A program made the position numbers and the translations under genes. The notes below the pieces were generated by a model. It ran no database searches. It was not told the origin of the DNA and worked only from the letters and a program-made list of their open reading frames with translations. Positions 1-64,000 of a stretch of DNA of 64,000 nt are shown in pieces. Each line of letters begins with the position of its first letter. Within the stretch, counting starts at the first letter, position 1. The DNA comes from Pelagicoccus sp. SDUM812005 (GTDB taxonomy: Bacteria > Verrucomicrobiota > Verrucomicrobiia > Opitutales > Opitutaceae), in contig NZ_JARXIA010000010.1 in NCBI RefSeq assembly GCF_031127875.1, positions 124,001-188,000 of the forward strand. Reading direction: 5' to 3'.

Positions 1-647
1 TTCGCATCGGGGTCGCGGTGGGCGACCGTCCAGAAGGGCCCTTCGTAGCGGAGCCGGAACCGATCAAGGGCAGCTTCAGCATCGATCCGGCGACCTTCGT
101 GGACGACGACGGCGAAGCCTACCTGTACTTCGGCGGCATTTGGGGCGGCCAGCTGCAGAATTGGCAAGGCGACGACTTCGATCCGGACGGCAAGGAACCG
201 GAAGGGGACGAGCCCGCCTTGCTGCCGGTCGTGGGCAAGCTGCGGGAAGACATGAAGGAGTTCGCAGAAACGCCGCGGCGCATCGAGATCGTGGACGAAA
301 ACGGCGACCTGCTCAAAGGCAGCGACCACGATCGTCGCTTTTTCGAAGCGGCTTGGATGCACAAGTACCAAGGTCGCTACTACTTTTCCTACTCTACGGG
401 CGACACCCACTACCTGTGCTACGCGGTGGGAGACAATCCGTATGGACCTTTCACCTACGGCGGGCGAATCCTGGAGCCGGTTCTAGGCTGGACGACCCAT
501 CACTCGATCGTCGAGTTCGAGGGGCGCTGGTACCTCTTCCATCACGACTGCGAAATTTCCAAGGGGGTAAACCACCTTCGCAACGTCAAGGTGAAGGAGA
601 TCTTCTACGACGAGGACGGAAAGATCCTCCCCGTGGCTCGGGACTAA
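1..647 (+). CDS. GH43-family glycoside hydrolase, C-terminal part (cut by window start)
   Basis: The frame is open from the first bases, so the true start lies outside the window. The visible ~215 residues carry GH43 five-bladed-propeller landmarks: a DPATFVDDDG strand typical of blade starts, an FFEAAWMHK stretch whose Glu matches the general acid position, and a WTTHHSIVEF/WYLFHHD ending. The family cleaves beta-xylosides or alpha-L-arabinofuranosides in hemicellulose. A strong intrinsic terminator follows within 25 bases, so this is the last gene of its transcript. The N-terminal catalytic Asp and any signal peptide are not visible, so subfamily and location are not assigned. Confidence 0.8.
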   Translation, partial: RIGVAVGDRPEGPFVAEPEPIKGSFSIDPATFVDDDGEAYLYFGGIWGGQLQNWQGDDFDPDGKEPEGDEPALLPVVGKLREDMKEFAETPRRIEIVDENGDLLKGSDHDRRFFEAAWMHKYQGRYYFSYSTGDTHYLCYAVGDNPYGPFTYGGRILEPVLGWTTHHSIVEFEGRWYLFHHDCEISKGVNHLRNVKVKEIFYDEDGKILPVARD

Positions 648-670
648 AGCCTCAGCTCGTTTTAATCGCC

Positions 671-707
671 TGCGTTGTCGAGTCTTTCGGCAACGCATTT
701 TTTTTTT
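671..707 (+). terminator. Rho-independent terminator after GH43 gene
   Basis: A perfect 7-bp stem TGCGTTG/CAACGCA (671-677 and 691-697) is followed directly by about ten T residues (698-707). It ends the transcript of the GH43 gene. Confidence 0.85.
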
Positions 708-749
708 GATCTTTTTCCTAAAGATTCGCGACGCACGGCCGTATAGGTA

Positions 750-799
750 AGGCATCCTAATGGAGATTTAGGCCCGCATCCCTAATGCGGCTTAGCTCC
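750..799. other. Structured intergenic segment with a repeated GCATCC(C)TAATG
   Basis: The 258-base gap before the next gene holds two near-identical stretches, GCATCCTAATG (752-762) and GCATCCCTAATG (776-787). The second folds into a hairpin, CCGCAT (774-779) with ATGCGG (785-790), enclosed by a possible outer stem GGAG (762-765)/CTCC (796-799). There is no T-tract, so it is not an obvious terminator. It could be a 5' UTR element of the following exported protein or a degenerate repeat. The rest of the gap shows nothing clear. Confidence 0.3.
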
Positions 800-905
800 G
801 ACAAGCGTCCAAGCCCCACGATGGCACGCATGTAGCGGGAGATTAGATAAGCGCACTCAGTTTTTGGATACCAAGTCGCTTTCCAATCCATAACCCAGAT
901 TACAC

Positions 906-1301
906 ATGCCTAAAAAAGTATTATCTTCCATCGTTTGCATCCTTCTCTTTCTCGGGGCCTCGCTGGCTCAAGCTGACAACGGTCAACGGGAAACGCCTGA
1001 GCAAGCCCTCAAGGCCATCGTCGAGCTCTACAAGAAGAACGACTGGGAACACCTGGTGAAGGAGCGTTGCCTAGACGCCCGCCACGCCCAGTCGGAGGCG
1101 GCCGTGCAAGAGCTCGTCGATAGCCTGAGCTCCCAGTTTTCCGATGCAGAAACCCTGCAGGCTCTGGTCTTTTCCTACGAGGCTGCCCTGGCCGCTAAGC
1201 CGGAAATCGAATCGGAGGGCACCGTTGCCATCTTCGCTAGCGATTACGGCTCGGTAAGACTTTCTAAGATGGATAACGGCATTTGGGGGCTTCGCTTCTA
1301 A
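906..1301 (+). CDS. Small exported protein of unknown function
   Basis: 131 residues. The N-terminus is a clear Sec signal peptide: two Lys, a hydrophobic core (residues 6-18), then an Ala-x-Ala-type site near residue 22 (SLAQA). The mature part is short and acidic, mostly predicted helix, with one Cys near position 54 and a beta-like C-terminal stretch (SVRLSKMDNGIWGLRF). I do not recognise a family. It stands alone between two terminators, so it is probably monocistronic. The start is chosen because it precedes the signal peptide; no Shine-Dalgarno sequence is visible. Confidence 0.75.
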   Translation: MPKKVLSSIVCILLFLGASLAQADNGQRETPEQALKAIVELYKKNDWEHLVKERCLDARHAQSEAAVQELVDSLSSQFSDAETLQALVFSYEAALAAKPEIESEGTVAIFASDYGSVRLSKMDNGIWGLRF

Positions 1302-1355
1302 GCGCCAGTTGTTTGTTCTTCGGGATATCGTAAATCTAGTTTGTTTGATCTGAAC

Positions 1356-1388
1356 AGCCTCCGGGGGTGGTAGCCCGGAGGCTTTTTT
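1356..1388 (+). terminator. Rho-independent terminator
   Basis: A perfect 10-bp stem AGCCTCCGGG/CCCGGAGGCT (1356-1365 and 1374-1383) with an 8-base loop, followed by a T-tract to 1388. It isolates the small exported protein from topB. Confidence 0.92.
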
Positions 1389-1515
1389 GCGTCTATTTTG
1401 CGCCTATTTCGCCACGGGGAGGGCCTAGGGGAGCGTCGTCGAGGAGGTAAGGGCGGCCGTTCATCTCGCCATTGACTTTGCAGGTTAGTTTCTTTGCCTC
1501 GGCCAGCCTCTCCGA

Positions 1516-3858
1516 ATGAAAGTTGTCCTCGCCGAAAAACCCTCCGTTGCCCGAGATATCGCCAAGCATCTAAATGCAGGCCAGAGACACGACGGCTACC
1601 TGGCGGGCGGGGAGTGGGCTGTGACTTGGGCCTTCGGGCATCTCGTCGAGCTGAAGGAGCCGGAGGAGTACCGTCCGGAGTGGAAGTCCTGGAAGAAGAG
1701 CCTGCTGCCCATCATCCCGGAACGCTTCGAATTGCGGGCCCGGGGCGACGATGGAGCTAAGAAGCAGCTGGAGACGGTGAAGAAGCTGTTCACCGAAGCG
1801 GAAGAGATCATCTGCGCGACGGACGCGGGCCGGGAAGGGGAGCTCATCTTTCGCTATATCCTCGAATGGGCGGGCTGTACCGGGAAGCCGATCAAGCGGC
1901 TGTGGATTAGCTCCTTGACCAGTTCCGCGATCAGCAAGGGTTTCGCTGCCCTCAAGGACGGGAAGGAGTTCGATACCTTGCACGACGCGGCTCGCTGTCG
2001 CAGCGAGGCGGACTGGATCGTCGGCATGAATGCGACCCGGTATTTCACTGTTGAATACGGGAAACGCAACCTGCTGCTCAGTCTCGGTCGCGTGCAAACG
2101 CCTATCCTGGCGATGATCGTTGGGCGCGACACGGAAATCGAGGGCTTCAAGTCGGAAGACTTCTGGGAAGTGCACACCGAGTGCCGCGAAACGAAGTTTC
2201 GTCACACCGGTGGTAAGATAACCGAGGAGGAAAAGGCTAAGGCCCTGCTCGCAAAAGTCGACGGTCAGCCCTTGGTGGTCAGCGACGTTCAGCAAAAGGA
2301 CGAGCGCACCAATCCGCCCTTGCTCTTCGATTTGACGGAATTGCAGCGAGAGATGAATCGCCGCTACGGATTTACCGCTGACCAAACCCTGCGAATCGCC
2401 CAGAACCTCTACGAGCAGAAGCATATCACCTATCCGAGAACGGATAGCCGCTACCTTTCAACTGACCTGGAACCGACGATTGGCCCCTTGCTCAAGCGCT
2501 TGGCGAACTCCAAGCCGAAAGAACTGGAGCCTCTGGATCTGGACAACCTTCCTTTCAGCAAGCGCATCGTCGACGATAGCAAGGTTTCCGATCACCATGC
2601 CATCATTCCCACCGAAGACCTGCCTCGCAACCTAAACGAGGACGAAGCCCGCGTGTACGACGCCATTCTCGTGCGCTTGATCGCTGTCTTTTATCCGCCC
2701 TGTATCAAGGCTGTCACTACGGTCGAGGCCAAGGCGGCGGAAGAGACGTTTCGGGCCAAGGGCACGGTTCTGCTCGATGCCGGTTGGCAAGCCCTTTACC
2801 CGCAGGCGGAGAAAAAGCCCGCCAAGGGCAAGAAGAAGAAAGGCGCTGCGGAAGAGCCTGCGGTGATGCCGAACTTCCAAGTGGGCGAAAGCAATCCCCA
2901 CCAGCCCAGTATTGAAAAGTTCAAGACGAATCCTCCCAAGCGCTTCACGGAGGCTACCTTGCTGTCGCTCATGGAAACCGCCGGTAAGATCGTCGACGAC
3001 GAAGAGTTGAAGGAGGCGCTCAAGGACAAAGGAGTCGGCACCCCCGCCACGCGGGCTTCCATCATCGAAGTGCTGATCCAGCGCAAGTACGTCGAGCGCA
3101 AGAAGAAGAACCTCATCAGTACCGATAGCGGCCGCCACCTGATTTCGTTGATCCAGGACGAGCGCCTGAAGTCGCCCGAATTGACGGGCGATTGGGAGTT
3201 TCGTTTGAAAAAGGTGGAGCGCGGCGAGCAGGATGCGGCCTCCTTCATGTCGGACGTGGTTGAATACACGAAGGAAATCTTGGCCAACGATGCGGGCAAA
3301 ACCATCGATCTCCGAAACTTGGGTCCCTGCCCGAAGTGTAGGGCCCCGGTCATGCGTGGAAAAACTGGATACGGCTGTTCCAGCTGGCGGGACGGCTGCA
3401 AGTTCGTAATCAAGGACGGCGAGTACGGCATGAGCTTCCAGCCGGCCATGATGCGGGAGCTGCTCTACAACGGCCGCACCTTGGAGCCGCATCCGATCGT
3501 GGACAAGGGGAAGAAGCTCTTGGGCTTCCTTGCTTTGGGACGGGGCGGCAAGCTCAAGTTCGAACAAGTCGAGACCAGCCAAGACACGGGAGGGCAGGAG
3601 AAGTTTGGCGACTGTCCGATCTGCAAGAGCCCGATCGTGGAAGGAAGCAAGGGCTACGGCTGCTGCAACTGGAAGAACGGCTGTCGCTTCATCATCTGGA
3701 AGCAGGTTGCCCAACGCCCCCTCTCCGCCGAAGAGGCGAGGACTTTGCTCGAGAAAGGAGTCACCGATACCTTGGACGGCTTCAAGTCGAAGGCCGGCAA
3801 GGAATTCAGCGCCAAACTCAAGATCCAGGGCGATAAGGTGCAGTTCGACTTCAGCTAG
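1516..3858 (+). CDS. topB: DNA topoisomerase III
   Basis: Type IA topoisomerase that relaxes and decatenates DNA through a 5'-phosphotyrosine intermediate. The 780 residues begin with MKVVLAEKPSVARDIA, the TopB-type toprim start. The toprim metal motif DAGREGE lies at about residues 103-109. The catalytic Tyr is residue 306 in ITYPRTDSRYL. Unlike shorter TopB proteins it carries two C-terminal four-Cys zinc modules, starting at Cys605 (CPKC...GYGC) and Cys700 (CPIC...GYGC). A Lys/Ala-rich linker (about 430-450) splits the core. No Shine-Dalgarno sequence is evident; the start is fixed by the conserved N-terminus. The gene is monocistronic. Confidence 0.93.
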   Translation: MKVVLAEKPSVARDIAKHLNAGQRHDGYLAGGEWAVTWAFGHLVELKEPEEYRPEWKSWKKSLLPIIPERFELRARGDDGAKKQLETVKKLFTEAEEIICATDAGREGELIFRYILEWAGCTGKPIKRLWISSLTSSAISKGFAALKDGKEFDTLHDAARCRSEADWIVGMNATRYFTVEYGKRNLLLSLGRVQTPILAMIVGRDTEIEGFKSEDFWEVHTECRETKFRHTGGKITEEEKAKALLAKVDGQPLVVSDVQQKDERTNPPLLFDLTELQREMNRRYGFTADQTLRIAQNLYEQKHITYPRTDSRYLSTDLEPTIGPLLKRLANSKPKELEPLDLDNLPFSKRIVDDSKVSDHHAIIPTEDLPRNLNEDEARVYDAILVRLIAVFYPPCIKAVTTVEAKAAEETFRAKGTVLLDAGWQALYPQAEKKPAKGKKKKGAAEEPAVMPNFQVGESNPHQPSIEKFKTNPPKRFTEATLLSLMETAGKIVDDEELKEALKDKGVGTPATRASIIEVLIQRKYVERKKKNLISTDSGRHLISLIQDERLKSPELTGDWEFRLKKVERGEQDAASFMSDVVEYTKEILANDAGKTIDLRNLGPCPKCRAPVMRGKTGYGCSSWRDGCKFVIKDGEYGMSFQPAMMRELLYNGRTLEPHPIVDKGKKLLGFLALGRGGKLKFEQVETSQDTGGQEKFGDCPICKSPIVEGSKGYGCCNWKNGCRFIIWKQVAQRPLSAEEARTLLEKGVTDTLDGFKSKAGKEFSAKLKIQGDKVQFDFS

Positions 3859-4043
3859 TCATCGGTTCGCTCTATAGAGAGAATGAACTGCCGTTCAATT
3901 GCTGTTGGTAAAACCGCAAGTATATCTAAAGTCCTAGCTATTCCCTTTGAATCGAAGCCAGCCCCATTCGGTTTCATTCGTTGATTTCCCCGGCTGGGTA
4001 TTTCGAGGCAAAGCGGAAACGCTTTCACGAGATTTTACTTTTT

Positions 4044-4069
4044 GGGAACCTGTCTGGTTTGGGGTTCCC
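4044..4069. repeat. Perfect inverted repeat in topB/GtrA intergenic region
   Basis: GGGAACC (4044-4050) and GGTTCCC (4063-4069) form a 7-bp stem with a 12-base loop. No T-tract follows on either strand, so it is not a classical terminator. Confidence 0.4.
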
Positions 4070-4076
4070 AGATGCT

Positions 4077-4102
4077 ACCGCTAGTCGAGGGGTAGCGGTT
4101 TT
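4077..4102 (+). terminator. Probable weak intrinsic terminator downstream of topB
   Basis: A 7-bp stem ACCGCTA/TAGCGGT (4077-4083 and 4093-4099) is followed by a short TTTT run. It sits between the convergent topB and GtrA-like genes, 220 bases after the topB stop. The short T-tract makes it only moderately convincing. Confidence 0.5.
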
Positions 4103-4117
4103 CGGGGTCGACAGCCG

Positions 4118-4522
4118 CTATCCCTCTTCAATTTCCCGCTTGCGGAAAACGAAGAACTTCTGGCCGACGAAATTCCAGCAGGCCCAGACGAAGGTAGCCG
4201 CCAGGAAGGCCGGCGTCGAGGCTCCGGGATGGGAGGCCGCGTAGTCGTGCACGAGGCTGTTGATCACCCAGCCGGTCAGGTAGAGCAGGCCGAAGCGAAG
4301 TGGTTCGCTGGCGCTGAAGCCTCTGTTCTTGAAGGTGAAGTGCTTGTGAGCGAAGTAGCCCCAAGCGAAGATGCAGACGAAGCTCAGGCGCTTGGCCCAG
4401 GAACTGTCGAGGACGGTGAAATGGCTCAAGGTGCTGTACACTCCGTAGTCGATAGACAGGGAGATGCCGCTTACCATGAGGAAGCGGATGGCTTGTAAGG
4501 CTGTATTGCGCGATTCGTCCAT
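4118..4522 (-). CDS. GtrA-like family membrane protein
   Basis: About 134 residues with four predicted membrane helices (IRFLMVSGISLSIDYGVY, LSFVCIFAWGYFAHKH, FGLLYLTGWVINSLVH, FLAATFVWACWNFVGQKF). This pattern, including the internal FxxHKHFTF and the NFVxQKFFVF ending, is typical of the GtrA family. GtrA proteins are proposed to flip or assist polyprenyl-phosphate-sugar carriers in cell-wall glycosylation. The open frame extends upstream, but I chose the internal ATG at 4522 because the preceding residues are Cys- and Arg-rich and the family starts here. It is divergent from the DEAD-box gene. Confidence 0.8.
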   Translation of the reverse strand: MDESRNTALQAIRFLMVSGISLSIDYGVYSTLSHFTVLDSSWAKRLSFVCIFAWGYFAHKHFTFKNRGFSASEPLRFGLLYLTGWVINSLVHDYAASHPGASTPAFLAATFVWACWNFVGQKFFVFRKREIEEG

Positions 4523-4682
4523 TGAGCTGGGGTTCTGGATCCAGAAAAGGCGTGATAAGTGAGGGGGCAGGCAGGATGCAAAGGTTTTTTGGAAGCGAGC
4601 CTCGCTTGTAACCGCTCCGCTGCATTCGTCGCAGTTTGACAAAAAGCGCTCAGCCTCCATCTACTCGCCTGCTAATCGCGAT

Positions 4683-5801
4683 ATGAAGACATTTAAGGAA
4701 TTAGGAGTAGCAGCGGATCTAATAAAAGGGATCGAGGAGAAGGGCATCATCGAGCCAACTGAGATTCAGGAGCTTACCATTCCCTACCTGCTCAAGAACA
4801 AAGGGGACTTCGTAGGCCAGGCTCAAACCGGAACCGGCAAGACCGCAGCCTTTGGACTGCCCCTGCTGCAGAAGATCGACCCCAAGCAGAAGCACGTGCA
4901 GGCCCTCGTGCTCAGTCCCACTCGCGAACTCGCCAAGCAAATCGCCAAGCAACTTTTCCACTACACGAAGTACAGCTCCAAGATTTTCACCGAAGCGGTC
5001 GCGGGCGGAGAAAAGATCGAAGGGCAAATCGCAGCCTTGGCCCGTCCGACCCATATTGTGGTGGCCACGCCCGGTCGCTTGATCGACTTGCTCAAGGCGA
5101 AGGCGGTCGACCTCTCCAAGATCGATACCCTTGTCCTCGACGAGGCGGACGAGATGCTGAGCCTCGGCTTCAAGGACGATCTCAACAAGATCCTGGAGTT
5201 CACGCGCGGAGCGAACAACACCTGGCTCTTTTCCGCGACCATGCCCAAGGGCGTGAAGGCGATTATCGAGCGCTACCTTTCTCCCAATGCGGAGCACGTC
5301 ACCGTGGATCGCAAGAACCCGGTGAACAAGAACATCGATCACTGGTTCACGGTGTGCACCATCGAGGAGAAGCCGGACGAAATCGCCCGATTCATCAAAG
5401 CCCAGAAGGGGCGTCCCGGCGTCGTCTTTTGCCGCTCCAAGGCCGGCGTGCAAAACATCGCCCGCGCCCTGGGGGAACGCGGTTTCGAGGTGGCGACCCT
5501 GCAGGGCGACCTTTCGCAAAAGGATCGGGACAAGGTGATGCGCGCCTTTCGCAAGGGCCGCGCCGAGGTGCTGGTCTCCACCGACGTCTCCGCCCGCGGA
5601 ATCGACGTCGAGGGGCTGGCCTACGTGGTACATCACCAGTTGCCGGACCAAATCGAGTACTACACGCACCGCTCCGGTCGTACGGCTCGCGCCGGTCGCA
5701 AAGGCGTTTCCATGGCCTTCATCACCAAGGGCGACTTCAAGCGTATCAAGGAACTGGAGGCGGAGCTGCACATCAAGTTCCGCCAAATCCGACAGGACTA
5801 G
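4683..5801 (+). CDS. DEAD-box ATP-dependent RNA helicase (minimal core)
   Basis: An ATP-driven RNA unwinding enzyme for RNA folding or ribosome assembly. All core motifs are present in order: the Q-motif region (EPTEIQ), motif I AQTGTGKTA, Ia PTREL, II DEAD, III SAT, then VSTDVSARGIDV and VI HRSGRTARAG. The protein is only 372 residues and ends right after the second RecA domain, so it lacks the RNA-binding or basic tails of CsdA, DbpA or RhlE. It is followed at once by a terminator and is probably monocistronic. Confidence 0.92.
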   Translation: MKTFKELGVAADLIKGIEEKGIIEPTEIQELTIPYLLKNKGDFVGQAQTGTGKTAAFGLPLLQKIDPKQKHVQALVLSPTRELAKQIAKQLFHYTKYSSKIFTEAVAGGEKIEGQIAALARPTHIVVATPGRLIDLLKAKAVDLSKIDTLVLDEADEMLSLGFKDDLNKILEFTRGANNTWLFSATMPKGVKAIIERYLSPNAEHVTVDRKNPVNKNIDHWFTVCTIEEKPDEIARFIKAQKGRPGVVFCRSKAGVQNIARALGERGFEVATLQGDLSQKDRDKVMRAFRKGRAEVLVSTDVSARGIDVEGLAYVVHHQLPDQIEYYTHRSGRTARAGRKGVSMAFITKGDFKRIKELEAELHIKFRQIRQD

Positions 5802-5827
5802 GCTTTCGCTGTTCGCGAAGCGTTTTT
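5802..5827 (+). terminator. Intrinsic terminator after DEAD-box helicase
   Basis: GCTTTCGC (5802-5809) pairs with GCGAAGC (5815-5821), with one bulged T, and is followed by TTTTT (5823-5827). It starts immediately after the stop codon. Confidence 0.7.
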
Positions 5828-5863
5828 AGTTTCCACGGAGCGGGCGGCCGCTAGGGTTACGGC

Positions 5864-6898
5864 ATGCCCCGCCCCCATCGCTTCTTCGCTCGCAGTTGGA
5901 TTCTGTTTGCCTGTTTTACGGCCTTGTTTGCCGGATACGTCCGAGCAGGCGAGGTCGACCAGCGAATGAAGGCCGCCTCGGCTGCCTTTTTGGATAGCCT
6001 CAGCGGGATCCAGCTGGACGCGGCTTTGCGCGAATTCGACGAAGAGCGGAAAGATTGGCATTTCGTCCCGCGCAAGCGAAAGGGATTGCCGCTCTCGTCG
6101 ATGAACGAGGAGCAGCGTCGCTTGGCCTTCGCCCTGATCGCGGAAGGCTTGAGCGAACAAGGTTTGCGAACCGTTGAGGATATCCGAAGTTTGGAGACGG
6201 TGCTGCAGCTCCTCGAAGGTCCGGACCGCTACTTTCCTCGCGATCCGGAAAACTACTACCTTTCTGTCTTCGCCAGTTCCGGCCGCAGCGAATGGGGCTG
6301 GAGCTTCGAAGGCCACCACATCTCGATCAATGCTACAGTTGTGCCGGGGGAAGGCGTTTCGATGTCGCCGCGTTTTCTGGGGGCGAATCCAGCGGAAGTG
6401 CCCAGCGGGGAACGCAAGGGCTTTCGAGCGCTTGGCGACGAGGAAGATTTGGCCTTCGCCTTGGCGGAAAGCTTGACGGCGGTCCAAGCGGAAAAGGCTG
6501 TGTTTCAGCCGAGGGCGCCGCGTGACATCTTTACCGGAGCGCACCGCAAGGTTAGCCCCTTGCCGGTCGAAGGCATTGCGTATTCAGAGTTGGATACGGA
6601 TCAACGCCGCTTGCTACGCTCCCTTTTGGAATGCTACTTGGCGAAAGCCAAGGAGGAGCTGAGGAATGCTGCGAGGGCGAAGATCGAAGCGGAAGGTTGG
6701 GAATCTATCCGTTTTGGCTGGGCCGGTCCGATCGATCGCGAGATGGGAAACTACTATTACCTGCAGGGGCCGAGCTTCTTGATCGAGTATGACAATACAC
6801 AGAACGGAAACAACCATATCCACAGCGTTTGGCGGGAATTCGAAGGCGACTTCGGGGAGGACCTGATTCGCGCCCACCGTCATCAGCACGCCCATTGA
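5864..6898 (+). CDS. Exported DUF3500 family protein
   Basis: 344 residues with an N-terminal signal peptide (Arg-rich start, hydrophobic residues 11-24, site near VRA-GE). The mature part matches the DUF3500 pattern as I know it: EEQRRLAFALIAEGLSEQG, an aromatic YYLSVFASS...WGWSFEGHH block, and a C-terminal YYYLQGPSFLIEYDN with HxHSVWREF. The biochemical role of DUF3500 is not established; conserved His, Trp and Asp residues suggest an extracytoplasmic enzyme. The next gene (VOC protein) follows after 30 bases and may be co-transcribed. Confidence 0.8.
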   Translation: MPRPHRFFARSWILFACFTALFAGYVRAGEVDQRMKAASAAFLDSLSGIQLDAALREFDEERKDWHFVPRKRKGLPLSSMNEEQRRLAFALIAEGLSEQGLRTVEDIRSLETVLQLLEGPDRYFPRDPENYYLSVFASSGRSEWGWSFEGHHISINATVVPGEGVSMSPRFLGANPAEVPSGERKGFRALGDEEDLAFALAESLTAVQAEKAVFQPRAPRDIFTGAHRKVSPLPVEGIAYSELDTDQRRLLRSLLECYLAKAKEELRNAARAKIEAEGWESIRFGWAGPIDREMGNYYYLQGPSFLIEYDNTQNGNNHIHSVWREFEGDFGEDLIRAHRHQHAH

Positions 6899-6928
6899 TT
6901 CAATCCTCCTCAACGAAAGAACACGCTT

Positions 6929-7366
6929 ATGATCAAACAGCTAGCTCACGTCTGCTTCTTCACCAAAAACGCGGAGGCGATGGTCGCCTTCTATCGCGAT
7001 GTCCTCGGCTTTCCCATCGCTTTTGTCATGAGCAATAGCGAATGCGGAACCCCTTTCGGTTGGTACATGGATTGCGGCGAGGATACCTTCGTAGAGATTT
7101 TCGATCAAAAGGGAGCCGTGAAGGAATGGGGCGGCGAGGTGGTGGGCTTGAAGGATTCTTCGAGCAGCCGCTATCGCCACCTTTGTTTCGAGACGAGTGA
7201 TATCGAGGCGACCCGCCGAGATCTGCTGCAAAAAGGCCTGGAGGTGACCGATATCATCAAGGGCATCGACCACTCCTACCAGTGCTGGATCAAGGATGCG
7301 GATGGAAACGCGATCGAGCTGATGATGTATACGGCCGACAGCTTGCAGTTTTCCAATCGCAAGTAA
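6929..7366 (+). CDS. VOC (glyoxalase/bleomycin-resistance fold) family protein
   Basis: 145 residues forming one pair of beta-alpha-beta-beta-beta units. The first unit reads LAHVCFFTKNAEAMVAFYRDVLGF and the second RHLCFETSDIEATRRDLLQKG followed by WIKDADGNAIELMMYT. His8, a mid-protein His and the terminal Glu of NAIELM are in the usual metal-ligand positions. The family includes lyases, dioxygenases and epimerases. The sequence alone does not name a substrate. It is a cytoplasmic protein, convergent with the thioredoxin-like gene 24 bases downstream. Confidence 0.85.
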   Translation: MIKQLAHVCFFTKNAEAMVAFYRDVLGFPIAFVMSNSECGTPFGWYMDCGEDTFVEIFDQKGAVKEWGGEVVGLKDSSSSRYRHLCFETSDIEATRRDLLQKGLEVTDIIKGIDHSYQCWIKDADGNAIELMMYTADSLQFSNRK

Positions 7367-7390
7367 TGGGATTGCGGATACCGCTAGGGA

Positions 7391-8524
7391 TCACCAAGGG
7401 TTGCGGGCGTTCAGCTCGGAAACGATTTTCAGCTTCAGGGCAGTAGGATCGATGGAGCCGACCTCGCTGTGCACGATTTCCCCCTCGGGATTGATGAGCA
7501 CGGTGTAGGGCGCGACGCCTTGCCATTCTGGATTGAAGGCGTTGATGAGGGGATCGCGTTTGGAAGAGGCGAAAAGGTAGTTTTTGTTGGCGGCCTCCTT
7601 CTTCTTGAGGAAAGCGAGTACGCGTTTCTCTTCGTCGGGGCGGTTGAGGGAAACGGATATGAACTCGAATTCGCGGTGGCTGTACATGCGATCGATGGTT
7701 ACGAACTCGTCGAACTCCGCGATGCAGGGGGCGCACCAGGTTGCCCAGAAGTTGACCAAGCGAAATTTTGCGGGCTCGCCCTCGGTTCCTTGGTTGGCGC
7801 GCAAGGCGGCGAGGGTGGCTTCGTCCGCGAGCTCTACGGAAATCGGGCGGGCGGCTAGCTTTTTCATGTAGTCGTCGACCAGATGAGCCTTGCCAGCCCA
7901 CTTGACCGAGCAGCCTACTACCTTCGTTTGGGCGACTTCAGGAGCCTCGCCAGCGAGAAGCGCGTCGATGGCATCGCGTACGTAGTGGGTGGATACGTGT
8001 TGCTCGCGTTCCGAATCGTCGATGGCGCCGACGTAGCGGAGCTTCCGGTCCGCGTCGAAAAGGAAGGCGTGGGGAGTGACAAGCGGCCCGTATTGGCGCG
8101 ATACCTCCTCGGTTTCTCCGTCGAATAGGTAGGGGAAATTGTAGCCGCGTTCTTCGGCCTGCACTTTCATGTCTTCGAAGGAATCTCCTCGGACGGCCCA
8201 GCCCAATTCATCGAGCCGCACGGATGCCGGGTCGTTTGGGCTGATGGCCACGAGGGCGACACCCTTGTCCTGATAATCCGTCACCAAAGACTTGATACGT
8301 TCCTCGTAGTATTGGGCGGTGGGGCAGTGGTTGCAGGTGAAGACCACCAGGAGGAGCTGCGAGTCGTCGAAGTCGCTGAGCGACCAGTCCTTGCCGTCGA
8401 CGCCGGGTAGCGTGAAGTCGGGCGCGGGCGATCCGAGGGCGAGTGGTTGCGGGGAGTCTGCGGCTGGCAGCGTAGCTGCGAGAACGAGGGCGGCGAGAGT
8501 GGCGAATAGTTTGTTGGGGTACAT
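7391..8524 (-). CDS. Exported protein with two tandem thioredoxin-like domains
   Basis: 377 residues from the internal ATG at 8524, chosen because a signal peptide follows directly (MYPNKLFATLAALVLAATLPAA). The frame continues upstream into unlikely Arg/Gln-rich residues overlapping the xylanase gene. Domain 1 is a redoxin-type fold with a CNHC active site after LLLVVFT. Domain 2 is TlpA/ResA-like with FWATWCAPC. Both are therefore predicted redox-active in the periplasm. It lies 14 bases after the GH10 xylanase stop codon, implying co-transcription. Electron donor and client are unknown. Confidence 0.85.
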   Translation of the reverse strand: MYPNKLFATLAALVLAATLPAADSPQPLALGSPAPDFTLPGVDGKDWSLSDFDDSQLLLVVFTCNHCPTAQYYEERIKSLVTDYQDKGVALVAISPNDPASVRLDELGWAVRGDSFEDMKVQAEERGYNFPYLFDGETEEVSRQYGPLVTPHAFLFDADRKLRYVGAIDDSEREQHVSTHYVRDAIDALLAGEAPEVAQTKVVGCSVKWAGKAHLVDDYMKKLAARPISVELADEATLAALRANQGTEGEPAKFRLVNFWATWCAPCIAEFDEFVTIDRMYSHREFEFISVSLNRPDEEKRVLAFLKKKEAANKNYLFASSKRDPLINAFNPEWQGVAPYTVLINPEGEIVHSEVGSIDPTALKLKIVSELNARNPW

Positions 8525-8538
8525 GGATCTAGGAGCGG

Positions 8539-9693
8539 TTAGCGTTTCTTGGCGGTTTCGAGCACGCGGTAGAAGGCGGGCTTGGGCTGGAAGTTGCGGT
8601 CGAAGAGCAGGGAGAAGTTGGTACGTCCGCGCACTGGGAAGTTGTTGAGCCAATTCGTCTTGTCGCTGACTCCCCAGAAGGTGACGCGCTCGATGTGATC
8701 GGCCTGCTGGACGAGCATTTCGAAAATTTCTTGGTAGCGTTGGGCGAAGCGTTCCTCTTCGCTGGCTGGCAGGTTCCCGTCCGGGTAGGGATTGTTCTCG
8801 GGCGTGGCGACCAGCTTTTCGGCATCTACGTTGGCGCCGAAGAAGGCCGCTCGGCCGAGAAGGTCGATGTCGAGCTCCGTGATGTGCACCTTGACGCCGG
8901 TGGCGGCGAAAGCGGCGATCGAGGCGGCGATATCTGCCGTATCCGGAAAGTCCATCAGCCAGTGTCCTTGCATGCCGATTCCGTCGATGCGAATGCCTTT
9001 GGACTTGAAATCCTTAACCATGGCCACAACCGCGTCGCGTCGGCCGGGATCGGTCATGCTGTAGTCGTTGTAGAGCAGCTTGGCGTGGGGAGGAAGCGTT
9101 TCGGAGGCGATGCGAAAGGCTTGCTCGGTGAAGTCGTCGCCGATGATTTGCTGGTACTTCGATTTTCGCCAGCTACCGTCGCCCAAGATCGATTCGTTGA
9201 CCACGTCCCAGTAGAGGATCTCGTCGCCCCAGCGCTTCGCCATCAGCTCGGCCCGTTCCCTCATGCGGGCCAGCAGGGCTTCGCGGGAGAGCTCCTTGCC
9301 CGCGGCGTCCTGGTAAACCCAGTCTGGAGTTTGGCTATGCCAAAACAAGGTGTGTCCGACCAAGGCCTGCTGGTTTTGGGATCCGTAGCGGACGAAGGAG
9401 TCGACCAGCTCGTAGTGGGTTTCGGTCGGAGTGGGATTCATGCGCCCCCATTTCATGCAGTTTTCGGGAGAAAGGCTGTTGAAGTGCTTGGCAACTACAT
9501 TGTATCCAGGATCCGATGGATTCTCCAACATGGAGTCGCTGAGCGTTCCGCCGATTAGGAAGAGCCCGTCGAATGCTTCGTGCAGGCTGGGAGTCGCGTT
9601 TGTTTCGGGACCTTTGCTGCAGCTGGAAGCAACGAGTGCAAGGGTAGCCAATGCTGCAGGGGCGAGTACTTGGTTAAAGTGTTTTCTAAGCAT
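8539..9693 (-). CDS. GH10 endo-1,4-beta-xylanase, lipoprotein
   Basis: Hydrolyses internal beta-1,4-xylosidic bonds in xylan. The (beta/alpha)8 GH10 signatures are clear: VGHTLFWHSQTPDW, acid/base Glu167 in WDVVNES, nucleophile Glu273 in HITELDID, and a late VTFWGVSDKTNWL strand. The start at 9693 gives a lipoprotein signal peptide with Cys25 in VASSC, so it is probably anchored in a membrane facing the periplasm or outside. The frame reaches a GTG at 9756, which would disrupt the signal. It shares a transcript with the downstream double-thioredoxin gene. Confidence 0.92.
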   Translation of the reverse strand: MLRKHFNQVLAPAALATLALVASSCSKGPETNATPSLHEAFDGLFLIGGTLSDSMLENPSDPGYNVVAKHFNSLSPENCMKWGRMNPTPTETHYELVDSFVRYGSQNQQALVGHTLFWHSQTPDWVYQDAAGKELSREALLARMRERAELMAKRWGDEILYWDVVNESILGDGSWRKSKYQQIIGDDFTEQAFRIASETLPPHAKLLYNDYSMTDPGRRDAVVAMVKDFKSKGIRIDGIGMQGHWLMDFPDTADIAASIAAFAATGVKVHITELDIDLLGRAAFFGANVDAEKLVATPENNPYPDGNLPASEEERFAQRYQEIFEMLVQQADHIERVTFWGVSDKTNWLNNFPVRGRTNFSLLFDRNFQPKPAFYRVLETAKKR

Positions 9694-9777
9694 TTGGAGT
9701 TTATAGTTAAGTGCGCCAGATCCCTTGGGCTGGCCAGTGTCTTGCCAGTCTTTCACTAGAGTGGGCGGAGAGGTCGC

Positions 9778-9791
9778 TAAGCATTTGCTTA
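9778..9791. promoter_or_regulatory. Palindrome in xylanase/ABC divergent promoter region
   Basis: TAAGCA-TT-TGCTTA is a perfect inverted repeat, located 85 bases from the xylanase start and 60 from the ABC operon start. Its position between divergent genes makes it a candidate operator. No second copy was seen. Confidence 0.35.
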
Positions 9792-9851
9792 AAAAGCTGT
9801 AACTTTCAAAGCCCGCCTGTGTAAATCGCGTCGAACCTTCCTCTTATTCCT

Positions 9852-10784
9852 ATGCCGAACCATAATGTAATCGAGACCCGCGGACTGATCAAGCGGTACG
9901 GGACTCAAACCGTGCTCGACTCGGTCGACCTGTCCTTGCCGGCCGGCGCCATTGGTCTGCTAGGTCCAAACGGGGCAGGGAAGTCGACTTTCATCAAATG
10001 CCTGCTGCAGCTGGAAGAGAAGGATGGCGGGTCCGTGAGCTTGCTCGGCAACGATATCGATACGCACGGAAGGGAGACCCGCCGCCGCATCGGCTACGCC
10101 CCGGAGCAGGATTGCCATATTCCGGGGATGGTGGGCTGCGAGTACGTGACCTATTGCGGGGAGTTGAGCGGCATGCCCTTCGAAGCGGCCCGCCAACGGG
10201 CGCACGAGATGCTCGACTTCGTGGGGATGGGTCAGGAGCGCTACCGAAAAGTGGATACGTATTCCACGGGCATGAAGCAACGGATCAAGATCGCCCAAGC
10301 TCTGGTGCACGATCCGGATCTGGTTTTCCTGGACGAGCCGACCAACGGCCTCGACCCCAAGGGGCAGGCGTTGATTTTGGAACTTATCGAGCGGATCTGG
10401 AAGGAGTCCGGCATCAGCGTGGTGCTTTCTTCGCATCTGCTCCACGACGTGGATCGGATCTGCGATCGCATTGTGATCATCGCCCAGGGAAACGTGGTTG
10501 CCCACGACACCTTGGCCGCATTGAAGGGGCGTCGCCGCCCGGAAGCGGAAGTTGTGGTCGCGGAGGGGAAGGAGACCTTGATCGGGCTGTTTCGCGAGCA
10601 AGGCTGGTCCTGTTCCATTTTGAACAATGGGAACGTCAAAGTCGTGCACGGGCAAAGCTCCATCAATCCGCTCATCGAAGTGATGCGGGCCGCTGGCATT
10701 GCCCCGCTCGAGGTGAAGGAAAGTCCGAATGCCTTGAGCGAGCTTTTCCTGCAGGCTTTGGAAAAGGGAAAGGTGTCCGCATGA
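9852..10784 (+). CDS. ABC transporter ATP-binding protein (first of two)
   Basis: 310 residues. Walker A GPNGAGKST, Q-loop region, signature TGMKQRIKIAQAL, Walker B LVFLDEPTNGLDP and a switch His in LSSHLLHDVD are all present. It belongs to the ABC-2 exporter ATPases (CcmA/GldA-like) with a ~90-residue C-terminal extension. It opens a four-gene operon with ATGA stop/start overlaps at each junction. With the next gene it should form a membrane exporter. The substrate is unknown. Confidence 0.9.
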   Translation: MPNHNVIETRGLIKRYGTQTVLDSVDLSLPAGAIGLLGPNGAGKSTFIKCLLQLEEKDGGSVSLLGNDIDTHGRETRRRIGYAPEQDCHIPGMVGCEYVTYCGELSGMPFEAARQRAHEMLDFVGMGQERYRKVDTYSTGMKQRIKIAQALVHDPDLVFLDEPTNGLDPKGQALILELIERIWKESGISVVLSSHLLHDVDRICDRIVIIAQGNVVAHDTLAALKGRRRPEAEVVVAEGKETLIGLFREQGWSCSILNNGNVKVVHGQSSINPLIEVMRAAGIAPLEVKESPNALSELFLQALEKGKVSA

Positions 10785-11791
10785 GTCATGCTTGGAATGC
10801 CCAATACCGTCGCTGGCAGGGCCAGAGCGTAGGGGTGTGGCAACGTCGCTTGTCGATCGCCCGCTATGGCTTGCGGCTTTGCCTGTCGGGAAAGATCATC
10901 AAGATCTTCCTGGTCCTCGCCTTCGCCCAGACTTTTGTCCTTGGGGCGGTTTTCTTTTTGTTCGGCCAACTGGTGGCGCCGGAGAGCGCCTTGTTGACTT
11001 GGCTGGAAGGCTTGGGAGGGGAGCAGGTGGTGCGAGTTATCAGCGGCCTCAGTTCCTGGGCGCTCCTGTATCCAGAAATTTGCGTCGATGGGATATATCG
11101 CGTCATGTTCTACCTGATGACCTTTAGCGGACCCTTTCTGTCCATGATCATCGTGGCCTTGTTCGTGCATCGATTGATCGCCAACGACCTCGCTAGCAAC
11201 GCCATCGTGATCTATAACAGCAAGGCCTTGACGCGCTGGGACTACCTGACCGGCAAGTTCATCGTGGTTTCGACCTTGCTCTCCGTTGTTTGGATACTGC
11301 CCGTGCTTGCCTCCTGGTTGATAAGCAACTTCCTTTCGCCGGATTGGAGCTTCTTCTACCATTCCTTCCCGTCGCTGCTCCGCGGCTTGGCCATCGGCAG
11401 CGTGGCGGTAGTGTCCTTGAGCTGCCTCGCCTTGCTGGTGTCCTCGCTTGCCCGCAAGACGGGAGCGGCGGTGGCCTATTGGATCTTGGGATGGTTTTCG
11501 CTCAGCATTGTCGGAAGCGTGGCCAGCTACGCGCATCCAGCTTTCAACTACATTAGCCCTACCCAAGCCATCTATGACCTTTCGGCAGGGATCTATCGCA
11601 TGCTCGACTTGGTGAACGACGCCCAGGAAATGCTTCCTTTCTTCGGCGGCTTCTTCAAATCCGTGAGCGACGGAACCGACCCGTCGGACCTGCCCATCGG
11701 CAACGGCGAGATCGTCCTGCCCTTGCTGGCCTTGGCCGCTTATTGCGCGGTTTCAATTGCAGTCGTTAGCAGAAGGGTGCGCGCCTCATGA
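10781..11791 (+). CDS. ABC-2 type transporter permease (first of two)
   Basis: 336 residues with six or so predicted membrane helices (e.g. IFLVLAFAQTFVLGAVFFLFG, FLSMIIVALFVHRLIA, FIVVSTLLSVVWILPVLAS, LLALAAYCAVSIAVVS). The segment ASNAIVIYNSKALTRWDYLTGKF resembles the cytoplasmic coupling region of ABC-2 permeases (NosY/CcmB-like). The ATG at 10781 overlaps the ATPase stop by four bases, so the longer upstream frame is discounted. It pairs with the preceding ATPase in the inner membrane. Confidence 0.85.
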   Translation: MSHAWNAQYRRWQGQSVGVWQRRLSIARYGLRLCLSGKIIKIFLVLAFAQTFVLGAVFFLFGQLVAPESALLTWLEGLGGEQVVRVISGLSSWALLYPEICVDGIYRVMFYLMTFSGPFLSMIIVALFVHRLIANDLASNAIVIYNSKALTRWDYLTGKFIVVSTLLSVVWILPVLASWLISNFLSPDWSFFYHSFPSLLRGLAIGSVAVVSLSCLALLVSSLARKTGAAVAYWILGWFSLSIVGSVASYAHPAFNYISPTQAIYDLSAGIYRMLDLVNDAQEMLPFFGGFFKSVSDGTDPSDLPIGNGEIVLPLLALAAYCAVSIAVVSRRVRAS

Positions 11792-12708
11792 ACTCCATCG
11801 TCAAAGCAGAGGAGCTCAGCTGTTTCTACGGAATCGTGCTCGGCTTGAACAACGTAAGCTTCGAGATTCCCGCGGGAATTACCGGCTTGGTCGGGCCCAA
11901 CGGCGCCGGCAAGAGCACCTTGATAAAGCTCGTGACGGGGCAGCTCGCTCCGTCCTCAGGCAGCCTGACCGTGTTTGGCCAAAGGCCGCGCAACAATCCT
12001 AGGCTGCTCGGCCAGTTGGGCTACTGTCCCGAGCGGGAGCAGCTCCCCAAGGACCTGCGTCCGGTCGCGTGGCTGCGTTCCTTGGCTTCGGTTTCCGGCA
12101 CGCCCTGGTGGGAAACCCGGGCTCTGGCGGAGCAGGCCCTGGAGCGCTCCCGGCTTGGCAAGGAGCACTGGAAAAAGCGGATCGGCACCTACTCCAAAGG
12201 GATGAAGCAGCGGGTGAAGCTTGCCCAGGCCATCATGCACGATCCGAAGCTCGTCGTGCTGGACGAGCCGATGAACGGATTGGATCCGATGGGGCGCTCC
12301 GAGTTCGGGGAAATCCTCAAGGAGTTGAACGAGCAGGGGACCAGCATTCTCGTCTCGAGCCATATTCTGCACGAACTGGAGTTTCTCTGCAGCGGCTTCG
12401 TCATGCTGAACTGGGGACGCGTCTTGGCCTCGGGAAGCCAGATCGACATCCGCAAGACGGTGGTGGAATGGTCGGACGAAATTTCGATCCGCTGCTCCGA
12501 TCCGAACCACTTGGCTGCCCACTTGCAGGCTCAAGGCTTGCTGCGCGGCTTTTTGGCGGACGGGCAGGACCTAACGATTTGGGTGAACGAACCGGAGCAA
12601 TTCCTAGCGGCGTGGCCGCAGCTTTTCGCCGGTTGCGCCTGCGAGGTCTACGAGATGCGAAACAAGAACCAAGCCCTCTCCAGCATATTTGAAAGGATGA
12701 CACGATGA
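11788..12708 (+). CDS. ABC transporter ATP-binding protein (second)
   Basis: 306 residues with Walker A GPNGAGKST, signature SKGMKQRVKLAQAI, Walker B LVVLDEPMNGLDP (Met where Thr is usual) and a switch His in SSHILHELE. It starts within the stop codon of the first permease (ATGA). It is a paralogue of the first ATPase, and each presumably serves its own adjacent permease. Its C-terminal ~90 residues form a regulatory extension without a recognised domain. Confidence 0.9.
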   Translation: MNSIVKAEELSCFYGIVLGLNNVSFEIPAGITGLVGPNGAGKSTLIKLVTGQLAPSSGSLTVFGQRPRNNPRLLGQLGYCPEREQLPKDLRPVAWLRSLASVSGTPWWETRALAEQALERSRLGKEHWKKRIGTYSKGMKQRVKLAQAIMHDPKLVVLDEPMNGLDPMGRSEFGEILKELNEQGTSILVSSHILHELEFLCSGFVMLNWGRVLASGSQIDIRKTVVEWSDEISIRCSDPNHLAAHLQAQGLLRGFLADGQDLTIWVNEPEQFLAAWPQLFAGCACEVYEMRNKNQALSSIFERMTR

Positions 12709-13466
12709 GCGAGTCCCATAACAGGAGAGCACGATTCGGCGCCTTGCGCGGTTTGCTCTACATGCGTATCCAAGAACTGGTCACGCCTATCTCGCTACTG
12801 CGGGCTGCAGGGATTGCGGTCGCCTGTTTCTTGCTGTTCCTGCTGGTCGGCCTCGATCGGCAGGAAGCCGCCCAGCGGTACCAAGGTTTGGTGGCTGGGA
12901 TTTTTGCCCTCAAGTTCCTGCCGATTTTCTGCCTGACCAAAGGCGGCGAAACGCTGCGGAGCGAATTGAAGGACGGGACCATCGAATACCTTTGGGTGCG
13001 TCCGGCCAGCAAGGTGGAGCTCTATTTCGGTTTCATGCTTAGCAGTTACCTGGGGATCCTGGCCTTGATCGGACCGGCCTTGCTGGGGATCAGCGTTGCG
13101 GGGCTGACCATGGGGGTGGTCGGCCTAGACGGCTTGCTCGCACTCTGGGTTACGATTTTGGCGGTTGTGGCCAGCTTTACGGCGATTTCGGGCGCCATCG
13201 GATCGCTGTCCTCGAAGTTCGTGGTGCTGGGGATCTTCTACTATTCTTTCGTTGAGCTCGGCCTGGGGGCCATTCCCAACGGCGTGCAACGCCTCGCCCT
13301 AAGCTTCCATACGAAATCCCTGCTCTCCGGCATGGTCCGGGACGGAGGGAACCTCAGCCTGGAGCCTTTCGCTTGGATTCTCGCGACCGGAGCGCTGGGC
13401 CTTGTCGTCGGAGCGGCGGTTTTCAGCCAGTCCCGCTACGTGGTGGGCAGCGAGAAGGAAGCTTGA
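12705..13466 (+). CDS. ABC-2 type transporter permease (second)
   Basis: 253 residues with about six membrane segments. The motif GGETLRSELKDGTIEYLWVRPASKVELYFG matches the ABC-2 permease coupling helix region. It overlaps the upstream ATPase stop by four bases and closes the operon. It is shorter than the first permease and only distantly similar, so the operon probably encodes one heteromeric exporter or two related ones. Confidence 0.83.
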   Translation: MSESHNRRARFGALRGLLYMRIQELVTPISLLRAAGIAVACFLLFLLVGLDRQEAAQRYQGLVAGIFALKFLPIFCLTKGGETLRSELKDGTIEYLWVRPASKVELYFGFMLSSYLGILALIGPALLGISVAGLTMGVVGLDGLLALWVTILAVVASFTAISGAIGSLSSKFVVLGIFYYSFVELGLGAIPNGVQRLALSFHTKSLLSGMVRDGGNLSLEPFAWILATGALGLVVGAAVFSQSRYVVGSEKEA

Positions 13467-13539
13467 TAAACAAACAAAACTTTTTCGTAACCGATTCGTC
13501 TCGTGAGGTGAAACCTGAGGCAACAAACGCATTACCAGC

Positions 13540-14574
13540 ATGATAAAGAAACACTTTTGCATCCTACTCGCCGGAGCCGCAGCAGCGGCAAGCTTGATGA
13601 CGGCGGCCCCCCTCGTGAAATCGGAAATCGCGAAGGACGCTAAATGGTTGGCTCACATCGACATGGAAGGGGTGATGGCGTCCTCCTTCAGCGATATCGG
13701 TGTCGCCAAGCTCAAGGAAGCCATCGCCGAGGCCAACAAGGAAAAGATCAGCATCGACGTGGACCTGGTGCTTTCCGAGATCAAGTCCTTCACCGCCTAC
13801 GGGGCGAGCTTCACGGAGACCGCCGCCGCCGAAAGCGTTCTCATCCTGAAAACCGGCGACCGCCTGCAGGCGATCTTCGAAGGCCTGGTTGCCCATCAGG
13901 AGCTGGAGGGCGACCAAAGCCCGCTCAAGCGGGTCGAGGGCAAGCCCTACCAAACCTTCTTGCTCGAGGACGAGCTCTACCTCGCCTTTCCCAACAAGAA
14001 CTACGCCATCGCCGGCAAGAATTTCGATCGCATCGAAAAAGCGTTCGCGGTGATCGCCGGCAAGGCCGACAGCCTGGTAGACATCGACCAGAAGCTCGTG
14101 CTCAACGAGGATACGGGATTCTTCCTCATGGTCACGGCCAACGGCATCAACGGCTTGAAGAACGTGCCGCCGCAGGCCCGCATGCTGCAGAAGACGAAGG
14201 GCGGGCAATTGTCCATCGGCGAGTCCGATGGCGAGTTCCGGGCAAGCCTGATCCTCACCACCGAGGGGCCGAAGATCTCCTTGCAGCTTTCCCAGATCGT
14301 TCGCGGCCTGCTGGCCTTGGCCTCCTTTACGCAGGTGGAAAACCAAAGCATGATGGAAGTGGTGGACAGCGTGGACGTGCAGCAGGGGGACGACTTCGTT
14401 TCCTTGGACTTTCGCTATCCAATCGAAAAGCTCATGAGCTTGATCGGGACCGCAGTTGACATGATGGAGGGGCGCGAGCGTGGCGAGGGTCACGGCGAGC
14501 ATACCTCCTCCAACGGCGACTGCCAGATCGAGCTGGGGAAGGGCACCTTGCTCGCCTTTGCTGGACATGACTAA
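13540..14574 (+). CDS. Exported protein of unknown function upstream of ECF sigma
   Basis: 344 residues with a signal peptide (MIKKHFCILLAGAAAAASLMTA). The mature part looks like a repeated alpha/beta domain: AKWLAHIDMEGVMASSF..., TFLLEDELYLAFPNKNYAIAGK, FFLMVTANGINGL, VDSVDVQQGDDFVSLDFRY. This layout recalls DUF3352-type exported proteins, but I cannot assign a family. Its last eight bases overlap the ECF sigma start, so the two are translationally coupled. It may therefore act in, or be a target of, that signalling unit. Confidence 0.7.
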   Translation: MIKKHFCILLAGAAAAASLMTAAPLVKSEIAKDAKWLAHIDMEGVMASSFSDIGVAKLKEAIAEANKEKISIDVDLVLSEIKSFTAYGASFTETAAAESVLILKTGDRLQAIFEGLVAHQELEGDQSPLKRVEGKPYQTFLLEDELYLAFPNKNYAIAGKNFDRIEKAFAVIAGKADSLVDIDQKLVLNEDTGFFLMVTANGINGLKNVPPQARMLQKTKGGQLSIGESDGEFRASLILTTEGPKISLQLSQIVRGLLALASFTQVENQSMMEVVDSVDVQQGDDFVSLDFRYPIEKLMSLIGTAVDMMEGRERGEGHGEHTSSNGDCQIELGKGTLLAFAGHD

Positions 14575-15163
14575 CAGCTCCGTATTGCCTCTATCCAACG
14601 CTACCGTGACCGGCTCCGCGACAAATCTCGATACCGCTCAATCCCTGCCCGCAGGGAACGGGGTCGACCGTGCAGGCTTCGCAGCCTTGGTGGAAGAGCA
14701 CCAGGACAAGCTGCGCAACTTCCTCTTCCGCTACACGCGAAACCGCCAAGACGCCGAAGACCTGACGCAAGATACCTTCGTCAAGGCCTTCCGCAACATT
14801 CACCGCTACGACAGCAAGTACAGCTTCTCGACCTGGCTCTACACCATTGCACGTCGCACCGCCTACAACCATTTCCGCGACAACAAGCCGACCGAGTCGC
14901 TCGAGTACGACGTGGCCGCCGCTGCGGATACGCCCGATATCGAAGCCTCCCGCGAGGACGAGAAAAGTTGGGTTTGGGAAGCGGCCCGAAAGCTGAAGCC
15001 AGACTTCCGTGAGGCCCTCAGCCTCAAGTACAGCGACGACCTTTCGATCGAGGAAATATCCAAGATCATGGGCAAATCCCAAACCAACGTGAAAATCATC
15101 CTCTTCCGCGCCCGCAACCAATTGAAGAAGCTGCGGAAGATCGAAAACCCCAGGGCACGCTAA
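14567..15163 (+). CDS. ECF-type RNA polymerase sigma factor
   Basis: 198 residues. Region 2 reads LVEEHQDKLRNFLFRYTRNRQDAEDLTQDTF with FSTWLYTIARRTAYNHFRD. Region 4 reads EALSLKYSDDLSIEEISKIMGKSQTNVKIILFRARNQL with a helix-turn-helix. The ATG at 14567 is chosen over the longer frame because it gives a normal ECF length and couples to the upstream gene. It directs RNA polymerase to a stress or envelope regulon, here unknown. Only two bases separate it from the next gene, a membrane protein in the place where an anti-sigma factor is usual. Confidence 0.9.
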   Translation: MTNSSVLPLSNATVTGSATNLDTAQSLPAGNGVDRAGFAALVEEHQDKLRNFLFRYTRNRQDAEDLTQDTFVKAFRNIHRYDSKYSFSTWLYTIARRTAYNHFRDNKPTESLEYDVAAAADTPDIEASREDEKSWVWEAARKLKPDFREALSLKYSDDLSIEEISKIMGKSQTNVKIILFRARNQLKKLRKIENPRAR

Positions 15164-15165
15164 CG

Positions 15166-15711
15166 ATGAAGCCAATCTACAGAATTTTGATCAACTGGTA
15201 CCAAGCCTCGGACAAGGAACTGCCCGCTTGGCTGCAACGTGCTTGCCAAAAGGACCCCAGCCTCGCTCAAGAACGAGCGTTCGGAGAGACCTTGACCCGC
15301 GAGCTTCGGAAGCCCCGCTCCGACGAATCCGCATCCTTCGAAGGCGACAGCATGGCGGCCCGCGTCCTGAAGCAGATCGCCGAGGAGGACTACCACGCCG
15401 CCCAGGAGGAGGAAGCGTCGCCGCTGTGGGGCGCTTGGGTACGCAACGCGGGCATGGGCCTCGCCGCCCTCGCGGTCGTTTTTGCCGCTTACCAATATTT
15501 GGATACGGACTCGCAAATTGAAGGCGGAGAGATTGCAGCCATCCAGGAAAACGCCACTGCGACGGATGGGCTGCTCGAAATCTCCGAAGATTGGAAGAAC
15601 CCGCTTGATCAGGAAATCGAATACATCGTGTCGGACGCCAAGGGTGCCCTCGGCTTCCTCGCCAATACCTTCGTACCGTCCACGTACTTGAAGGAGAAGG
15701 ACAAGGCCTAG
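15166..15711 (+). CDS. Single-pass membrane protein, possible anti-sigma factor
   Basis: 181 residues. A cytoplasmic N-terminal part of about 90 residues is followed by one membrane helix (AGMGLAALAVVFAAYQYL, around residue 95) and an acidic outer tail. The position right after an ECF sigma gene and this topology suggest an anti-sigma role. However, no HxxxCxxC zinc anti-sigma motif is present and I recognise no family, so the role is an inference from context. Confidence 0.55.
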   Translation: MKPIYRILINWYQASDKELPAWLQRACQKDPSLAQERAFGETLTRELRKPRSDESASFEGDSMAARVLKQIAEEDYHAAQEEEASPLWGAWVRNAGMGLAALAVVFAAYQYLDTDSQIEGGEIAAIQENATATDGLLEISEDWKNPLDQEIEYIVSDAKGALGFLANTFVPSTYLKEKDKA

Positions 15712-15777
15712 TCCGTTTTCCTTCGCCCCAAAAATTGATGCTTTCAATAAGCCCTTCGCCCGCTAGGGTTTAGGCTT

Positions 15778-16470
15778 ATGGCTACGATTCTTGTTACGGG
15801 CGCCAGTCGTGGGATTGGCTTGGAGCTAGCATGCCAGTACGCGGAAGCGGGCGACGCGGTCATCGCGACTTGCCGGGATCCGGATACCGCCAACGCCCTG
15901 CGACACCTCAGCCAGAGCTTTGAAAACGTGGAGGTGCAGGCCCTCGACGTGGTCGATCCGCTTGCGGTGCTTTCCTTAGCCAGCATGCTGGCCAAACGCG
16001 GCGATTCGGTAGACATACTTTACAACAATGCCGGCATCGCCATCGCCGAAAAGGTGGGCAGCTGGACGGCGGACGCTTTTTCCGCGACCCTCGAAACCAA
16101 CGTGGTTGCCCCGGCCATCATCATGCAATCCTTCGCCAAGGCCATGTCTTCCAAGGGCAAGATCGTCAACATCTCCTCCCGCATGGGCTCCTTCGACTTC
16201 GAAGCGAACCTAGGAGGCGAGCTCGCCAGCTACGCCGCCAGCAAGTCCGCCCTCAACATGCTCGTACGGCAGGTGGCTCCCTCCCTGATGGAGCGAGGCG
16301 TGATCGCCGTGGCCCTCAGTCCGGGTTGGGTCAAGACGGATATGGGCGGGCAGGAAGCCAGCCTCACCGTGGAGGAGTCCGTGACGGCGATCCGCGAGAC
16401 CGTGGCGAAGCTGACGCCTGCCGCAGCAGGGGCGTTTTTGGACTACACCGGCGAAACCATTCCTTGGTAG
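15778..16470 (+). CDS. Short-chain dehydrogenase/reductase (SDR)
   Basis: 230 residues, a classical NAD(P)-dependent SDR. The nucleotide motif is TGASRGIGLELA (residues ~7-18), NNAG follows at about 84, the catalytic Ser lies in IVNISSRMGS, and the YxxxK pair is in SYAASKSALN. PGWVKTDMGG follows as in many C-factor/sniffer-like SDRs. Substrate is not predictable from sequence. It precedes the two ExbD genes by 21 bases and may share their transcript. Confidence 0.9.
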   Translation: MATILVTGASRGIGLELACQYAEAGDAVIATCRDPDTANALRHLSQSFENVEVQALDVVDPLAVLSLASMLAKRGDSVDILYNNAGIAIAEKVGSWTADAFSATLETNVVAPAIIMQSFAKAMSSKGKIVNISSRMGSFDFEANLGGELASYAASKSALNMLVRQVAPSLMERGVIAVALSPGWVKTDMGGQEASLTVEESVTAIRETVAKLTPAAAGAFLDYTGETIPW

Positions 16471-16491
16471 AAGCCGAAAGCGAAACCTGTA

Positions 16492-16920
16492 ATGGCTGTC
16501 CAACTACAGCGACAAGCGAAGGCTCGCAAGCTAGCTGGCGTCTCCATGGCGCCGATGATCGACATGGTTTTCTTGCTGCTGGTCTTTTTCATGACAGCTA
16601 GCGCCATGTCGCAGGCGGGAAGCAAGCTGGAGCTGGATTTGCCGGATTCTCCGGAGTCCAAGGTGGCCCAGGACTTTTCGGGACGCATGATCGTAAGTAT
16701 CGACTCGGCCGGAAAGACCTTTCTCGGCAACCGTTCCGTGGAAACAGGCGAACTGAAGGAGGCCTTGCTTCAGTTTCGGGAAACGGAGCCGGCCGCCAAG
16801 CTGACCATTCGAGCTGCCAAGGACACCCCGTTTTCGGCCATCAAGGAAACCATGCGTCAGGCTGCCGCGGCGGGAATCGGCGACTACCTCTACGCGACCT
16901 ACCAAAGCGGAACCCACTGA
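16492..16920 (+). CDS. exbD: ExbD/TolR family biopolymer transport protein
   Basis: 142 residues. The N-terminal AGVSMAPMIDMVFLLLVFFMTAS contains the single membrane helix with the conserved membrane-embedded Asp (MIDM) that carries protons in ExbD/TolR. The periplasmic domain follows. It partners an ExbB/TolQ motor to energise TonB or TolA. The second exbD starts five bases after its stop. No exbB/tolQ or tonB lies in the window. Confidence 0.92.
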   Translation: MAVQLQRQAKARKLAGVSMAPMIDMVFLLLVFFMTASAMSQAGSKLELDLPDSPESKVAQDFSGRMIVSIDSAGKTFLGNRSVETGELKEALLQFRETEPAAKLTIRAAKDTPFSAIKETMRQAAAAGIGDYLYATYQSGTH

Positions 16921-16925
16921 ACGAG

Positions 16926-17369
16926 ATGGCGGTACTGTTAAGGAAGGCTCACGCGAACAAGGAGGCAGGGGAACTGCCGATCGCTCCGATGATCGATGTC
17001 GTTTTCCTGTTGCTCGTGTACTTCATGGTCAGCTCCAGCATCCAAAAGCAGGAGGCGGATATCGGCTTTTCGCTGCCGGCAAAGGTAGAAACCAGCGAGC
17101 CGATTTCCTTTCCCGACGAGCAGATAATCGAGGTCGACGCCGCCGGCCGGGCCTGGGTAAACGGATACGGCTACGACGAGCCGGAATCCCTCCGCTACGA
17201 GCAGCTCGCCCAGATGCTGCGCCGCTACCGCGAAGGGACGGAGGCCGCCCAAAGTTCCGCCCGAGTGACCATTGCTCCCTCGGACGCCACGCCTCACCAA
17301 ATGGTGGTACGGGTCATGGACGCTTGCCAAGACGCGGGCTTGCGCTCGGTGAGCTTCGCGGTGGAGTAG
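16926..17369 (+). CDS. exbD: ExbD/TolR family biopolymer transport protein (second copy)
   Basis: 147 residues with the same plan as its upstream neighbour: ELPIAPMIDVVFLLLVYFMVSSS holds the membrane helix and conserved Asp, followed by a periplasmic domain ending in RVMDACQDAGLRSVSFAVE. The two copies differ strongly outside the helix, so they are old paralogues and may form a heteromeric ExbD dimer. It is separated from argH by about 60 bases. Confidence 0.92.
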   Translation: MAVLLRKAHANKEAGELPIAPMIDVVFLLLVYFMVSSSIQKQEADIGFSLPAKVETSEPISFPDEQIIEVDAAGRAWVNGYGYDEPESLRYEQLAQMLRRYREGTEAAQSSARVTIAPSDATPHQMVVRVMDACQDAGLRSVSFAVE

Positions 17370-17429
17370 GAGCTGCTCGGGGGAATTGCGGGAAAAGCGG
17401 CGAAATTTCCTGTTGCTAAACGCGAGTCG

Positions 17430-18848
17430 ATGCAAAGCCTACGGGGCATGGCGAAAAAAGCTCAAGCGACTTGGGGTGGACGTTTTTCAAAAGGGCCAGC
17501 GGAACTGATGCTGGCCTTCAGCGAATCTGTGTCATTCGACAAACGACTTGCCCCCTACGACATCGAAGTGAACAAGGCGCACACCGCGATGCTTCAGCAT
17601 ATCGGTTTGCTCACCAAGAAGGAGCTGCGAGAAATCCACAAGGGCCTGGAAGTCCTCAGCAAGCAGATCGCGAAAGGCGAGCTGGAGTGGAAGGCCGAGT
17701 TCGAAGACGTTCATATGAACATCGAGCAGGCCCTGACCAAGATCACCCCCGCTGCAGCGAAGATGCATACCGCCCGCAGCCGCAACGACCAGGTCGCCAC
17801 CGACGTACGCCTTTTCTTCAAGGACGCCTGCTCGCAGGTGATCGCCAAGCTGGAAACGCTCTTGAAGGCGATCCTCGAAGTCGCCGAGCAAAACCAAGAC
17901 GTATTTATTCCTGGATACACGCACCTGCAGCGCGCCCAGCCGGTCTCCATCGCCCACCACTTGCTCGCCTACGTCGAAATGTTCGGCCGCGATATCAAGC
18001 GTTTCCAAGAGGTGCTGGAAAACGCGAACTGGTGCCCGCTTGGCTCTGGAGCGATCGCGGGAACGACCTTGCCCATCGATCGCGAGTTCACGGCCAAGGC
18101 CCTAGGCTTCGTGAACGCACGCGGCAAGCCGCAGGTCACCCAAAATTCCATGGATTCCGTGGCGGACCGCGACTTGTTCCTCGACTTTGCCCATGCCTGT
18201 TCGGTGGCGGCGACCCATATCTCTCGCGTAGCGGAGGATGTGATTATCTGGAACTCCTCGGAGTTTGGATACGTCGAGCTTCCGGATGCGTTCTGCACGG
18301 GATCGAGCCTGATGCCGCAGAAGAAAAATCCGGATTCTCTGGAAATCCTGCGCGGCAAGTCCGGTCGCATCATCGGCAACGAGCAATCCTTGTTCGTCAT
18401 GGTGAAGGGCCTTCCGCTCACCTACAACCGCGACCTGCAGGAGGACAAGCCGCAGGTGTTCGACAGTTTCGACCAGATTTCGATCTGCTTGGACGTGCTG
18501 TCAGGTACTTTGGCCGGCATGGAGTTTCGCGCCGACAAATGCGCGGCGGCCGTGGCGGATCCCGCCTTGCTCGCAACCGATCTTGCGGACTACCTGGTCG
18601 ATCGCGGAGTAGCCTTCCGCGACGCCCACCATGTGGTTGGCGCCTTGGTTGCCTTGGCTGAAAAGCTGGGTTGTCCGCTGCACGAGGTGCCGGACGATAA
18701 GGCTAAGGCGTTGCATCCAAAAATTGGTGACGACTGGGTTGAGATCTTTGACTTGCAGCGGGCGATGAAAGCTCGCGAAGGCATCGGGATGCCCGGACCT
18801 AAGCAGATTCGCAAGCAACTGGCTCGCTGGAAAAAGCAGCTCGGGTAA
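17430..18848 (+). CDS. argH: Argininosuccinate lyase
   Basis: Last step of arginine synthesis: splits argininosuccinate into arginine and fumarate in the cytoplasm. The 472 residues include [10 protein letters not shown] at the N-terminus, [25 protein letters not shown]-like [15 protein letters not shown], and the fumarase/ASL signature [12 protein letters not shown] with its mobile-loop Ser. Length is normal. A second ATG at 17448 ([13 protein letters not shown]) is an equally good start. mutL follows after 17 bases. Confidence 0.95.
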
Positions 18849-18865
18849 TCGCTCCCAAAGTTTAA

Positions 18866-20782
18866 ATGGCAAAAGTTCGCCTACTAGAAGACCACGTCGC
18901 CAACCAGATTGCGGCCGGCGAGGTGATCGAGCGACCGGCTTCGGTCGTCAAGGAGCTCGTGGAGAACAGCATCGATGCGGGGGCGACCCGCATCGAGGTG
19001 GAGTTTCGCAATGGCGGGACCAGTTTGATGCGGATCGAGGACAACGGCGGCGGCATGAGCCACGACGATGCCTTGCTCGCCTTGGAGCGTCACGCGACGA
19101 GCAAGATCCAGAAGGTGAAAGACCTGGATGGCTTGACCACCATGGGCTTTCGCGGGGAGGCCTTGCCGTCGATCGCTTCCGTATCCAGGTTTCAATTGCA
19201 GACCCGAGAAGAGGGGGCGGAAGGCGGTACCGAGATACTGATCGACGGTGGCAAGATGGTGCATGTGCGAGATTGCGGGATGCCGCAGGGAACTCGCATG
19301 ACGATCAGCAAGCTTTTCAATACGGTGCCCGCCCGGCGGAAATTTCTGAAGAGCAAGACCACCGAGTCGGCCCATATCGTGCAGTGCGTGCGGCTCTACG
19401 CCTTGGCGCATCCAGAAATTGGATTCAGCTTGCTCGACGATGGTCGCTCGCTTTTTCAGTCGCCCGCCAACTCTTCCTTGAAGAGTCGCATTGCGGAGGT
19501 TTTCGGCAAACAGATCGCCAACAACCTGATCCCCGTGGACGCCAAGGAGGATGGGATTCGCATGCACGGATTCATCGGTAAGCCGAGCCTGTCGCGTTCG
19601 AGCCGTCACGAGATGCTCTTTTTCGTGAACAATCGCCCGATCGAGAACAAGACCTTGAGCTACGCCTTGGTGGAGTCCTACTACGGTCACATTCCCAAGG
19701 GACGCTACCCGGTCGCCTTCCTCTTTCTCGACATCGATCCGGAGCGGGTGGACGTGAACGTGCACCCGGCTAAGCGCGAGATTCGCTTTCGCGAGGAAGC
19801 CAAGACCCGCGGATTCGCAGTGCGGACCTTGCTGGAGGCATTGCGGACCGAGACGGAATCGTACCAGGCGATCAAGCCGGTCGAGGTACGCTTGCCTAAA
19901 ACCGTCGAGCGCGAGGCGGAGGACGCCGTTGAGGCCGTCCGCCCGAAGGTCGCCGCTCCTGTGCCGACGAAAGCGAAGGCCAAGGCTCCTGCCAAGCCGG
20001 CGCGCCGCTTGGTGCAAACCGTGGAGCCCGAAGAGGACGCGGCAGAAGCCCCGCCTGCGGCGACGCGTATCGAGAAAGTCGAGACAGCCACTCCAGCTGA
20101 AAGCGTGGCTGTTAAACCCGCAGCGGTAGCGGTTCGCAGTTCAGCGAACGAGCCGGATTCGGAACCGGAAGCGAAGTCGAAGAACTGGAACTACCTCGGT
20201 TGGGCCCAGGGCGAGTTCGCGACTTTCGATACGGGCGCCGGGGTAGTGTTGCTGAACGTGCGGGCGGCCCAGCAGCGCATCCTCTACGAGCGCATGATTA
20301 AGGACTTCGCCGCAAAAGCGGTGCGTTGCCAAAAGCTGCTCTTGGCCCAGCCGGTGGAATTGGATCCCTTGAGTTCCGCAGTGCTGGAGGAGAGCTTGGA
20401 CTTCTTCGAGCGGCTCGGCTTCGAGGTCGCCCCCTTTGGCCGGAATTTCTTCCGCATCGAAGGCACGCCCACTTGGTTGGACGACGCGGAGGCGGAGGAG
20501 TTCGTCAAGGAAACCATCGCTCTGCTGCGTCAGGGCAACGTGGCGGAAGACAAGGAGGGCGTGGCGGTGGAGATGATCGCCAAGCGGGCGGCAGCCCGTT
20601 TGCGAAAGCCGCGGGAGGAGCCCAGCGCTTCGGAGATCGATTCCTTGCTGGAAAGCCTGTTTCGCTGCGAGAAGCCTTTGACCGATCCGGAAGGGCGACC
20701 GTCGCTGATCGAGATTTCCAGCGGAGAGATCGATAAGCGCTTCCAGCGGCGAAACCGCCGGAAGCACGACGAATTGTTTTAA
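18866..20782 (+). CDS. mutL: DNA mismatch repair protein MutL (degenerate nuclease motifs)
   Basis: Mismatch-repair ATPase that links MutS recognition to strand removal. The GHKL ATPase is intact: Glu33-Asn34 in KELVENSIDAG, DNGGGM, HATSKI and GFRGEALPSI. A long Ala/Pro/Lys-rich linker (about residues 345-435) leads to the C-terminal dimer domain. There the DQHAxxExxxxE endonuclease motif is replaced by NVRAAQQRILYE (from Asn464), and the CPHGRP-type motif by DPEGRP (607-612). It therefore looks nuclease-dead although no MutH is visible. Length 638. Its 3' end overlaps the convergent cyclophilin gene by four bases. Confidence 0.93.
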   Translation: MAKVRLLEDHVANQIAAGEVIERPASVVKELVENSIDAGATRIEVEFRNGGTSLMRIEDNGGGMSHDDALLALERHATSKIQKVKDLDGLTTMGFRGEALPSIASVSRFQLQTREEGAEGGTEILIDGGKMVHVRDCGMPQGTRMTISKLFNTVPARRKFLKSKTTESAHIVQCVRLYALAHPEIGFSLLDDGRSLFQSPANSSLKSRIAEVFGKQIANNLIPVDAKEDGIRMHGFIGKPSLSRSSRHEMLFFVNNRPIENKTLSYALVESYYGHIPKGRYPVAFLFLDIDPERVDVNVHPAKREIRFREEAKTRGFAVRTLLEALRTETESYQAIKPVEVRLPKTVEREAEDAVEAVRPKVAAPVPTKAKAKAPAKPARRLVQTVEPEEDAAEAPPAATRIEKVETATPAESVAVKPAAVAVRSSANEPDSEPEAKSKNWNYLGWAQGEFATFDTGAGVVLLNVRAAQQRILYERMIKDFAAKAVRCQKLLLAQPVELDPLSSAVLEESLDFFERLGFEVAPFGRNFFRIEGTPTWLDDAEAEEFVKETIALLRQGNVAEDKEGVAVEMIAKRAAARLRKPREEPSASEIDSLLESLFRCEKPLTDPEGRPSLIEISSGEIDKRFQRRNRRKHDELF

Positions 20783-21657
20783 GCTTCGCTCGGCTCGTCG
20801 GTCGTCTTCTCGACCTTTACCTTAACTTCGTTGACCCGGATGCTGTTGATGACGACCGGCTCGACGGGCATGTCGGGGCCTTGGGTCGGGACTTGGGAAA
20901 TCGCTTCGGCGACGTCCATGCCGGAAAGCACGACACCGAAAACGGTGTGCTTGCCGTTGAGCCAGGGCGTGCCGCCTTCCTTGGTGACGATGAAGAACTG
21001 GGAGCCGTTGGTATTGGGGCCGGCGTTGGCCATGCAGAGCGTTCCGTAGTCCACCGAGTTGATGAGTTCGCCGCGTCCTTCCAAGGGTTCTTCCTTGCCG
21101 AGGGCGGCTGCCACTTCCTCTACGGTGACGTCGTACATGGGGTCGAATCCTTGCGCTTGCTGCATCTCGCCGAAGAGATTGGCGATGAATTCGACTGGGC
21201 TCTGTCCGCGGTGTTCGCGCAGGTGGGGCACCACCCATTGCTCGAAGACGTACTCGGCGCGGGCCTCGTCGCCGATTTTGCCGGTGAGCGGTTCGCCTTC
21301 GGTGTAGGTTTCGTCCTCGAAGGTGTAGCCGGGGCCGCCGGATCCGTTGCCCGCAGGGTCTCCGCCCTGGATCATGAAGTCCGGAATGACGCGGTGAAAG
21401 GTCAGTCCATCGTAGAAGGGCTTGGCGTTGGCAGGATCTTCGCCTTCGTCGAGCAGGCGGGTTCCGTCAGCGAGGCCTATGAAATTCTCGACCGTCTTGG
21501 GGGCGTCCTTGTCGAGCAGGCGCACTACGATCTGGCCCATCGAGGTATCGATGGTGGCGTGGAGTTGGGTCTCCTTCTTCGCGCAGCCGGCGAAGAGGAA
21601 AGCGAGGCCGAGTGCGGCGCCGAGGCCGAGGCAGGTGGATTTGGGTAGTTTAAGCAT
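20779..21657 (-). CDS. Cyclophilin-type peptidyl-prolyl isomerase, lipoprotein
   Basis: 292 residues. The N-terminus is a lipoprotein signal (LGLAFLFAGC, Cys near residue 25). The cyclophilin core is recognisable: TVENFIGLADG, YDGLTFHRVIPDFMIQGGDP, then ANAGPNTNGSQFFI and KHTVFGVVLSGMDV. Between the two halves sits an insertion of about 80 residues (from roughly residue 125 to 205, around VVPHLREHRGQSPVEFIANLFGE) not found in standard cyclophilins. It probably helps fold exported proteins. It converges with mutL. Confidence 0.9.
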   Translation of the reverse strand: MLKLPKSTCLGLGAALGLAFLFAGCAKKETQLHATIDTSMGQIVVRLLDKDAPKTVENFIGLADGTRLLDEGEDPANAKPFYDGLTFHRVIPDFMIQGGDPAGNGSGGPGYTFEDETYTEGEPLTGKIGDEARAEYVFEQWVVPHLREHRGQSPVEFIANLFGEMQQAQGFDPMYDVTVEEVAAALGKEEPLEGRGELINSVDYGTLCMANAGPNTNGSQFFIVTKEGGTPWLNGKHTVFGVVLSGMDVAEAISQVPTQGPDMPVEPVVINSIRVNEVKVKVEKTTDEPSEA

Positions 21658-21816
21658 AAGGGTATCGGGTTTAGCCCTTTAGGAGGGCGGAGCAATGCGA
21701 ATTCGTCCAGTTTCGCTTCAGGATATGGGATCTGCTGCCGTCTAAAGGGTTGCGCAACAAGGTTAACCTCCCACATTTTGGAAATCGGCTCCCCCTCGCA
21801 CGCCGACAGTTTTGCA

Positions 21817-22809
21817 ATGAAATGCCTCATAATAGGAAGCGGCCGCTTCATCGCCCCCAAGCTCATCGAAGAGCTGGTGTACGCGAAGTATGAAGTCGCT
21901 TTTCTCGACCCGAATCCTCCGCCTGAGAGCGTCGCGGACCGAGTAAGCCATATTTTTGGCGACAAGGGCTCCCTCGCGTTCTACCGAGACGAATGTCTCG
22001 ATTTTAAGCCGGATATCGCGGTCCACCTTTCGGCCAATACCGGCGAGGAGGCCTCCGCCTTTCTGGAGGTTTTTCAGGGGCAGGTCGCCCAAACGGTCGT
22101 AACCAGCAATACCAACGTCTACCTCGCCCATGCCCGTTTGAAGAAGACGGAGCCCGGTCCGGCGGTGGCGGTTCCGATCAACGAGGAGGCGGAGATCCGC
22201 AAGCTCGGCTTGGGCAAGGAGGAGCAGGGCGACAAGCGCGACGTGGAGAAGATCATGAAGAACTCCAAGGACCCGTGCACCATCTTGCGGCTCCCTCCGG
22301 TCTACGGTCCCAACGACTACCTGCGCCGCTTCTATCCGCTCATCATCCGCATGATCGACGAGCGGCCTTTCGTGCTGCTGGGAGCGAGCCAGGCCACCTG
22401 GCGTTGGACGCACGCCTACGTGGACGACGTCGCCCACGCTATCGCCCTTGCGGTGATGAATCCGGGCGAGAAGCACCGCGTGTACAACGTGGGCGAAGCC
22501 AAGACGCCGACCATGAAGGAGCGTCTGGAGCATCTGGGTACCGTTTTTGGCTGGGACGGTCGCGTAAAGGTGGTGTCCACCGTCGATCTGCCGGACTACC
22601 TCAAGACGCCGGGCGACTTTTCCCAAGACATGCTCATCGACTCCAGCTTGATCCGCCAGGAACTCGGCTACAAGGAGCCGACCGACTACTACGATGGCTT
22701 GGCCGAATCGGTGGAATGGTACCGCGACAACCCGCCGGCCGACATGGTTGGTAAGTCCTTCAGCTACGCAGCGGAAGACGCGGTGGACGCCCGCGAGGTT
22801 CGCGACTAG
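21817..22809 (+). CDS. NAD-dependent epimerase/dehydratase family protein
   Basis: 330 residues from the ATG at 21817, chosen because MKCLIIGSGRFIAPKLIEEL is the Rossmann start; the upstream extension lacks family features. An extended-SDR pattern follows: DxxxHLSANT, TVVTSNTNVYLAHA, ILRLPPVYGPNDYLRRFYP, RWTHAYVDDVAHAIALAV and VYNVGEAKTPTM. The classical YxxxK pair is not obvious, so it may be an atypical SDR such as a NAD-binding UDP-sugar-like or RNA-binding epimerase homologue. Cytoplasmic. Substrate unknown. Confidence 0.82.
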   Translation: MKCLIIGSGRFIAPKLIEELVYAKYEVAFLDPNPPPESVADRVSHIFGDKGSLAFYRDECLDFKPDIAVHLSANTGEEASAFLEVFQGQVAQTVVTSNTNVYLAHARLKKTEPGPAVAVPINEEAEIRKLGLGKEEQGDKRDVEKIMKNSKDPCTILRLPPVYGPNDYLRRFYPLIIRMIDERPFVLLGASQATWRWTHAYVDDVAHAIALAVMNPGEKHRVYNVGEAKTPTMKERLEHLGTVFGWDGRVKVVSTVDLPDYLKTPGDFSQDMLIDSSLIRQELGYKEPTDYYDGLAESVEWYRDNPPADMVGKSFSYAAEDAVDAREVRD

Positions 22810-22817
22810 GCGCGCCG

Positions 22818-23321
22818 CTATTCCTCGATGGTTTGCATCGAGGTTCGGGTCGTTTTGTTGATGAAGACCCAGCCGTCTTCGATTTCCAGTTCCACGTCGA
22901 GCAGGCTGATGTAATGGCGGGTTTGACCATATTGATCGATTTTCTCCTCTTCGTGGATCTTTACGAGGGCGTTGTGCCCGTAATTTGAATACTCGATATC
23001 CATGACCATGGTTTGCAAGTGGACCGACTTGGCCGATTCGAAAATCTCATTGACCATGGTGAGGTAGTCTTCGCGGTAGGTGGTCGTGCTGCTGTAGTCC
23101 GTCCGGTCCACGCTGCTGTAGTTCGGGGAGAAGAAGCTTTTGTAGAATTCGTAGTCCTGTCGCTTGGCCGCGTCGTCGCTAAGGGCGAAGAACTCGACGA
23201 TGGTATCGTCGGTCAGCTCTCCCATGTAGTAGCCGTATCCGGAGCTGCTCGTGGTTTCGCAGGATGTGAGAAGGAAGGGAAGGAAGCACAGGAGCGGAAG
23301 CGCAAGGAGACGAAGTTTCAC
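22818..23321 (-). CDS. Small lipoprotein of unknown function
   Basis: About 167 residues from a GTG at 23321, chosen because the lipoprotein signal (VKLRLLALPLLCFLPFLLTSC) starts there; the frame continues 12 codons upstream. The mature part starts Ser/Gly/Tyr-rich, then forms an alpha+beta region with an NTF2/SnoaL-like feel (TIVEFFALSDDAAKRQDYEFYKSFFSPNY, LTMVNEIFESAKSVHLQTMVMDIEY, RHYISLLDVELEIEDGWVFINKT). That resemblance is suggestive only. It is probably a membrane-anchored periplasmic protein, convergent with the epimerase-like gene. Confidence 0.65.
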   Translation of the reverse strand: MKLRLLALPLLCFLPFLLTSCETTSSSGYGYYMGELTDDTIVEFFALSDDAAKRQDYEFYKSFFSPNYSSVDRTDYSSTTTYREDYLTMVNEIFESAKSVHLQTMVMDIEYSNYGHNALVKIHEEEKIDQYGQTRHYISLLDVELEIEDGWVFINKTTRTSMQTIEE

Positions 23322-23393
23322 GCCGCCTAGCGTGGTTGCTTGCGGCAGGAGTGGCAAACCGAATTCTCGCTTCGAATTGCCGCGGTTGCGACG

Positions 23394-25082
23394 TTAGCGC
23401 TGGGAGACGCTTTGCGGCTTGGCGCTCCAGTCGAGGCGAATGTCCCAAGAGAAGGTCCGGTCCTCCGGAAGGGTGGGCGTGCGCAAGTTGTCGATGCTCT
23501 CGTAGACGTTGCTGGGTGGGCTGATGACAGCGTCCCTGCCGAAGATGTAGTCTTGGTCCTCGACGATGGTCTTGTACGCTTTGTTCAGGGCCAGGGCTCG
23601 CTCGCGGGAGGGAGCGAGCAGTTCGTAGACGTCGGCTGCCGCTTCGACCTTCGAAACGTCCACCGTGCCGTCCTCCTTGAACCAGCGCTGCGACATTTCT
23701 TCGTTGTTGCGAAATTCGCTGCCGCCGCCGACGCGCTGGAGGTAGGTCAGGATTTCTCCCTGAGCTTCGCCGACATTGGGCGCGTCCGGCATGCCGTGAA
23801 GGTTGATGTAGCTCCAGCCAGCGGCCCCGTCGACCTTCCGGGCGAAACTGAAGGTCTTGTCTATCGTCGAGCCGATGGAGTTGTGGCAGCCCATGCAAAA
23901 GAAGGTTTCCTCGAAGGTGTTCGCTCGCAGCTGCCCGGTGGGGTCTTCGATGAATCCCTGCAGCGACCAACCGGTCCCGTTGTCGAGTCCCCAGTGCCCA
24001 AGGTTTTGGTACCCGGGAAGGTTGCCGGCTTCCTTTTCGAAGGCTTCTAGCTGGTACCTGCGTCCGTAGTTTTGCTTCGAATACTGCTGCCACTTCTTCA
24101 TGTAGCGAACTTCCTTGATGCGTCGCGAAGGTTCGATGATGCCCTTGTCGGAAATGCCAAGGTAGCGAACGGTGTGGAGAAATTCCGTGCCCTGCGGGTA
24201 GAGAAAGGTGTCGGCGAAGGCTTCGCTCGCAGCCCCTACATAGCTCTCCGTGTTTTGGATACGGTTTGCTAGGCCGAGCTTCCCGTCTCCGTCGAGGTCA
24301 ACTCCGATGCACGTTTCGTCGATAGGCAAGGAGCCGATTTCTCCCAGTCCCTTCATCTTCGCTTCGAGGATGGCCAAGTTCGCCTTGTAGACGTCGAGGG
24401 AGTATTCGCCTTGGCGGTCGCTGCGGAAGGTTTCCGGCAGGCGGATCATCACGTCGTCGGTCGAGCCGTTGGTCGGCCAAAAGGTGCTGGGCAAGGGTTT
24501 GTAGTTGTAGGCGACCCAATGGGAACCGTCCTTGGCGAAGCCGTTTTCGTCGAAGGCGTCCTTACCCAAGTGCAGGTTCTGCAAATCCGGAATCCAGCCT
24601 TCGAAACCGGCTTCCTGCAGGCGTTGCGACAATTGCGAATAGTTTTCCTCGTTCACGTAGTCGAGGATCTCGGAATCGCTCATTTGGGCGACCCGCTCGC
24701 TCCGGTCCTCGAAAAGGTTTTCCCAGTGATTCTTGGTTCCCAGGTCGCTAAAGCTGTACTCGACCTGGAGGTCCTCGTCGTTCATGCGATTTTCGCGGCC
24801 CGGTATTTCGTTTTGGTGGCAGACGTAGCATGGGTTGTAGTTGCCCTGCGTTTTGGTGTAGCATTGCGGCGGTACGATCGCCTCGCGATTGTAGACGGAA
24901 TCGACCGGGTGTCCTTCGGGAACCGGCGGAAGCACGGAGCGGTTCTGCTTCAAGGCTTCCAACTGTTGGTGCAGCCGAGAGGCTTTTTCCTCCGTCGCGT
25001 TGGATGCGGGGCGCATTCCGTAGAGGATGAAAGCGTTGAGGAGGATCGTGAAGGCTAGGACTGCGAGTACTGTCGGTCTCAT
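23394..25082 (-). CDS. Exported diheme cytochrome-like protein
   Basis: 562 residues. An N-terminal hydrophobic helix (VLAVLAFTILLNAFILYG) acts as anchor or signal. Two CxxCH haem motifs are visible: NPCYVCHQN around residue 88 and FFCMGCHNS around residue 400. A calcium-like DLDGDGKLG loop lies between. The family resembles large periplasmic c-type proteins found near phosphatase or redox genes, but I cannot name a substrate. It is transcribed divergently from the PhoX-like gene, so the two may function together. Confidence 0.7.
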   Translation of the reverse strand: MRPTVLAVLAFTILLNAFILYGMRPASNATEEKASRLHQQLEALKQNRSVLPPVPEGHPVDSVYNREAIVPPQCYTKTQGNYNPCYVCHQNEIPGRENRMNDEDLQVEYSFSDLGTKNHWENLFEDRSERVAQMSDSEILDYVNEENYSQLSQRLQEAGFEGWIPDLQNLHLGKDAFDENGFAKDGSHWVAYNYKPLPSTFWPTNGSTDDVMIRLPETFRSDRQGEYSLDVYKANLAILEAKMKGLGEIGSLPIDETCIGVDLDGDGKLGLANRIQNTESYVGAASEAFADTFLYPQGTEFLHTVRYLGISDKGIIEPSRRIKEVRYMKKWQQYSKQNYGRRYQLEAFEKEAGNLPGYQNLGHWGLDNGTGWSLQGFIEDPTGQLRANTFEETFFCMGCHNSIGSTIDKTFSFARKVDGAAGWSYINLHGMPDAPNVGEAQGEILTYLQRVGGGSEFRNNEEMSQRWFKEDGTVDVSKVEAAADVYELLAPSRERALALNKAYKTIVEDQDYIFGRDAVISPPSNVYESIDNLRTPTLPEDRTFSWDIRLDWSAKPQSVSQR

Positions 25083-25402
25083 CTGTTATCAACTGGGTGG
25101 GTTGGATGGTTTTAGCCCTGGATTTGATGCCGAAAGGAGATTCTAGGCCCAGTTCTTTCTTGTTACGTTTCCGGAACGTATTCACGAAGAGGTTACAAAT
25201 GTCGCAAAGAGGAGACGGGATGCAGGTGTTGAGGGGAATGTTACAATGCCATGAACGGCTGCATGATAATGTAACGCGGGGATCGTGCATTCGTATTGAA
25301 GACAAAGTGCTTAGCGACTTTGGGTTTTAGAGAGCCTTTTGATGTAATCGAAAGGTATCGATATAGTGTTAGCCTAATCCTAATTATATACGGAATTCCA
25401 TA
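25083..25402. promoter_or_regulatory. Divergent promoter region with GTTACA elements and a palindrome
   Basis: This 320-base AT-rich gap separates the diheme gene (-) from the PhoX-like gene (+). It contains GTTACA at 25192-25197 and 25240-25245, the inverse TGTAAC at 25270-25275, and a palindrome TACGTT-TCCGG-AACGTA at 25164-25180. AT-rich runs near 25356-25390 (tatagt, tatata) could hold the -10 region of the PhoX-like gene. The repeated hexamer suggests binding of a regulator to both promoters; a PhoB-type factor is one possibility but the standard Pho box is not seen. Confidence 0.45.
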
Positions 25403-26953
25403 ATGAATCGTTCAACCAATAATAATGCGCAGCGCTTCGGCGCTTTGTTTTCGACTGCTTGCTTGTTGCTATCTAGCCAGCACGCGTTTGCAGGCGGATC
25501 CGACGTCTGGTTTCAGCCGCTCACCGAATCGGCTCCCGTTGTTCCCCCCAACCACATCGAGGAGCTGCTAGAGCCCTGGGTCGCTCCTTACGGCCTCATG
25601 CAGACCAATCTCGTCAGCCTCCGCGAAGTCGAGGACGAGGTTTTGAGCCCCTTGCAGTCCATCGTGCGCGTACCTGCTGGCAACTCTTCCTCCATGTTCG
25701 ACATGGTTGCCTACGACGACACGGGAGAGTTTCTGTTCATTCCGCACGAAACGCCTTTCGGTGCCGGAGTATCGCGGCACGATATGGCGGCCCGCTCCAC
25801 GGAAGTGATTTTCCAAGGTGACGGAGGTGGAGCCGAGGGCGACTGGAGCGGCGACTTCGGCGCTTTCGACCCCTGCCGCTACACTCCCAACGGTACGCTC
25901 CTGCTTGCCGAGGAATGGACCGGCGAAGGCCGCGTCATGGAGGTTCTCAATCCTTTCGACGCCCCCGAAGACGTGGTCGTCCGCGAATTGGACAGCATCG
26001 CCAACGTGGCCCACGAAGGCATCAATTTCAGCCTGCAAGACTCCAAGGTTATCTACTACATCGACGAGTGGAATTCGGGCTCGATCTACAAGTTCGTCAT
26101 GAAGCGGGCCGGCGACTATACTCGTGGCCAAACTTTCGTGCTCAAGGTGGACGCCTACGATGGCAATGCTGCGGAGTACTGGAACGAAGGCACGAACGTA
26201 AACGCCCAGCGCACGGGCTTGGCCACTTGGATTCCGCTCACGGACCGCAATGGCAATGTGCTTCCCGGTATCACGGATCCATTCCGGAACGGTCCTACCA
26301 ACGACCCACGTACGAATTCCGACACGCGTGGCGGCCGTCCCGCGGCGGACGACGTTGGGGCCACTCCTTACGGACGTCCTGAGGATATGGAAGTAGGCGA
26401 GTTGGCCAACGGGAACGAAGTTCTCTACATAGCCGTCACCTCGGAAGCGTCTGTCTACACGGTGGAAATGCTCGGACGCAACAAGGCTAAGGTCGGCAAG
26501 CTGGTCGATGGATCGAACACCCCGAAGAATGTCGGTTTCGCTCCCACTACTGGCGTATTGAATTCTCCTGACAATCTTGCCCAAGACGCGATCGGTAACA
26601 TCTACATCATCGAGGACGCGCCGAACGGTTCGAGCACTGGCGGCGACGTTTGGTTCGCTCGCGACGTGGACAACGATGGCGTAGCGGAATCCCTCGACCA
26701 CTTTTTGAGTATCCAAGTCGATGGCTCCGAGGCGACTGGTATGATCTTCAATCCCGTTAAGCCAACCGAGTTCGTACTTGCGGTACAGCATCCGGACAGC
26801 ACTAACCTCGCCAACGTGCCGAACGGCCTTGGGGATGCCCTGTGGAAGTTCGAGATCTCCGACAGTGACTTCGATCGCGCCGTAAAGATCAAGCAGTTGC
26901 GCGACTACTGGAAGCGCCGCAAGCACTCCTTCTGGGGCAAGCTCTGGTGGTAA
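25403..26953 (+). CDS. PhoX-like alkaline phosphatase / DUF839 family protein
   Basis: 516 residues with a signal peptide (cleavage near HAFA-GG). The central part shows DUF839/PhoX features: a beta-propeller with LLLAEEWTGEGRVMEV, HEGINFSLQDSKVIYYIDEW, YGRPEDMEV and LNSPDNLAQDAIGNIYIIEDAP, ending with a basic tail. PhoX enzymes are calcium/iron phosphatases exported to the periplasm. Here I would expect phosphate-ester hydrolysis, but metal ligands could not all be checked. The start is the ATG before the signal peptide. It is monocistronic, with a strong terminator behind it. Confidence 0.8.
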   Translation: MNRSTNNNAQRFGALFSTACLLLSSQHAFAGGSDVWFQPLTESAPVVPPNHIEELLEPWVAPYGLMQTNLVSLREVEDEVLSPLQSIVRVPAGNSSSMFDMVAYDDTGEFLFIPHETPFGAGVSRHDMAARSTEVIFQGDGGGAEGDWSGDFGAFDPCRYTPNGTLLLAEEWTGEGRVMEVLNPFDAPEDVVVRELDSIANVAHEGINFSLQDSKVIYYIDEWNSGSIYKFVMKRAGDYTRGQTFVLKVDAYDGNAAEYWNEGTNVNAQRTGLATWIPLTDRNGNVLPGITDPFRNGPTNDPRTNSDTRGGRPAADDVGATPYGRPEDMEVGELANGNEVLYIAVTSEASVYTVEMLGRNKAKVGKLVDGSNTPKNVGFAPTTGVLNSPDNLAQDAIGNIYIIEDAPNGSSTGGDVWFARDVDNDGVAESLDHFLSIQVDGSEATGMIFNPVKPTEFVLAVQHPDSTNLANVPNGLGDALWKFEISDSDFDRAVKIKQLRDYWKRRKHSFWGKLWW

Positions 26954-26982
26954 TCTTTCTTGCTAGCTAAAGACGATGATGG

Positions 26983-27012
26983 AGGCAGGCCTGTAGGGGC
27001 CTGCCTTTTTTT
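26983..27012 (+). terminator. Strong Rho-independent terminator after PhoX-like gene
   Basis: A perfect 9-bp stem AGGCAGGCC/GGCCTGCCT (26983-26991 and 26998-27006) with a 6-base loop, followed by seven T residues (27006-27012). Confidence 0.93.
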
Positions 27013-27050
27013 GGCGTTATCACCAAAAGCAGTGGAATAGCCGTTTACCC

Positions 27051-27130
27051 GTAGGGCCGTCGCTTGCGACGTGCCGGAGATCCCTGCACTAATATCCTGC
27101 AAAGCGGCGTGGCGCGAGCGCCAGCCCTAC
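27051..27130. repeat. Two inverted REP-like 27-base elements
   Basis: Element A (27051-27077, +) starts GTAGGGC, has the stem CGTCGC/GCGACG (27058-27063/27066-27071) and ends GCCGG. Element B (27104-27130) is in opposite orientation, beginning GCGGCGTG, with stem TGGCGC/GCGCCA (27110-27115/27118-27123) and ending GCCCTAC. Equal length, conserved ends and variable palindromic cores match REP/BIME-type elements. A third copy lies at 45837-45863. Confidence 0.6.
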
Positions 27131-27177
27131 ACTCGAGAACGTCTCCCCGCAAAAGGGCGATGAACCTTTTTTTGCGG

Positions 27178-28122
27178 CTACGATTCGTCGTGGGGCAGGT
27201 AGAATTGGGAGAGCTGGCTTAGGATTCCTTCGAGCTTATCGAAGTATTCTTCCTCGCTCAGGTATTCCTTTTTAGAATACAAAAGTTCGAGCTCGGTTTC
27301 GAGGCGATGGCGTTCTTCACGCTGGGCGGGACTTAAGTCCACCCTGCTAAGCTGGGGCGAGAGGCTTAAGTTGCGAGCAAAGCGACCTTCGCTCGCTGGC
27401 GCCTGAGCCTTAGGTATCAGGCGGAGACCGGAGAACTGGCTGGCAGGTGTTCCTTTGCCATCCCCATTGTCGTCGATAAGCGCGTGCTCGCTGCTTAAGC
27501 GTCCTGCTTCCTTGTAGAAGGTCTCCGTAGCGGCGGAGGCGCTCAGAAAGGCTTCGAGGAGGGATACGCTAGCATCGCGGTCGATATCGCTGGTTTCGCT
27601 TGCCAGAGCTTGTGCGAAGAACTCGCCGAATCGGGCGTAGTTGAGTTCCGTAGGGCTGCGCGTTGCGGTGATAATCACGCGGTTCTCGCCTGCCAGTTTG
27701 GAAAGGAAAGGGGAACTGGCGGAACCGCCATGGATGAAAACGAGCTCTTCTTTCTTATCGGCTAGCCATTCAGCTAGTTCGCTGGCGGATAGGTCGTCGC
27801 CCGGAAGGTTGAGCTTGGCGCCGCCGGCGTTGTAGGTGCCGTGTCCGAGGTAAGCGATCCAGAGGCTGGACGCTTGCCTTCGCTCGGGAGACTCAATCCA
27901 AGCGTGTATCCGCTTTTTCGATGCCTCGCCGGCGTTTTTCGGACTAACGAGCGTGAAATCGGCGTTGGCTTGCTTTGTTAGGTTGCTCCAAAGTTCGGCT
28001 GCCTTGCTAAACCCCTGCTCGAACTCCGGGCCTCCGGCAGCGCCTTGGATGAGTAGGACGTGTTGCTTCGCCGGTGAGAGGGTGGCAACGGCAAGGAGAG
28101 TGAGCGTGAGGAAAAATTTCAT
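27178..28122 (-). CDS. Caspase-like (clan CD) exported protein without visible catalytic Cys
   Basis: 314 residues with a signal peptide (MKFFLTLTLLAVATLSPA). The body resembles a C13/caspase-like fold: QHVLLIQGAAG strand, SLWIAYLGHGTYN with the catalytic-type His94, LVFIHGGSASSPFL (130-140) and VIITATRSPTELNYARFGEFFAQAL. In clan CD the second element normally holds Cys, as in (D/E)ACxSG; here the aligned residue is Gly133. The C-terminal ~70 residues are coiled-coil and charged. It is the last gene of the MoxR cluster and overlaps the previous stop by four bases. It is probably a non-proteolytic binding module. Confidence 0.65.
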   Translation of the reverse strand: MKFFLTLTLLAVATLSPAKQHVLLIQGAAGGPEFEQGFSKAAELWSNLTKQANADFTLVSPKNAGEASKKRIHAWIESPERRQASSLWIAYLGHGTYNAGGAKLNLPGDDLSASELAEWLADKKEELVFIHGGSASSPFLSKLAGENRVIITATRSPTELNYARFGEFFAQALASETSDIDRDASVSLLEAFLSASAATETFYKEAGRLSSEHALIDDNGDGKGTPASQFSGLRLIPKAQAPASEGRFARNLSLSPQLSRVDLSPAQREERHRLETELELLYSKKEYLSEEEYFDKLEGILSQLSQFYLPHDES

Positions 28123-30449
28123 GCCAAGCCTCTCTTTCTTCTAAGCAACCATTCGGAAAGGAAGGCGCTCAAGGCCAGCAGGAAGAGCCAATTGCGGTGC
28201 CAAAGAGGTTCGGACCAGGTTTCCATGACAGGTGAGGAGCGAGCGTTCAGGATTTCGTGAAGGCCTCCCAACGCGGAGATGCTGAGGACTTCGCCTCCGG
28301 TGGCCCTCGCAAGCGTTTCCAGGTATTGAGGGTTTGGTGACAGGTTTTGCAGTTCCTTAACCAAGGGTTGGTAGACCCAGCCCGTTTCCGCTTCGCCGAT
28401 CCGTTTTCCACCTAGGTCGTAGACGCTTATCTTAGCTCGGTAGGCGCCGGATTCGGGAAGGGCAACTTTGCTGGTAAATTGTCCGGGCGAATTGGATACC
28501 AACTTCATCTCGTATTCCCGAGCTTGCTCCGCTTTGTCTACGCGTTCGAGGGATAAGGTTGCCGTGCCGGCCGCGAGCGGAACGAATTCGCTGTCTCTAG
28601 CGATGGCTTTGAGCGTTACGCTCGATTCGCTTACTTCGGAGGCGGTGAGCTCGACGCGATTCGGGTTGTCTTTGACCAACCAGCGCGAGACCTGTCGCCA
28701 GAATTGAGCGAGGTCGGCTTGGGAGCTCGGCGTTTGCATTCCCCATCGCCAAAAGTCGCCGACAGCTACGGTGGCGACCCGTCCCGTACCGAAGCGTTGA
28801 GTCACGAGGGCGGGATAGCTTTCTCCCTGGAGGTCCTCGATCGTGGCAAGCGTTTGAGCGCCGGGCTTGGTTCTCTGCGTGGCATTGAAGACGCGGAAGC
28901 TTGGCATCGCCAGGATGCGGGATTGCTCTTCTGTCTCGAAAGGACGGATACGCATCCAAGGTTCCACCCAGCCATTGCGGGTCAGGTCCCAGCGGGCGGA
29001 CTTGTCGAAAGAGTTCGAAGGGCCCATGCCGTCGAGGTAGAGCGGCAGGACTTGGGCGATGGGGGTGTTTTGGTAGTTTCCGTCTTCGAGGGCGTTCACG
29101 CCTCCGAGGACCAGCAGCCCACCGCCGCGTTGCTTCACGAAGTCGCGTATCAAGGTTTGCTGGCTGAAGGAAAAGAAGTCGGCTTCGAGGTCGTCTATGA
29201 TGATGGCGTCGTAGGCGAACAGTTCTTCCGCTTCGTCCGGGAAACCGGTTTTGAGCTCGTTTTCGTCGCGCGCGTTCATGCGGATGAGAACCGCTTCGTC
29301 GTAGCGCTCCGTTTCGTCCTCGCGTCCGAAGCCCCGATAAAGGGCGTTGGAGTTCTCGCCAGCTCGGCTCTTGAATTCGAATTTCGGCTCACGGTTGGCG
29401 ACCCTTAGCAGCCCTACCAAGTCCAGTTGCGGATCGGAGGCGAGGGCTCGGTTGAGGAATTTGTATTCCCAATTGGGACGGCCCGTTACGTAGAGAATGC
29501 GATAGCTGTCCTTGCCACGATCCACCGCGAAAAGCTGGCGGTTGTTGTCGAGGGTGGCTTCCGTGGCGTTGGGATCTTCGGCGAAGCTCGACAGCTCGAA
29601 AAACTGGATACCGCCGCCGGGGGCCTTCCATTCGTAGCTGTAGCGATCTTCGTTTTCGATCACGTTGGTGCGCGAGTGGAGGGGAGCCGCGGAGGTTTGA
29701 GAGAGTTGGTTTCCACTGTCGATTCGCTTGAGTTGGGTACGCACCGCTTGTTCCGAAAGATGGCTCTGGCGCAGGGTGGCAGTGAGGCGGAGAGGAGAAT
29801 CGCCGAAGGCGGATTGCTCGACCCGGAGGTCCTGTATCGAAAGATCGCTGACGCGGTCGCTTTCGCCGACCACAATAGGGAAGACGGGAGGAAGCTCCGC
29901 CAGTTCCTCTGGGGTCAGCTCCATGTCGGTTCGGTTCCCGTCTGAGAAGAGCACGATCCCGGCTACGGGTTTGTTTCGAAGCCGCTCCGCGAGGTTCTTG
30001 AGGGAGGAGCCAATGGCGCTTTCTTCGCCGGTGAAATCGAGCGTTTCGAATCCGGCCGTACGGCGCAGCTGGGAATCGAATTGGTAGCTGCGGACTTGGT
30101 AGTCGTCGCGCAAGCTGCCCATCCAGGCTTGGCTGGAATCGCTCAATCGTTGGCGTAGCTGGTCGCCGCGGCTGAGAGATTGACTGCCTTCGCGGATGGC
30201 GAGCCCCTTGCTGTTGTCCGCGACCAAGGCGACGATGTTAGCCCCTTGCACGGGTCGCTCGCCGACTATCTGGGGATCTGCGATGGCGAAGGCCACGAAG
30301 AGGATGCCCAAGACGCGAAGGGAAAGGGCAATAAGACGCATGGGGCCCGGCTTGTCGCTGCCGGACTTCCAGGAAAGCCAGCTCAAGGGGAGCAATACGA
30401 TCAATGCGATTGCGAAGGCGAGCCAAGGGATGTTGCTAGTGAAAGTCAT
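28119..30449 (-). CDS. Membrane protein with VWA-like and glutamine-amidotransferase-like domains
   Basis: 776 residues from the ATG at 30449; the frame upstream is inside the neighbouring gene. Two membrane helices open the protein (IPWLAFAIALIVLLPLSWLSW and LIALSLRVLGILFVAFAIADPQ) and one closes it (WLFLLALSAFLSEWLL), followed by RRKRG. Residues ~65-215 form a VWA-like domain with a weak metal site (VADNSKGLAI, IVLFSDGNRTD). Around 360-530 lies a GATase1-like module (YDAIIIDDLEADFFSF...GGGLLVLGG) without a catalytic Cys. This architecture recurs in MoxR-cluster proteins of Planctomycetota and Verrucomicrobiota. The function is unknown. Confidence 0.72.
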   Translation of the reverse strand: MTFTSNIPWLAFAIALIVLLPLSWLSWKSGSDKPGPMRLIALSLRVLGILFVAFAIADPQIVGERPVQGANIVALVADNSKGLAIREGSQSLSRGDQLRQRLSDSSQAWMGSLRDDYQVRSYQFDSQLRRTAGFETLDFTGEESAIGSSLKNLAERLRNKPVAGIVLFSDGNRTDMELTPEELAELPPVFPIVVGESDRVSDLSIQDLRVEQSAFGDSPLRLTATLRQSHLSEQAVRTQLKRIDSGNQLSQTSAAPLHSRTNVIENEDRYSYEWKAPGGGIQFFELSSFAEDPNATEATLDNNRQLFAVDRGKDSYRILYVTGRPNWEYKFLNRALASDPQLDLVGLLRVANREPKFEFKSRAGENSNALYRGFGREDETERYDEAVLIRMNARDENELKTGFPDEAEELFAYDAIIIDDLEADFFSFSQQTLIRDFVKQRGGGLLVLGGVNALEDGNYQNTPIAQVLPLYLDGMGPSNSFDKSARWDLTRNGWVEPWMRIRPFETEEQSRILAMPSFRVFNATQRTKPGAQTLATIEDLQGESYPALVTQRFGTGRVATVAVGDFWRWGMQTPSSQADLAQFWRQVSRWLVKDNPNRVELTASEVSESSVTLKAIARDSEFVPLAAGTATLSLERVDKAEQAREYEMKLVSNSPGQFTSKVALPESGAYRAKISVYDLGGKRIGEAETGWVYQPLVKELQNLSPNPQYLETLARATGGEVLSISALGGLHEILNARSSPVMETWSEPLWHRNWLFLLALSAFLSEWLLRRKRGLA

Positions 30450-30453
30450 GAGG

Positions 30454-33400
30454 CTAGTCGTTGCCGAGCGATTCGTAGTAGCTGCGCACGATCTTGTTGT
30501 ACTCGTCGGGGACTGGATCCCGATCGATCGGCTGCAGCGTATCGGTTCCTTGGGTACGGCGCAATTCCTCGGCCAGCCAAGCCCTGACTTCACCTAAGGG
30601 TTGGGCGATTTGCTCTTCGATCATCTCCCACTGGGGGAGTTCTCCGTGACGCTTGAAGTCGCGTCGCATGCTTTCTGCGGTTTCCCGCGCTTCGCTCACT
30701 CTGCCGCGAACGTTTGGCTCTTCGAGAAGCGATTCCACCGTATTGAGACTGTCGATCCACTCGCTGAAGGAGGCGCCGGTGAGAGGTCCGCCCCCGGTCT
30801 GCTGGAAGTCAGACAAGGCGTTGCGGAGCTGCTCGCGAAGTCCGCCGCCTCCGCCTGCGGAACCTTCGCTTGGGGAACCATCGCTTGGGGAGCCTTGGCT
30901 TGGAGAACCTTCGCCGGCCTCGCTGCCGGGGTTGCCGGAGGCTTGCGAGCTGGAGGTTTCGCTTTGCCGTTCGGATTCGAGTTGTTGGTTGAGGGCATCG
31001 ATCTCAGCTTGGGCGAATTGCAGGGTAGCTTCCGCGGTGCCGAGAACGCTTTCGGCCGCTTCCGAAATCGATTCGCTCAGGGTGGAGAGATCGCGGGACA
31101 GGCCGCGTTGCCCGCGACGCGCTTCGTCGAGGAAACCTTGGCGAAGGTAGAGAGAGCTTTCATCGTAGCGCTCCTCGTAGCGGTCCTTGTTGTTGTCGCG
31201 AAGAATCTGATACAAGTCGCGAAACAAGCCAGGCTCCACGTTTTCCGAGGCTTCCGCTATTTCCCGGACTTGATCCAGCAATTCGTTCAATTGGCGGGAT
31301 TGCTCTTCGATTTGTCGAGCAAGCCCTTCTCGTTCGCCGGAGTCGTCGAGCTTGCGCTGGGAAGTGTCGCTGAGTCCGTCCAGCTGCTTCTCCAGCTCCT
31401 CTTGCTTTTGGGATAAGTCGGACGCTCGGGATCGGGTTTCCCGCAAGGCTTCGGAAAATTCGCTGCTATTGGATTCCCGCATCTGTTCCCGACTTTGGTC
31501 CAAGGTATTTCGGGCTCGCGTGCCGGACGCGAGCGCTTGCGAAACGCGTCCTTCTTCCAGGCTTTCGCTGGCGTCGCGCATGTTTTCGCGAACGTCTTCC
31601 AGCTGTTCCCTGAGCTGGCGGGTGCTTTGCCGATTGCCCGCTTGTTGCATGGCCTCGTCAGCGTCCGCAAGCATTTGGCGTTGCTCTTCCTCGAGCCGCT
31701 TGAGCTCGCGCTCGATGCGCTGGCGTTCCTCTTCGGTTTCCGCGAGGGCGAGGTCGCTCTGCATTTCCTGCAGGCGCTGGTTGATGTCGTTTTGGCGTCG
31801 CGAGAGTTCGGTGAGCTTGGCGATCAGCTCCAGGTCCTTCTTGTCGTCGGGATTGCTGAGAGCCTGAGCTTGGGAAGCGGTTTCGTAGCGGCTGTCCTCC
31901 TGGCGGAAGTCGAGCTCGTTGAGCTGGGCCTGGTTGCGAGAGGCACCGCCGCCCGAACCTTGCTGCGAATTTTGGGAACGGGAAACATTGAACTCGTCGT
32001 CGCTCAGCTTTACCAGGCGGTCGTAAGCTCCCTGGGCGTCGCTCCAAGCCAGTTCCAGCGGATCGAGGCTCGGCAGGTCGATGGCTTGGCCCAAGCCCAC
32101 GTCGACTCCCTCCATAAAGCGCTGGGCCTCGCTGGCTATTTGCACGGACTTTGCTTCACGCAACTGAGGAATCAGTTCCTGCAGCTCTTCGATGGCTTCG
32201 ATCTGGCTAGTCTGTACGACATCTAGGTTTTCGCGTTCCGATTCCGCTTGGGTAGCAGAATTCTTGATACGGAAGAGGGAGATGGCGATACGGCGCTGCT
32301 TTTCCAAAAGTTCGAGGCCTTGCTCTCCGGCTTGGCCTTGGCCGGAGCCGCCTTGGTCCTGTTCGCGGAAAATCTCCTCGAGGCTGCGTACGTCGGCAAA
32401 ATAGAGGTCCCCGCTGGTTTGTCGAAGCTCGCCGTTGGGGCCGTAGTCGGAGGCCCACAAATACCAGCTGAACGTGTCCCTTGGCTCGACCCCGTATTCC
32501 TCGAGCTTGAGCAAGTAGTTTAGCTTTTGCTCGAAAACCGGAGCGCCGTCGGTTGAGCCAGCAAGCGAAAGAGTGGATGGCTTTTCGCCGGGAAAAGCGA
32601 AAGCGATTCCGTAGTCGAGCAAGCCAAAGTCGTCGGCGATGTTCGCGTTGAAGAGAACTTCCTCCAGCGGCGAGACGCGGAGATCGCCGCGAGGGGCCTC
32701 GACTTTGAGGATGGGCCGTTTGTTCAGAATTGTTTCGATACGTATTTCCGAGGGAAATTGGTTCTTGCGTCCTGCTTCGTCCTCAAGGTGCAGCGTGTAG
32801 ACTTCGGAACTTTGCAAGGTGGACTCGAGGAGGAACTGGGTGCGGTATTCGTCGACTGGATGCAGGGTGGTGAGCTTTCCTTGCTTGTTTCTCAGGTAGG
32901 CGTCCTTGACTGGTTTGTTGACGTTGAACGTGTAGGAGAGCTGAGTTCCTTCGATGGCGGAAAGGCGGAGGGTGTCCTGAACGGTGCGTTTTTCCCAACC
33001 CGTGTACTGCGGGAATTCGAGCTCTGCGTTCGCGTTCAGGAGCTTAGGCAGGTCGTAGACCTGCACGCGGTGCAAGTCGCTTGCCTGCTCCGCAAAGTTG
33101 ACTCGGTAGCTCAGCGGGGATTCCACACCTTGTAGGGAAAAGGCAAATACGGGATCCGAAAGGCTCTTTGCCATGCGGTGACTTACAGTTTCTCCGGATT
33201 CGTAGAGCAGCTCCAGGTCGACCTCCTTGGGGAGCGTCCCTCCAAAGCGGGCGGTGATGACGATGGAGGAACCGCGCTCGATTTCGGTGTCGCCCGGTTC
33301 CACTGCGACGGTAGTGGGGAGGTTCGTGCGGCTGGCCAAGGTGTCTGCTTCGCCGTCCCGCCAAGTGTTCGCATGGAAGCAGGCGTAAAGGCTGAAAACG

Positions 33401-33885
33401 AGTATGCTTAGGGCCCCGAGGTGGGCGAATATGCTTCTGCCGGCGTCGGACTTCGCCACGCGGTGCCAGTTGGCCGCGCTTTGCGAAGCGAGCGCTTCGG
33501 AGGCAACCTTGTTGGCGAAGAAACCGGTATCGCTCGCAAGGCTTTGCTGGACAGCGGTGACGAGGGCCTGTTTCAAATCGGGATTCTCGGACTCGATGCG
33601 TCGAGCGGCCCTGAGGTAATCGAGGTGGACTCGGTTTTCCTGACGGTAGGAGAGGACGAGGGAAAGCAGCACGCTAAGCAAGCCGACCCCTGCTGCGATG
33701 CCGGCAAGGGAAGGAAGAAAGTAAGCGATCGCAGCGGCTCCGGAGCAAATCGCAAAAGCGAGAAGGAAGGCGCGGGTCCGCAGCTGGAGTCGCTCCCGAT
33801 CGCGAAGCCGCTTGGCGACCGGGTAGAGCGCGTAACGAAGCTTGAGGTGAGGCAGATGGGCTTGCTCTGGAAGTTTCGGTTTCAT
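30454..33885 (-). CDS. DUF4175-family large membrane/coiled-coil protein
   Basis: 1143 residues. Two or three helices near the N-terminus (LLAFAICSGAAAIAYFLPSLAGIAAGVGLL, LGALSILVFSLYACFH) anchor a large periplasmic part. That part has beta-sandwich-like repeats (about 200-480) and then long Gln/Glu/Arg coiled coils (about 600-950). Near residues 990-1010 is a low-complexity G-S-P-S-(Q/D/E) repeat. The order fits DUF4175, known from MoxR clusters. It sits four bases before the VWA/GATase gene and overlaps the BatA/VWA stop. It probably forms the scaffold of a membrane complex with its neighbours. Confidence 0.78.
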   Translation of the reverse strand: MKPKLPEQAHLPHLKLRYALYPVAKRLRDRERLQLRTRAFLLAFAICSGAAAIAYFLPSLAGIAAGVGLLSVLLSLVLSYRQENRVHLDYLRAARRIESENPDLKQALVTAVQQSLASDTGFFANKVASEALASQSAANWHRVAKSDAGRSIFAHLGALSILVFSLYACFHANTWRDGEADTLASRTNLPTTVAVEPGDTEIERGSSIVITARFGGTLPKEVDLELLYESGETVSHRMAKSLSDPVFAFSLQGVESPLSYRVNFAEQASDLHRVQVYDLPKLLNANAELEFPQYTGWEKRTVQDTLRLSAIEGTQLSYTFNVNKPVKDAYLRNKQGKLTTLHPVDEYRTQFLLESTLQSSEVYTLHLEDEAGRKNQFPSEIRIETILNKRPILKVEAPRGDLRVSPLEEVLFNANIADDFGLLDYGIAFAFPGEKPSTLSLAGSTDGAPVFEQKLNYLLKLEEYGVEPRDTFSWYLWASDYGPNGELRQTSGDLYFADVRSLEEIFREQDQGGSGQGQAGEQGLELLEKQRRIAISLFRIKNSATQAESERENLDVVQTSQIEAIEELQELIPQLREAKSVQIASEAQRFMEGVDVGLGQAIDLPSLDPLELAWSDAQGAYDRLVKLSDDEFNVSRSQNSQQGSGGGASRNQAQLNELDFRQEDSRYETASQAQALSNPDDKKDLELIAKLTELSRRQNDINQRLQEMQSDLALAETEEERQRIERELKRLEEEQRQMLADADEAMQQAGNRQSTRQLREQLEDVRENMRDASESLEEGRVSQALASGTRARNTLDQSREQMRESNSSEFSEALRETRSRASDLSQKQEELEKQLDGLSDTSQRKLDDSGEREGLARQIEEQSRQLNELLDQVREIAEASENVEPGLFRDLYQILRDNNKDRYEERYDESSLYLRQGFLDEARRGQRGLSRDLSTLSESISEAAESVLGTAEATLQFAQAEIDALNQQLESERQSETSSSQASGNPGSEAGEGSPSQGSPSDGSPSEGSAGGGGGLREQLRNALSDFQQTGGGPLTGASFSEWIDSLNTVESLLEEPNVRGRVSEARETAESMRRDFKRHGELPQWEMIEEQIAQPLGEVRAWLAEELRRTQGTDTLQPIDRDPVPDEYNKIVRSYYESLGND
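30861..30920. repeat. 15-bp tandem repeat inside DUF4175 gene
   Basis: Four 15-base units (aaccttcgcttgggg, aaccatcgcttgggg, agccttggcttggag, aaccttcgccggcct) encode the reverse-strand repeat G-S-P-S-(Q/D/E). Such a repeat can vary in copy number by slippage. Confidence 0.7.
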
Positions 33886-35906
33886 TGCGGCAAGGCCTCT
33901 CTCCTTTGTATCGATTTAATTGCGACAAAGCTCTCCAAAGCCAGCAGGGCAAGAACCAGCCAAAGCAACCATTGCCAAAGGCGCTGGCGCTCTTCGGTAC
34001 GCGTAGCCGATTCTGCTGCCGATTGGGAAAGGATACGTTCTATTTGGGCGAGCGCAACGGATTCGTCGAAGTCCGGCAAGCCGAGCTGCTCCCAGGCGTC
34101 GAGTGTGATGGGATTGGTCCTGCTTTCTTCCGGATTCGATTGCAGGGCAATCCAGCGGTTTTCCGTGTTTGGGACCTGGTAGAGCCCGACCTGGTCGATG
34201 CTTTGATCCGATAAAATCGAAGCCAGGTGGGCGGCGTTGCCTTGGGTGAGAGCAAGGTTGCTGGGGAGGGGCGGACCTCCTGAGGCTCCGAGCACGAAGC
34301 GATGCAAGAAAGGAATGAACTTGCTGGAAAGCACCCACTGGGAGGCTTGGGGCGACCAACTGCCGCTCCAGACGTAGAGCGAGCCTTGGCCGATCTGTAT
34401 TTCGCTCAAAAGCGGACTGTTGTCGTCGAATCGTGCGAGGTGCCGCGCTTCGAGATCTGATGGAGGTTCTAGCTCGGGCGCCTCCCAGGTGTTTATGTTC
34501 GCGAAGTTGCTGAAGCGCGGCGAGGCGAAGGGACGGAAGAAGGCGTGGTTGAAATCGGTTTCGCCAATGAGCAGCTTGTCCTGCTTGGGCCGTTCGTTGA
34601 GGATCCAAGAATCGCTTGCGGTCAGGACGTTCAATGTATCGACAAACTGGCTACCGTTGACCAGGAGCAAGGCGGTTTTTCCGTTTTCCAGTTCGCGTCG
34701 CAAGGCGCTTGCTTCGTTGCTGGAAAGTGGTCGGTCCACGAGGTAGGCGTGGTGGCTAGAGTTGGAGGGCGATTGCGGATCGAGTCGGGTGAGCGGAGAC
34801 TCGAAACCCTGCACGGCTTTCGAAATGAAATAGGGCACCGCCTTTTCGAAGTCGGTTGCGGATTCGCTGAAAAGTCCGATGCTGACTCGAGGAATGAACT
34901 CGGGGGCGATGGGAAGTTTGTTGTCGTAGACTTGCTGGTCTCCTTCGAGCACGAAGACGAGGGGGCTGTTCTGCAGCGACTTTTCAACCGGTAGGCTAAC
35001 GACTGTTTCTGAAGCGCCTTCCAGCACGAACTCGCGGGTGGAAGCTGGGATTGCGCGGCCGGAGGCGTCTTGTATCGAGATTGTCGCTACGGTGCGACGG
35101 TTCGGTTGGCTGGTCGCGATCGCTATCTGGGCCACGGGGCCTGAATCTTCCGTTTCGCTCCAGCTGATCCAGCGCAAGGAGAGATTGGGGCCGGGGTCCG
35201 AAAGAGTGATGGGAACGCGAGCGAGGCGAACGGACGGCGGCCAATCGATGAGCTCGATTTCGTTCAAGGAGGTGCCCTCTGAGAAATCGGATAGGAGATA
35301 AATTTCTCCGTATCCGGAAGCCGATGAACGTTCCCGTAGCCCTTGGATTTGGCTGACCGCTTCGGCGATCGCTTGGTCGAGTTCGCCGGGGAAGTTGGAA
35401 GGCGTCCACCTTTTGATCTGTTCGGCAGCGAAGGCCTTGCGTCGATCCGGGCTCAAGTCGGCCCACTGTTCGCTGGAAACGAGCGTCTCGATGGAATCGT
35501 TAAAGGAGAAGATACTAACCTGATCGCTCGGGGAAATCTTTTCTAAGATGGCAAGCGCTTCGTCCCGAGCCTGCGCTGCAAGTTCGGGCCGCGTCATGCT
35601 GAGGCTACTGTCGAGGGCGATGACGATGTCGCGGCGGATGTCGTTAGCGCTTGGTTGCTGCGATGTGTTGGGCAGGAAGGGACGGGCAAAGGCGAAGGCT
35701 AGCAGGGCGATGATCAAGCAACGCAGCAGGAGGAGCCAAGGATTTTGGATACGCCGACTTTTTTGCTGTTTCGGGGGACTCGGCTCCAAAAGGTCGGTGG
35801 AACTGAAGACGACACGATTGCGCGGCGTTTGCCGTATGAGGTGAAAGAGGACGGGACCGACGACTAGAGCGAGCCCGAGCAGGAATAAGGGGGCGAGGAA
35901 GCTCAT
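33882..35906 (-). CDS. BatA/VWA domain membrane protein
   Basis: 674 residues. The N-terminus MSFLAPLFLLGLALVVGPVLFHLIRQTPRNRVVFSS is the aerotolerance BatA-type motif with the first membrane helix. A second helix (WLLLLRCLIIALLAFAFARPF) precedes a VWA domain with a complete MIDAS start (VIALDSSLSM) and later PSDQVSIFSF and IYLLSDFSEG. A C-terminal helix (WLLWLVLALLALESFVAIKS) returns to the membrane. It is probably a metal-dependent protein-binding module for the MoxR ATPase. Its start overlaps the DUF58 stop by four bases. Confidence 0.82.
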   Translation of the reverse strand: MSFLAPLFLLGLALVVGPVLFHLIRQTPRNRVVFSSTDLLEPSPPKQQKSRRIQNPWLLLLRCLIIALLAFAFARPFLPNTSQQPSANDIRRDIVIALDSSLSMTRPELAAQARDEALAILEKISPSDQVSIFSFNDSIETLVSSEQWADLSPDRRKAFAAEQIKRWTPSNFPGELDQAIAEAVSQIQGLRERSSASGYGEIYLLSDFSEGTSLNEIELIDWPPSVRLARVPITLSDPGPNLSLRWISWSETEDSGPVAQIAIATSQPNRRTVATISIQDASGRAIPASTREFVLEGASETVVSLPVEKSLQNSPLVFVLEGDQQVYDNKLPIAPEFIPRVSIGLFSESATDFEKAVPYFISKAVQGFESPLTRLDPQSPSNSSHHAYLVDRPLSSNEASALRRELENGKTALLLVNGSQFVDTLNVLTASDSWILNERPKQDKLLIGETDFNHAFFRPFASPRFSNFANINTWEAPELEPPSDLEARHLARFDDNSPLLSEIQIGQGSLYVWSGSWSPQASQWVLSSKFIPFLHRFVLGASGGPPLPSNLALTQGNAAHLASILSDQSIDQVGLYQVPNTENRWIALQSNPEESRTNPITLDAWEQLGLPDFDESVALAQIERILSQSAAESATRTEERQRLWQWLLWLVLALLALESFVAIKSIQRREALPQ

Positions 35907-36811
35907 CGTCGGGCGGGTTGGTTCGTTCTTAGGTTACGGACGAAGTGGAGCAAGGCTTGGTCAAGCGGCTGGTCCGTAGTGATGGTTTGGTGACGCACTC
36001 CGGTCGAGCGAAAGACTTCTATCAGCTTCACTTGGCGTTCTTGGAAGCGATCTTGGTACCGGGATCGCAGGCTGTCCGGATCGACGTAGAGGGTTTCGCC
36101 GGATTCGATGTCCTCCCAGTAGGCAGACTTTCCGAAGTCGAGGCTGAGCTCCGCGGGATCGAGGACCTGCAAGGCTCTCACGTCGTGGCCCATGGCTCCG
36201 AGCTGGGCGAGGGCTTGCCTCCACTGCTCGGCATCGGACAGGAAATCGGAGATGAGGACGATCAATCCACGTTTGCGGCAGAGTCGCGACATGGATTGCA
36301 AGGTTTTCTCGATATTGGTGGAAAGGCCTTCGGCGCCTCGCTCTAGGAGAGCGAAAACACGTTTCAGGTGACCCGGTCGCCAGCGGGCATCGAGGTAGTC
36401 GGAAACATCCTCGTCGAAACGCGCGAGTCCCACGATGTCGCGTTGCTGGAGGAGAAAGTAAGAAAGGGTGGCTGCAAGGGTCTTAGCGTATTCGGACTTC
36501 GGGTACGTTCCAGAGGAAAATGCCATGGACTTGCTGGAATCCAAAGCGATGGTACAGCGAAGATTGGTTTCGTCCTCGAAGATTTTTAGGTACTCACGAT
36601 CGGTGCGGGCGAGGGCCTTCCAGTCTAGGTAGCGAAGGTCGTCGCCTTGGCTGTATTGGCGGTATTCCGAGAATTCGACCGAGAAGCCATGGTAGGGGCT
36701 GCGGTGCAAGCCGGACCAAAGGCCATCTACCACGATGCGGGCGCGGAGCTCCAGGTCGCGAATGGCGAGCAGGGCTTCGGGGTCGATGTTTTGGCTCGGC
36801 GTCGGTGGCAT
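35903..36811 (-). CDS. DUF58 domain protein
   Basis: 302 residues. The DUF58 hallmark SQGDDLRYLDWKALARTDREYLKIFEDETN is present, followed by a VWA-like segment with a MIDAS-type IALDSSKSM and a later GLIVLISDFLSD. It is cytoplasmic, with no membrane helix. DUF58 proteins nearly always accompany MoxR AAA+ ATPases and are thought to be their substrates or adaptors. It starts 24 bases after the moxR stop. Confidence 0.9.
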   Translation of the reverse strand: MPPTPSQNIDPEALLAIRDLELRARIVVDGLWSGLHRSPYHGFSVEFSEYRQYSQGDDLRYLDWKALARTDREYLKIFEDETNLRCTIALDSSKSMAFSSGTYPKSEYAKTLAATLSYFLLQQRDIVGLARFDEDVSDYLDARWRPGHLKRVFALLERGAEGLSTNIEKTLQSMSRLCRKRGLIVLISDFLSDAEQWRQALAQLGAMGHDVRALQVLDPAELSLDFGKSAYWEDIESGETLYVDPDSLRSRYQDRFQERQVKLIEVFRSTGVRHQTITTDQPLDQALLHFVRNLRTNQPARR

Positions 36812-36835
36812 GGAAGGGAATCGGGGGGTGGCGGA

Positions 36836-37822
36836 CTAGACCGTTTCGATTAGTTCCTCGATCAAGGTTTCGACGGTTTTGGCTTCTGCTTCAGCCCGGT
36901 AGTTGAGCAGGATGCGGTGCCTGAGTACGGGTTTGGCGAGGGTGCGGATCTCGTCCTTGCTCACGTAGGATCGGCCTTCCCAGAGGGCGAGGGCTTTGGA
37001 TGCGAGCACCAGGGCTTGGGCGGCTCGAGTCCCGGCGCCCCAATTGATATATTTGTTGACGAACTCCGGCGAAGCGGCGGTCCCCGGGCGGCTGGCGGCG
37101 CAAAACTTGACGGCGTATTGTATGACGTCGTCGGATACGGGAACCTCCTTAACGAGGCCTTGGATGGCGATGACTTCCTCCGCGGTGAAGACTGGCTCGA
37201 TTCGTTCGTTGGAGCTGGTGGTGGTTCGGCGCACCACTTCGATTTCGTCCTCTTCCGGCAGGTAGTCGATGAGAACGTTGAATAGGAAGCGGTCCAGCTG
37301 AGCTTCCGGAAGCGGGTAGGTGCCCTCCATCTCCACCGGGTTTTGGGTCGCGAGTACGAAGAAGGGTTCCTCGAGGACGTGTCGCGCTCCAGCGGCGGTG
37401 ACCTGGTGCTCCTGCATGGCTTCCAGAAGGGCCGACTGGGTCTTCGGAGGTGTGCGGTTGATCTCGTCGGCGAGCAGGAGGTTGGTGAAGATCGGGCCTC
37501 GGACAAAGGTGAGCTGGCGGCCGTGATCGGTGTCGGTCAGGATTTCCGTTCCGGTAATGTCGGCGGGCATGAGGTCCGGAGTGAACTGGATCCGTTGGAA
37601 ATTAAGTTGGAAGATGTTGGAAATGGACTTCACGAGCAAGGTCTTGGCCAGCCCGGGCGCACCGGTAATCATGCAGTGTCCGCCGGCGAGCAAAGCGACG
37701 AGCAGTTGCTTGGTCACGTCCTTTTGGCCGACGATGACCTTGGAAAGTTCGCTTTCGACTTTTTGTCTGCCGGTTTGGATACGTTCGAAGATTTCCGACT
37801 GGGTTTGGATGGTGTCTGACAT
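36836..37822 (-). CDS. MoxR-family AAA+ ATPase
   Basis: 328 residues. Walker A GAPGLAKTLLVKS, Walker B LLLADEINRTPPKTQSALLEAMQE, sensor I ATQNPVEMEGTYPLPEAQLDRF and a C-terminal lid with ASPEFVNKYINWGAGTRAAQAL are clear. MoxR ATPases act as chaperones that load metals or mature complexes with VWA partners. Here it lies between DUF4159 (33 bases upstream) and DUF58. It supplies the energy for the otherwise enzyme-poor cluster. Confidence 0.94.
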   Translation of the reverse strand: MSDTIQTQSEIFERIQTGRQKVESELSKVIVGQKDVTKQLLVALLAGGHCMITGAPGLAKTLLVKSISNIFQLNFQRIQFTPDLMPADITGTEILTDTDHGRQLTFVRGPIFTNLLLADEINRTPPKTQSALLEAMQEHQVTAAGARHVLEEPFFVLATQNPVEMEGTYPLPEAQLDRFLFNVLIDYLPEEDEIEVVRRTTTSSNERIEPVFTAEEVIAIQGLVKEVPVSDDVIQYAVKFCAASRPGTAASPEFVNKYINWGAGTRAAQALVLASKALALWEGRSYVSKDEIRTLAKPVLRHRILLNYRAEAEAKTVETLIEELIETV

Positions 37823-37855
37823 GTCGTGGATTTTAGGATACGAAGGGTTGAGAGA

Positions 37856-38689
37856 TTAGTGCGTCATGGCGTAGACGATGATGTTTATGCCCATGGGGTA
37901 GGCTTTCTTTTCGGCGAATTCACGGAAGTACCATTCGGATTCGCCCTCGCGCTCCCAACCGTCGCCGAGGTCGGTATTGTGGCAGATGATGACGATCATG
38001 CGACCGTTGTCGTCGAAGATGGCTCGGTAGTGGACTTCGCGAGCGTCTTCGCGCTCCCAGGTGCGTCCCGTCCCTTGGTAGCTAAGGGCGTGGCGGATGG
38101 AGGGGACTTGAGGCTTTTCCTTGAGGTCGAACACGATGTGGAAGATGGGGTGCTCGATGGGGAGGTCGTGGAATTCGCGATCGGGGAAGACGCGTTTGAG
38201 TTCGTATTCTAAGTTGTACCATTCTTCCTCGCCCCAGAAATCGTCGATCATGAGAAACCCACCGTTGAGCAGGTAGGAGCGCAGGGCTTCGACTTCGCTT
38301 TCGCGGAAGGAAAGCGAGCCCGGCTCCACCATGTAGAGAAAGGGGTAGTCGGCTAGGTTGTCCTGGTCGAGGCGAACGACGGCGGAGTCCGGATTGACCT
38401 TGAGACTGGTCATTTGCTGGAGGCGATAGGCGAGGTTGAGCTCGGCGTCCGGGTAGTCGATCGCCCAGCGGCCGCGTCGCCCGCCCCAGCCACCGCCGCG
38501 GCCGAAGGAGTCGTATTCGATGCGGGCGAAGGTGAAGACATCCTCCTTGAACGCCGGCGAAACCTCCCACTCGGGCACCCCTGCGCGGTCGAGCATTTGA
38601 GAGCGTGCGAGCTGGAGGCTGCCCATCGTCAAGGCGAGCAGGAAGGCCAATGTCCAGCGTGGCAGGATGCGTTTAGTTGACGAAGTCAT
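37856..38689 (-). CDS. Exported DUF4159 domain protein
   Basis: 277 residues with a signal peptide (LAFLLALTMGSLQLARS). The mature part matches DUF4159: FTFARIEYDSFGRGGGWGGRRGRWAIDYPDAELNLAYRLQQMTSLKV, LVEPGSLSF-like MVEPGSLSFRESEVEALRSYLLNGGFLMIDDFWG, and EHPIFHIVFDL. The fold is GATase1-like without catalytic residues. It overlaps the metallopeptidase gene by 17 bases and is a regular member of MoxR clusters. Its function is unknown. Confidence 0.85.
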   Translation of the reverse strand: MTSSTKRILPRWTLAFLLALTMGSLQLARSQMLDRAGVPEWEVSPAFKEDVFTFARIEYDSFGRGGGWGGRRGRWAIDYPDAELNLAYRLQQMTSLKVNPDSAVVRLDQDNLADYPFLYMVEPGSLSFRESEVEALRSYLLNGGFLMIDDFWGEEEWYNLEYELKRVFPDREFHDLPIEHPIFHIVFDLKEKPQVPSIRHALSYQGTGRTWEREDAREVHYRAIFDDNGRMIVIICHNTDLGDGWEREGESEWYFREFAEKKAYPMGINIIVYAMTH

Positions 38690-41291
38690 TATTTAGGTCG
38701 AGAGCCTCCAGCGGATCGGGACCTTCCGCTTGGGCGATTTGGAGCTGGAGGTTCCTGAGAAGTTCGTAGGCCTCGGCAAAGCGCGGGGCGTCGGCAAGGG
38801 CTTGCAGCACGTGACGTTTGGCGCCTTCGGGGTCGGACTCTTGCGTCAGCTTGGCCATCTGGAAATGGAGGGAGGGGCGATCGGGCGTCTTGAGGGCGAG
38901 CAAGGCGGATACGGCTTCGATCGAGCGCGGCGGATGGTCGAGGGAACGGGAGGCGTCCAGTAAGGCGCGCCAAGGCGTTTCGGCCATGGGGTTGATCGCG
39001 AGCCAAGCGTTGGACCACTTGAAGGTCTCGCGCGGATCGCCGCTCTCCTTGGCGAGCTCGAGCAGGCGGGTTACGGGCGGAAGTCGATTCGCTTCGTGGC
39101 GCAGCATGTCCTCCAAGGTGGTCCTCTCCTGCTCCGCGTATCCGATGCCCCGATACGCTTGGGCGAGGGGCCAGTGGGCGTTTTCCTGTCCGGGCAGGTA
39201 GCCAGCCGTTTCGACCAGCTCGCTTAGCAGCTCGATGGCTTCGTTCCAGTTTTCAGCCTCTAGGGCTTGGCGGGCTTGGTCGAGCGAGTCGCTGTAGTTT
39301 TTCTGGGGCGAGGCCAGATTCAGAACGGCGCCGAGCGGACCGGAGGCGGAATCGAAGCGGTAGTCGCTGGCCAGCTCGGAAGCCTGCTGCCGGGCAAAGG
39401 CGGCGAAGCCCTCGTCCAATTCCGCGAGCGGGGCGAGGTGCTGCTCGAGTCCGTCGTTGATGGATACGCCTTCGCCCAAGGCAACGAGCAGGTGCCGCAA
39501 GGGTTCCAAGCCGAAGTTTTGGGCGATGTATTCAATGACTAGGTACGACTGGTAGTAGGCAAATTGGATATCTTCGCCGTCCTCGGCTTGCAGGAAGGCG
39601 GAGCTCATGGAGCTGATCGGCTGCATTTGGCCGGAGAGGATACGGTTGCGGTAGGAGGCGCTCATGCGCTGTCCCCAAGCGGGATTGGCCTCCTGTTCCT
39701 CGTAGACGGAGATTCCTTCCGACAGCCAGCGTGGCATGCGGTTGTTGGTAAGGTGCAGGGTGATGGTATGGCAAAATTCGTGGAAGAGTACGGCTTCCCA
39801 GTTGGCCGCTCGGGTGGAGGGGCTGTTGATGGTGAAAACCGGCCCGAAGCAGACGCCGAGGAAGCCCGGATTTCCGGGAACGCCGAAGGTGCGGGTTTCG
39901 AAGTCGGCGGGATTGGGATAGATTTCGACGGTGGTCTTTTGCGGCAGCTCGAGGCCGTAGCGTTGGGTGAGCCGGGCATGGGCGTCCTCGAGCACGCGGA
40001 GGGCCCGCTGTCCGTAGACGGGCGCCTCTTCCTTGCTCATGCGGATGAGGAAGCGTTCCGATTCGATGGTTTCGAAATCCTGCAAGCGGTCCCGCAGTGT
40101 GACGAGGTTGTAGGCGGAAATGTTGTAGGGGTCGGCTTCGTGCACGGCGTCGGCGAGGGGCCAGGCTTCCTCGTTGCGACCGAGGCGCAGGAGGTCCTGG
40201 GCGAGCTGGATGCGAGCGGGATTGAAGGTTTCGTCCAGCCCGAGGGCGATGCGCTGGTGGCTCGCTCCGTCGGAGAAGCGGTACTTGCGGGACAGCTGCT
40301 TGCCGATGCGATAGTCCACGCCGGGGTTGCCGGGCCAGGAGGAGAGGGCGGCGGCTCGAAGGGTGTCGCCGCTCTCGCTGTCGTTACGCAGGTAGGCCAG
40401 GGTGGCCTTGAGGGCGAGGGCATCCGGATGGCGGGGGTTGGTTTGCAGGGCGGCGTCCAGGTTTTGCTCGGCGGCTTCGAAGGACTCGGCGGCGAGGAAA
40501 TGCTCGGCGAGCAGGACCAGAGTGGCGGCGTGCCGCGGATTGATGGCGAGGGCTTGCTGGGCGTAGTTGATAAGCTGAGACCGGTCGCCTTCTTCGTAGG
40601 CGCAGGCCAGGCCGTAGAGGAGCTCGACGTGGTCGGGATATTCCAGGAGGCCTTCTTGGAAGGCCTTGGAGGCGAGCTTGAAATCGTCCTTGGACAAGGC
40701 GAGGTTCCCTGTACCGAGAAAAGCGGATACGGGCTTGCTGCTGAACTCCTGGGCCCGTCGGAAGAAGTTCTCCAGCACCAGCTTGGGTTCGACGTCGAAC
40801 AGGAGGGCGATGTGCCCGATGGCGACCACGTTTTCTGGATCGTAGGCGTAGCGGCGGGAGCGTTCGTTGACGAGATAGCCGAGGGCGTCCTTCTGGCGTT
40901 CGGCCTCCAGGCTGCGGCCCGTGTAGAGGGCGGCTTGGCGAAGGAGCAGGCGGGGGCGAATCTCGTAGGAGCGTTCCTTAACGTAGGCGTCCAGCGAGAC
41001 GTAGGCTTTTTCGTACTGGCCCAGGGCGAAGAGGGACTCCGCCTTGAGGATCTCCCAATCGGTAACCCAAGGGTCTAGCTCCTGGGCGGCTTGCGTGTAG
41101 TCGATGGCCTCCTCGTACTTGCCCGCATTGACGAGAACTCGGGCCCTTTCGAGGGTGGGCGCCTCGCTGAAGAGGTTCAGGACGTCCACTGCTCGGGCCT
41201 GCGGGAGGGCCAATAGGCAGGCGCAGAGCAGCCAGCCCAAGCGGATGGACTGGAGGCGTTTAGCGCGAATGAATCTGAGGCCGGTAGGCAC
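38673..41291 (-). CDS. Exported TPR protein with zinc-metallopeptidase (MA-like) domain
   Basis: 872 residues from a GTG, the only start that keeps the signal peptide (LGWLLCACLLALPQARA). Many TPR-type helices fill residues ~30-430 (e.g. EAIDYTQAAQELDPW, AQQALAINPRHAATLVLLAEHFL) and 640-860. Between them lies a gluzincin-type site, HEFCHTITLH with zinc ligands His504/His508 and Glu505, followed by PRWLSEGISVYEEQEANP, a peptidase-MA pattern with the third ligand region. It is first in the eight-gene cluster. It is predicted to be an active periplasmic peptidase that binds partners by its TPRs. Confidence 0.82.
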   Translation of the reverse strand: MPTGLRFIRAKRLQSIRLGWLLCACLLALPQARAVDVLNLFSEAPTLERARVLVNAGKYEEAIDYTQAAQELDPWVTDWEILKAESLFALGQYEKAYVSLDAYVKERSYEIRPRLLLRQAALYTGRSLEAERQKDALGYLVNERSRRYAYDPENVVAIGHIALLFDVEPKLVLENFFRRAQEFSSKPVSAFLGTGNLALSKDDFKLASKAFQEGLLEYPDHVELLYGLACAYEEGDRSQLINYAQQALAINPRHAATLVLLAEHFLAAESFEAAEQNLDAALQTNPRHPDALALKATLAYLRNDSESGDTLRAAALSSWPGNPGVDYRIGKQLSRKYRFSDGASHQRIALGLDETFNPARIQLAQDLLRLGRNEEAWPLADAVHEADPYNISAYNLVTLRDRLQDFETIESERFLIRMSKEEAPVYGQRALRVLEDAHARLTQRYGLELPQKTTVEIYPNPADFETRTFGVPGNPGFLGVCFGPVFTINSPSTRAANWEAVLFHEFCHTITLHLTNNRMPRWLSEGISVYEEQEANPAWGQRMSASYRNRILSGQMQPISSMSSAFLQAEDGEDIQFAYYQSYLVIEYIAQNFGLEPLRHLLVALGEGVSINDGLEQHLAPLAELDEGFAAFARQQASELASDYRFDSASGPLGAVLNLASPQKNYSDSLDQARQALEAENWNEAIELLSELVETAGYLPGQENAHWPLAQAYRGIGYAEQERTTLEDMLRHEANRLPPVTRLLELAKESGDPRETFKWSNAWLAINPMAETPWRALLDASRSLDHPPRSIEAVSALLALKTPDRPSLHFQMAKLTQESDPEGAKRHVLQALADAPRFAEAYELLRNLQLQIAQAEGPDPLEALDLNNDFVN

Positions 41292-41592
41292 GGGATTGGG
41301 ATTGGATTAGGCAGGTAGGTGCAGCACTGGAAAAGGAAACGGCTTGGGCTCGCTTCGGATTGCGTCGGCGAAGCGAGAGTTTTGCAGGGGCAAAAAGGCC
41401 CCCAGACTATGCCACCAAAGCTAGCGTCGCGCCACTCCAGAGCGGTGAAATTGGCGTTCAATTTTGCAGCACGGTCCGAGGGACGTAGGGAACGACCAGG
41501 GCAGGCGGGATGGGGCCGTTTCGCGGCAGGCGAAGCCTTTTTACGTTGCGGACGGGAAGTCAGGATCGCTTTGTCTGCATGCTTTCGCGTCG
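41292..41592. promoter_or_regulatory. Divergent intergenic region, MoxR cluster / EamA gene
   Basis: These 301 bases must hold the promoter of the eight-gene minus-strand cluster and that of the EamA gene. A short GGGGC/GCCCC hairpin lies near 41388-41403. No convincing -35/-10 pair, operator or small gene is visible; the open frames crossing it are continuations of real genes. Confidence 0.3.
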
Positions 41593-42495
41593 ATGAAACC
41601 TTTATCCTTCAGCTTCTATTTGCAGGTCCTGGTCTGCGCCGCTCTTTGGGGCAGCGCCTTTCCGGTGATCAAGTTGAGCTACGAGGCCTTGGCTATCGAT
41701 GGCTTCCAGGAGCAAATGGTATTCGCCGGCTTGCGCTTCACGCTGGCGGGCTTGCTGATCGTGCCGTTTTGCCGGAGCTCGGTGGTGGAGACGGTCCGGA
41801 CCGCTCCCCGCGGCTTGCTGATTTGGGTGATCCTCGGGCAAACGGTTTTGCAGTATGTGTTTTTCTACTACGCCTTGAGCGTTTCCAGCGGAACCCTCGG
41901 AGCCTTGCTGGGAAGCTCGGGCAGCTTTTGGTGGATGTTGCTCGCTCCGCTCCTCCTGCGGACGGCGCTGCCGAGCGGGTGGCAATGGGCCATGATCGGG
42001 CTTTGCTCGCTGGGAATCGGCTTAGCGGTCTACGCTCCGGGGGCGGGAAGCGGGCAGGTCGGCCTCGGGGCTTTGTGTTTCCTGCTGGCGTCGCTCTCCG
42101 GTGCCTTCGGAGCCATCGGGCTCAAGAAGCTGTCGGCCTTCCACGGGAGTCGAGCCATCACGGCGATCTCGCTCTTCGCGGGCGGCCTGTGCCTGCTGCT
42201 GGTCGGGCTCGAGGGCTGGGACGGATTTTGGAGGGATTTGAGCGGAAAGGCCTTGTGGGCCCTGCTGTACTTGGCGTTCCTGTCGGCAACCGCCTTCACC
42301 CTTTGGAACCGTTTGATCGAGCAATACAGCGTCAATGTCCTCTCGGCCTACCGTTTCCTGATCCCGCTCTGCGGCGTGATCGAGTCCTCCCTGCTGGTGG
42401 AGGGCGAGACGATCGGGCTTGGCATCGTGCTGGGCGGAACCTTGATCCTCGGGGCCCTCTATGGAATGAGCCGCCTGGAAAGGCGGGCTGCTTAG
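41593..42495 (+). CDS. EamA/DMT-family transporter
   Basis: 300 residues, ten predicted membrane helices in two EamA repeats. The first begins LVCAALWGSAFPVIKLSYEAL, with ARF-like GLRFTLAGLLIVPF, and the second FLLASLSGAFGAIGLKKLSAF, ending AYRFLIPLCGVIESSLLVEGETIG. The ATG at 41593 is used because upstream residues are non-membrane and Arg-rich. The family exports amino acids, metabolites or drugs; substrate is unknown. It overlaps the convergent SBF-like gene by four bases. Confidence 0.9.
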   Translation: MKPLSFSFYLQVLVCAALWGSAFPVIKLSYEALAIDGFQEQMVFAGLRFTLAGLLIVPFCRSSVVETVRTAPRGLLIWVILGQTVLQYVFFYYALSVSSGTLGALLGSSGSFWWMLLAPLLLRTALPSGWQWAMIGLCSLGIGLAVYAPGAGSGQVGLGALCFLLASLSGAFGAIGLKKLSAFHGSRAITAISLFAGGLCLLLVGLEGWDGFWRDLSGKALWALLYLAFLSATAFTLWNRLIEQYSVNVLSAYRFLIPLCGVIESSLLVEGETIGLGIVLGGTLILGALYGMSRLERRAA

Positions 42496-43520
42496 GCGGC
42501 TACTACTTTTTTGGCGAAAACGGGGCTTAGGACGCCGGCTAGAAATAGTTGGAGGGCGTGGTAGCAAAGCAGCGGCAGGATGACGAGGCCGAGAGAAGGA
42601 GCGGGAACCCCGTCGGAGCCGCCCGCGAAGATGAGCGCTGCCATGGGCACCCCTGCGGCCAGTGTCTTTTGTGAGCCGCAGAAGAAAGCGGCGATCCGTT
42701 CCGGCATCTGCTGGGAGGCCAGCGGGCTCGCGAGCCAGACGATTGCGGAAAAGGAGAGCAGGTAGATGAAGGTGAGAAGCAGCGCTCCCAGCAGTTCCTG
42801 GCTTGCCACAGTCTGCCAGACGCCGCTGGCGAAGCTTCCGCAGAAGGCGGAGTACACGATGTAGAGCACGAAGCCGTTGCTCAATCGCTTGAACAGGACC
42901 TTCGAGCCTTGAGCCCAGTCGCGGACGAATGGACGGATCGCTTGGCCGAGCAGGAGAGGCAGCAAGACCAGCAGGGACAGTTTGCCTATAAGCGGAAGCA
43001 AGGGGAGCTCCGCCGTGATGGAGGAGCTCAGCAGCGCGGCGCAAAGCGCGGGCGTAGCGAAGATGCCGAGCACGTTGGAGCAGGTGGTGGAAAAGAGGGC
43101 TGCGGAGCTGTCGCCCTCGCTATTGGCGGTCATGACGATAGCGGAGGAGATGGTCGTGGGAAGGGCCGACAGGAAGAGGAAGCCCGCCCGCAAGTCCGCT
43201 TGAATCCAGGATCCGGATACCAGCAGAAGACAGAGCATGCAAGCAGGGGCCAGCAGGAAGATCGCGATTTGGCAGAAGCCGTGCAGGCGGAACTTCGTGG
43301 CGCTGGCGGCGATCTGCCGCGTCGGGAGGAAGAGGCCCTGAACCAGGAAGGTCAGGGCCACGGCGACTTTCGTGGTGAGCTCCGGATGCAGGGGGCCGCC
43401 CTCGTTGCCGAGGCTCGGGTAGGCGAAGGCGGCCAAGGCCACGCCCAGCAAGGCCAGGGTAAAGCCATGGCCACGGGTCGCTGCTTTGAATTTTCGGAGT
43501 TGGATCGGCACGATGGACAA
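42492..43520 (-). CDS. Bile acid:sodium symporter-like (SBF_like) transporter
   Basis: 342 residues and about ten membrane helices. The motif FLFLSALPTTISSAIVMTANSEGDSSAALFSTTCSNVLGIF matches the SBF_like (YfeH-type) core, with a later CGSQKTLAAGVPMA typical of the second crossing region. These transporters move organic anions with sodium; real bile acids are unlikely here. Convergent with the EamA gene and divergent from the octaheme gene. Confidence 0.88.
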   Translation of the reverse strand: MSIVPIQLRKFKAATRGHGFTLALLGVALAAFAYPSLGNEGGPLHPELTTKVAVALTFLVQGLFLPTRQIAASATKFRLHGFCQIAIFLLAPACMLCLLLVSGSWIQADLRAGFLFLSALPTTISSAIVMTANSEGDSSAALFSTTCSNVLGIFATPALCAALLSSSITAELPLLPLIGKLSLLVLLPLLLGQAIRPFVRDWAQGSKVLFKRLSNGFVLYIVYSAFCGSFASGVWQTVASQELLGALLLTFIYLLSFSAIVWLASPLASQQMPERIAAFFCGSQKTLAAGVPMAALIFAGGSDGVPAPSLGLVILPLLCYHALQLFLAGVLSPVFAKKVVAA

Positions 43521-43639
43521 GAGGATGCGTGCCAGGGATTGGCTGTCTACCTTTGTTTGTCGGTGCTCGGTAAATCGGTCTTTGAGCAGGAATGTTCTGG
43601 AAGCGGAGGGTGAAATGGATTGTTAGATAGCCCTGTCGC

Positions 43640-45784
43640 ATGAAACGATTCTCCCCCCAGAAATCCCTTTTCGTCCTAGGCTCCGCATATATTGCGGTCA
43701 TGGCGCTCTTTTTCGGCTGCTCGAAAAAGGCGGAAGAACAAGACCGGGCCGCGGTCCCCACCGACACCGTCGCGGAACACGGCGATTGGCGGCAGCCCGA
43801 GACCTGCTTGAAGTGCCACGAGGAAGAGCATAGCTCCTGGGTCGGCAGCCATCACGCCAACGCGAACCGCTTCGTCGATATCGAAACCGATGCCGCCCGC
43901 TACGGCGTAGGCGAGTTCAAGGACGCGGCCGGACGCGAGTATCGGGTGAGCCATGAGGGCGGAGAATTCTTTATCAGCGAAAAGAACGCGGATGGCGATT
44001 ACCTCCCGGCCAAGGCCAAGGCGGTGATCGGACTTACGCCCCTGCAGCAGCCGCTGGTGGAAGGCGAACGGGGACGCTGGCAGGCTCACGCCATGGCTTG
44101 GGATACGGAGAAGAAGGAATGGTTCAACGTGTTCGGCGACGAGGAACGTTTGCTGGGCGAATGGGGACATTGGTCCGGGCAGGGCATGAACTGGAACTCC
44201 AACTGCGCCTGGTGCCATACCACTGAATACGAAAAGAACTACGATCCGGCCAAGGACAGCTACGCCAGCTCTTGGACCCATCAGGGCATCAGCTGTATCG
44301 CCTGCCATTCCGACATGGAAGAGCATGTGGCCAACGCCGGCAAAGCGGACTACCTGCCGCCAGCGAAGCCGGACATGCGGGTCATGATGGAAAACTGCGC
44401 CAGTTGCCACGCGCGCCGCGAAGAGCTCTCGCACGGCGACTTCAAGGCAGGCGAATCCTTCGAGGACCACTACCGCCTCATGCTCTACGATCATCCCACC
44501 GCCTATTTCCCAGATGGCAAGGCGAACGAGGAAAACTTCGTCTGGGGTTCCTTCATGCATAGCAAGATGGGCCACGCCGGCGTCTCCTGCATGGATTGCC
44601 ACGATCCTCATGAAACGACCCTGAAGCTGCCCGCCGACACCAACGCCACTTGTATCCAGTGCCACAGTACCGGAAATCTCGGAGCCAGCATCGTGGACCT
44701 CTCGAATCACAGTCGCCATCCGATCGGGTCGGAAGGAGATTCCTGTGTGGCTTGCCATATGCCGGAACGCGACTATATGGCTCGCGATCCGCGTCGTGAC
44801 CACGGATTTACGATTCCGGATCCCTACATGGCAAAGACCTTCGGAGCTCCCGATGCCTGTAGCGAGTGTCACCAAGATATCGATACCGACGAACTACTCG
44901 GCCAATTCAACCAATGGTTCGGCGAGTCGGAGCGAGTGGCCGACCTGCGTCAGCGCGCTCACTTGCTGAGCGATGCGTGGACGGGGGCGCTGGCGGAGCC
45001 GGAGGCCATTATCGAGCGGCTGAAGGCGGAGGAGAATCCGTATTGGCAAGCCAGTTGGCTGCGTCTGCTCAGGCCCTTCGTCGGACTGGACGCGGTACGC
45101 GACTTAGCTCTCTCCTACAAGGATGCCGAGCATGCGATCGTGCGAGATTCCGCGGTGCTGCTGCTTGGCAGCCGCCAGGATGGGCTGGAGGCGCTGCAGG
45201 CGGCCGCCCAGGATCCGGCCCGCATCGTTCGTATGCAGGCTGCGGATACGCTATCGGGAAGCCCTTACATGACGCCGGAGCTCCGCGAAGAGTACAACGA
45301 ATACTTGCGCTACAATGCGGATCGCCCATCCGGAGCCTTGAAGCTGGCCTCGCAGGCGGCGAGCAACGGCAACGCGGACTTGGTTAAGCAGTACGGGGAG
45401 CTCGCGATCGGCTTCGATCGCAAGAGCGCTCCCATCCGCTACGACGTATCCATTCTTTACGATCGGGTGGGGTTGATTGCCGAGGCGATCCAGCACCTGA
45501 GGATCGCCAGCGCCTACGATCCGAATTCCGGATTGTATCCCTTTTCCATTGGCCTGTTGCTTGCGGAGCAAGGAAACAATCAGGATGCGGTGGCTTCGAT
45601 GAAAAAGGCCCTGCGCATCGATCCGAGCCAAGATCGCTGGTGGTTCAACCTAGCCGTTTTGCAAACGCGCTTAGGCGACGTGCTCTCGGCGCGTGACAGC
45701 CTTGCCGAAGCCTTGAAGCTCGCCCCGCAAGAGGCTGCGTACCTGCAATTCATGCAGCAACTCACGGGAGCGGGAGTTCGTTAG
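43640..45784 (+). CDS. Octaheme c-type cytochrome lipoprotein with repeat tail
   Basis: 714 residues. Lipoprotein signal (YIAVMALFFGC, Cys near residue 27). Eight CxxCH haem sites follow: CLKCH, CAWCH, CIACH, CASCH, CMDCH, CIQCH, CVACH and CSECH, all within the first ~430 residues. The C-terminal ~270 residues carry HEAT-like helices (LRPFVGLDAVRDLALSYKD, AVLLLGSRQDGLEALQAAA) and then TPRs (YPFSIGLLLAEQGNNQDAVASMKKALRIDPS). It is probably a periplasm-facing electron carrier or nitrite/sulfur-type multihaem enzyme; no reductase motif fixes this. The gene stands alone. Confidence 0.88.
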   Translation: MKRFSPQKSLFVLGSAYIAVMALFFGCSKKAEEQDRAAVPTDTVAEHGDWRQPETCLKCHEEEHSSWVGSHHANANRFVDIETDAARYGVGEFKDAAGREYRVSHEGGEFFISEKNADGDYLPAKAKAVIGLTPLQQPLVEGERGRWQAHAMAWDTEKKEWFNVFGDEERLLGEWGHWSGQGMNWNSNCAWCHTTEYEKNYDPAKDSYASSWTHQGISCIACHSDMEEHVANAGKADYLPPAKPDMRVMMENCASCHARREELSHGDFKAGESFEDHYRLMLYDHPTAYFPDGKANEENFVWGSFMHSKMGHAGVSCMDCHDPHETTLKLPADTNATCIQCHSTGNLGASIVDLSNHSRHPIGSEGDSCVACHMPERDYMARDPRRDHGFTIPDPYMAKTFGAPDACSECHQDIDTDELLGQFNQWFGESERVADLRQRAHLLSDAWTGALAEPEAIIERLKAEENPYWQASWLRLLRPFVGLDAVRDLALSYKDAEHAIVRDSAVLLLGSRQDGLEALQAAAQDPARIVRMQAADTLSGSPYMTPELREEYNEYLRYNADRPSGALKLASQAASNGNADLVKQYGELAIGFDRKSAPIRYDVSILYDRVGLIAEAIQHLRIASAYDPNSGLYPFSIGLLLAEQGNNQDAVASMKKALRIDPSQDRWWFNLAVLQTRLGDVLSARDSLAEALKLAPQEAAYLQFMQQLTGAGVR

Positions 45785-45836
45785 CCAAGCTGGAGCGTTT
45801 TTCGTTTAGTTAGTCGTACTGTGTGATGAGGGAAAC

Positions 45837-45863
45837 GCGGCGTGCCCGGCGGTCCCGCCCTAC
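45837..45863. repeat. REP-like element, third copy
   Basis: 27 bases long, beginning GCGGCGTG and ending GCCCTAC, the same ends, length and orientation as element B at 27104-27130, but with a different and weaker palindromic core. It lies in the 258-base gap after the octaheme gene, which otherwise shows only the terminator of the receptor gene. Confidence 0.5.
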
Positions 45864-45981
45864 CTTATGCGAATGATCAAACGAAAAATACTCTAGCCCC
45901 GAGGAGCGTTCATCGTTTAAGGAGGGGCGAGGCCGCTTGACGATTGGCATCGAAGCTACACGTATCGAGTGTTAGAATACC

Positions 45982-46015
45982 AAAAAAACGGCCTCCTTCG
46001 AGAGAAGGAGACCGT
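45982..46015 (-). terminator. Rho-independent terminator of TonB receptor gene
   Basis: On the minus strand a 12-base stem (46015-46004 with 45999-45988, one mismatch, arms ACGGTCTCCTTC/GAAGGAGGCCGT) is followed by seven T residues (45988-45982). It ends the receptor transcript. Confidence 0.9.
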
Positions 46016-46042
46016 TGAGAATCGTTGGACGATGAGCTTCGT

Positions 46043-49000
46043 CTAGAAGTCCAAGGTCGTGGTCAGGATGAACTGGCGGGGATCCTTGATACGGAAGGCA
46101 TTGGCGGAACCGTCGTAGTTGACCCCTACCGTTTGCAGGCCGCCGTCTTCGAACGCGTTGACGATGTTGAGCTGAACCTTGAGGTTCAAGTCGTCGCTAA
46201 GCGCCTTGTCGTAGCTGAACCAGAGGTCCGTGTAGGTGTTCGCTTCGTCGTAGATCGGACGGCTGATGTCAGCCAAGGTGATATCTGTCGCGCCCGCTAC
46301 TGCTGGATTGGGGCGACCGTAGTAGCCGATGATCGCTTTGTCTTCCCAGCGCATGCTGCCGCCGACCGCGAAGTTTTTGAAGCGGCCGTCTGTGAAGCGG
46401 TAGTTGGTGAGGATGGACGAGCGGTACTTGCGTTGACCGGGGGAGGCTTGTCCCTCGAGTTCGCTGTAGATCGCGTACTGCGGAGCGACTACATTGTTGT
46501 AGTAGTCCTCAACATACACGTTACCCCATTGGTCGTCGTCGCTCACGTTGCTGTTGAATCCGGTAGATTTCCAGAAGTTGGTGAGATCGACTCTACGTCC
46601 ACCAGGAGTCTGGTAGGTGGCGAACTCTTGGTATTCCGGCAGCAAGTAATCCGCTGCTTTGGCAGACTGCCAAACTGGGAAGCGAACGTCGTACCATTCG
46701 TCGAACTCCTTGAGTACGCCGGAGTAGACGGTCTCTTGCTCGCCGCCAGTTACCTTGATGGTCCAGTTTTCAGTAGGATTGTAGGTAAGGGTCAGCTCCA
46801 TTCCTTCGGCGACGGCCGAACGTGTGGCTCCGATGCTTCCAATGTCTTGGTAGTAGTCGTAAGGGAGCTGCCAGATTGCAGCGATATCGTCCTCCAGCGC
46901 TTCTTCCTGAGCTGTGGAGAGATTGGTACCGAAATTATCCTCTGTTGGGTCCTCGCCGATGTTGATCAAGGCGATGGTGCGCGCCCAGTTGCGGAAGAGC
47001 GTGGTATCTACGTTGTTCGTCAGACGACTGATCGAAGCGCCAGGGCTGGTGCGTTCGTTGTCGTTGGACGACTTGAACCAGTTGAGACGCGCGAAGAGCT
47101 TTCCTTCGAAGAGGGAGAACTGAACACCGTAGTCTTCGCCTTCGCCTGTCGGCTTCGGCAGCGGGGTGCCGAAGGCGTCAACCGCAGGGCTGCTGGGCGG
47201 GTTGAAGTTGTCGGACTTGTTGTAGCTGAAGCCGAGGGTGTTCAAGAACTCGCTATCGATGCCACCCCAGTTCCTGAAAGGACGAAATACGCCGCCGAGG
47301 GTTTCGGTATCGCCAGAGAGACGGTCCCAGTAGTTGTAGCGGTTGAGGATGGTCTCGGTTTGCAAGACGCCGTTAACCCACTGCTCCTGATTCGTCATGC
47401 TTGGGGCAATCTGATTCTGGCTTTCGTCCAGAAGGGCTCCCGTCGTGGTGGAACGCGCCTTGTAGTCATCGGTTCTCACGCCGATGGTGGCGACGATGCG
47501 GTCTTCCCAAAGGCGGCTCGTGATAGAGAAGCTTTCGGAATCGACCTGGCGTTGCGTTCCTCCTGTTCCCCAAGGGGTGTCGACCCAACCGGTGGTGTAT
47601 TGCAGGCCGTCCCAAGAGCTGTTTCCGTAGTCGAAGTAGCTCATGTCGCCGGTGTAGCTTTCCGCTCTCCAGGTTCCGGATCCTTGCGTCACCTTGCCGT
47701 TGGGATCGCTAGGATCGGCGAGGTAGAAGAGGCGGTGTACGCTGCGGTTGGTGCCGGCGTAGCCCGTGGGTGAACCGTCAGGGTTGTTGTTCGGGTTCGG
47801 CAGGAAATGACGCACGCCGGAGGCGTTGCCTTCCTCGCTGTCCTGGATGAACCAGCGCTTGCGGATGAACTGGCTTTCCACTTTGTTGGTGGTCATGTTC
47901 GCTACCACCTGATGGCTACCGAGCCACTTGGTCCAGTTGTCGTTCTTCGTGAAGTCGGGAGTCCATGCCAGCATCGCTCGAGTGCTCTCGTTGCGGCTGT
48001 TGTTGAGGAACTGGTCAGGATCGAAGTCGTAGGCGTAGGTCTTCCCGAAGTAAGGGTTAACGGTTCCGTCTGGATAGTGTGTATTCGTATCCACATACAC
48101 GGTCGCTACGTTGAGCTGCGATACGGTGTAGTTCGTGGTCGAATCGTAATCCTGGCGGAAGTAACCTGCGTTGAAGTTTAAGTCTTCGAGGATCTCTTGT
48201 TCGAACTCCAGGTTGTAGGTCTTAGCGTCCCCCTTGCCAAAATTCATGTTAAGAATATTGGTGGACGTGTAGTCGTACACAGAGGTATCCGTAACCCCCG
48301 GCCACTTATAGCTGCCAATGAGAGCCCCGCTGGACGTTCTATTTAGCGTAGGATTCAGGCGGCTTTGCGAATAGGCGGTATCGTATGCGTCCGCCCAGAC
48401 TGGGTTGGCGTAAACTTCATCCGTAGTAGCTACATTATCAAGAAGGCCGTTGTTGTTAGTGCCTCCTGATGGATCAGCGGTGAATCCTGCGGAATAAGGC
48501 CCACCGTAATAATAGTCGTAGCTAACCGGGGCGCCGTTCGCAACTTGGATCTTCGGACGGGAGGAGTTGCCGAACTCGATACCGGGCGTATACAGGACAG
48601 AGTCTTGGTTGCCGATGGCATCCCAACCATAGATTTTAACACCGTTGTAGGTTGTTTGATCGTCGTTCCATTGAGACGCGTCGTAGCCGGGGAGGCCCAT
48701 GATGTAAGCGCGAGTTTCGTCCATACGGGGAGAGTCGGCTCGTTGCGCGATCGGTCCCTTCATTTGGCCCGATGCGTTGGATAGCATTCCATTGGAAGGA
48801 TTGTATCCCCATGATCCGCCTTCAATCCACGGTGTCGCCGCGTCGCGAGGGGTCAAGGTGTTGGGGCGGTTGTGGTCGTTCGAGAAACTCTCGATCGTGA
48901 AGCGCAAGCGGGTCTTTTCGAACGGATCGTAGGTTATGGCTCCATACGCGCGCTCGGTCTTGTCGTAGGACGGCTTGCGTTCGAAATTCTTCTTGTCGAC

Positions 49001-49723
49001 CAATATGGCGCCAAAAACGGCGAGCTTGTCCTCCACGAGAGTGCGGTTGAAGGAGAAGCTGGCCCGGTGCGAGCCGCGGTCGTCGAACTTGACCTGCACC
49101 TTGTTCGTGGAGGTGCCGATCACTGCGGAAGCGGTGTTGCTGTTGACCACGCCTGCGGGGCTGCCCATACCGAACAGCAAGGAGTTCGGGCCACGGCTGA
49201 TCTCGATCGATTGCACGTTGTACGAATCGAAGGGTACGTTTGGATTGGATACGTAGTTGTTGGTCGCCGTGCTGGGAACACCAAGACCGCGGACTCGGTT
49301 TGCGGTGTTGTTGGTCAGGGCTGCGCCGTTGTTGCCAGCGGTAAAGCCGGCGTTCACGTCCACGACACCGTCGCCGCGCATGGATTGTATGCCTGGCGTG
49401 TAGGTAGCGGAACCTTCGGTGTTGGCTTCGTAGCGGAAGACGTCGTTGATATCGACGGATGCAGTGTCTTCGAGCTGTTGCATCGTGATAACCGAGATGG
49501 AGGCTCCGAGGTCGCTGACCTTGGTATTGAGGCGGCTACCGGCGAGGGTATTTTCCGCATAGTAGCCAGCGTCTTCCTTCGAGTTTACCTCGAATGGAGA
49601 GAGTTCGAAGATCTCGTCGTCTTCGGTCTCTTGCGAGTAGCCGACGCTGCAGGCTCCGAGCAATAGCGATAGCGCTAGTGACGTTCGGAACCGGGGTATT
49701 GGGTTCTTTTTCGTTTGTTTCAT
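46043..49723 (-). CDS. TonB-dependent outer-membrane receptor
   Basis: 1226 residues from the ATG at 49723, which puts a signal peptide first (TSLALSLLLGACSVGYS). The N-terminus continues FELSPFEVNSKEDAGYYAENTLAGSRLNTKVSDLGASISVITMQQL, the plug start typical of Opitutae receptors, then RGPNSLLFGMGSPAGVVN in the plug. A long 22-strand barrel follows, ending RQFILTTTLDF with the terminal Phe. It should take up oligosaccharides with energy from TonB/ExbBD. No SusD-like gene is near. It has its own promoter and terminator. Confidence 0.93.
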   Translation of the reverse strand: MKQTKKNPIPRFRTSLALSLLLGACSVGYSQETEDDEIFELSPFEVNSKEDAGYYAENTLAGSRLNTKVSDLGASISVITMQQLEDTASVDINDVFRYEANTEGSATYTPGIQSMRGDGVVDVNAGFTAGNNGAALTNNTANRVRGLGVPSTATNNYVSNPNVPFDSYNVQSIEISRGPNSLLFGMGSPAGVVNSNTASAVIGTSTNKVQVKFDDRGSHRASFSFNRTLVEDKLAVFGAILVDKKNFERKPSYDKTERAYGAITYDPFEKTRLRFTIESFSNDHNRPNTLTPRDAATPWIEGGSWGYNPSNGMLSNASGQMKGPIAQRADSPRMDETRAYIMGLPGYDASQWNDDQTTYNGVKIYGWDAIGNQDSVLYTPGIEFGNSSRPKIQVANGAPVSYDYYYGGPYSAGFTADPSGGTNNNGLLDNVATTDEVYANPVWADAYDTAYSQSRLNPTLNRTSSGALIGSYKWPGVTDTSVYDYTSTNILNMNFGKGDAKTYNLEFEQEILEDLNFNAGYFRQDYDSTTNYTVSQLNVATVYVDTNTHYPDGTVNPYFGKTYAYDFDPDQFLNNSRNESTRAMLAWTPDFTKNDNWTKWLGSHQVVANMTTNKVESQFIRKRWFIQDSEEGNASGVRHFLPNPNNNPDGSPTGYAGTNRSVHRLFYLADPSDPNGKVTQGSGTWRAESYTGDMSYFDYGNSSWDGLQYTTGWVDTPWGTGGTQRQVDSESFSITSRLWEDRIVATIGVRTDDYKARSTTTGALLDESQNQIAPSMTNQEQWVNGVLQTETILNRYNYWDRLSGDTETLGGVFRPFRNWGGIDSEFLNTLGFSYNKSDNFNPPSSPAVDAFGTPLPKPTGEGEDYGVQFSLFEGKLFARLNWFKSSNDNERTSPGASISRLTNNVDTTLFRNWARTIALINIGEDPTEDNFGTNLSTAQEEALEDDIAAIWQLPYDYYQDIGSIGATRSAVAEGMELTLTYNPTENWTIKVTGGEQETVYSGVLKEFDEWYDVRFPVWQSAKAADYLLPEYQEFATYQTPGGRRVDLTNFWKSTGFNSNVSDDDQWGNVYVEDYYNNVVAPQYAIYSELEGQASPGQRKYRSSILTNYRFTDGRFKNFAVGGSMRWEDKAIIGYYGRPNPAVAGATDITLADISRPIYDEANTYTDLWFSYDKALSDDLNLKVQLNIVNAFEDGGLQTVGVNYDGSANAFRIKDPRQFILTTTLDF

Positions 49724-50048
49724 CTTTGAGTAGTAGGTTTGATGCAAAGGTTTAAGAATGGCTCAGCCGTCACGTGTCTCAGGGGTACGTGGTCAAGTCT
49801 AAGCGAGGGTTGGGCGTTTGAAGAAAACAGGACCGCGAGCTGGGGTGAGGTCCGGTGAGGTAGTTGTCGTTTGAAGGCAGCCAGAGCGGGTCTGGGGGTG
49901 ATTACATATATAAAGAAACAGCTTTGCGCTTTTTCCAACGAAGCTAGGTTCTGACAGTAAGATTTAGGAGGCGCCGCGATGTCTCTTGTTGCGTGAGCCT
50001 CCTGTTTAAGCGGCTTCGATGAGCTTTGAGCCGACATTTTCCATCGAC
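49724..50048. promoter_or_regulatory. Receptor promoter region
   Basis: These 325 bases upstream of the receptor contain, read on the minus strand, TTGGAA (49939-49934) and an AT-rich CTTTATATATG around 49915-49905 with spacing compatible with a sigma-70 promoter. That would give a leader of about 170 bases. The palindrome at 49949-49962 lies just upstream. I see no small gene or riboswitch. Confidence 0.4.
49949..49962. promoter_or_regulatory. Candidate operator TTCTGACAGTAAGA (receptor)
   Basis: TTCTGACAGTAAGA matches 13 of 14 bases of the palindrome at 57764-57777. It lies about 15 bases upstream of the suggested -35 element of the receptor, a usual activator position. Two near-identical copies at two promoters of the same locus suggest a shared regulator. 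Confidence 0.5.
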
Positions 50049-50079
50049 AAAAAAACACGTATCACGGAGTGGATACGTG
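50049..50079 (-). terminator. Rho-independent terminator of the GH42-GH106-CE7-GH43 operon
   Basis: Read on the minus strand, CACGTATC (50079-50072) pairs perfectly with GATACGTG (50063-50056), loop of eight, followed by seven T residues (50055-50049). It lies 43 bases after the tandem GH43 gene stop. Confidence 0.9.
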
Positions 50080-50122
50080 CTCGTGGGAAAGGGGATAAGG
50101 TAGTCGATGTTAATCGTATCCC

Positions 50123-52081
50123 CTAGGGAGCGAAGCGCGGGTCGAGCTTGATGCGGGTCTCTTGATCGCGGTCGGCTTGCAGCTTTCCGTCTTCGTAGCG
50201 AAGTTCGACGACTTGTATGGAGCTGCGTCGAGTTTCGTATCCATCAGGCAATGACGCTTTCGCGCGGCCGGGGTGGGTGAAGTAAAACAGGAAGGCGCGA
50301 TCGCCTTGTACGACCACGTCGGGGTGTCCGCCGATGACCCCGTCGTCCGCTCCGTTTCCGGGAGCTTCGAGCAGGTTGTCGCCACTTTGGCGTTGCCACT
50401 GGATCGCATCATCGGAGCGGTAGACCCCGAGGCCGGCCCAAACGTCCGTGACCATCCAGTAGAAGCCTTTCCACCGAAAAACCTTGGGGCCTTCCCCAGC
50501 TTTGTCGCCGACCGCCTTGCCTTGGTCCTCCCAGTGGTAGAGGTCGAAACTGTCCGCGTAGTAGATGGACTTTCCATCGAGCTCGTTGTTGTACCAAAGG
50601 CGCCAATGGTTTTCACCGAGCTGAATGACGCAGGCGTCGATGACCTTTTCGTTGATTAGCGGCAGCGTCGACTGGTAGTGCCAGTTTTCGAGATCCTGGC
50701 TGGTCAGGTGGATGATGACCCGTGGGTGTCCCCAATCGTCGAATACGCCGGGAACGAAAGTCAGGTACATGTGGTAATCGCCGTTGGGGCCACGAATAAC
50801 TTCCGGGGCCCAGTGGGTCGGATCCTTCACCTGCAACTCCGGCGGCAAGCCGTGGATGGAGGCTTGGCTGTAGCGTTTCCAAGTGGCGCCTTGGTCCGTG
50901 GATTCGGCGATGCCAATGTGGGTGCCGTGTACCCATTGCACTCCGTTTAAGCCTTCTACCTTGGCTCTGCGGTTGGTGTAGAACATCCACCAGCGTCCCC
51001 GGAGCTCGTTCCAGATGACCACTGGATCGGCGGCGCCGTCGTGGATCGGATCGCGAAAGAGCGGCTTGGAGGCGACCTTGGCAGGCGTCTCTGGCTGGGG
51101 TTGGCCGAAGTCGGGAAATCCTCCTTCGGTCCAGGTGAAAGGTTTCACTCGGGCGTGTCGGTTCCAGTCGAGAAGCGAGAAGACTTCGAGATCCTTGTAG
51201 TTGCGGGCATGATACACGAGGATGTCATCGCCTTCTTCGTCTTGGGTAAAGCCGTTGTGTCCGGGCCCGTAGATTCCGTTGTCCTCGGAGGTTTGGAAGA
51301 CGGGGCCGGGGGATTTCGTCCAGGACGCAGGATCCAGGAGGTCGGCATCTTCGCTCGCCCAAAGCAGTCCCATGCGGTAATTGCGATCGGTGGCGTTGAC
51401 CGAGTAGGTCATGAAGACCTTGCCGTTTCGCTTCAGGATAGCGGGGCCTTCGTTGACCTTGTACTTCATCGTTTCCCAGCTGTATTCCGCCGTAGTCAAG
51501 AGGGCGTAGGGGCCCTTCAAGGTCCAGGGGTTTTCCATCTCCGAGATGTAGAGGTTGGAATTGACGCCCATCTCCTTGTCCATCTGGGCCCAGACGTAGT
51601 AGCGCTTTCCCTGGTTTTCGAACACGGTGGCGTCGAGCGAGAAGTCGTCCCACGCGGTTTTTACCTGACCCTTTTCCACCCAGTTCCCCTCCAGCGGATT
51701 GGCGGCATCGTTCTCGAGCACGTACATGCGAATGCGCCATTTTTCCTCGGCGTCACCGGCCGCGAAGTAGATGTACCATTTCCCGTCGAGGAAATGGAGT
51801 TCGGGGGCCCAGATGTGATTTCCCATCGGGCCGCTTTGGTGGGCGTTCCAGATCGTGAACGGTTCCGCAGATGCCAGGCCTGCGATGGTTTCGGCGCGAC
51901 GCAGTTCAATGCGGAGGTACTGCGGAGCGGTGGCGATGAAGTAGTAGAAGCCGTCGTCGTGCTTGTGTATCCACGGGTCGGCTCGCTGCAGGACCAGGGG
52001 ATTCGGATACTCTTCAGAGAGCAGGTTCAAGGTGGAAGCCATGACGAGAAATAGGATCAATAGGGAGCGGAAACGATTCAT
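50123..52081 (-). CDS. Exported double beta-propeller glycoside hydrolase (GH43 + GH43/GH117-like)
   Basis: 652 residues with a signal peptide (FRSLLILFLVMASTLNLLS). Module 1 (~25-325) is GH43: Asp in LQRADPWIHKHDDGFYYF, IWAPELHFLDGKWYIYF, DFSLDATVFENQGKRYYVWA, and Glu in KVNEGPAILKRNGK as general acid. Module 2 (~345-640) is another five-bladed propeller with DPVVIWNELRGRWWMFYTNRR, HWAPEVIRGPNGDYHMYL, DACVIQLGENHWRLWY and GEGPKVFRWKGFYWMV, resembling GH43/GH117-type enzymes. Both seem to keep key acids. Probably cleaves arabinose or galactose side chains. It is last in its operon. Confidence 0.82.
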   Translation of the reverse strand: MNRFRSLLILFLVMASTLNLLSEEYPNPLVLQRADPWIHKHDDGFYYFIATAPQYLRIELRRAETIAGLASAEPFTIWNAHQSGPMGNHIWAPELHFLDGKWYIYFAAGDAEEKWRIRMYVLENDAANPLEGNWVEKGQVKTAWDDFSLDATVFENQGKRYYVWAQMDKEMGVNSNLYISEMENPWTLKGPYALLTTAEYSWETMKYKVNEGPAILKRNGKVFMTYSVNATDRNYRMGLLWASEDADLLDPASWTKSPGPVFQTSEDNGIYGPGHNGFTQDEEGDDILVYHARNYKDLEVFSLLDWNRHARVKPFTWTEGGFPDFGQPQPETPAKVASKPLFRDPIHDGAADPVVIWNELRGRWWMFYTNRRAKVEGLNGVQWVHGTHIGIAESTDQGATWKRYSQASIHGLPPELQVKDPTHWAPEVIRGPNGDYHMYLTFVPGVFDDWGHPRVIIHLTSQDLENWHYQSTLPLINEKVIDACVIQLGENHWRLWYNNELDGKSIYYADSFDLYHWEDQGKAVGDKAGEGPKVFRWKGFYWMVTDVWAGLGVYRSDDAIQWQRQSGDNLLEAPGNGADDGVIGGHPDVVVQGDRAFLFYFTHPGRAKASLPDGYETRRSSIQVVELRYEDGKLQADRDQETRIKLDPRFAP

Positions 52082-52190
52082 GCTTGGATGGTTGGAAGGG
52101 CAAAGGGAGTGAGAAGCCTAGTTTCTGAGGTCTGCCCACCCTTACCTGCGCTCTTTGGCTGCGAATCCCGACAGGCTTTTTGAGGGCAGC

Positions 52191-53153
52191 TTAAAGTTTT
52201 GTCATGAAGTTGAAGACCTGGTCCCAGCCGCCGGTAGGAACTTCGTGGGCGAAATCGGGGTAGACAATCAGGTCCTTTTCGGAGGTGATCTTGTTGTAGG
52301 CAGCGAACTGGGTGGAAGGCGGGCAGATGGTATCCATCAAGCCGGACTGCATGAGGACTTTGGCTGTAATTCGGGGAGCCAAGTGCTGGCAGTCGATGTA
52401 TCCCAACTTTTCGAATACAGCTTCTTCCGTTTTGTGGGCGGGATCGCGGCGGCGGAAATAGTAGGAGAGTTCTTCGTAGGCATCCTTGGCGAGATCCATC
52501 TCCCAAACTCTGCGATAGTCGCAAAGGAAAGGGAAAAAGACGGCGCAGCGCTTGATGAGCGGGGACAGGGCCGCGCAGGCGAGGGCCAATCCACCGCCTT
52601 GCGAACCACCGAAGCAACCGATCCGGTCCGCGTCGATTTCCTCGAAACTGGCGATCACTCGAGCCAGTTGAACCGTATCCAAAAAATGGGAGCGGAACAG
52701 CAGCTTCTTCGGGTCCGGATCTTCTAGGCCGCGTACGATGTGTCCGCGCAGCGTGGTGCCGAGCGTTCCCCCGACATCTTGGGAAAGGCCGCCCTGTCCC
52801 CGGCTGTCCATAGCGGCGAGGGCGATGCCTTCGCCAACGTAGGCCAGTTTGTCGTTCCATTCGCCCGATTCGGCGCTGTAGCCATGGAACATGAGAGCGG
52901 CGGGGCAGTTGGCCGCGTTTTTGGGACGCAGGTACTTCGCGTAGATGCGAGCGCCGCCGACGCTGGTAAAGGTCAGGTCGAAGCAGTCCGCATTGCGGGG
53001 GGAAATCGAGTCGTTGGGGACGAGGATGGGGTCGGGCTCGATGCCATCCAGTTCCTTTAGGGAGTCGTCCCAGTAGGTATCGAAATCCTGGGGACGCGGA
53101 TTGGTTCCCTGGTAGGTTTTGAGTTCGTGGAGCGGCTTGTCTACGAGAGGCAT
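52191..53153 (-). CDS. CE7 acetylxylan esterase/cephalosporin-C-deacetylase-like
   Basis: 320 residues, an alpha/beta hydrolase of the AXE1 (CE7) family. The nucleophile Ser184 is in FGGSQGGGLAL, RGQGG in AMDSRGQGGLS is the family motif, catalytic Asp follows in SGLMDTICPPSTQFAAYN, and His in YPDFAHE. Length fits the ~320-residue hexameric CE7 enzymes. No signal peptide is present, so it acts in the cytoplasm on imported acetylated oligosaccharides. It lies between GH106 (22 bases upstream) and the tandem GH43. Confidence 0.92.
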   Translation of the reverse strand: MPLVDKPLHELKTYQGTNPRPQDFDTYWDDSLKELDGIEPDPILVPNDSISPRNADCFDLTFTSVGGARIYAKYLRPKNAANCPAALMFHGYSAESGEWNDKLAYVGEGIALAAMDSRGQGGLSQDVGGTLGTTLRGHIVRGLEDPDPKKLLFRSHFLDTVQLARVIASFEEIDADRIGCFGGSQGGGLALACAALSPLIKRCAVFFPFLCDYRRVWEMDLAKDAYEELSYYFRRRDPAHKTEEAVFEKLGYIDCQHLAPRITAKVLMQSGLMDTICPPSTQFAAYNKITSEKDLIVYPDFAHEVPTGGWDQVFNFMTKL

Positions 53154-53175
53154 GGAGCGGATACGTATGAGTCTT

Positions 53176-55680
53176 TTAGTTAGTGGCCTGCAGCCGGAGC
53201 GTTACCGGACCCAGCAGACCGAAGGGAGTCAGCTCCCATTCAGACGCATCGAAGGGCTTGTAGTCAATGTTGACGAAGTTGATGTCTTTAAAGATGCGCC
53301 AAGGCGTTTTGCTCCGGTCGAGGTGTCGGATGCGGTTGGTGGCCAAGGTGGCGACTTCGATGCGGAGCTCGTTGCTGCCAGGCTTCAGCAGCGCGGTGGG
53401 GACTTGGAGGCGGAAAGGAGCTTGGATGCAGGTCGCGGCAAGCTCGCCGTTGACGAATACTTGGGCGCTGCTGCTGAGCTGGCCGAGATCGAGCTGCAGC
53501 GGCTTTCCGAGCTTTTCGGCTTCGAGGGTGAAGGTGTTTTCGTAGGCAAGCAAGCCGGCGAAATTTTCCAGTTCGCTTTCGCCCAATTCGGTAATGGGAA
53601 GGAGCTGCTTTAAGCGGCGGCTTGCAGGCAGGGTGGGGCCACCGTCCATGAAGCTGAGGTGCCAGCTTTCGTCCAGTTCAACCACCTCGCCCGTTGCAGA
53701 GGCCGCTTGCGGGAATGGCGGAAGGGAAGCGGCCTTGGCTATGGTTTGGATAAGGGTAGACTGATGGGGCTGGAGGGTGAGTGGAAGGGTTCCGTTTTGA
53801 AGTGCAAGAGAGCCGCTCTCGCCGGTCCAGGGGTCGAGGCGCTGAACTGCGGAAGGCGTTCCGGAAAAGGAAAGGGAAACGCTTTCGCTCCGATTGCTGC
53901 GATTTACCAAGAAGTAGGTTTGCGTACCGTCTTCTTGGATACGGCGAATGCAGCGAATCGGGATAGACGCTTGCCAGCTGTCGGATGCGGATTGCGCAAT
54001 CTGCTGTAGCGAAACCTGTTCGATGCGTTTCTCCGAAAGGGCGGATGCGACGAGCTCCTGCAGCTCCGCCTGGCGCTCCTCGTGGTTTTGGAAGCCCGGT
54101 ACGATCCAATTTTGCGGGTCTTCGAGCGAGAGGACTGTGACTCCTTGCAGGGCAAGTTGCTTGAGAGCCTTTACGGTGCGCAGCGGAATCCGTTTGAGCC
54201 TTGGCAGGACGATCGTTGGGGTCGGAGCCGAGCTCAGCACGCGTTTTTCGATTTGGCGATCGGATATGAAATCGAAGTGGACTCCTGCATCCCAGAGGGC
54301 TTGAGCGCTCTCTTCGAGGCCGGTGCCTTTGAACCAACGCTTGCCGTCGATGTTTTGGCGAAGCTTGGTTCCCGGCGCCTCGGAATAAGGGTCGGCCATC
54401 GGCGAGTAGAGGTAGAGGTCCGCGTAGGGTTGCCCGGATTGCAGCAGCGTCTGCACGCGGGTGATGTACTTGTTGAGGGCGGGGAGGTGGTGCCAGATGG
54501 GGTTGCGGTCGTGGAGCTGGGTGGACGCGTAGAAGACCCAGCCCGGCCACGCTGCGTCTTCGGGCGAGTAGGCGGTTCCGTGGTAGAACAAGTGGTTTAC
54601 GCCGCAGAGGAAGAGGTAGTCGGTGGCATTCTTGATCTTCGCGAGATCGCTGGTCCAGTGCTCGGAAAGCCAGGTGTAGCTCTCGGCCGATACAAGCTTC
54701 TTGCCGGTCACGTGGGCCGCGGAAGAGGCGAACTTATGCATGAGGAAATCCTGGCTGTCGCCGAAAATCTCAGTTTCGGGAATGTCGGTCTTGGCATAGA
54801 CATCCAAGAGATTCGCGATGGAACCGTGGGCTTGGTTGCGGGTGAGCAAGTGGTAGGCGTGCGTCTTTTGGTTCCAGGTATCGCTGAAGTTCTCCAGCAA
54901 CAGCTCCTCAAGCGTGATGCGATAGTCGTAGCGCCAACGCTCGAGAGTGTCTTGCGGTATATCGGTGCGCTCCGTATCGAAAATCGAATACATTTGCGGC
55001 GAGGACAGGCGGCCGCGCTGGATAAGCTCCTTCTCGAAGTCGTGGGACCAATTGGTTTCGTATTCCCAGGAGTCGTGGAAGACGGCTCGGACGAGATCCG
55101 GCGAGATGCGCTGGAAGAAGCGATGATTGAAAGCGTCGATGTAGTTCGCGACAGCGTCGCGGTCGAGCATGTCGATGGTGTATCCAGATCCTCCCGGCGC
55201 AGGGCGCTTGACCCGTTCGCCGCTCAGTTCGGCTTTGACTTCGTAGTGGATATCGCGCCCGCTGCCCGACTTGTGAAGCTTCAGCTCAACTGCCCGCTCC
55301 GCTTCCGGTACATTTTCGTGGCCTAAGCGCCAACCCGTGCCTGGCACCACGTCTACCTCCATGCCCAAGCGCTTGGCTTCGAGGCAAGCGTGCTCGACCA
55401 GCTCCAGCCACTCGTCGCTAAGAAACTGGGTTTCCAGGCTTTCAAGTCCCTGCACGCCGTAGATGGGGGTGATTTCGACGCCACCCAGTCCGAGCCGTGA
55501 AAACGACTCCAGCTCGCGAGTGATCTCTTCCTTGTTCACGGCGGATCCATGCCACCACCAACGCGTCCACGGTTTGTTGACCGAGCTCGCAGGTGCCCAG
55601 TCTTGGGAGTATCCTTCGCTTTGGAAAAGGCCGAGCGTGGCGACTAAGGAGAGGAGGGAAATCAGTTTGGGGCAGCGCAT
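53176..55680 (-). CDS. GH106-like alpha-L-rhamnosidase
   Basis: 834 residues with a signal peptide (LISLLSLVATLGLFQSEGYS). It opens with KPWTRWWWHGSAVNKEEITRELESFSRLGLGGVEITPIYGV and YxxWLELVEHACLEAKRLGMEVDVVPGTGWRLGH, the GH106 TIM-barrel start. Later SAESYTWLSEHWTSDLAKIKNATDYLFLCGVNHLFYHGTAYSP is also typical. A C-terminal beta domain (~680-820) looks like a galactose-binding module. It removes terminal alpha-L-rhamnose. It is followed by CE7 after 22 bases. Confidence 0.85.
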   Translation of the reverse strand: MRCPKLISLLSLVATLGLFQSEGYSQDWAPASSVNKPWTRWWWHGSAVNKEEITRELESFSRLGLGGVEITPIYGVQGLESLETQFLSDEWLELVEHACLEAKRLGMEVDVVPGTGWRLGHENVPEAERAVELKLHKSGSGRDIHYEVKAELSGERVKRPAPGGSGYTIDMLDRDAVANYIDAFNHRFFQRISPDLVRAVFHDSWEYETNWSHDFEKELIQRGRLSSPQMYSIFDTERTDIPQDTLERWRYDYRITLEELLLENFSDTWNQKTHAYHLLTRNQAHGSIANLLDVYAKTDIPETEIFGDSQDFLMHKFASSAAHVTGKKLVSAESYTWLSEHWTSDLAKIKNATDYLFLCGVNHLFYHGTAYSPEDAAWPGWVFYASTQLHDRNPIWHHLPALNKYITRVQTLLQSGQPYADLYLYSPMADPYSEAPGTKLRQNIDGKRWFKGTGLEESAQALWDAGVHFDFISDRQIEKRVLSSAPTPTIVLPRLKRIPLRTVKALKQLALQGVTVLSLEDPQNWIVPGFQNHEERQAELQELVASALSEKRIEQVSLQQIAQSASDSWQASIPIRCIRRIQEDGTQTYFLVNRSNRSESVSLSFSGTPSAVQRLDPWTGESGSLALQNGTLPLTLQPHQSTLIQTIAKAASLPPFPQAASATGEVVELDESWHLSFMDGGPTLPASRRLKQLLPITELGESELENFAGLLAYENTFTLEAEKLGKPLQLDLGQLSSSAQVFVNGELAATCIQAPFRLQVPTALLKPGSNELRIEVATLATNRIRHLDRSKTPWRIFKDINFVNIDYKPFDASEWELTPFGLLGPVTLRLQATN

Positions 55681-55697
55681 AGGGGTGGTCGAAGGGC

Positions 55698-57713
55698 TTA
55701 CTGTAGTTGGATGACGAACACGTCCAGCGGAGGAATCTCAATCGTTCCTGAAAGGTGTTCGCCGCTTGCAAGGTTTACGCCAGAGCGAGCCGAAAGGTCA
55801 ATGGTTTGAGCGGCGTCGGTATGGTTAAGCAGGAAGAGGAACTCCCCGTTTTCGTTCGTGCGAATCGCGCTTTCCACGCCTTCCGGCAGGGTGAGGGCCG
55901 GCTCGATTCCGGCCGACTGGTAGCAGATGTTTCGTAGAACCCAGTCGAGTCCCTCGGACTTGAGTCGAGTGCCCAAGTAGTAAGCCGCGCCCTTGCCGTA
56001 GTCGTTTTTCGTATACGCCGGACCGCCCTTGAAGAAACCTTCCTCGAAACTGGCCAATGGCTCGGCCCCATCCAGGTGCGCTATATCCGCCCAGAGCTCG
56101 CAGTCGTAGGAAGAATTGCCGTCAAAGGAACGGATGCGATTTCCCTGACCGGTGGAGTATGGGTGCCACTCCTCGACCCAAAGCCCCAGCAAGTCCCGCA
56201 GCTTTGCTGGATAACCGCCGAGTTGGGCATGGTCGTTTTCATCGACGATGCCTGAGAAGTAGGTTGCGAGCAGGGTGCCTCCCTGTTCTACGAAGGCCTT
56301 GAGGGAAGCGGCGCAGGCGTCGTCGACGATGTAGAGCGAGGGAGTCACTACGAGCTTGTAGCGCGCAAGGTCCGCATCCGGAGAAACGAAGTCTACGGCG
56401 ATGTTTTGGCGATAGAACCAGTCGTGGATCTGGTTGGCGCCGGCCGGGTAGTCGATTTTGCTCGGACGCGAATCGACTTCCAGCGACCACCAAGTGTGCC
56501 AATCGAATACGATGGCAACTTCAGCTTGTACGCGAGAATCGGATACGGGAGCGAGTTGCTTGAGTTCGGCGCCCAGTTTTTCGACCTCTCGAAATACGCG
56601 GCTGTTTTCTGCTCCGACGTGCTGCACGATGGCGCTGTGGTACTTTTCGGTCCCAGCCTTGGAAGCTCTCCATTGGAAATACATCACGCCATCCCCGCCG
56701 CGGGCGACGGTTTGCAGACTGATCAAACGCATCAGGCCGGGGCGCTTCGGGAGGTTGATGTCACGCCAGTTTACGGCCGAGGATGCCTGCTCCATCAGCA
56801 CGAAGGGTTGATCGGGCTTGAGGGATCGCGTCAGGTCGTTGCCGGCGGCGTGAGTTTGGCGGGCGGCTTTTTCGTCGATGGGGTCGGGATAGCTGTCCCA
56901 GGCCGTGAAATCGACTTCCTTTGCCCAGCGGTGGTAGTCGAGGGGCTTGAAGAAGCCCATGAAGTTGGTGGTGATGGGGATTTCGGGAGTCCTTTTCCTG
57001 AGAATCTCCTTCTCCATCAGGAACAGATCGAGGAACGCGTCGCTGGTGAAGCGCTTGAAGTCCAGCTGTTGGGTGGGATTGGAAAAGTAGGGCGCTTCGC
57101 GGGGCGGGTGAACCTCGTCCCAGTCGCCAAAGATCTGACTCCAAAAGGCGGTGCCCCAAGCTTCGTTCAGCGAATCGAGAGTCTTGTATTTGTTTTTTAA
57201 CCACAGTCGGAATCGTTGGGTGGATTCTTCGCCGTAGCATTCCTGCATGTGGCAGGCGTATTCGTTGTTGATATGCCAGACAGCGAGGGCGGGGTGGTCC
57301 TGGTAGCGCTCGGCGATCTTTTCGACGAGGGTGGCTGCCGCTTTGCGGTAGGCGGAGCTCGAGGGCGAGTAATGCTGCCGCGATCCTGGGAAAAGGGTCT
57401 TCCCGTCCCGCGTCAGGGGAAGGATTTCGGGGTGCTGCTTGGTGAGCCACGCGGGAGGCGATGCGGTTGCGGTTGCGAGGCACGCGAAGATTTCATGCTC
57501 CGCCAGCAAGTCCATCACGCGATCCAGCCAGTCGAAATTCCATGTGTCAGCGCTCGGCTGGAGCTTGGCCCAGGAAAAGATGCCGACGCTCACCAAATTG
57601 ACCCCGCAGCGCTGCATGAGCCGCATGTCTTCTTGCCAAATGGTCTCCGGCCATTGCTCGGGGTTGTAGTCGCAACCGAAAATTATCTTACCGCTTAGTT
57701 TTGGGATAATCAT
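55698..57713 (-). CDS. GH42 beta-galactosidase
   Basis: 671 residues from the ATG at 57713; the longer frame adds no family residues. It begins IIFGCDYNPEQWPETIWQEDMRLMQRCGVNLVSVGIFSWAKLQP, the GH42 TIM barrel. The acid/base is Glu151 in WHINNEYACHMQ and the nucleophile Glu308 in FVLMEQASSAVNW. A trimerisation domain (~395-590) and a C-terminal beta domain (VNLASGEHLSGTIEIPPLDVFVIQ) follow. No signal peptide, so cytoplasmic. Removes beta-galactose from imported oligosaccharides. First gene of the operon that ends at 50049. Confidence 0.92.
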   Translation of the reverse strand: MIIPKLSGKIIFGCDYNPEQWPETIWQEDMRLMQRCGVNLVSVGIFSWAKLQPSADTWNFDWLDRVMDLLAEHEIFACLATATASPPAWLTKQHPEILPLTRDGKTLFPGSRQHYSPSSSAYRKAAATLVEKIAERYQDHPALAVWHINNEYACHMQECYGEESTQRFRLWLKNKYKTLDSLNEAWGTAFWSQIFGDWDEVHPPREAPYFSNPTQQLDFKRFTSDAFLDLFLMEKEILRKRTPEIPITTNFMGFFKPLDYHRWAKEVDFTAWDSYPDPIDEKAARQTHAAGNDLTRSLKPDQPFVLMEQASSAVNWRDINLPKRPGLMRLISLQTVARGGDGVMYFQWRASKAGTEKYHSAIVQHVGAENSRVFREVEKLGAELKQLAPVSDSRVQAEVAIVFDWHTWWSLEVDSRPSKIDYPAGANQIHDWFYRQNIAVDFVSPDADLARYKLVVTPSLYIVDDACAASLKAFVEQGGTLLATYFSGIVDENDHAQLGGYPAKLRDLLGLWVEEWHPYSTGQGNRIRSFDGNSSYDCELWADIAHLDGAEPLASFEEGFFKGGPAYTKNDYGKGAAYYLGTRLKSEGLDWVLRNICYQSAGIEPALTLPEGVESAIRTNENGEFLFLLNHTDAAQTIDLSARSGVNLASGEHLSGTIEIPPLDVFVIQLQ

Positions 57714-57763
57714 AGAAGCCGGAAACAATATGGTGCAGACGCCTCGCAGGATAGGATGGCTAG

Positions 57764-57777
57764 TTCTGACAGTCAGA
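57764..57777. promoter_or_regulatory. Candidate operator TTCTGACAGTCAGA (GH42/DUF6250 divergent promoters)
   Basis: TCTGAC-A-GTCAGA is a perfect palindrome. It is about 50 bases from both divergent starts (57713 and 57827). The sequence TTCTGACAGTCAGA differs by one base from that at 49949-49962 upstream of the TonB receptor. Confidence 0.55.
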
Positions 57778-57826
57778 CGCAGGGTGAGTTTGTAGGAAAG
57801 GGGTAGGCCTGCATTATTCGGAGGCG

Positions 57827-58525
57827 ATGACTTTTCGTACCCCTTGGAACCTAGTGATCGCAAGCATGGCAATGACCCTATTTGGAAGCGCTCCCAATTC
57901 CCAGGCGGCTCGCCCGGACGCCGTTGAAGTCGCGTTTGAAGCCCCGCTGACTGACTGGGTGGTCGAGCAGCAGCCGGGCGGCAGCGTTACGGTGGAAGAC
58001 GGAGCCCTGGAGATAAGGGACAAGAAAGGGTGTACGGTTTGGTATCGTCACCCTGTCGAGGCGCCGGTGCGTATCAGCTACACGGTGACAGCGAAATCGA
58101 CCGAGCGCGTGTCGGATATCAACTGCTTTTGGATGGCGAGCGACCTGGACCATCTAGACGATCTCTTTGCCGAGGGGCATGGACGCGAAGGCGCTTTTGC
58201 CCAATACGACGACTTGCAGCTCTACTATGTGGGCTACGGAGGCAACTACAACGCGACGACTCGTTTTCGTCGCTACCTCGGACGGGGCGAGAAGCCTTTG
58301 CTGTCGGGGTTCGACCTTTCCGAACCGGCATTCCTGATCAAACCCGATAAGCCGTATCGCATCGAGCTCGTTGCGGACGGGGTGAAAGCTCAGTACTTTC
58401 GCGATGGCGAATTGATTTTTGAATACGCGGATCCGAAACCCTTGACGAAAGGATGGTTCGGCTTTCGCACCGTCTGGAGTCACCTGACGATCAGCGACTT
58501 GAAAATCGAGTCCCTCAACCGCTAA
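57827..58525 (+). CDS. Exported DUF6250-like (concanavalin-fold) protein
   Basis: 232 residues with a signal peptide (IASMAMTLFGSAPNSQA). The mature part is a beta-sandwich pattern: RISYTVTAKSTERVSDINCFWMASD, YVGYGGNYNATTRFRRYL, LIFEYADPKPLTKGWFGFRTVWSHLTISD. The WMAxD and TTRFRRY segments resemble DUF6250 proteins found with pectin/rhamnogalacturonan loci, although DUF1961 is similar and possible. A carbohydrate-binding or lyase-like role is likely. It precedes the CBM9/PKD gene by 22 bases and forms a two-gene unit. Confidence 0.6.
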   Translation: MTFRTPWNLVIASMAMTLFGSAPNSQAARPDAVEVAFEAPLTDWVVEQQPGGSVTVEDGALEIRDKKGCTVWYRHPVEAPVRISYTVTAKSTERVSDINCFWMASDLDHLDDLFAEGHGREGAFAQYDDLQLYYVGYGGNYNATTRFRRYLGRGEKPLLSGFDLSEPAFLIKPDKPYRIELVADGVKAQYFRDGELIFEYADPKPLTKGWFGFRTVWSHLTISDLKIESLNR

Positions 58526-58547
58526 GTAAGCCACCCCATTTGCCCGT

Positions 58548-59630
58548 ATGCGTCCCCTTGCTCTCGTTTCTGCCGTCCTCTGTATTCCTTGGGCCTTACC
58601 AGCGCTAGAGAGGGCGGATAAGGTTTTCCAGATTTACCAATTCGGCGCGGACGAGATTCCGCGCATCGATGGCGATGCCACGGATTGGTCGCAGGTGCCT
58701 TCGTCCTACGCGGTGGGAACGGAAGAGCTCTGGGAGGACTCCGGCAAGCACGAAGGGACCTTGCCCGAAAGCCTGGATGTGTCGGTAAAGGTGGCCTGGG
58801 TCAAAGGGCTGAACCGGCTTTATTTCCTGTACGAGGCCTATGACGACTACTGGGACTTTTCGCTCCCGGGCCTGAAGAACGACACCTTCGAGGTGGTGGT
58901 GGACGCGGATCTTTCGGGCGGGCCTTTGATCGATCGCTTTCGCAACAACGCAGAGCGCCTCGAAGTCGCGGACGCTTGGCTGTCAATGCACGGAGCCCAC
59001 GCCCAGAACTACCACATCTTTACGCCAGCTCGGGACAAGGACTGGTGCATGCTGTGGGGACCGGCCCAGTGGATTAAGGAGCTGCCGTATTCGAACTATG
59101 CGTACCGGTACGATTTCGAACCGGGCCAATCCGGGAAACTGACTTTAGAGTTTTGGATAACGCCATTCGACTTCGCGAGTCCGGAGGGACCGGAGAATTC
59201 GGTGGAGTCGAAACTGCAGGAAGGGAAGCTGATCGGATTGTCGTGGGCGATTATCGACTATGACAACGTCGATAGCGACAGGAACAATGGCTTCTGGAAC
59301 CTATCGCGAGCGCATACCATGTACGGCAAGGCGAATGAGCTTGTGGCGTTTCGACTGATGCCGCGAGAGTCGGAACGGCTGCCTGAATTCCAGGCTGCTT
59401 GGTCGTGTCGGATCGTGGACCGGAAGTCGCGCATGGTTGCGTTCTTCGACGAATCCTTTGGGGAAATCCAATCGTGGCGCTGGGATTTCGGCGACGGCAA
59501 TAGCTCGACTGAAGCGAATCCAATCCATCGATACGCTGAAACGGGGCACTACGTTGTCACCCTAAGCGTAACGAATGAAGCGGGCGAGCGTTCCCAGTTT
59601 AGCCGCGTGTGGGATGTCAGCTTCAAGTAG
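58548..59630 (+). CDS. Exported CBM9-like/PKD-domain carbohydrate-binding protein
   Basis: 360 residues with a signal peptide (LALVSAVLCIPWALPA). Residues ~30-260 resemble a CBM9-type beta-sandwich: PRIDGDATDWSQVPSS, VKVAWVKGLNRLYFLYEAYDD, KLTLEFWITPFDF. A C-terminal PKD domain (SWRWDFGDGNSSTEANPIHRYAETGHYVVTLSVTNEAG) ends it. It would bind or present the glycan outside the inner membrane. It lacks an enzymatic core. Its last eight bases overlap the convergent GH43-like gene. Confidence 0.75.
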   Translation: MRPLALVSAVLCIPWALPALERADKVFQIYQFGADEIPRIDGDATDWSQVPSSYAVGTEELWEDSGKHEGTLPESLDVSVKVAWVKGLNRLYFLYEAYDDYWDFSLPGLKNDTFEVVVDADLSGGPLIDRFRNNAERLEVADAWLSMHGAHAQNYHIFTPARDKDWCMLWGPAQWIKELPYSNYAYRYDFEPGQSGKLTLEFWITPFDFASPEGPENSVESKLQEGKLIGLSWAIIDYDNVDSDRNNGFWNLSRAHTMYGKANELVAFRLMPRESERLPEFQAAWSCRIVDRKSRMVAFFDESFGEIQSWRWDFGDGNSSTEANPIHRYAETGHYVVTLSVTNEAGERSQFSRVWDVSFK

Positions 59631-60510
59631 GCTTGCTTGCCTCTCTCCCGAGCACGGCCTGCTCTAAGGCTCGGTACTCGCTGGAGCTGACGCTGATAAT
59701 GCTTCCGTGGCGAGCTCCCTCCGGAAAGCGGATTTGCTCGGCTACGTCCTCCCAGGCCTCGAAGTCTTGGGTACGTTTCGCTTCGTATCGTTTGTCTCGG
59801 TACACGTCGTAGTACACGTAGGTCCAGTCGCCGACCTTCAGAGTGGCGGGGCCCTCCACCCACGCTTTCGTAAAAGGCGCGCTTGGCGGGGAGAAGGGTC
59901 CGTAGAGGGAATCGGCTTGGCAGGTGAACAGTTTTTTCTTTTCCGGCTGCAAGCGTTCGTCTTTGCCGATGAGGCGAACGTTTCCGGTCGCTTCTTGAAT
60001 CAAGGTGACGTCGATCACGTTGAAGCCCGGATCGAAGAAGACGCTCGGGCTGCTTAGGGTCTGGAAATCCTTAGTCGTCGCGCACCACATACGGTGGTTG
60101 TAGTTGCTCTCGGAGCTTCCAGCGCTCTCGGGGAACAGGCCCGTGACCGTGGATGCCCAGTAGATCAGGAAGGTTTCCTTCACCGGATCGTAGCTCATCT
60201 CCGGGGCCCAGCAGTTTCGCGTCCCGGGAACGCTTGCCATAACGGGGAGTCGCTTCTGTGCGCTCCAATGGACGAGGTCCTGGGAGCTCGCGTATCCGAT
60301 ATCTTGTGACTCCCAGTCGGTTGTCCAGATCAGATGGTATCGTTTGTCCGGACCGCGCAGCAAGAACGGGTCTCTCATCAGTCCCGCGTCGGGGGCGATG
60401 AAAAAGCGATCGGAAACGTCGCTCCAATGCAGCCCGTCCTCGCTTTTGGCAAGCCGCATGCCCTGCTGGCCGTTTCCTACGAAGTAGGCGAAAAGGTGTA
60501 CCGTGTCCAC
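59623..60510 (-). CDS. GH43-like beta-propeller enzyme
   Basis: 295 residues from a GTG at 60510, the only start after an in-frame stop ten codons upstream. No signal peptide, so cytoplasmic. Propeller blades: LMRDPFLLRGPDKRYHLIWTTDW (catalytic Asp type), WAPEMSYDPVKETFLIYWA, DVTLIQEATGNVRLIGKDE and WVEGPATLKVGDWTYVYYD with the likely Glu acid. It resembles intracellular arabinosidase/galactosidase relatives of GH43. It starts 27 bases after the kelch-SSS symporter stop, so it probably processes imported oligosaccharides. Confidence 0.75.
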   Translation of the reverse strand: MDTVHLFAYFVGNGQQGMRLAKSEDGLHWSDVSDRFFIAPDAGLMRDPFLLRGPDKRYHLIWTTDWESQDIGYASSQDLVHWSAQKRLPVMASVPGTRNCWAPEMSYDPVKETFLIYWASTVTGLFPESAGSSESNYNHRMWCATTKDFQTLSSPSVFFDPGFNVIDVTLIQEATGNVRLIGKDERLQPEKKKLFTCQADSLYGPFSPPSAPFTKAWVEGPATLKVGDWTYVYYDVYRDKRYEAKRTQDFEAWEDVAEQIRFPEGARHGSIISVSSSEYRALEQAVLGREASKPT

Positions 60511-60537
60511 TTCGAGAAACCGTTCGATCTCGCTTGC

Positions 60538-62955
60538 CTATTGGTCGTCCAAGCCGCCCTTGCGAGAGCGCAAGGTGTAGACGGTAAGACCCTCGATAGG
60601 CTTGCGGTTGCCGCCGCAGGCCAAGCTGACCGCTACGCCTACCACGTAGGTCACGCCGGAGCCGGTGAAGGGATAGAACCAGTAGCTCAGCGGAGTATAG
60701 GTCTTAAGGTAGTAGGTGGAAGCGATACCGGCAATGATGCCCGCGATGACTCCGATCTCGTTGGCCTTTTTGCTAAAGAGTCCGAGGGCGAAGATGCCGA
60801 GCGTCGCGGAGGTGATAAAGCTGATCAGGCGGTTGGCCAAGTCCCAGATGGAAGGTGTCTTGAAATCGGCGAGGAAGAGGGCTGCGGCGATGCCGAGAGC
60901 TCCGACAACGACGGTTAGTATCCGTCCCATAATGACAGCTTCGCGGTCGGTCGTTCCCGCGCGGAAGCGGCGATAGAAGTCGTCGACCCCGAGATTGGAT
61001 ACGCTGCAGATAGCGCTGGAGATGGTGGACATCGTTGCGGCTAAAAGGGCGGCGACCACGAGGCCGGAAACGCCGGGCGGCAGTTGCTGGGCGGCGAAGA
61101 AGGGAAAAATCCCATCCGTCTTCATGACCGGATTCAAGTCCCCGGGATTGCTGCGGTAGAAGAGGAAGAGGGCGGTGCCGAGTCCGAAAAGGAGCAGGTT
61201 GATGGGAACGGCTACTGCCATTTGCGTCGCGATGGCCTTCTTGGCGTCGCCCAGGGTGGGCGTACACTGGACGCGCTGCACGTAGTTCTGGTCGCTGATA
61301 CCGAAGAGAGTGATTGCGAGGATACCGAAGAACATCGTCATCACGTTGTCTTGGGTGAAGTTGGCGCTCCAGTTGAAGGTGTGGAGCTTGTCGCCGGCGT
61401 CGAGAATGCTGAGCATCTCGTTGGCCGGCATATCGATCTTGATATAAACCAGAACCAGGCAGCCGAGGACAGCGGCGATCATGACGAAGCCTTGGATGGT
61501 GTCGGTCCAGATCACCGCAGCGAGCCCGCCGAGGAAGGTGTAGAGGGTGGTGACGACCCCCATGGCGATGATGCAGGTTTTGACGTCGATGCCGGTGATC
61601 GCGTTCATGGCGATGGCGGGCAGCAGCATGACGGGGCCCATGCGTCCGAGGATTTGCTGCATTACGAAGATGGCGCTGCCGAACATGCGCACCGAAATCC
61701 CGAAGCGATGCTCCAAGTATTCGAAAGCGGTCGCGAAGTTCAACTTACGCACGAGCGGTGCCAGCAGGTACATGGAGAGCGGCAGGCAAATGACAGAAAA
61801 GATGCTGATCCCGAAGAAGGTCCAATTGGTGGAGTACGACTTGCCGGGCATGGAAAGCAGGCTCAAGGCGCTCGCTCCCGTCGCGAACAAGCTCATGCCC
61901 GTAGCCCACCAAGGAATGTTGTTGCTGCCGCGGAAGAAGCTGTTGGACGTCTTGCTTTGCTTGGTGAAGTAGAAGCCGACGTAGATCATGATCGCGAAAT
62001 AGCCCGCGACCGCTAAGTGGTCCCACCAGCCGTAGTTGGTTTCTGGATCGGAAAACGAGAGCCGCAGCGACGAGTCTTTGGCGATGGCCAGCATGTCGTT
62101 GTTGCTTCCGACCAGCTGCGCCTCTCCTCCGCTGAGTTCGTTCAATTCCTTTAGCTTTACCCAGCTGTCTCCAATTGCGTGATACAAGTAGATCTCGGGG
62201 GCTCGGGATTCGTGGTTTAGCAAGATGACGGAGTGCGAATCGCCGATGGCGGACAGGGACGCCTTGGCGGACCATGCGGGAGGCGTGTCCTTTTCGCGCC
62301 AACCGTAGAGCGGATGGTAGTAAGCGACGGGCAATCGCTGGCCTGCGGCGTCGTAGCCGCCGATGTAGTAGATGCTTTCGATGGCCTTGAAGAGCTTGCC
62401 GCCCGAGCGAGCGGGGCTCGGCAGATCGGGAAGTTGCTTCCACTCGGAGGCGAGGGGCGAGAGGTCGAGGGCCAGGAAGTGGGTGGCTTGATCGGCTGAG
62501 CCTCCCGCTAGGTAGAGCTTGCCGTCCGCTACGAGAGCAGTGGGATTCTGCAGGCGCTCGGGCAGGCTGGGCAGCGAGGCAAGGGAGAGCTGGCCGGACT
62601 CGAGCCAGTCGATTCGCGTGACAGCTTTCGCTTGGGCGCCTTGGCTTTCGACGAGGTAGAGAGAGGTTCCGGAGCTCGCGAAGGCGGATCCTTCGAGCGA
62701 CCTTTCCAGGGTTGCGACTTGGGACCACTCCTGGGATTCAGGCGAATAGGAACGTATCGCGCCGTCGCTTAGCGATATCGAGAGCAGGGCGCCGCCTAGC
62801 TTCACGAACTGGGTGTTCGAGACCTCCGCCTTGAAGTTGCTCTGAGGTTCGAGCAGTAGCTCTTGGAAGGTCTTGGCTTCTTCGGCGAAGGAGTTGGCGA
62901 TCAGCAAGCTCGCGGCTACGAGGAGCGCGAAGATTTTGGAACGAAGTTGGGGCAT
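60538..62955 (-). CDS. Kelch-domain/sodium:solute symporter (SSS) fusion
   Basis: 805 residues. A signal peptide (KIFALLVAASLLIANSFA) leads to a periplasmic kelch propeller (~30-325; e.g. LPERLQNPTALVADGKLYLAGGSADQ, AIESIYYIGGYDAAGQRLPVAYYHP). This is followed by an SSS permease from WWDHLAVAGYFAIMIYVGFYF (~330) with about 13 helices, including GMSLFATGASALSLLSMPGKSYSTNWTF. Kelch-SSS fusions resemble mutarotase (NanM)-like plus transporter proteins; the propeller may equilibrate or bind the sugar anomer before uptake. Rhamnose or a galactose/arabinose unit is likely here. Confidence 0.85.
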   Translation of the reverse strand: MPQLRSKIFALLVAASLLIANSFAEEAKTFQELLLEPQSNFKAEVSNTQFVKLGGALLSISLSDGAIRSYSPESQEWSQVATLERSLEGSAFASSGTSLYLVESQGAQAKAVTRIDWLESGQLSLASLPSLPERLQNPTALVADGKLYLAGGSADQATHFLALDLSPLASEWKQLPDLPSPARSGGKLFKAIESIYYIGGYDAAGQRLPVAYYHPLYGWREKDTPPAWSAKASLSAIGDSHSVILLNHESRAPEIYLYHAIGDSWVKLKELNELSGGEAQLVGSNNDMLAIAKDSSLRLSFSDPETNYGWWDHLAVAGYFAIMIYVGFYFTKQSKTSNSFFRGSNNIPWWATGMSLFATGASALSLLSMPGKSYSTNWTFFGISIFSVICLPLSMYLLAPLVRKLNFATAFEYLEHRFGISVRMFGSAIFVMQQILGRMGPVMLLPAIAMNAITGIDVKTCIIAMGVVTTLYTFLGGLAAVIWTDTIQGFVMIAAVLGCLVLVYIKIDMPANEMLSILDAGDKLHTFNWSANFTQDNVMTMFFGILAITLFGISDQNYVQRVQCTPTLGDAKKAIATQMAVAVPINLLLFGLGTALFLFYRSNPGDLNPVMKTDGIFPFFAAQQLPPGVSGLVVAALLAATMSTISSAICSVSNLGVDDFYRRFRAGTTDREAVIMGRILTVVVGALGIAAALFLADFKTPSIWDLANRLISFITSATLGIFALGLFSKKANEIGVIAGIIAGIASTYYLKTYTPLSYWFYPFTGSGVTYVVGVAVSLACGGNRKPIEGLTVYTLRSRKGGLDDQ

Positions 62956-63310
62956 CGGGTTTTGATGAAAGGGGATCTCGGATCGGAACGGAGTCTATAG
63001 TCGGGACGATGACTAGAGCTTCAAGAGGATTGTTCTAGCGAAAGCTGCGGTTGGTCTGGCTTCCGGAAGTCGCGCCTGCCGAAAAGCGCGCCCCCCGACG
63101 CGCTTCCTACATAGGCGTTGTCGGCGACGCGACTTCCTTGGCCAGCATCGATCCGCTCGCTCCCCAGCTGGGGCAGGCTTCTCGAGGAGAAGTCCATGGC
63201 GGATAGGTCGCTGAGATCGTTATCGTAGTGTGTCGTCTTGGAATGGATACATTCCGCATCGACTGAAATTTGGGTCTGGATGGGTGTCATCGGGGGGAGT
63301 CCAGTGTGTT
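62956..63310. other. Intergenic region with two hairpins between rhaM and symporter
   Basis: 355 bases. A 7-bp stem AAGCGCG/CGCGCTT (63084-63090/63099-63105, loop of eight) is framed by GC-rich repeats recalling REP elements, and a perfect 6-bp stem GGAATG-gata-CATTCC sits at 63240-63255. Neither has a T-tract on the minus strand. The only frame (up to 138 codons on -) overlaps rhaM and has no family features, so I see no gene. A promoter for the symporter is expected here. Confidence 0.4.
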
Positions 63311-63625
63311 CTAGTCGAGGTGAAAAACTTCCCTCAGGGGAGTGGATACGGGGCTGTGGTCCGGATTGCTCGGCATGATGTCCGCCATATGCTTCCACCA
63401 TTTTTGGCAGACCTCGGTGTTGGCGATAGCGCTCCATCGTTCTTCGTCTTGGATCTCGGCGTATCCAAACAGTTGCTGCGTATCCGGATGGAGAAAGATG
63501 GAGTAGTTGCTGACGCCGTGGTCCTTAAGCGCCTGGTCGAGCTCCTTCCAGATGGGCGAGTGGCGGCGTTCGTATTCAGTTTCCTGACCGGAAGCCACCG
63601 ACATGACAAAAGCTTTCCTGATCAT
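63311..63625 (-). CDS. rhaM: L-rhamnose mutarotase
   Basis: 104 residues, the normal RhaM length, from the ATG at 63625. MIRKAFVMSVASGQETEYERRHSPIWKELDQALKDHGVSNYSIFLHPDTQQLFGYAEIQDEERW is the family pattern, with His22 in RRHSPIW and Tyr in the active site, and WWKHMADIM near the end. It interconverts alpha- and beta-L-rhamnose so that isomerisation can begin. It overlaps the stop of the upstream gene by four bases (ATGA), so both are co-expressed. Its presence supports rhamnose as a substrate of the locus. Confidence 0.95.
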   Translation of the reverse strand: MIRKAFVMSVASGQETEYERRHSPIWKELDQALKDHGVSNYSIFLHPDTQQLFGYAEIQDEERWSAIANTEVCQKWWKHMADIMPSNPDHSPVSTPLREVFHLD

Positions 63626-64000
63626 CGTTCCGCTTGAACCGCGTTTACGCTCAGGTCGCCCAAGCCGCTGCCAGTCTCGAACGCTCGCTCGAGCAAGCTG
63701 CCGATTTCCTTGATAGCGGGGATGGACTGCTTGTCCGTCCCGATGTTTACCGCCTCGACCAGATCGGGATGGATCGGGGCGATTTCCGCATTCTTGTGGA
63801 TGCCTTCGATCAGGCAAGTGTGGGACTTCGCGATCAAGGTGTCGCAGATCGGCGTGCTCGACTGGGCGAGGCGGGCGATCACGTTTTCGAACATCTTCTT
63901 GCGCGTTTGCCCGTAGCGTGGGACCGGGACGGTTACCGGCTCCTGCGAGTCGGCGAAAATGGTGCAGTCCTTTTCGTGCTCCCAAACGACGGAGCCCCGC
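63622..64000 (-). CDS. C-terminal part of an oxidoreductase (Gfo/Idh/MocA-like?), cut by window end
   Basis: The frame is open to the window edge and continues beyond it. The visible ~125 residues include GSVVWEHEKDCTIFADSQEP and KMFENVIARLAQSSTPICDTLIAKSHTCLIEGIHKNAEIAPIHPDLVEAVNI, ending SVNAVQAER. The VWEHEKD strand and the ARLAxxxxPxCDxxxAKSHT helix look like the C-terminal domain of Gfo/Idh/MocA dehydrogenases, but the NAD-binding half is not visible. The overlap with rhaM suggests a role in rhamnose or related sugar breakdown. Assignment is tentative. Confidence 0.45.
   Translation of the reverse strand, partial: RGSVVWEHEKDCTIFADSQEPVTVPVPRYGQTRKKMFENVIARLAQSSTPICDTLIAKSHTCLIEGIHKNAEIAPIHPDLVEAVNIGTDKQSIPAIKEIGSLLERAFETGSGLGDLSVNAVQAER

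Follow-up and report, generated by a model that had tools for sequence, protein, structure and literature searches.

The genes for MoxR, DUF58 and BatA proteins are neighbours, in this order, in MoxR-DUF58-BatA (Bat) operons. Peptidases of clan CD, which include the caspases and legumains, carry a glycine in front of their catalytic histidine (PMC12445089). Not all bacterial proteins with a caspase fold have kept their catalytic dyad: it is intact in 84% of the putative bacterial metacaspases and in 64% of those of Planctomycetes (PMC3501461), and one or both catalytic residues are substituted in 858 of 9,994 bacterial orthocaspases, 90% of these cases falling into Alphaproteobacteria and Cyanobacteria (PMC6426788). 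Such pseudo-orthocaspases are defined on the p20 domain, are described with Tyr instead of His and Ser instead of Cys, and form stable clades (PMC6426788). Furthermore, caspase-like domains have been linked with MoxR and vWA proteins in ternary conflict systems, in which about 70% of the caspase domains in effector position were called inactive (PMC7159879).

Here, we analysed a gene that touches on each of these systems, located in a DNA stretch of 64,000 nucleotides (hereafter, the window). Its product is likely an exported, non-catalytic pseudo-protease of the legumain type that acts as the terminal extracytoplasmic subunit of an eight-gene MoxR-VWA envelope module and uses its former cleft and added helices for binding. 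The open reading frame at 27178–28122, described in the initial annotation as a caspase-like protein that had kept His and lost Cys, indeed exists and encodes 314 amino acids (P0001), but on the minus strand; read as a frame, the plus strand contains 10 stops across this interval. The gene is the last of its operon and shares a 4-base overlap with the preceding gene.

A match to the pseudo-caspase was found in 22 of 57 genomes (the window's own genome and its relatives), with an open frame in all 22. To collect the family, genome contigs were scanned with one peptide pattern, which gave 535 candidate loci confirmed by tblastn, and the best 80 of the 535 were used. The final collection held 109 distinct members, from which ten distant ones (L037–L046) were set apart, leaving 99 orthologues including the window protein; 6 of the 99 rows are more than 90% identical to another row. 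Drawn from the best 80 of 535 loci, this set leans to close relatives of the window, and Cys-bearing members are possible among the other 455 loci or in other phyla. Close relatives of the window are named Pelagicoccus. Eighteen columns are identical in all 99 orthologues: Gly27, Gly30, Gly93, His94, Gly95, Gly108, Asp110, Asp179, Asp183, Ser187, Glu190, Glu212, Asp218, Asn219, Asp221, Gly232, Gly246 and Arg271. The open reading frame is a genuine conserved gene; a chance frame or a decaying one is ruled out by this conservation.

The AlphaFold2 model, built with 22 homologues as input, reached a mean pLDDT of 86.9 and a pTM of 0.82. Foldseek placed caspases on top among PDB structures (best E 4.5e-08), and a second structural aligner, with the Foldseek top 1000 as candidates, ranked human legumain first (Z 18.9, rmsd 2.5 Å over 196 residues, 14% identity), followed by other legumains, metacaspase 9 (Z 16.7), the GPI transamidase K subunit (16.4) and caspase-8 (16.0). 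With E values up to 1 admitted, the legumain family C13 (PF01650) was also the sole Pfam match of the window protein (E 0.0092), with a score of 16 bits under the curated cut-off of 22.8 bits; at the same threshold, 4 of 22 family members matched it, the strongest with 8.7e-05. By contrast, PF00656 (Peptidase_C14/p20) did not match the window protein even at this threshold and was absent among the Pfam families matching the 22 members. When the family profile was compared with that of C14 proteins from the own and related genomes, E was 9.1e-05 for a single comparison, with a probability of only 59%. Searched against solved structures by sequence, the single protein returned nothing convincing (best E 0.89), and the best profile match was a phosphogluconolactonase at E 0.15. 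Because structure prediction and structural matches, the C13 Pfam match and the C14 profile similarity agree, the predicted clan CD (caspase/legumain) fold is well supported. In the own genome, the pseudo-caspase has a single match and no second copy; PF01650 hits two other places weakly (E 0.0139 and 0.588, the second being a C14 protein), and PF00656 hits three places above cut-off and a fourth at E 0.298.

The histidine side of the active site is preserved. In the model, the Gly93-His94-Gly95 motif (27838–27846, minus strand) follows strand 86–92, and the GHG with His94 that the initial annotation had pointed out is indeed there, His being present in 99 of 99 orthologues. The second strand ends at residue 131, the next helix starts at 137, and the strand end and loop between them, the place that bears the Cys in clan CD enzymes (residues 131–139, HGGSASSPF; 27706–27732, minus strand), is without Cys in the window protein. 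The stretch previously read as FIHGGSASSP was thus described correctly, including Ser134 and Ser136. A Cys at position 133 or 134 occurs in 0 of 99 orthologues. Position 133 is occupied by Ala (43), Gly (33), Thr (12) or Ser (11), position 134 by Ser in 96 and Ala in 3, and position 136 by Ser in 96 and Gly in 3, while Pro138 is found in 96 and Phe139 in 98 orthologues. One of the Ser134Ala variants (L002) is 62% identical to the window protein and sits in a complete operon (L148). Any Cys within residues 130–137 is found in 27 orthologues, namely Cys132 in 26 (including 20 of the 29 members labelled Planctomycetota and 6 of the 51 labelled Verrucomicrobiota) and Cys135 in one (L103). A Cys at column 49 is present in 31 of 99, but inside helix 32–51. 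The three C14 proteins of the own genome, in comparison, have GHG and Asp-Ala-Cys intact at the corresponding stretches.

To place the missing residue, we ran hhalign 14 times with varied settings. Ten runs aligned the Cys region and four gave no alignment there. In 9 of the 10 aligning runs, residues 131 and 132 were matched to the Asp and Ala that precede the catalytic Cys, and opposite the Cys itself stood a gap in six of these nine and residue 133 in three; the tenth run had a shifted register, with residue 135 opposite the Cys. The register at this position thus varies with the settings, and of the three matches to residue 133, two came from runs in which gap costs had been raised and the probability was below 1%. 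The relative on a Gemmatirosa plasmid reads Asp-Ala-Ser-Ser-Ala-Ser in this region, which also indicates 133 as the Cys position. A comparison of secondary structure with a predicted C14 protein of the own genome (strand 142–149, Cys150, helix 152–156) was not decisive on the register, as the end of a strand may lie one or two residues away in either protein. At least 22 changes are needed at position 133 on a quick FastTree tree, as expected if no nucleophile is held there; position 134 requires a minimum of three changes. We conclude that, as far as the sequences were read, the nucleophile is missing in the family and Ser134 lies one step past its place. The "loss" of the Cys is inferred from active relatives, as no member with Cys133 occurs among the 99 orthologues.

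The ten distant relatives were also inspected at these columns. His is present at column 94 in eight of them. In L040, column 133 is a Cys, but His94 is replaced by Asp; L044 combines GHG with a Cys at column 135, and L042 has a Cys at column 131. None of the ten has His94 together with Cys133. Three of these relatives (L037, L038 and L040) are open frames of about 750–890 codons with an N-terminal pseudo-caspase-like domain and a transglutaminase-like domain further on; PF01841 was found in all three (under cut-off in L038), together with DUF3857 in L038. L039, L042 and L043 have similar lengths. A sister gene order, GATase1-like, DUF4159 and a distant caspase-like gene of about 370–440 aa, is seen in L174, L175 and L176, whose caspase-like genes also have no Cys at column 133. 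Two C14 caspase-like domains with intact His-Cys (L027 and L028) lie about 3–4 kb apart on contig C42 of the own genome, each toward the end of a long open frame.

Outside the active site, the N-terminus points to a location beyond the cytoplasm. Residues 1–18 (28069–28122, minus strand) form a probable Sec signal peptide, recognised by eye from a charged start, a hydrophobic core and an S-P-A end. By a simple hydropathy criterion, applied to frames running from stop to stop, 80 of the 87 orthologues tested have a hydrophobic segment ahead of the first strand, suggesting that most pseudo-caspase orthologues are probably exported. Residues 179–190 (27553–27588, minus strand) resemble an EF-hand-type loop by their spacing (D179-x-D181-x-D183...S187...E190), again recognised by eye; Asp179, Asp183, Ser187 and Glu190 are each found in 99 of 99 orthologues, and Pfam EF-hand_5 is matched weakly by five of 22 members (E 0.16 at best). 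A C14 protein of the own genome (L026) contains a similar Asp-rich stretch. The second acidic loop, DDNGDG at residues 217–222 (27457–27474, minus strand), is a putative metal site, possibly metal-binding, in which Asp218, Asn219 and Asp221 are each invariant in the 99 orthologues. Both acidic loops probably bind Ca2+. Close by, Glu212 is found in 99 and His213 in 97 of the 99. The charged C-terminus, noted earlier as a coiled-coil tail, corresponds in the model to a conserved pair of helices, 265–283 and 290–308 (residues 265–308; 27199–27330, minus strand), with Arg271 in 99, Tyr293 in 98 and Glu298 in 98 of 99 orthologues.

The pseudo-caspase closes an operon of eight genes on the minus strand, in which neighbours overlap or sit within 33 bases. 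The first gene (38673–41291) encodes a TPR protein with a gluzincin-type metallopeptidase domain (Peptidase_MA_2, PF13485, 1.1e-13; HEFCH...SEG). It is followed by genes for a DUF4159 protein (37856–38689; PF13709, 2.8e-56), a MoxR AAA+ ATPase (AAA_3; 36836–37822; PF07726, 3.7e-62), a DUF58 protein (35903–36811; PF01882, 2.3e-47) and a BatA-type VWA membrane protein (33882–35906; PF07584, 3.3e-19, and PF13519, 8.3e-07). The next gene (30454–33885) encodes a 1143-aa protein with a hydrophobic N-terminus and a long charged coiled-coil-like stretch, without a Pfam match over cut-off, which we presume to be DUF4175-like. Between it and the pseudo-caspase lies the gene for a GATase1-like membrane protein (28119–30593; PF07090, 1.7e-10), with a probable start at Met48 (30452), as matches in relatives begin near residue 48. 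Its N-terminal region appears VWA-like by eye, and Pfam gave no such match. At what we take to be the place of the class I amidotransferase Cys motif, its elbow (GGGLLVLGGVNAL) is apparently without a nucleophile; a nearby Cys, within a 16-residue stretch, occurs in 3 of 107 aligned rows. The flanking large open reading frames taken as genes, 25403–26953 downstream and 41464–42495 upstream, run in the opposite direction, and the operon therefore looks sharply bounded.

This arrangement is conserved. The GATase1-like gene lies directly upstream of the pseudo-caspase in 77 of the best 80 of 535 loci, the exceptions being L072, L094 and L104 (the last near a contig end), and in all 28 of loci L146–L173. 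All eight genes in the window's order were found in 20 of 27 orthologous loci (L147–L173, fetched with about 20 kb); in some of these 20, DUF4159 is present twice or the coiled-coil gene is broken up. Of the remaining seven loci, L167–L169, L171 and L172 show the module's downstream part; in L162, only the GATase1-like gene precedes the pseudo-caspase and the metallopeptidase is on the opposite strand, and in L173 the gene order is rotated and no DUF58 was found. Tandem DUF4159, counted as two matches instead of one, occurs in L155, L159, L161, L163 and L176. Plasmid 1 of Gemmatirosa kalamazoonensis (Gemmatimonadota) carries all eight genes in rotated order. Its pseudo-caspase (L146, about 11750–12672) lies in two frames, with the N-terminal strand in a different frame from the rest, reflecting either a sequencing error or a real frameshift. 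The presence of an active-looking metallopeptidase in the operon, remarked on in the initial annotation, holds beyond the window: all 23 loci read keep HExxH together with the glutamate of the SEG/TEG motif further downstream. As to the question of whether homologues in the same operon position all lack the Cys, Cys133 occurs in none of the 99 orthologues.

Across genomes, the two last genes of the operon occur together. With E<1e-100 required for the GATase1-like protein, it and the pseudo-caspase mark an identical set of 22 genomes out of 57. Among 240 genomes of the phylum, the 10 in which the GATase1-like protein occurs are those with the pseudo-caspase at E<1e-50; three genomes are shared by the two sets. 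Eight more phylum genomes have weak and distant pseudo-caspase matches, and most genomes sampled have neither gene. Beyond the phyla of the contig scan, the pseudo-caspase was found in 1 record, that of Gemmatirosa, among 72,556 plasmids and in none of 50,697 phage records.

How, then, does this protein compare with the described systems? To the legumain family (MEROPS C13/PF01650) it is linked by the best structural match, the sole Pfam match and the histidine loop. It differs in having no catalytic Cys, in scoring below the Pfam cut-off, in its place within a MoxR-VWA operon and in the added C-terminal helical pair. Measured against clan CD as a whole, the predicted fold and the His preceded by Gly are present, and the Cys after the second strand is absent. 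Because the catalytic Cys was looked for and not found, we do not file the protein as a member of either C13 or C14. With the bacterial pseudo-orthocaspases it has in common a caspase fold and a broken dyad maintained in a stable lineage (PMC6426788), but the present family keeps its His in all 99 orthologues and is not recognised by PF00656. Bacterial pseudo-caspases are thus known, and what is new is a Cys-less, His-keeping family outside the Pfam C14 model. Among the open-access PMC matches listed, no title describes this family or the eight-gene module.

The MoxR-vWA ternary conflict systems offer a second parallel, a dead caspase-like domain linked with MoxR and vWA (PMC7159879). There, however, the caspase domain is fused to the vWA protein (PMC7159879), whereas here it is a separate gene whose product is probably exported. 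It is, moreover, a constant part of a BatA/DUF58/DUF4159 operon, and the terms "BatA" and "DUF58" are absent from the main text of PMC7159879. The window MoxR matches bpMoxR (PF20030) with 39.7 bits (cut-off 27), but AAA_3 far better with 208.5 bits, and a VMAP, iSTAND, FtsH or beta-propeller third component is not among the Pfam matches of the eight proteins. An anti-phage defence system was considered and found no support in PADLOC: seven of the eight operon proteins had no match to its models at E up to 0.01, and the MoxR ATPase gave a weak DolB match (1.5e-05). The module resembles Bat operons in having MoxR, DUF58 and BatA in the same order, to which it adds DUF4159, the coiled-coil protein, the GATase1-like protein, the metallopeptidase and the pseudo-caspase. 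Together, the family is alike in kind to the known inactive caspases but is a separate, stand-alone, legumain-like one.

The missing Cys could also be accommodated by other explanations. The protein might have changed its chemistry and work as a hydrolase or transferase without Cys, using His94 with Ser134 or a metal in the acidic loops; the initial annotation had likewise suggested Ser134 or Ser136 as a substitute nucleophile. The strict conservation of His94, the near-constant Ser134 and Ser136, Glu212 and His213, and the conserved acidic loops would all fit. However, 3 of 99 orthologues lack Ser134 and 3 lack Ser136, one Ala134 variant has a complete operon, and neither serine was matched to the catalytic Cys in any of the 10 aligning hhalign runs. 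In addition, Ser136 stands directly ahead of helix 137–143, and a capping Ser is usual directly before a helix. The substitute serines are thus not supported, and we regard such chemistry as unlikely. The same ingredients, namely the invariant His, the conserved Ser134 and the acidic metal loops, would be read more ambitiously as a whole ancient branch of the caspase/legumain fold that extends across Planctomycetota and Verrucomicrobiota to at least one plasmid of Gemmatimonadota, uses non-cysteine chemistry and serves as the output enzyme of a MoxR-VWA envelope machine, which we judge more improbable still. A displaced nucleophile, with Cys132 active in Planctomycetota and subsequently lost in the window's branch, could draw on the 20 of 29 Planctomycetota members that have this residue. 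Yet 9 of 10 aligning runs pair residue 132 with the Ala that precedes the catalytic Cys, the other 73 orthologues have Thr, Gly, Ser, Ala or Leu there, and Cys132 requires at least seven changes on the quick tree, making this very improbable.

A different possibility is that the protein is a decoy or inhibitor, a pseudo-protease that holds in check the substrates or partners of an active protease, either the metallopeptidase or clan CD enzymes. Both candidates exist, the former in the same operon and the latter as the intact-motif C14 proteins of the own genome, and inactive caspase domains of MoxR-vWA systems have been interpreted as dominant-negative regulators or peptide-binding domains (PMC7159879). 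On the other hand, of the 9 among 19 relatives that carry the pseudo-caspase, three (G005, G008 and G038) have no C14 match; therefore, a C14 partner cannot be general, and overall we consider this role doubtful. That the gene is a functionless pseudogene in decay has only the loss of a catalytic residue in its favour, and is next to inconceivable given frames open in all 22 matching genomes, 18 identical columns across 99 orthologues and a fixed operon position.

We therefore return to the non-catalytic pseudo-protease, which the initial annotation had also raised and which the predicted fold, the kept His and the missing Cys in 99 orthologues support. The same Cys-less version recurs in the same operon of relatives, suggesting that the protein probably binds or regulates rather than cuts. 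With a small residue at the Cys position and the loop on the His side kept, it would leave peptides uncut, while the former substrate cleft and the C-terminal helical pair would bind either a peptide or another protein, for which the neighbouring GATase1-like protein is the most likely candidate. In this way it might present or sense substrates for the module, of which the metallopeptidase would be the only protease with intact motifs, with MoxR working from the cytoplasmic side. A point against the pseudo-protease is the invariant His94, which a simple loss of catalysis would not require; this residue may hold the cleft or a ligand.

Previous surveys of pseudo-caspases started from C14/p20 and found them mostly in Alphaproteobacteria and Cyanobacteria (PMC6426788), and the C14 model misses the present family. 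With one gene in one operon, the family provides a clean system for asking what role a dead caspase fold plays. Finally, a metallopeptidase whose motifs are intact and a pseudo-legumain are added, as two probably extracytoplasmic components, to the little-understood MoxR-DUF58-BatA machinery.
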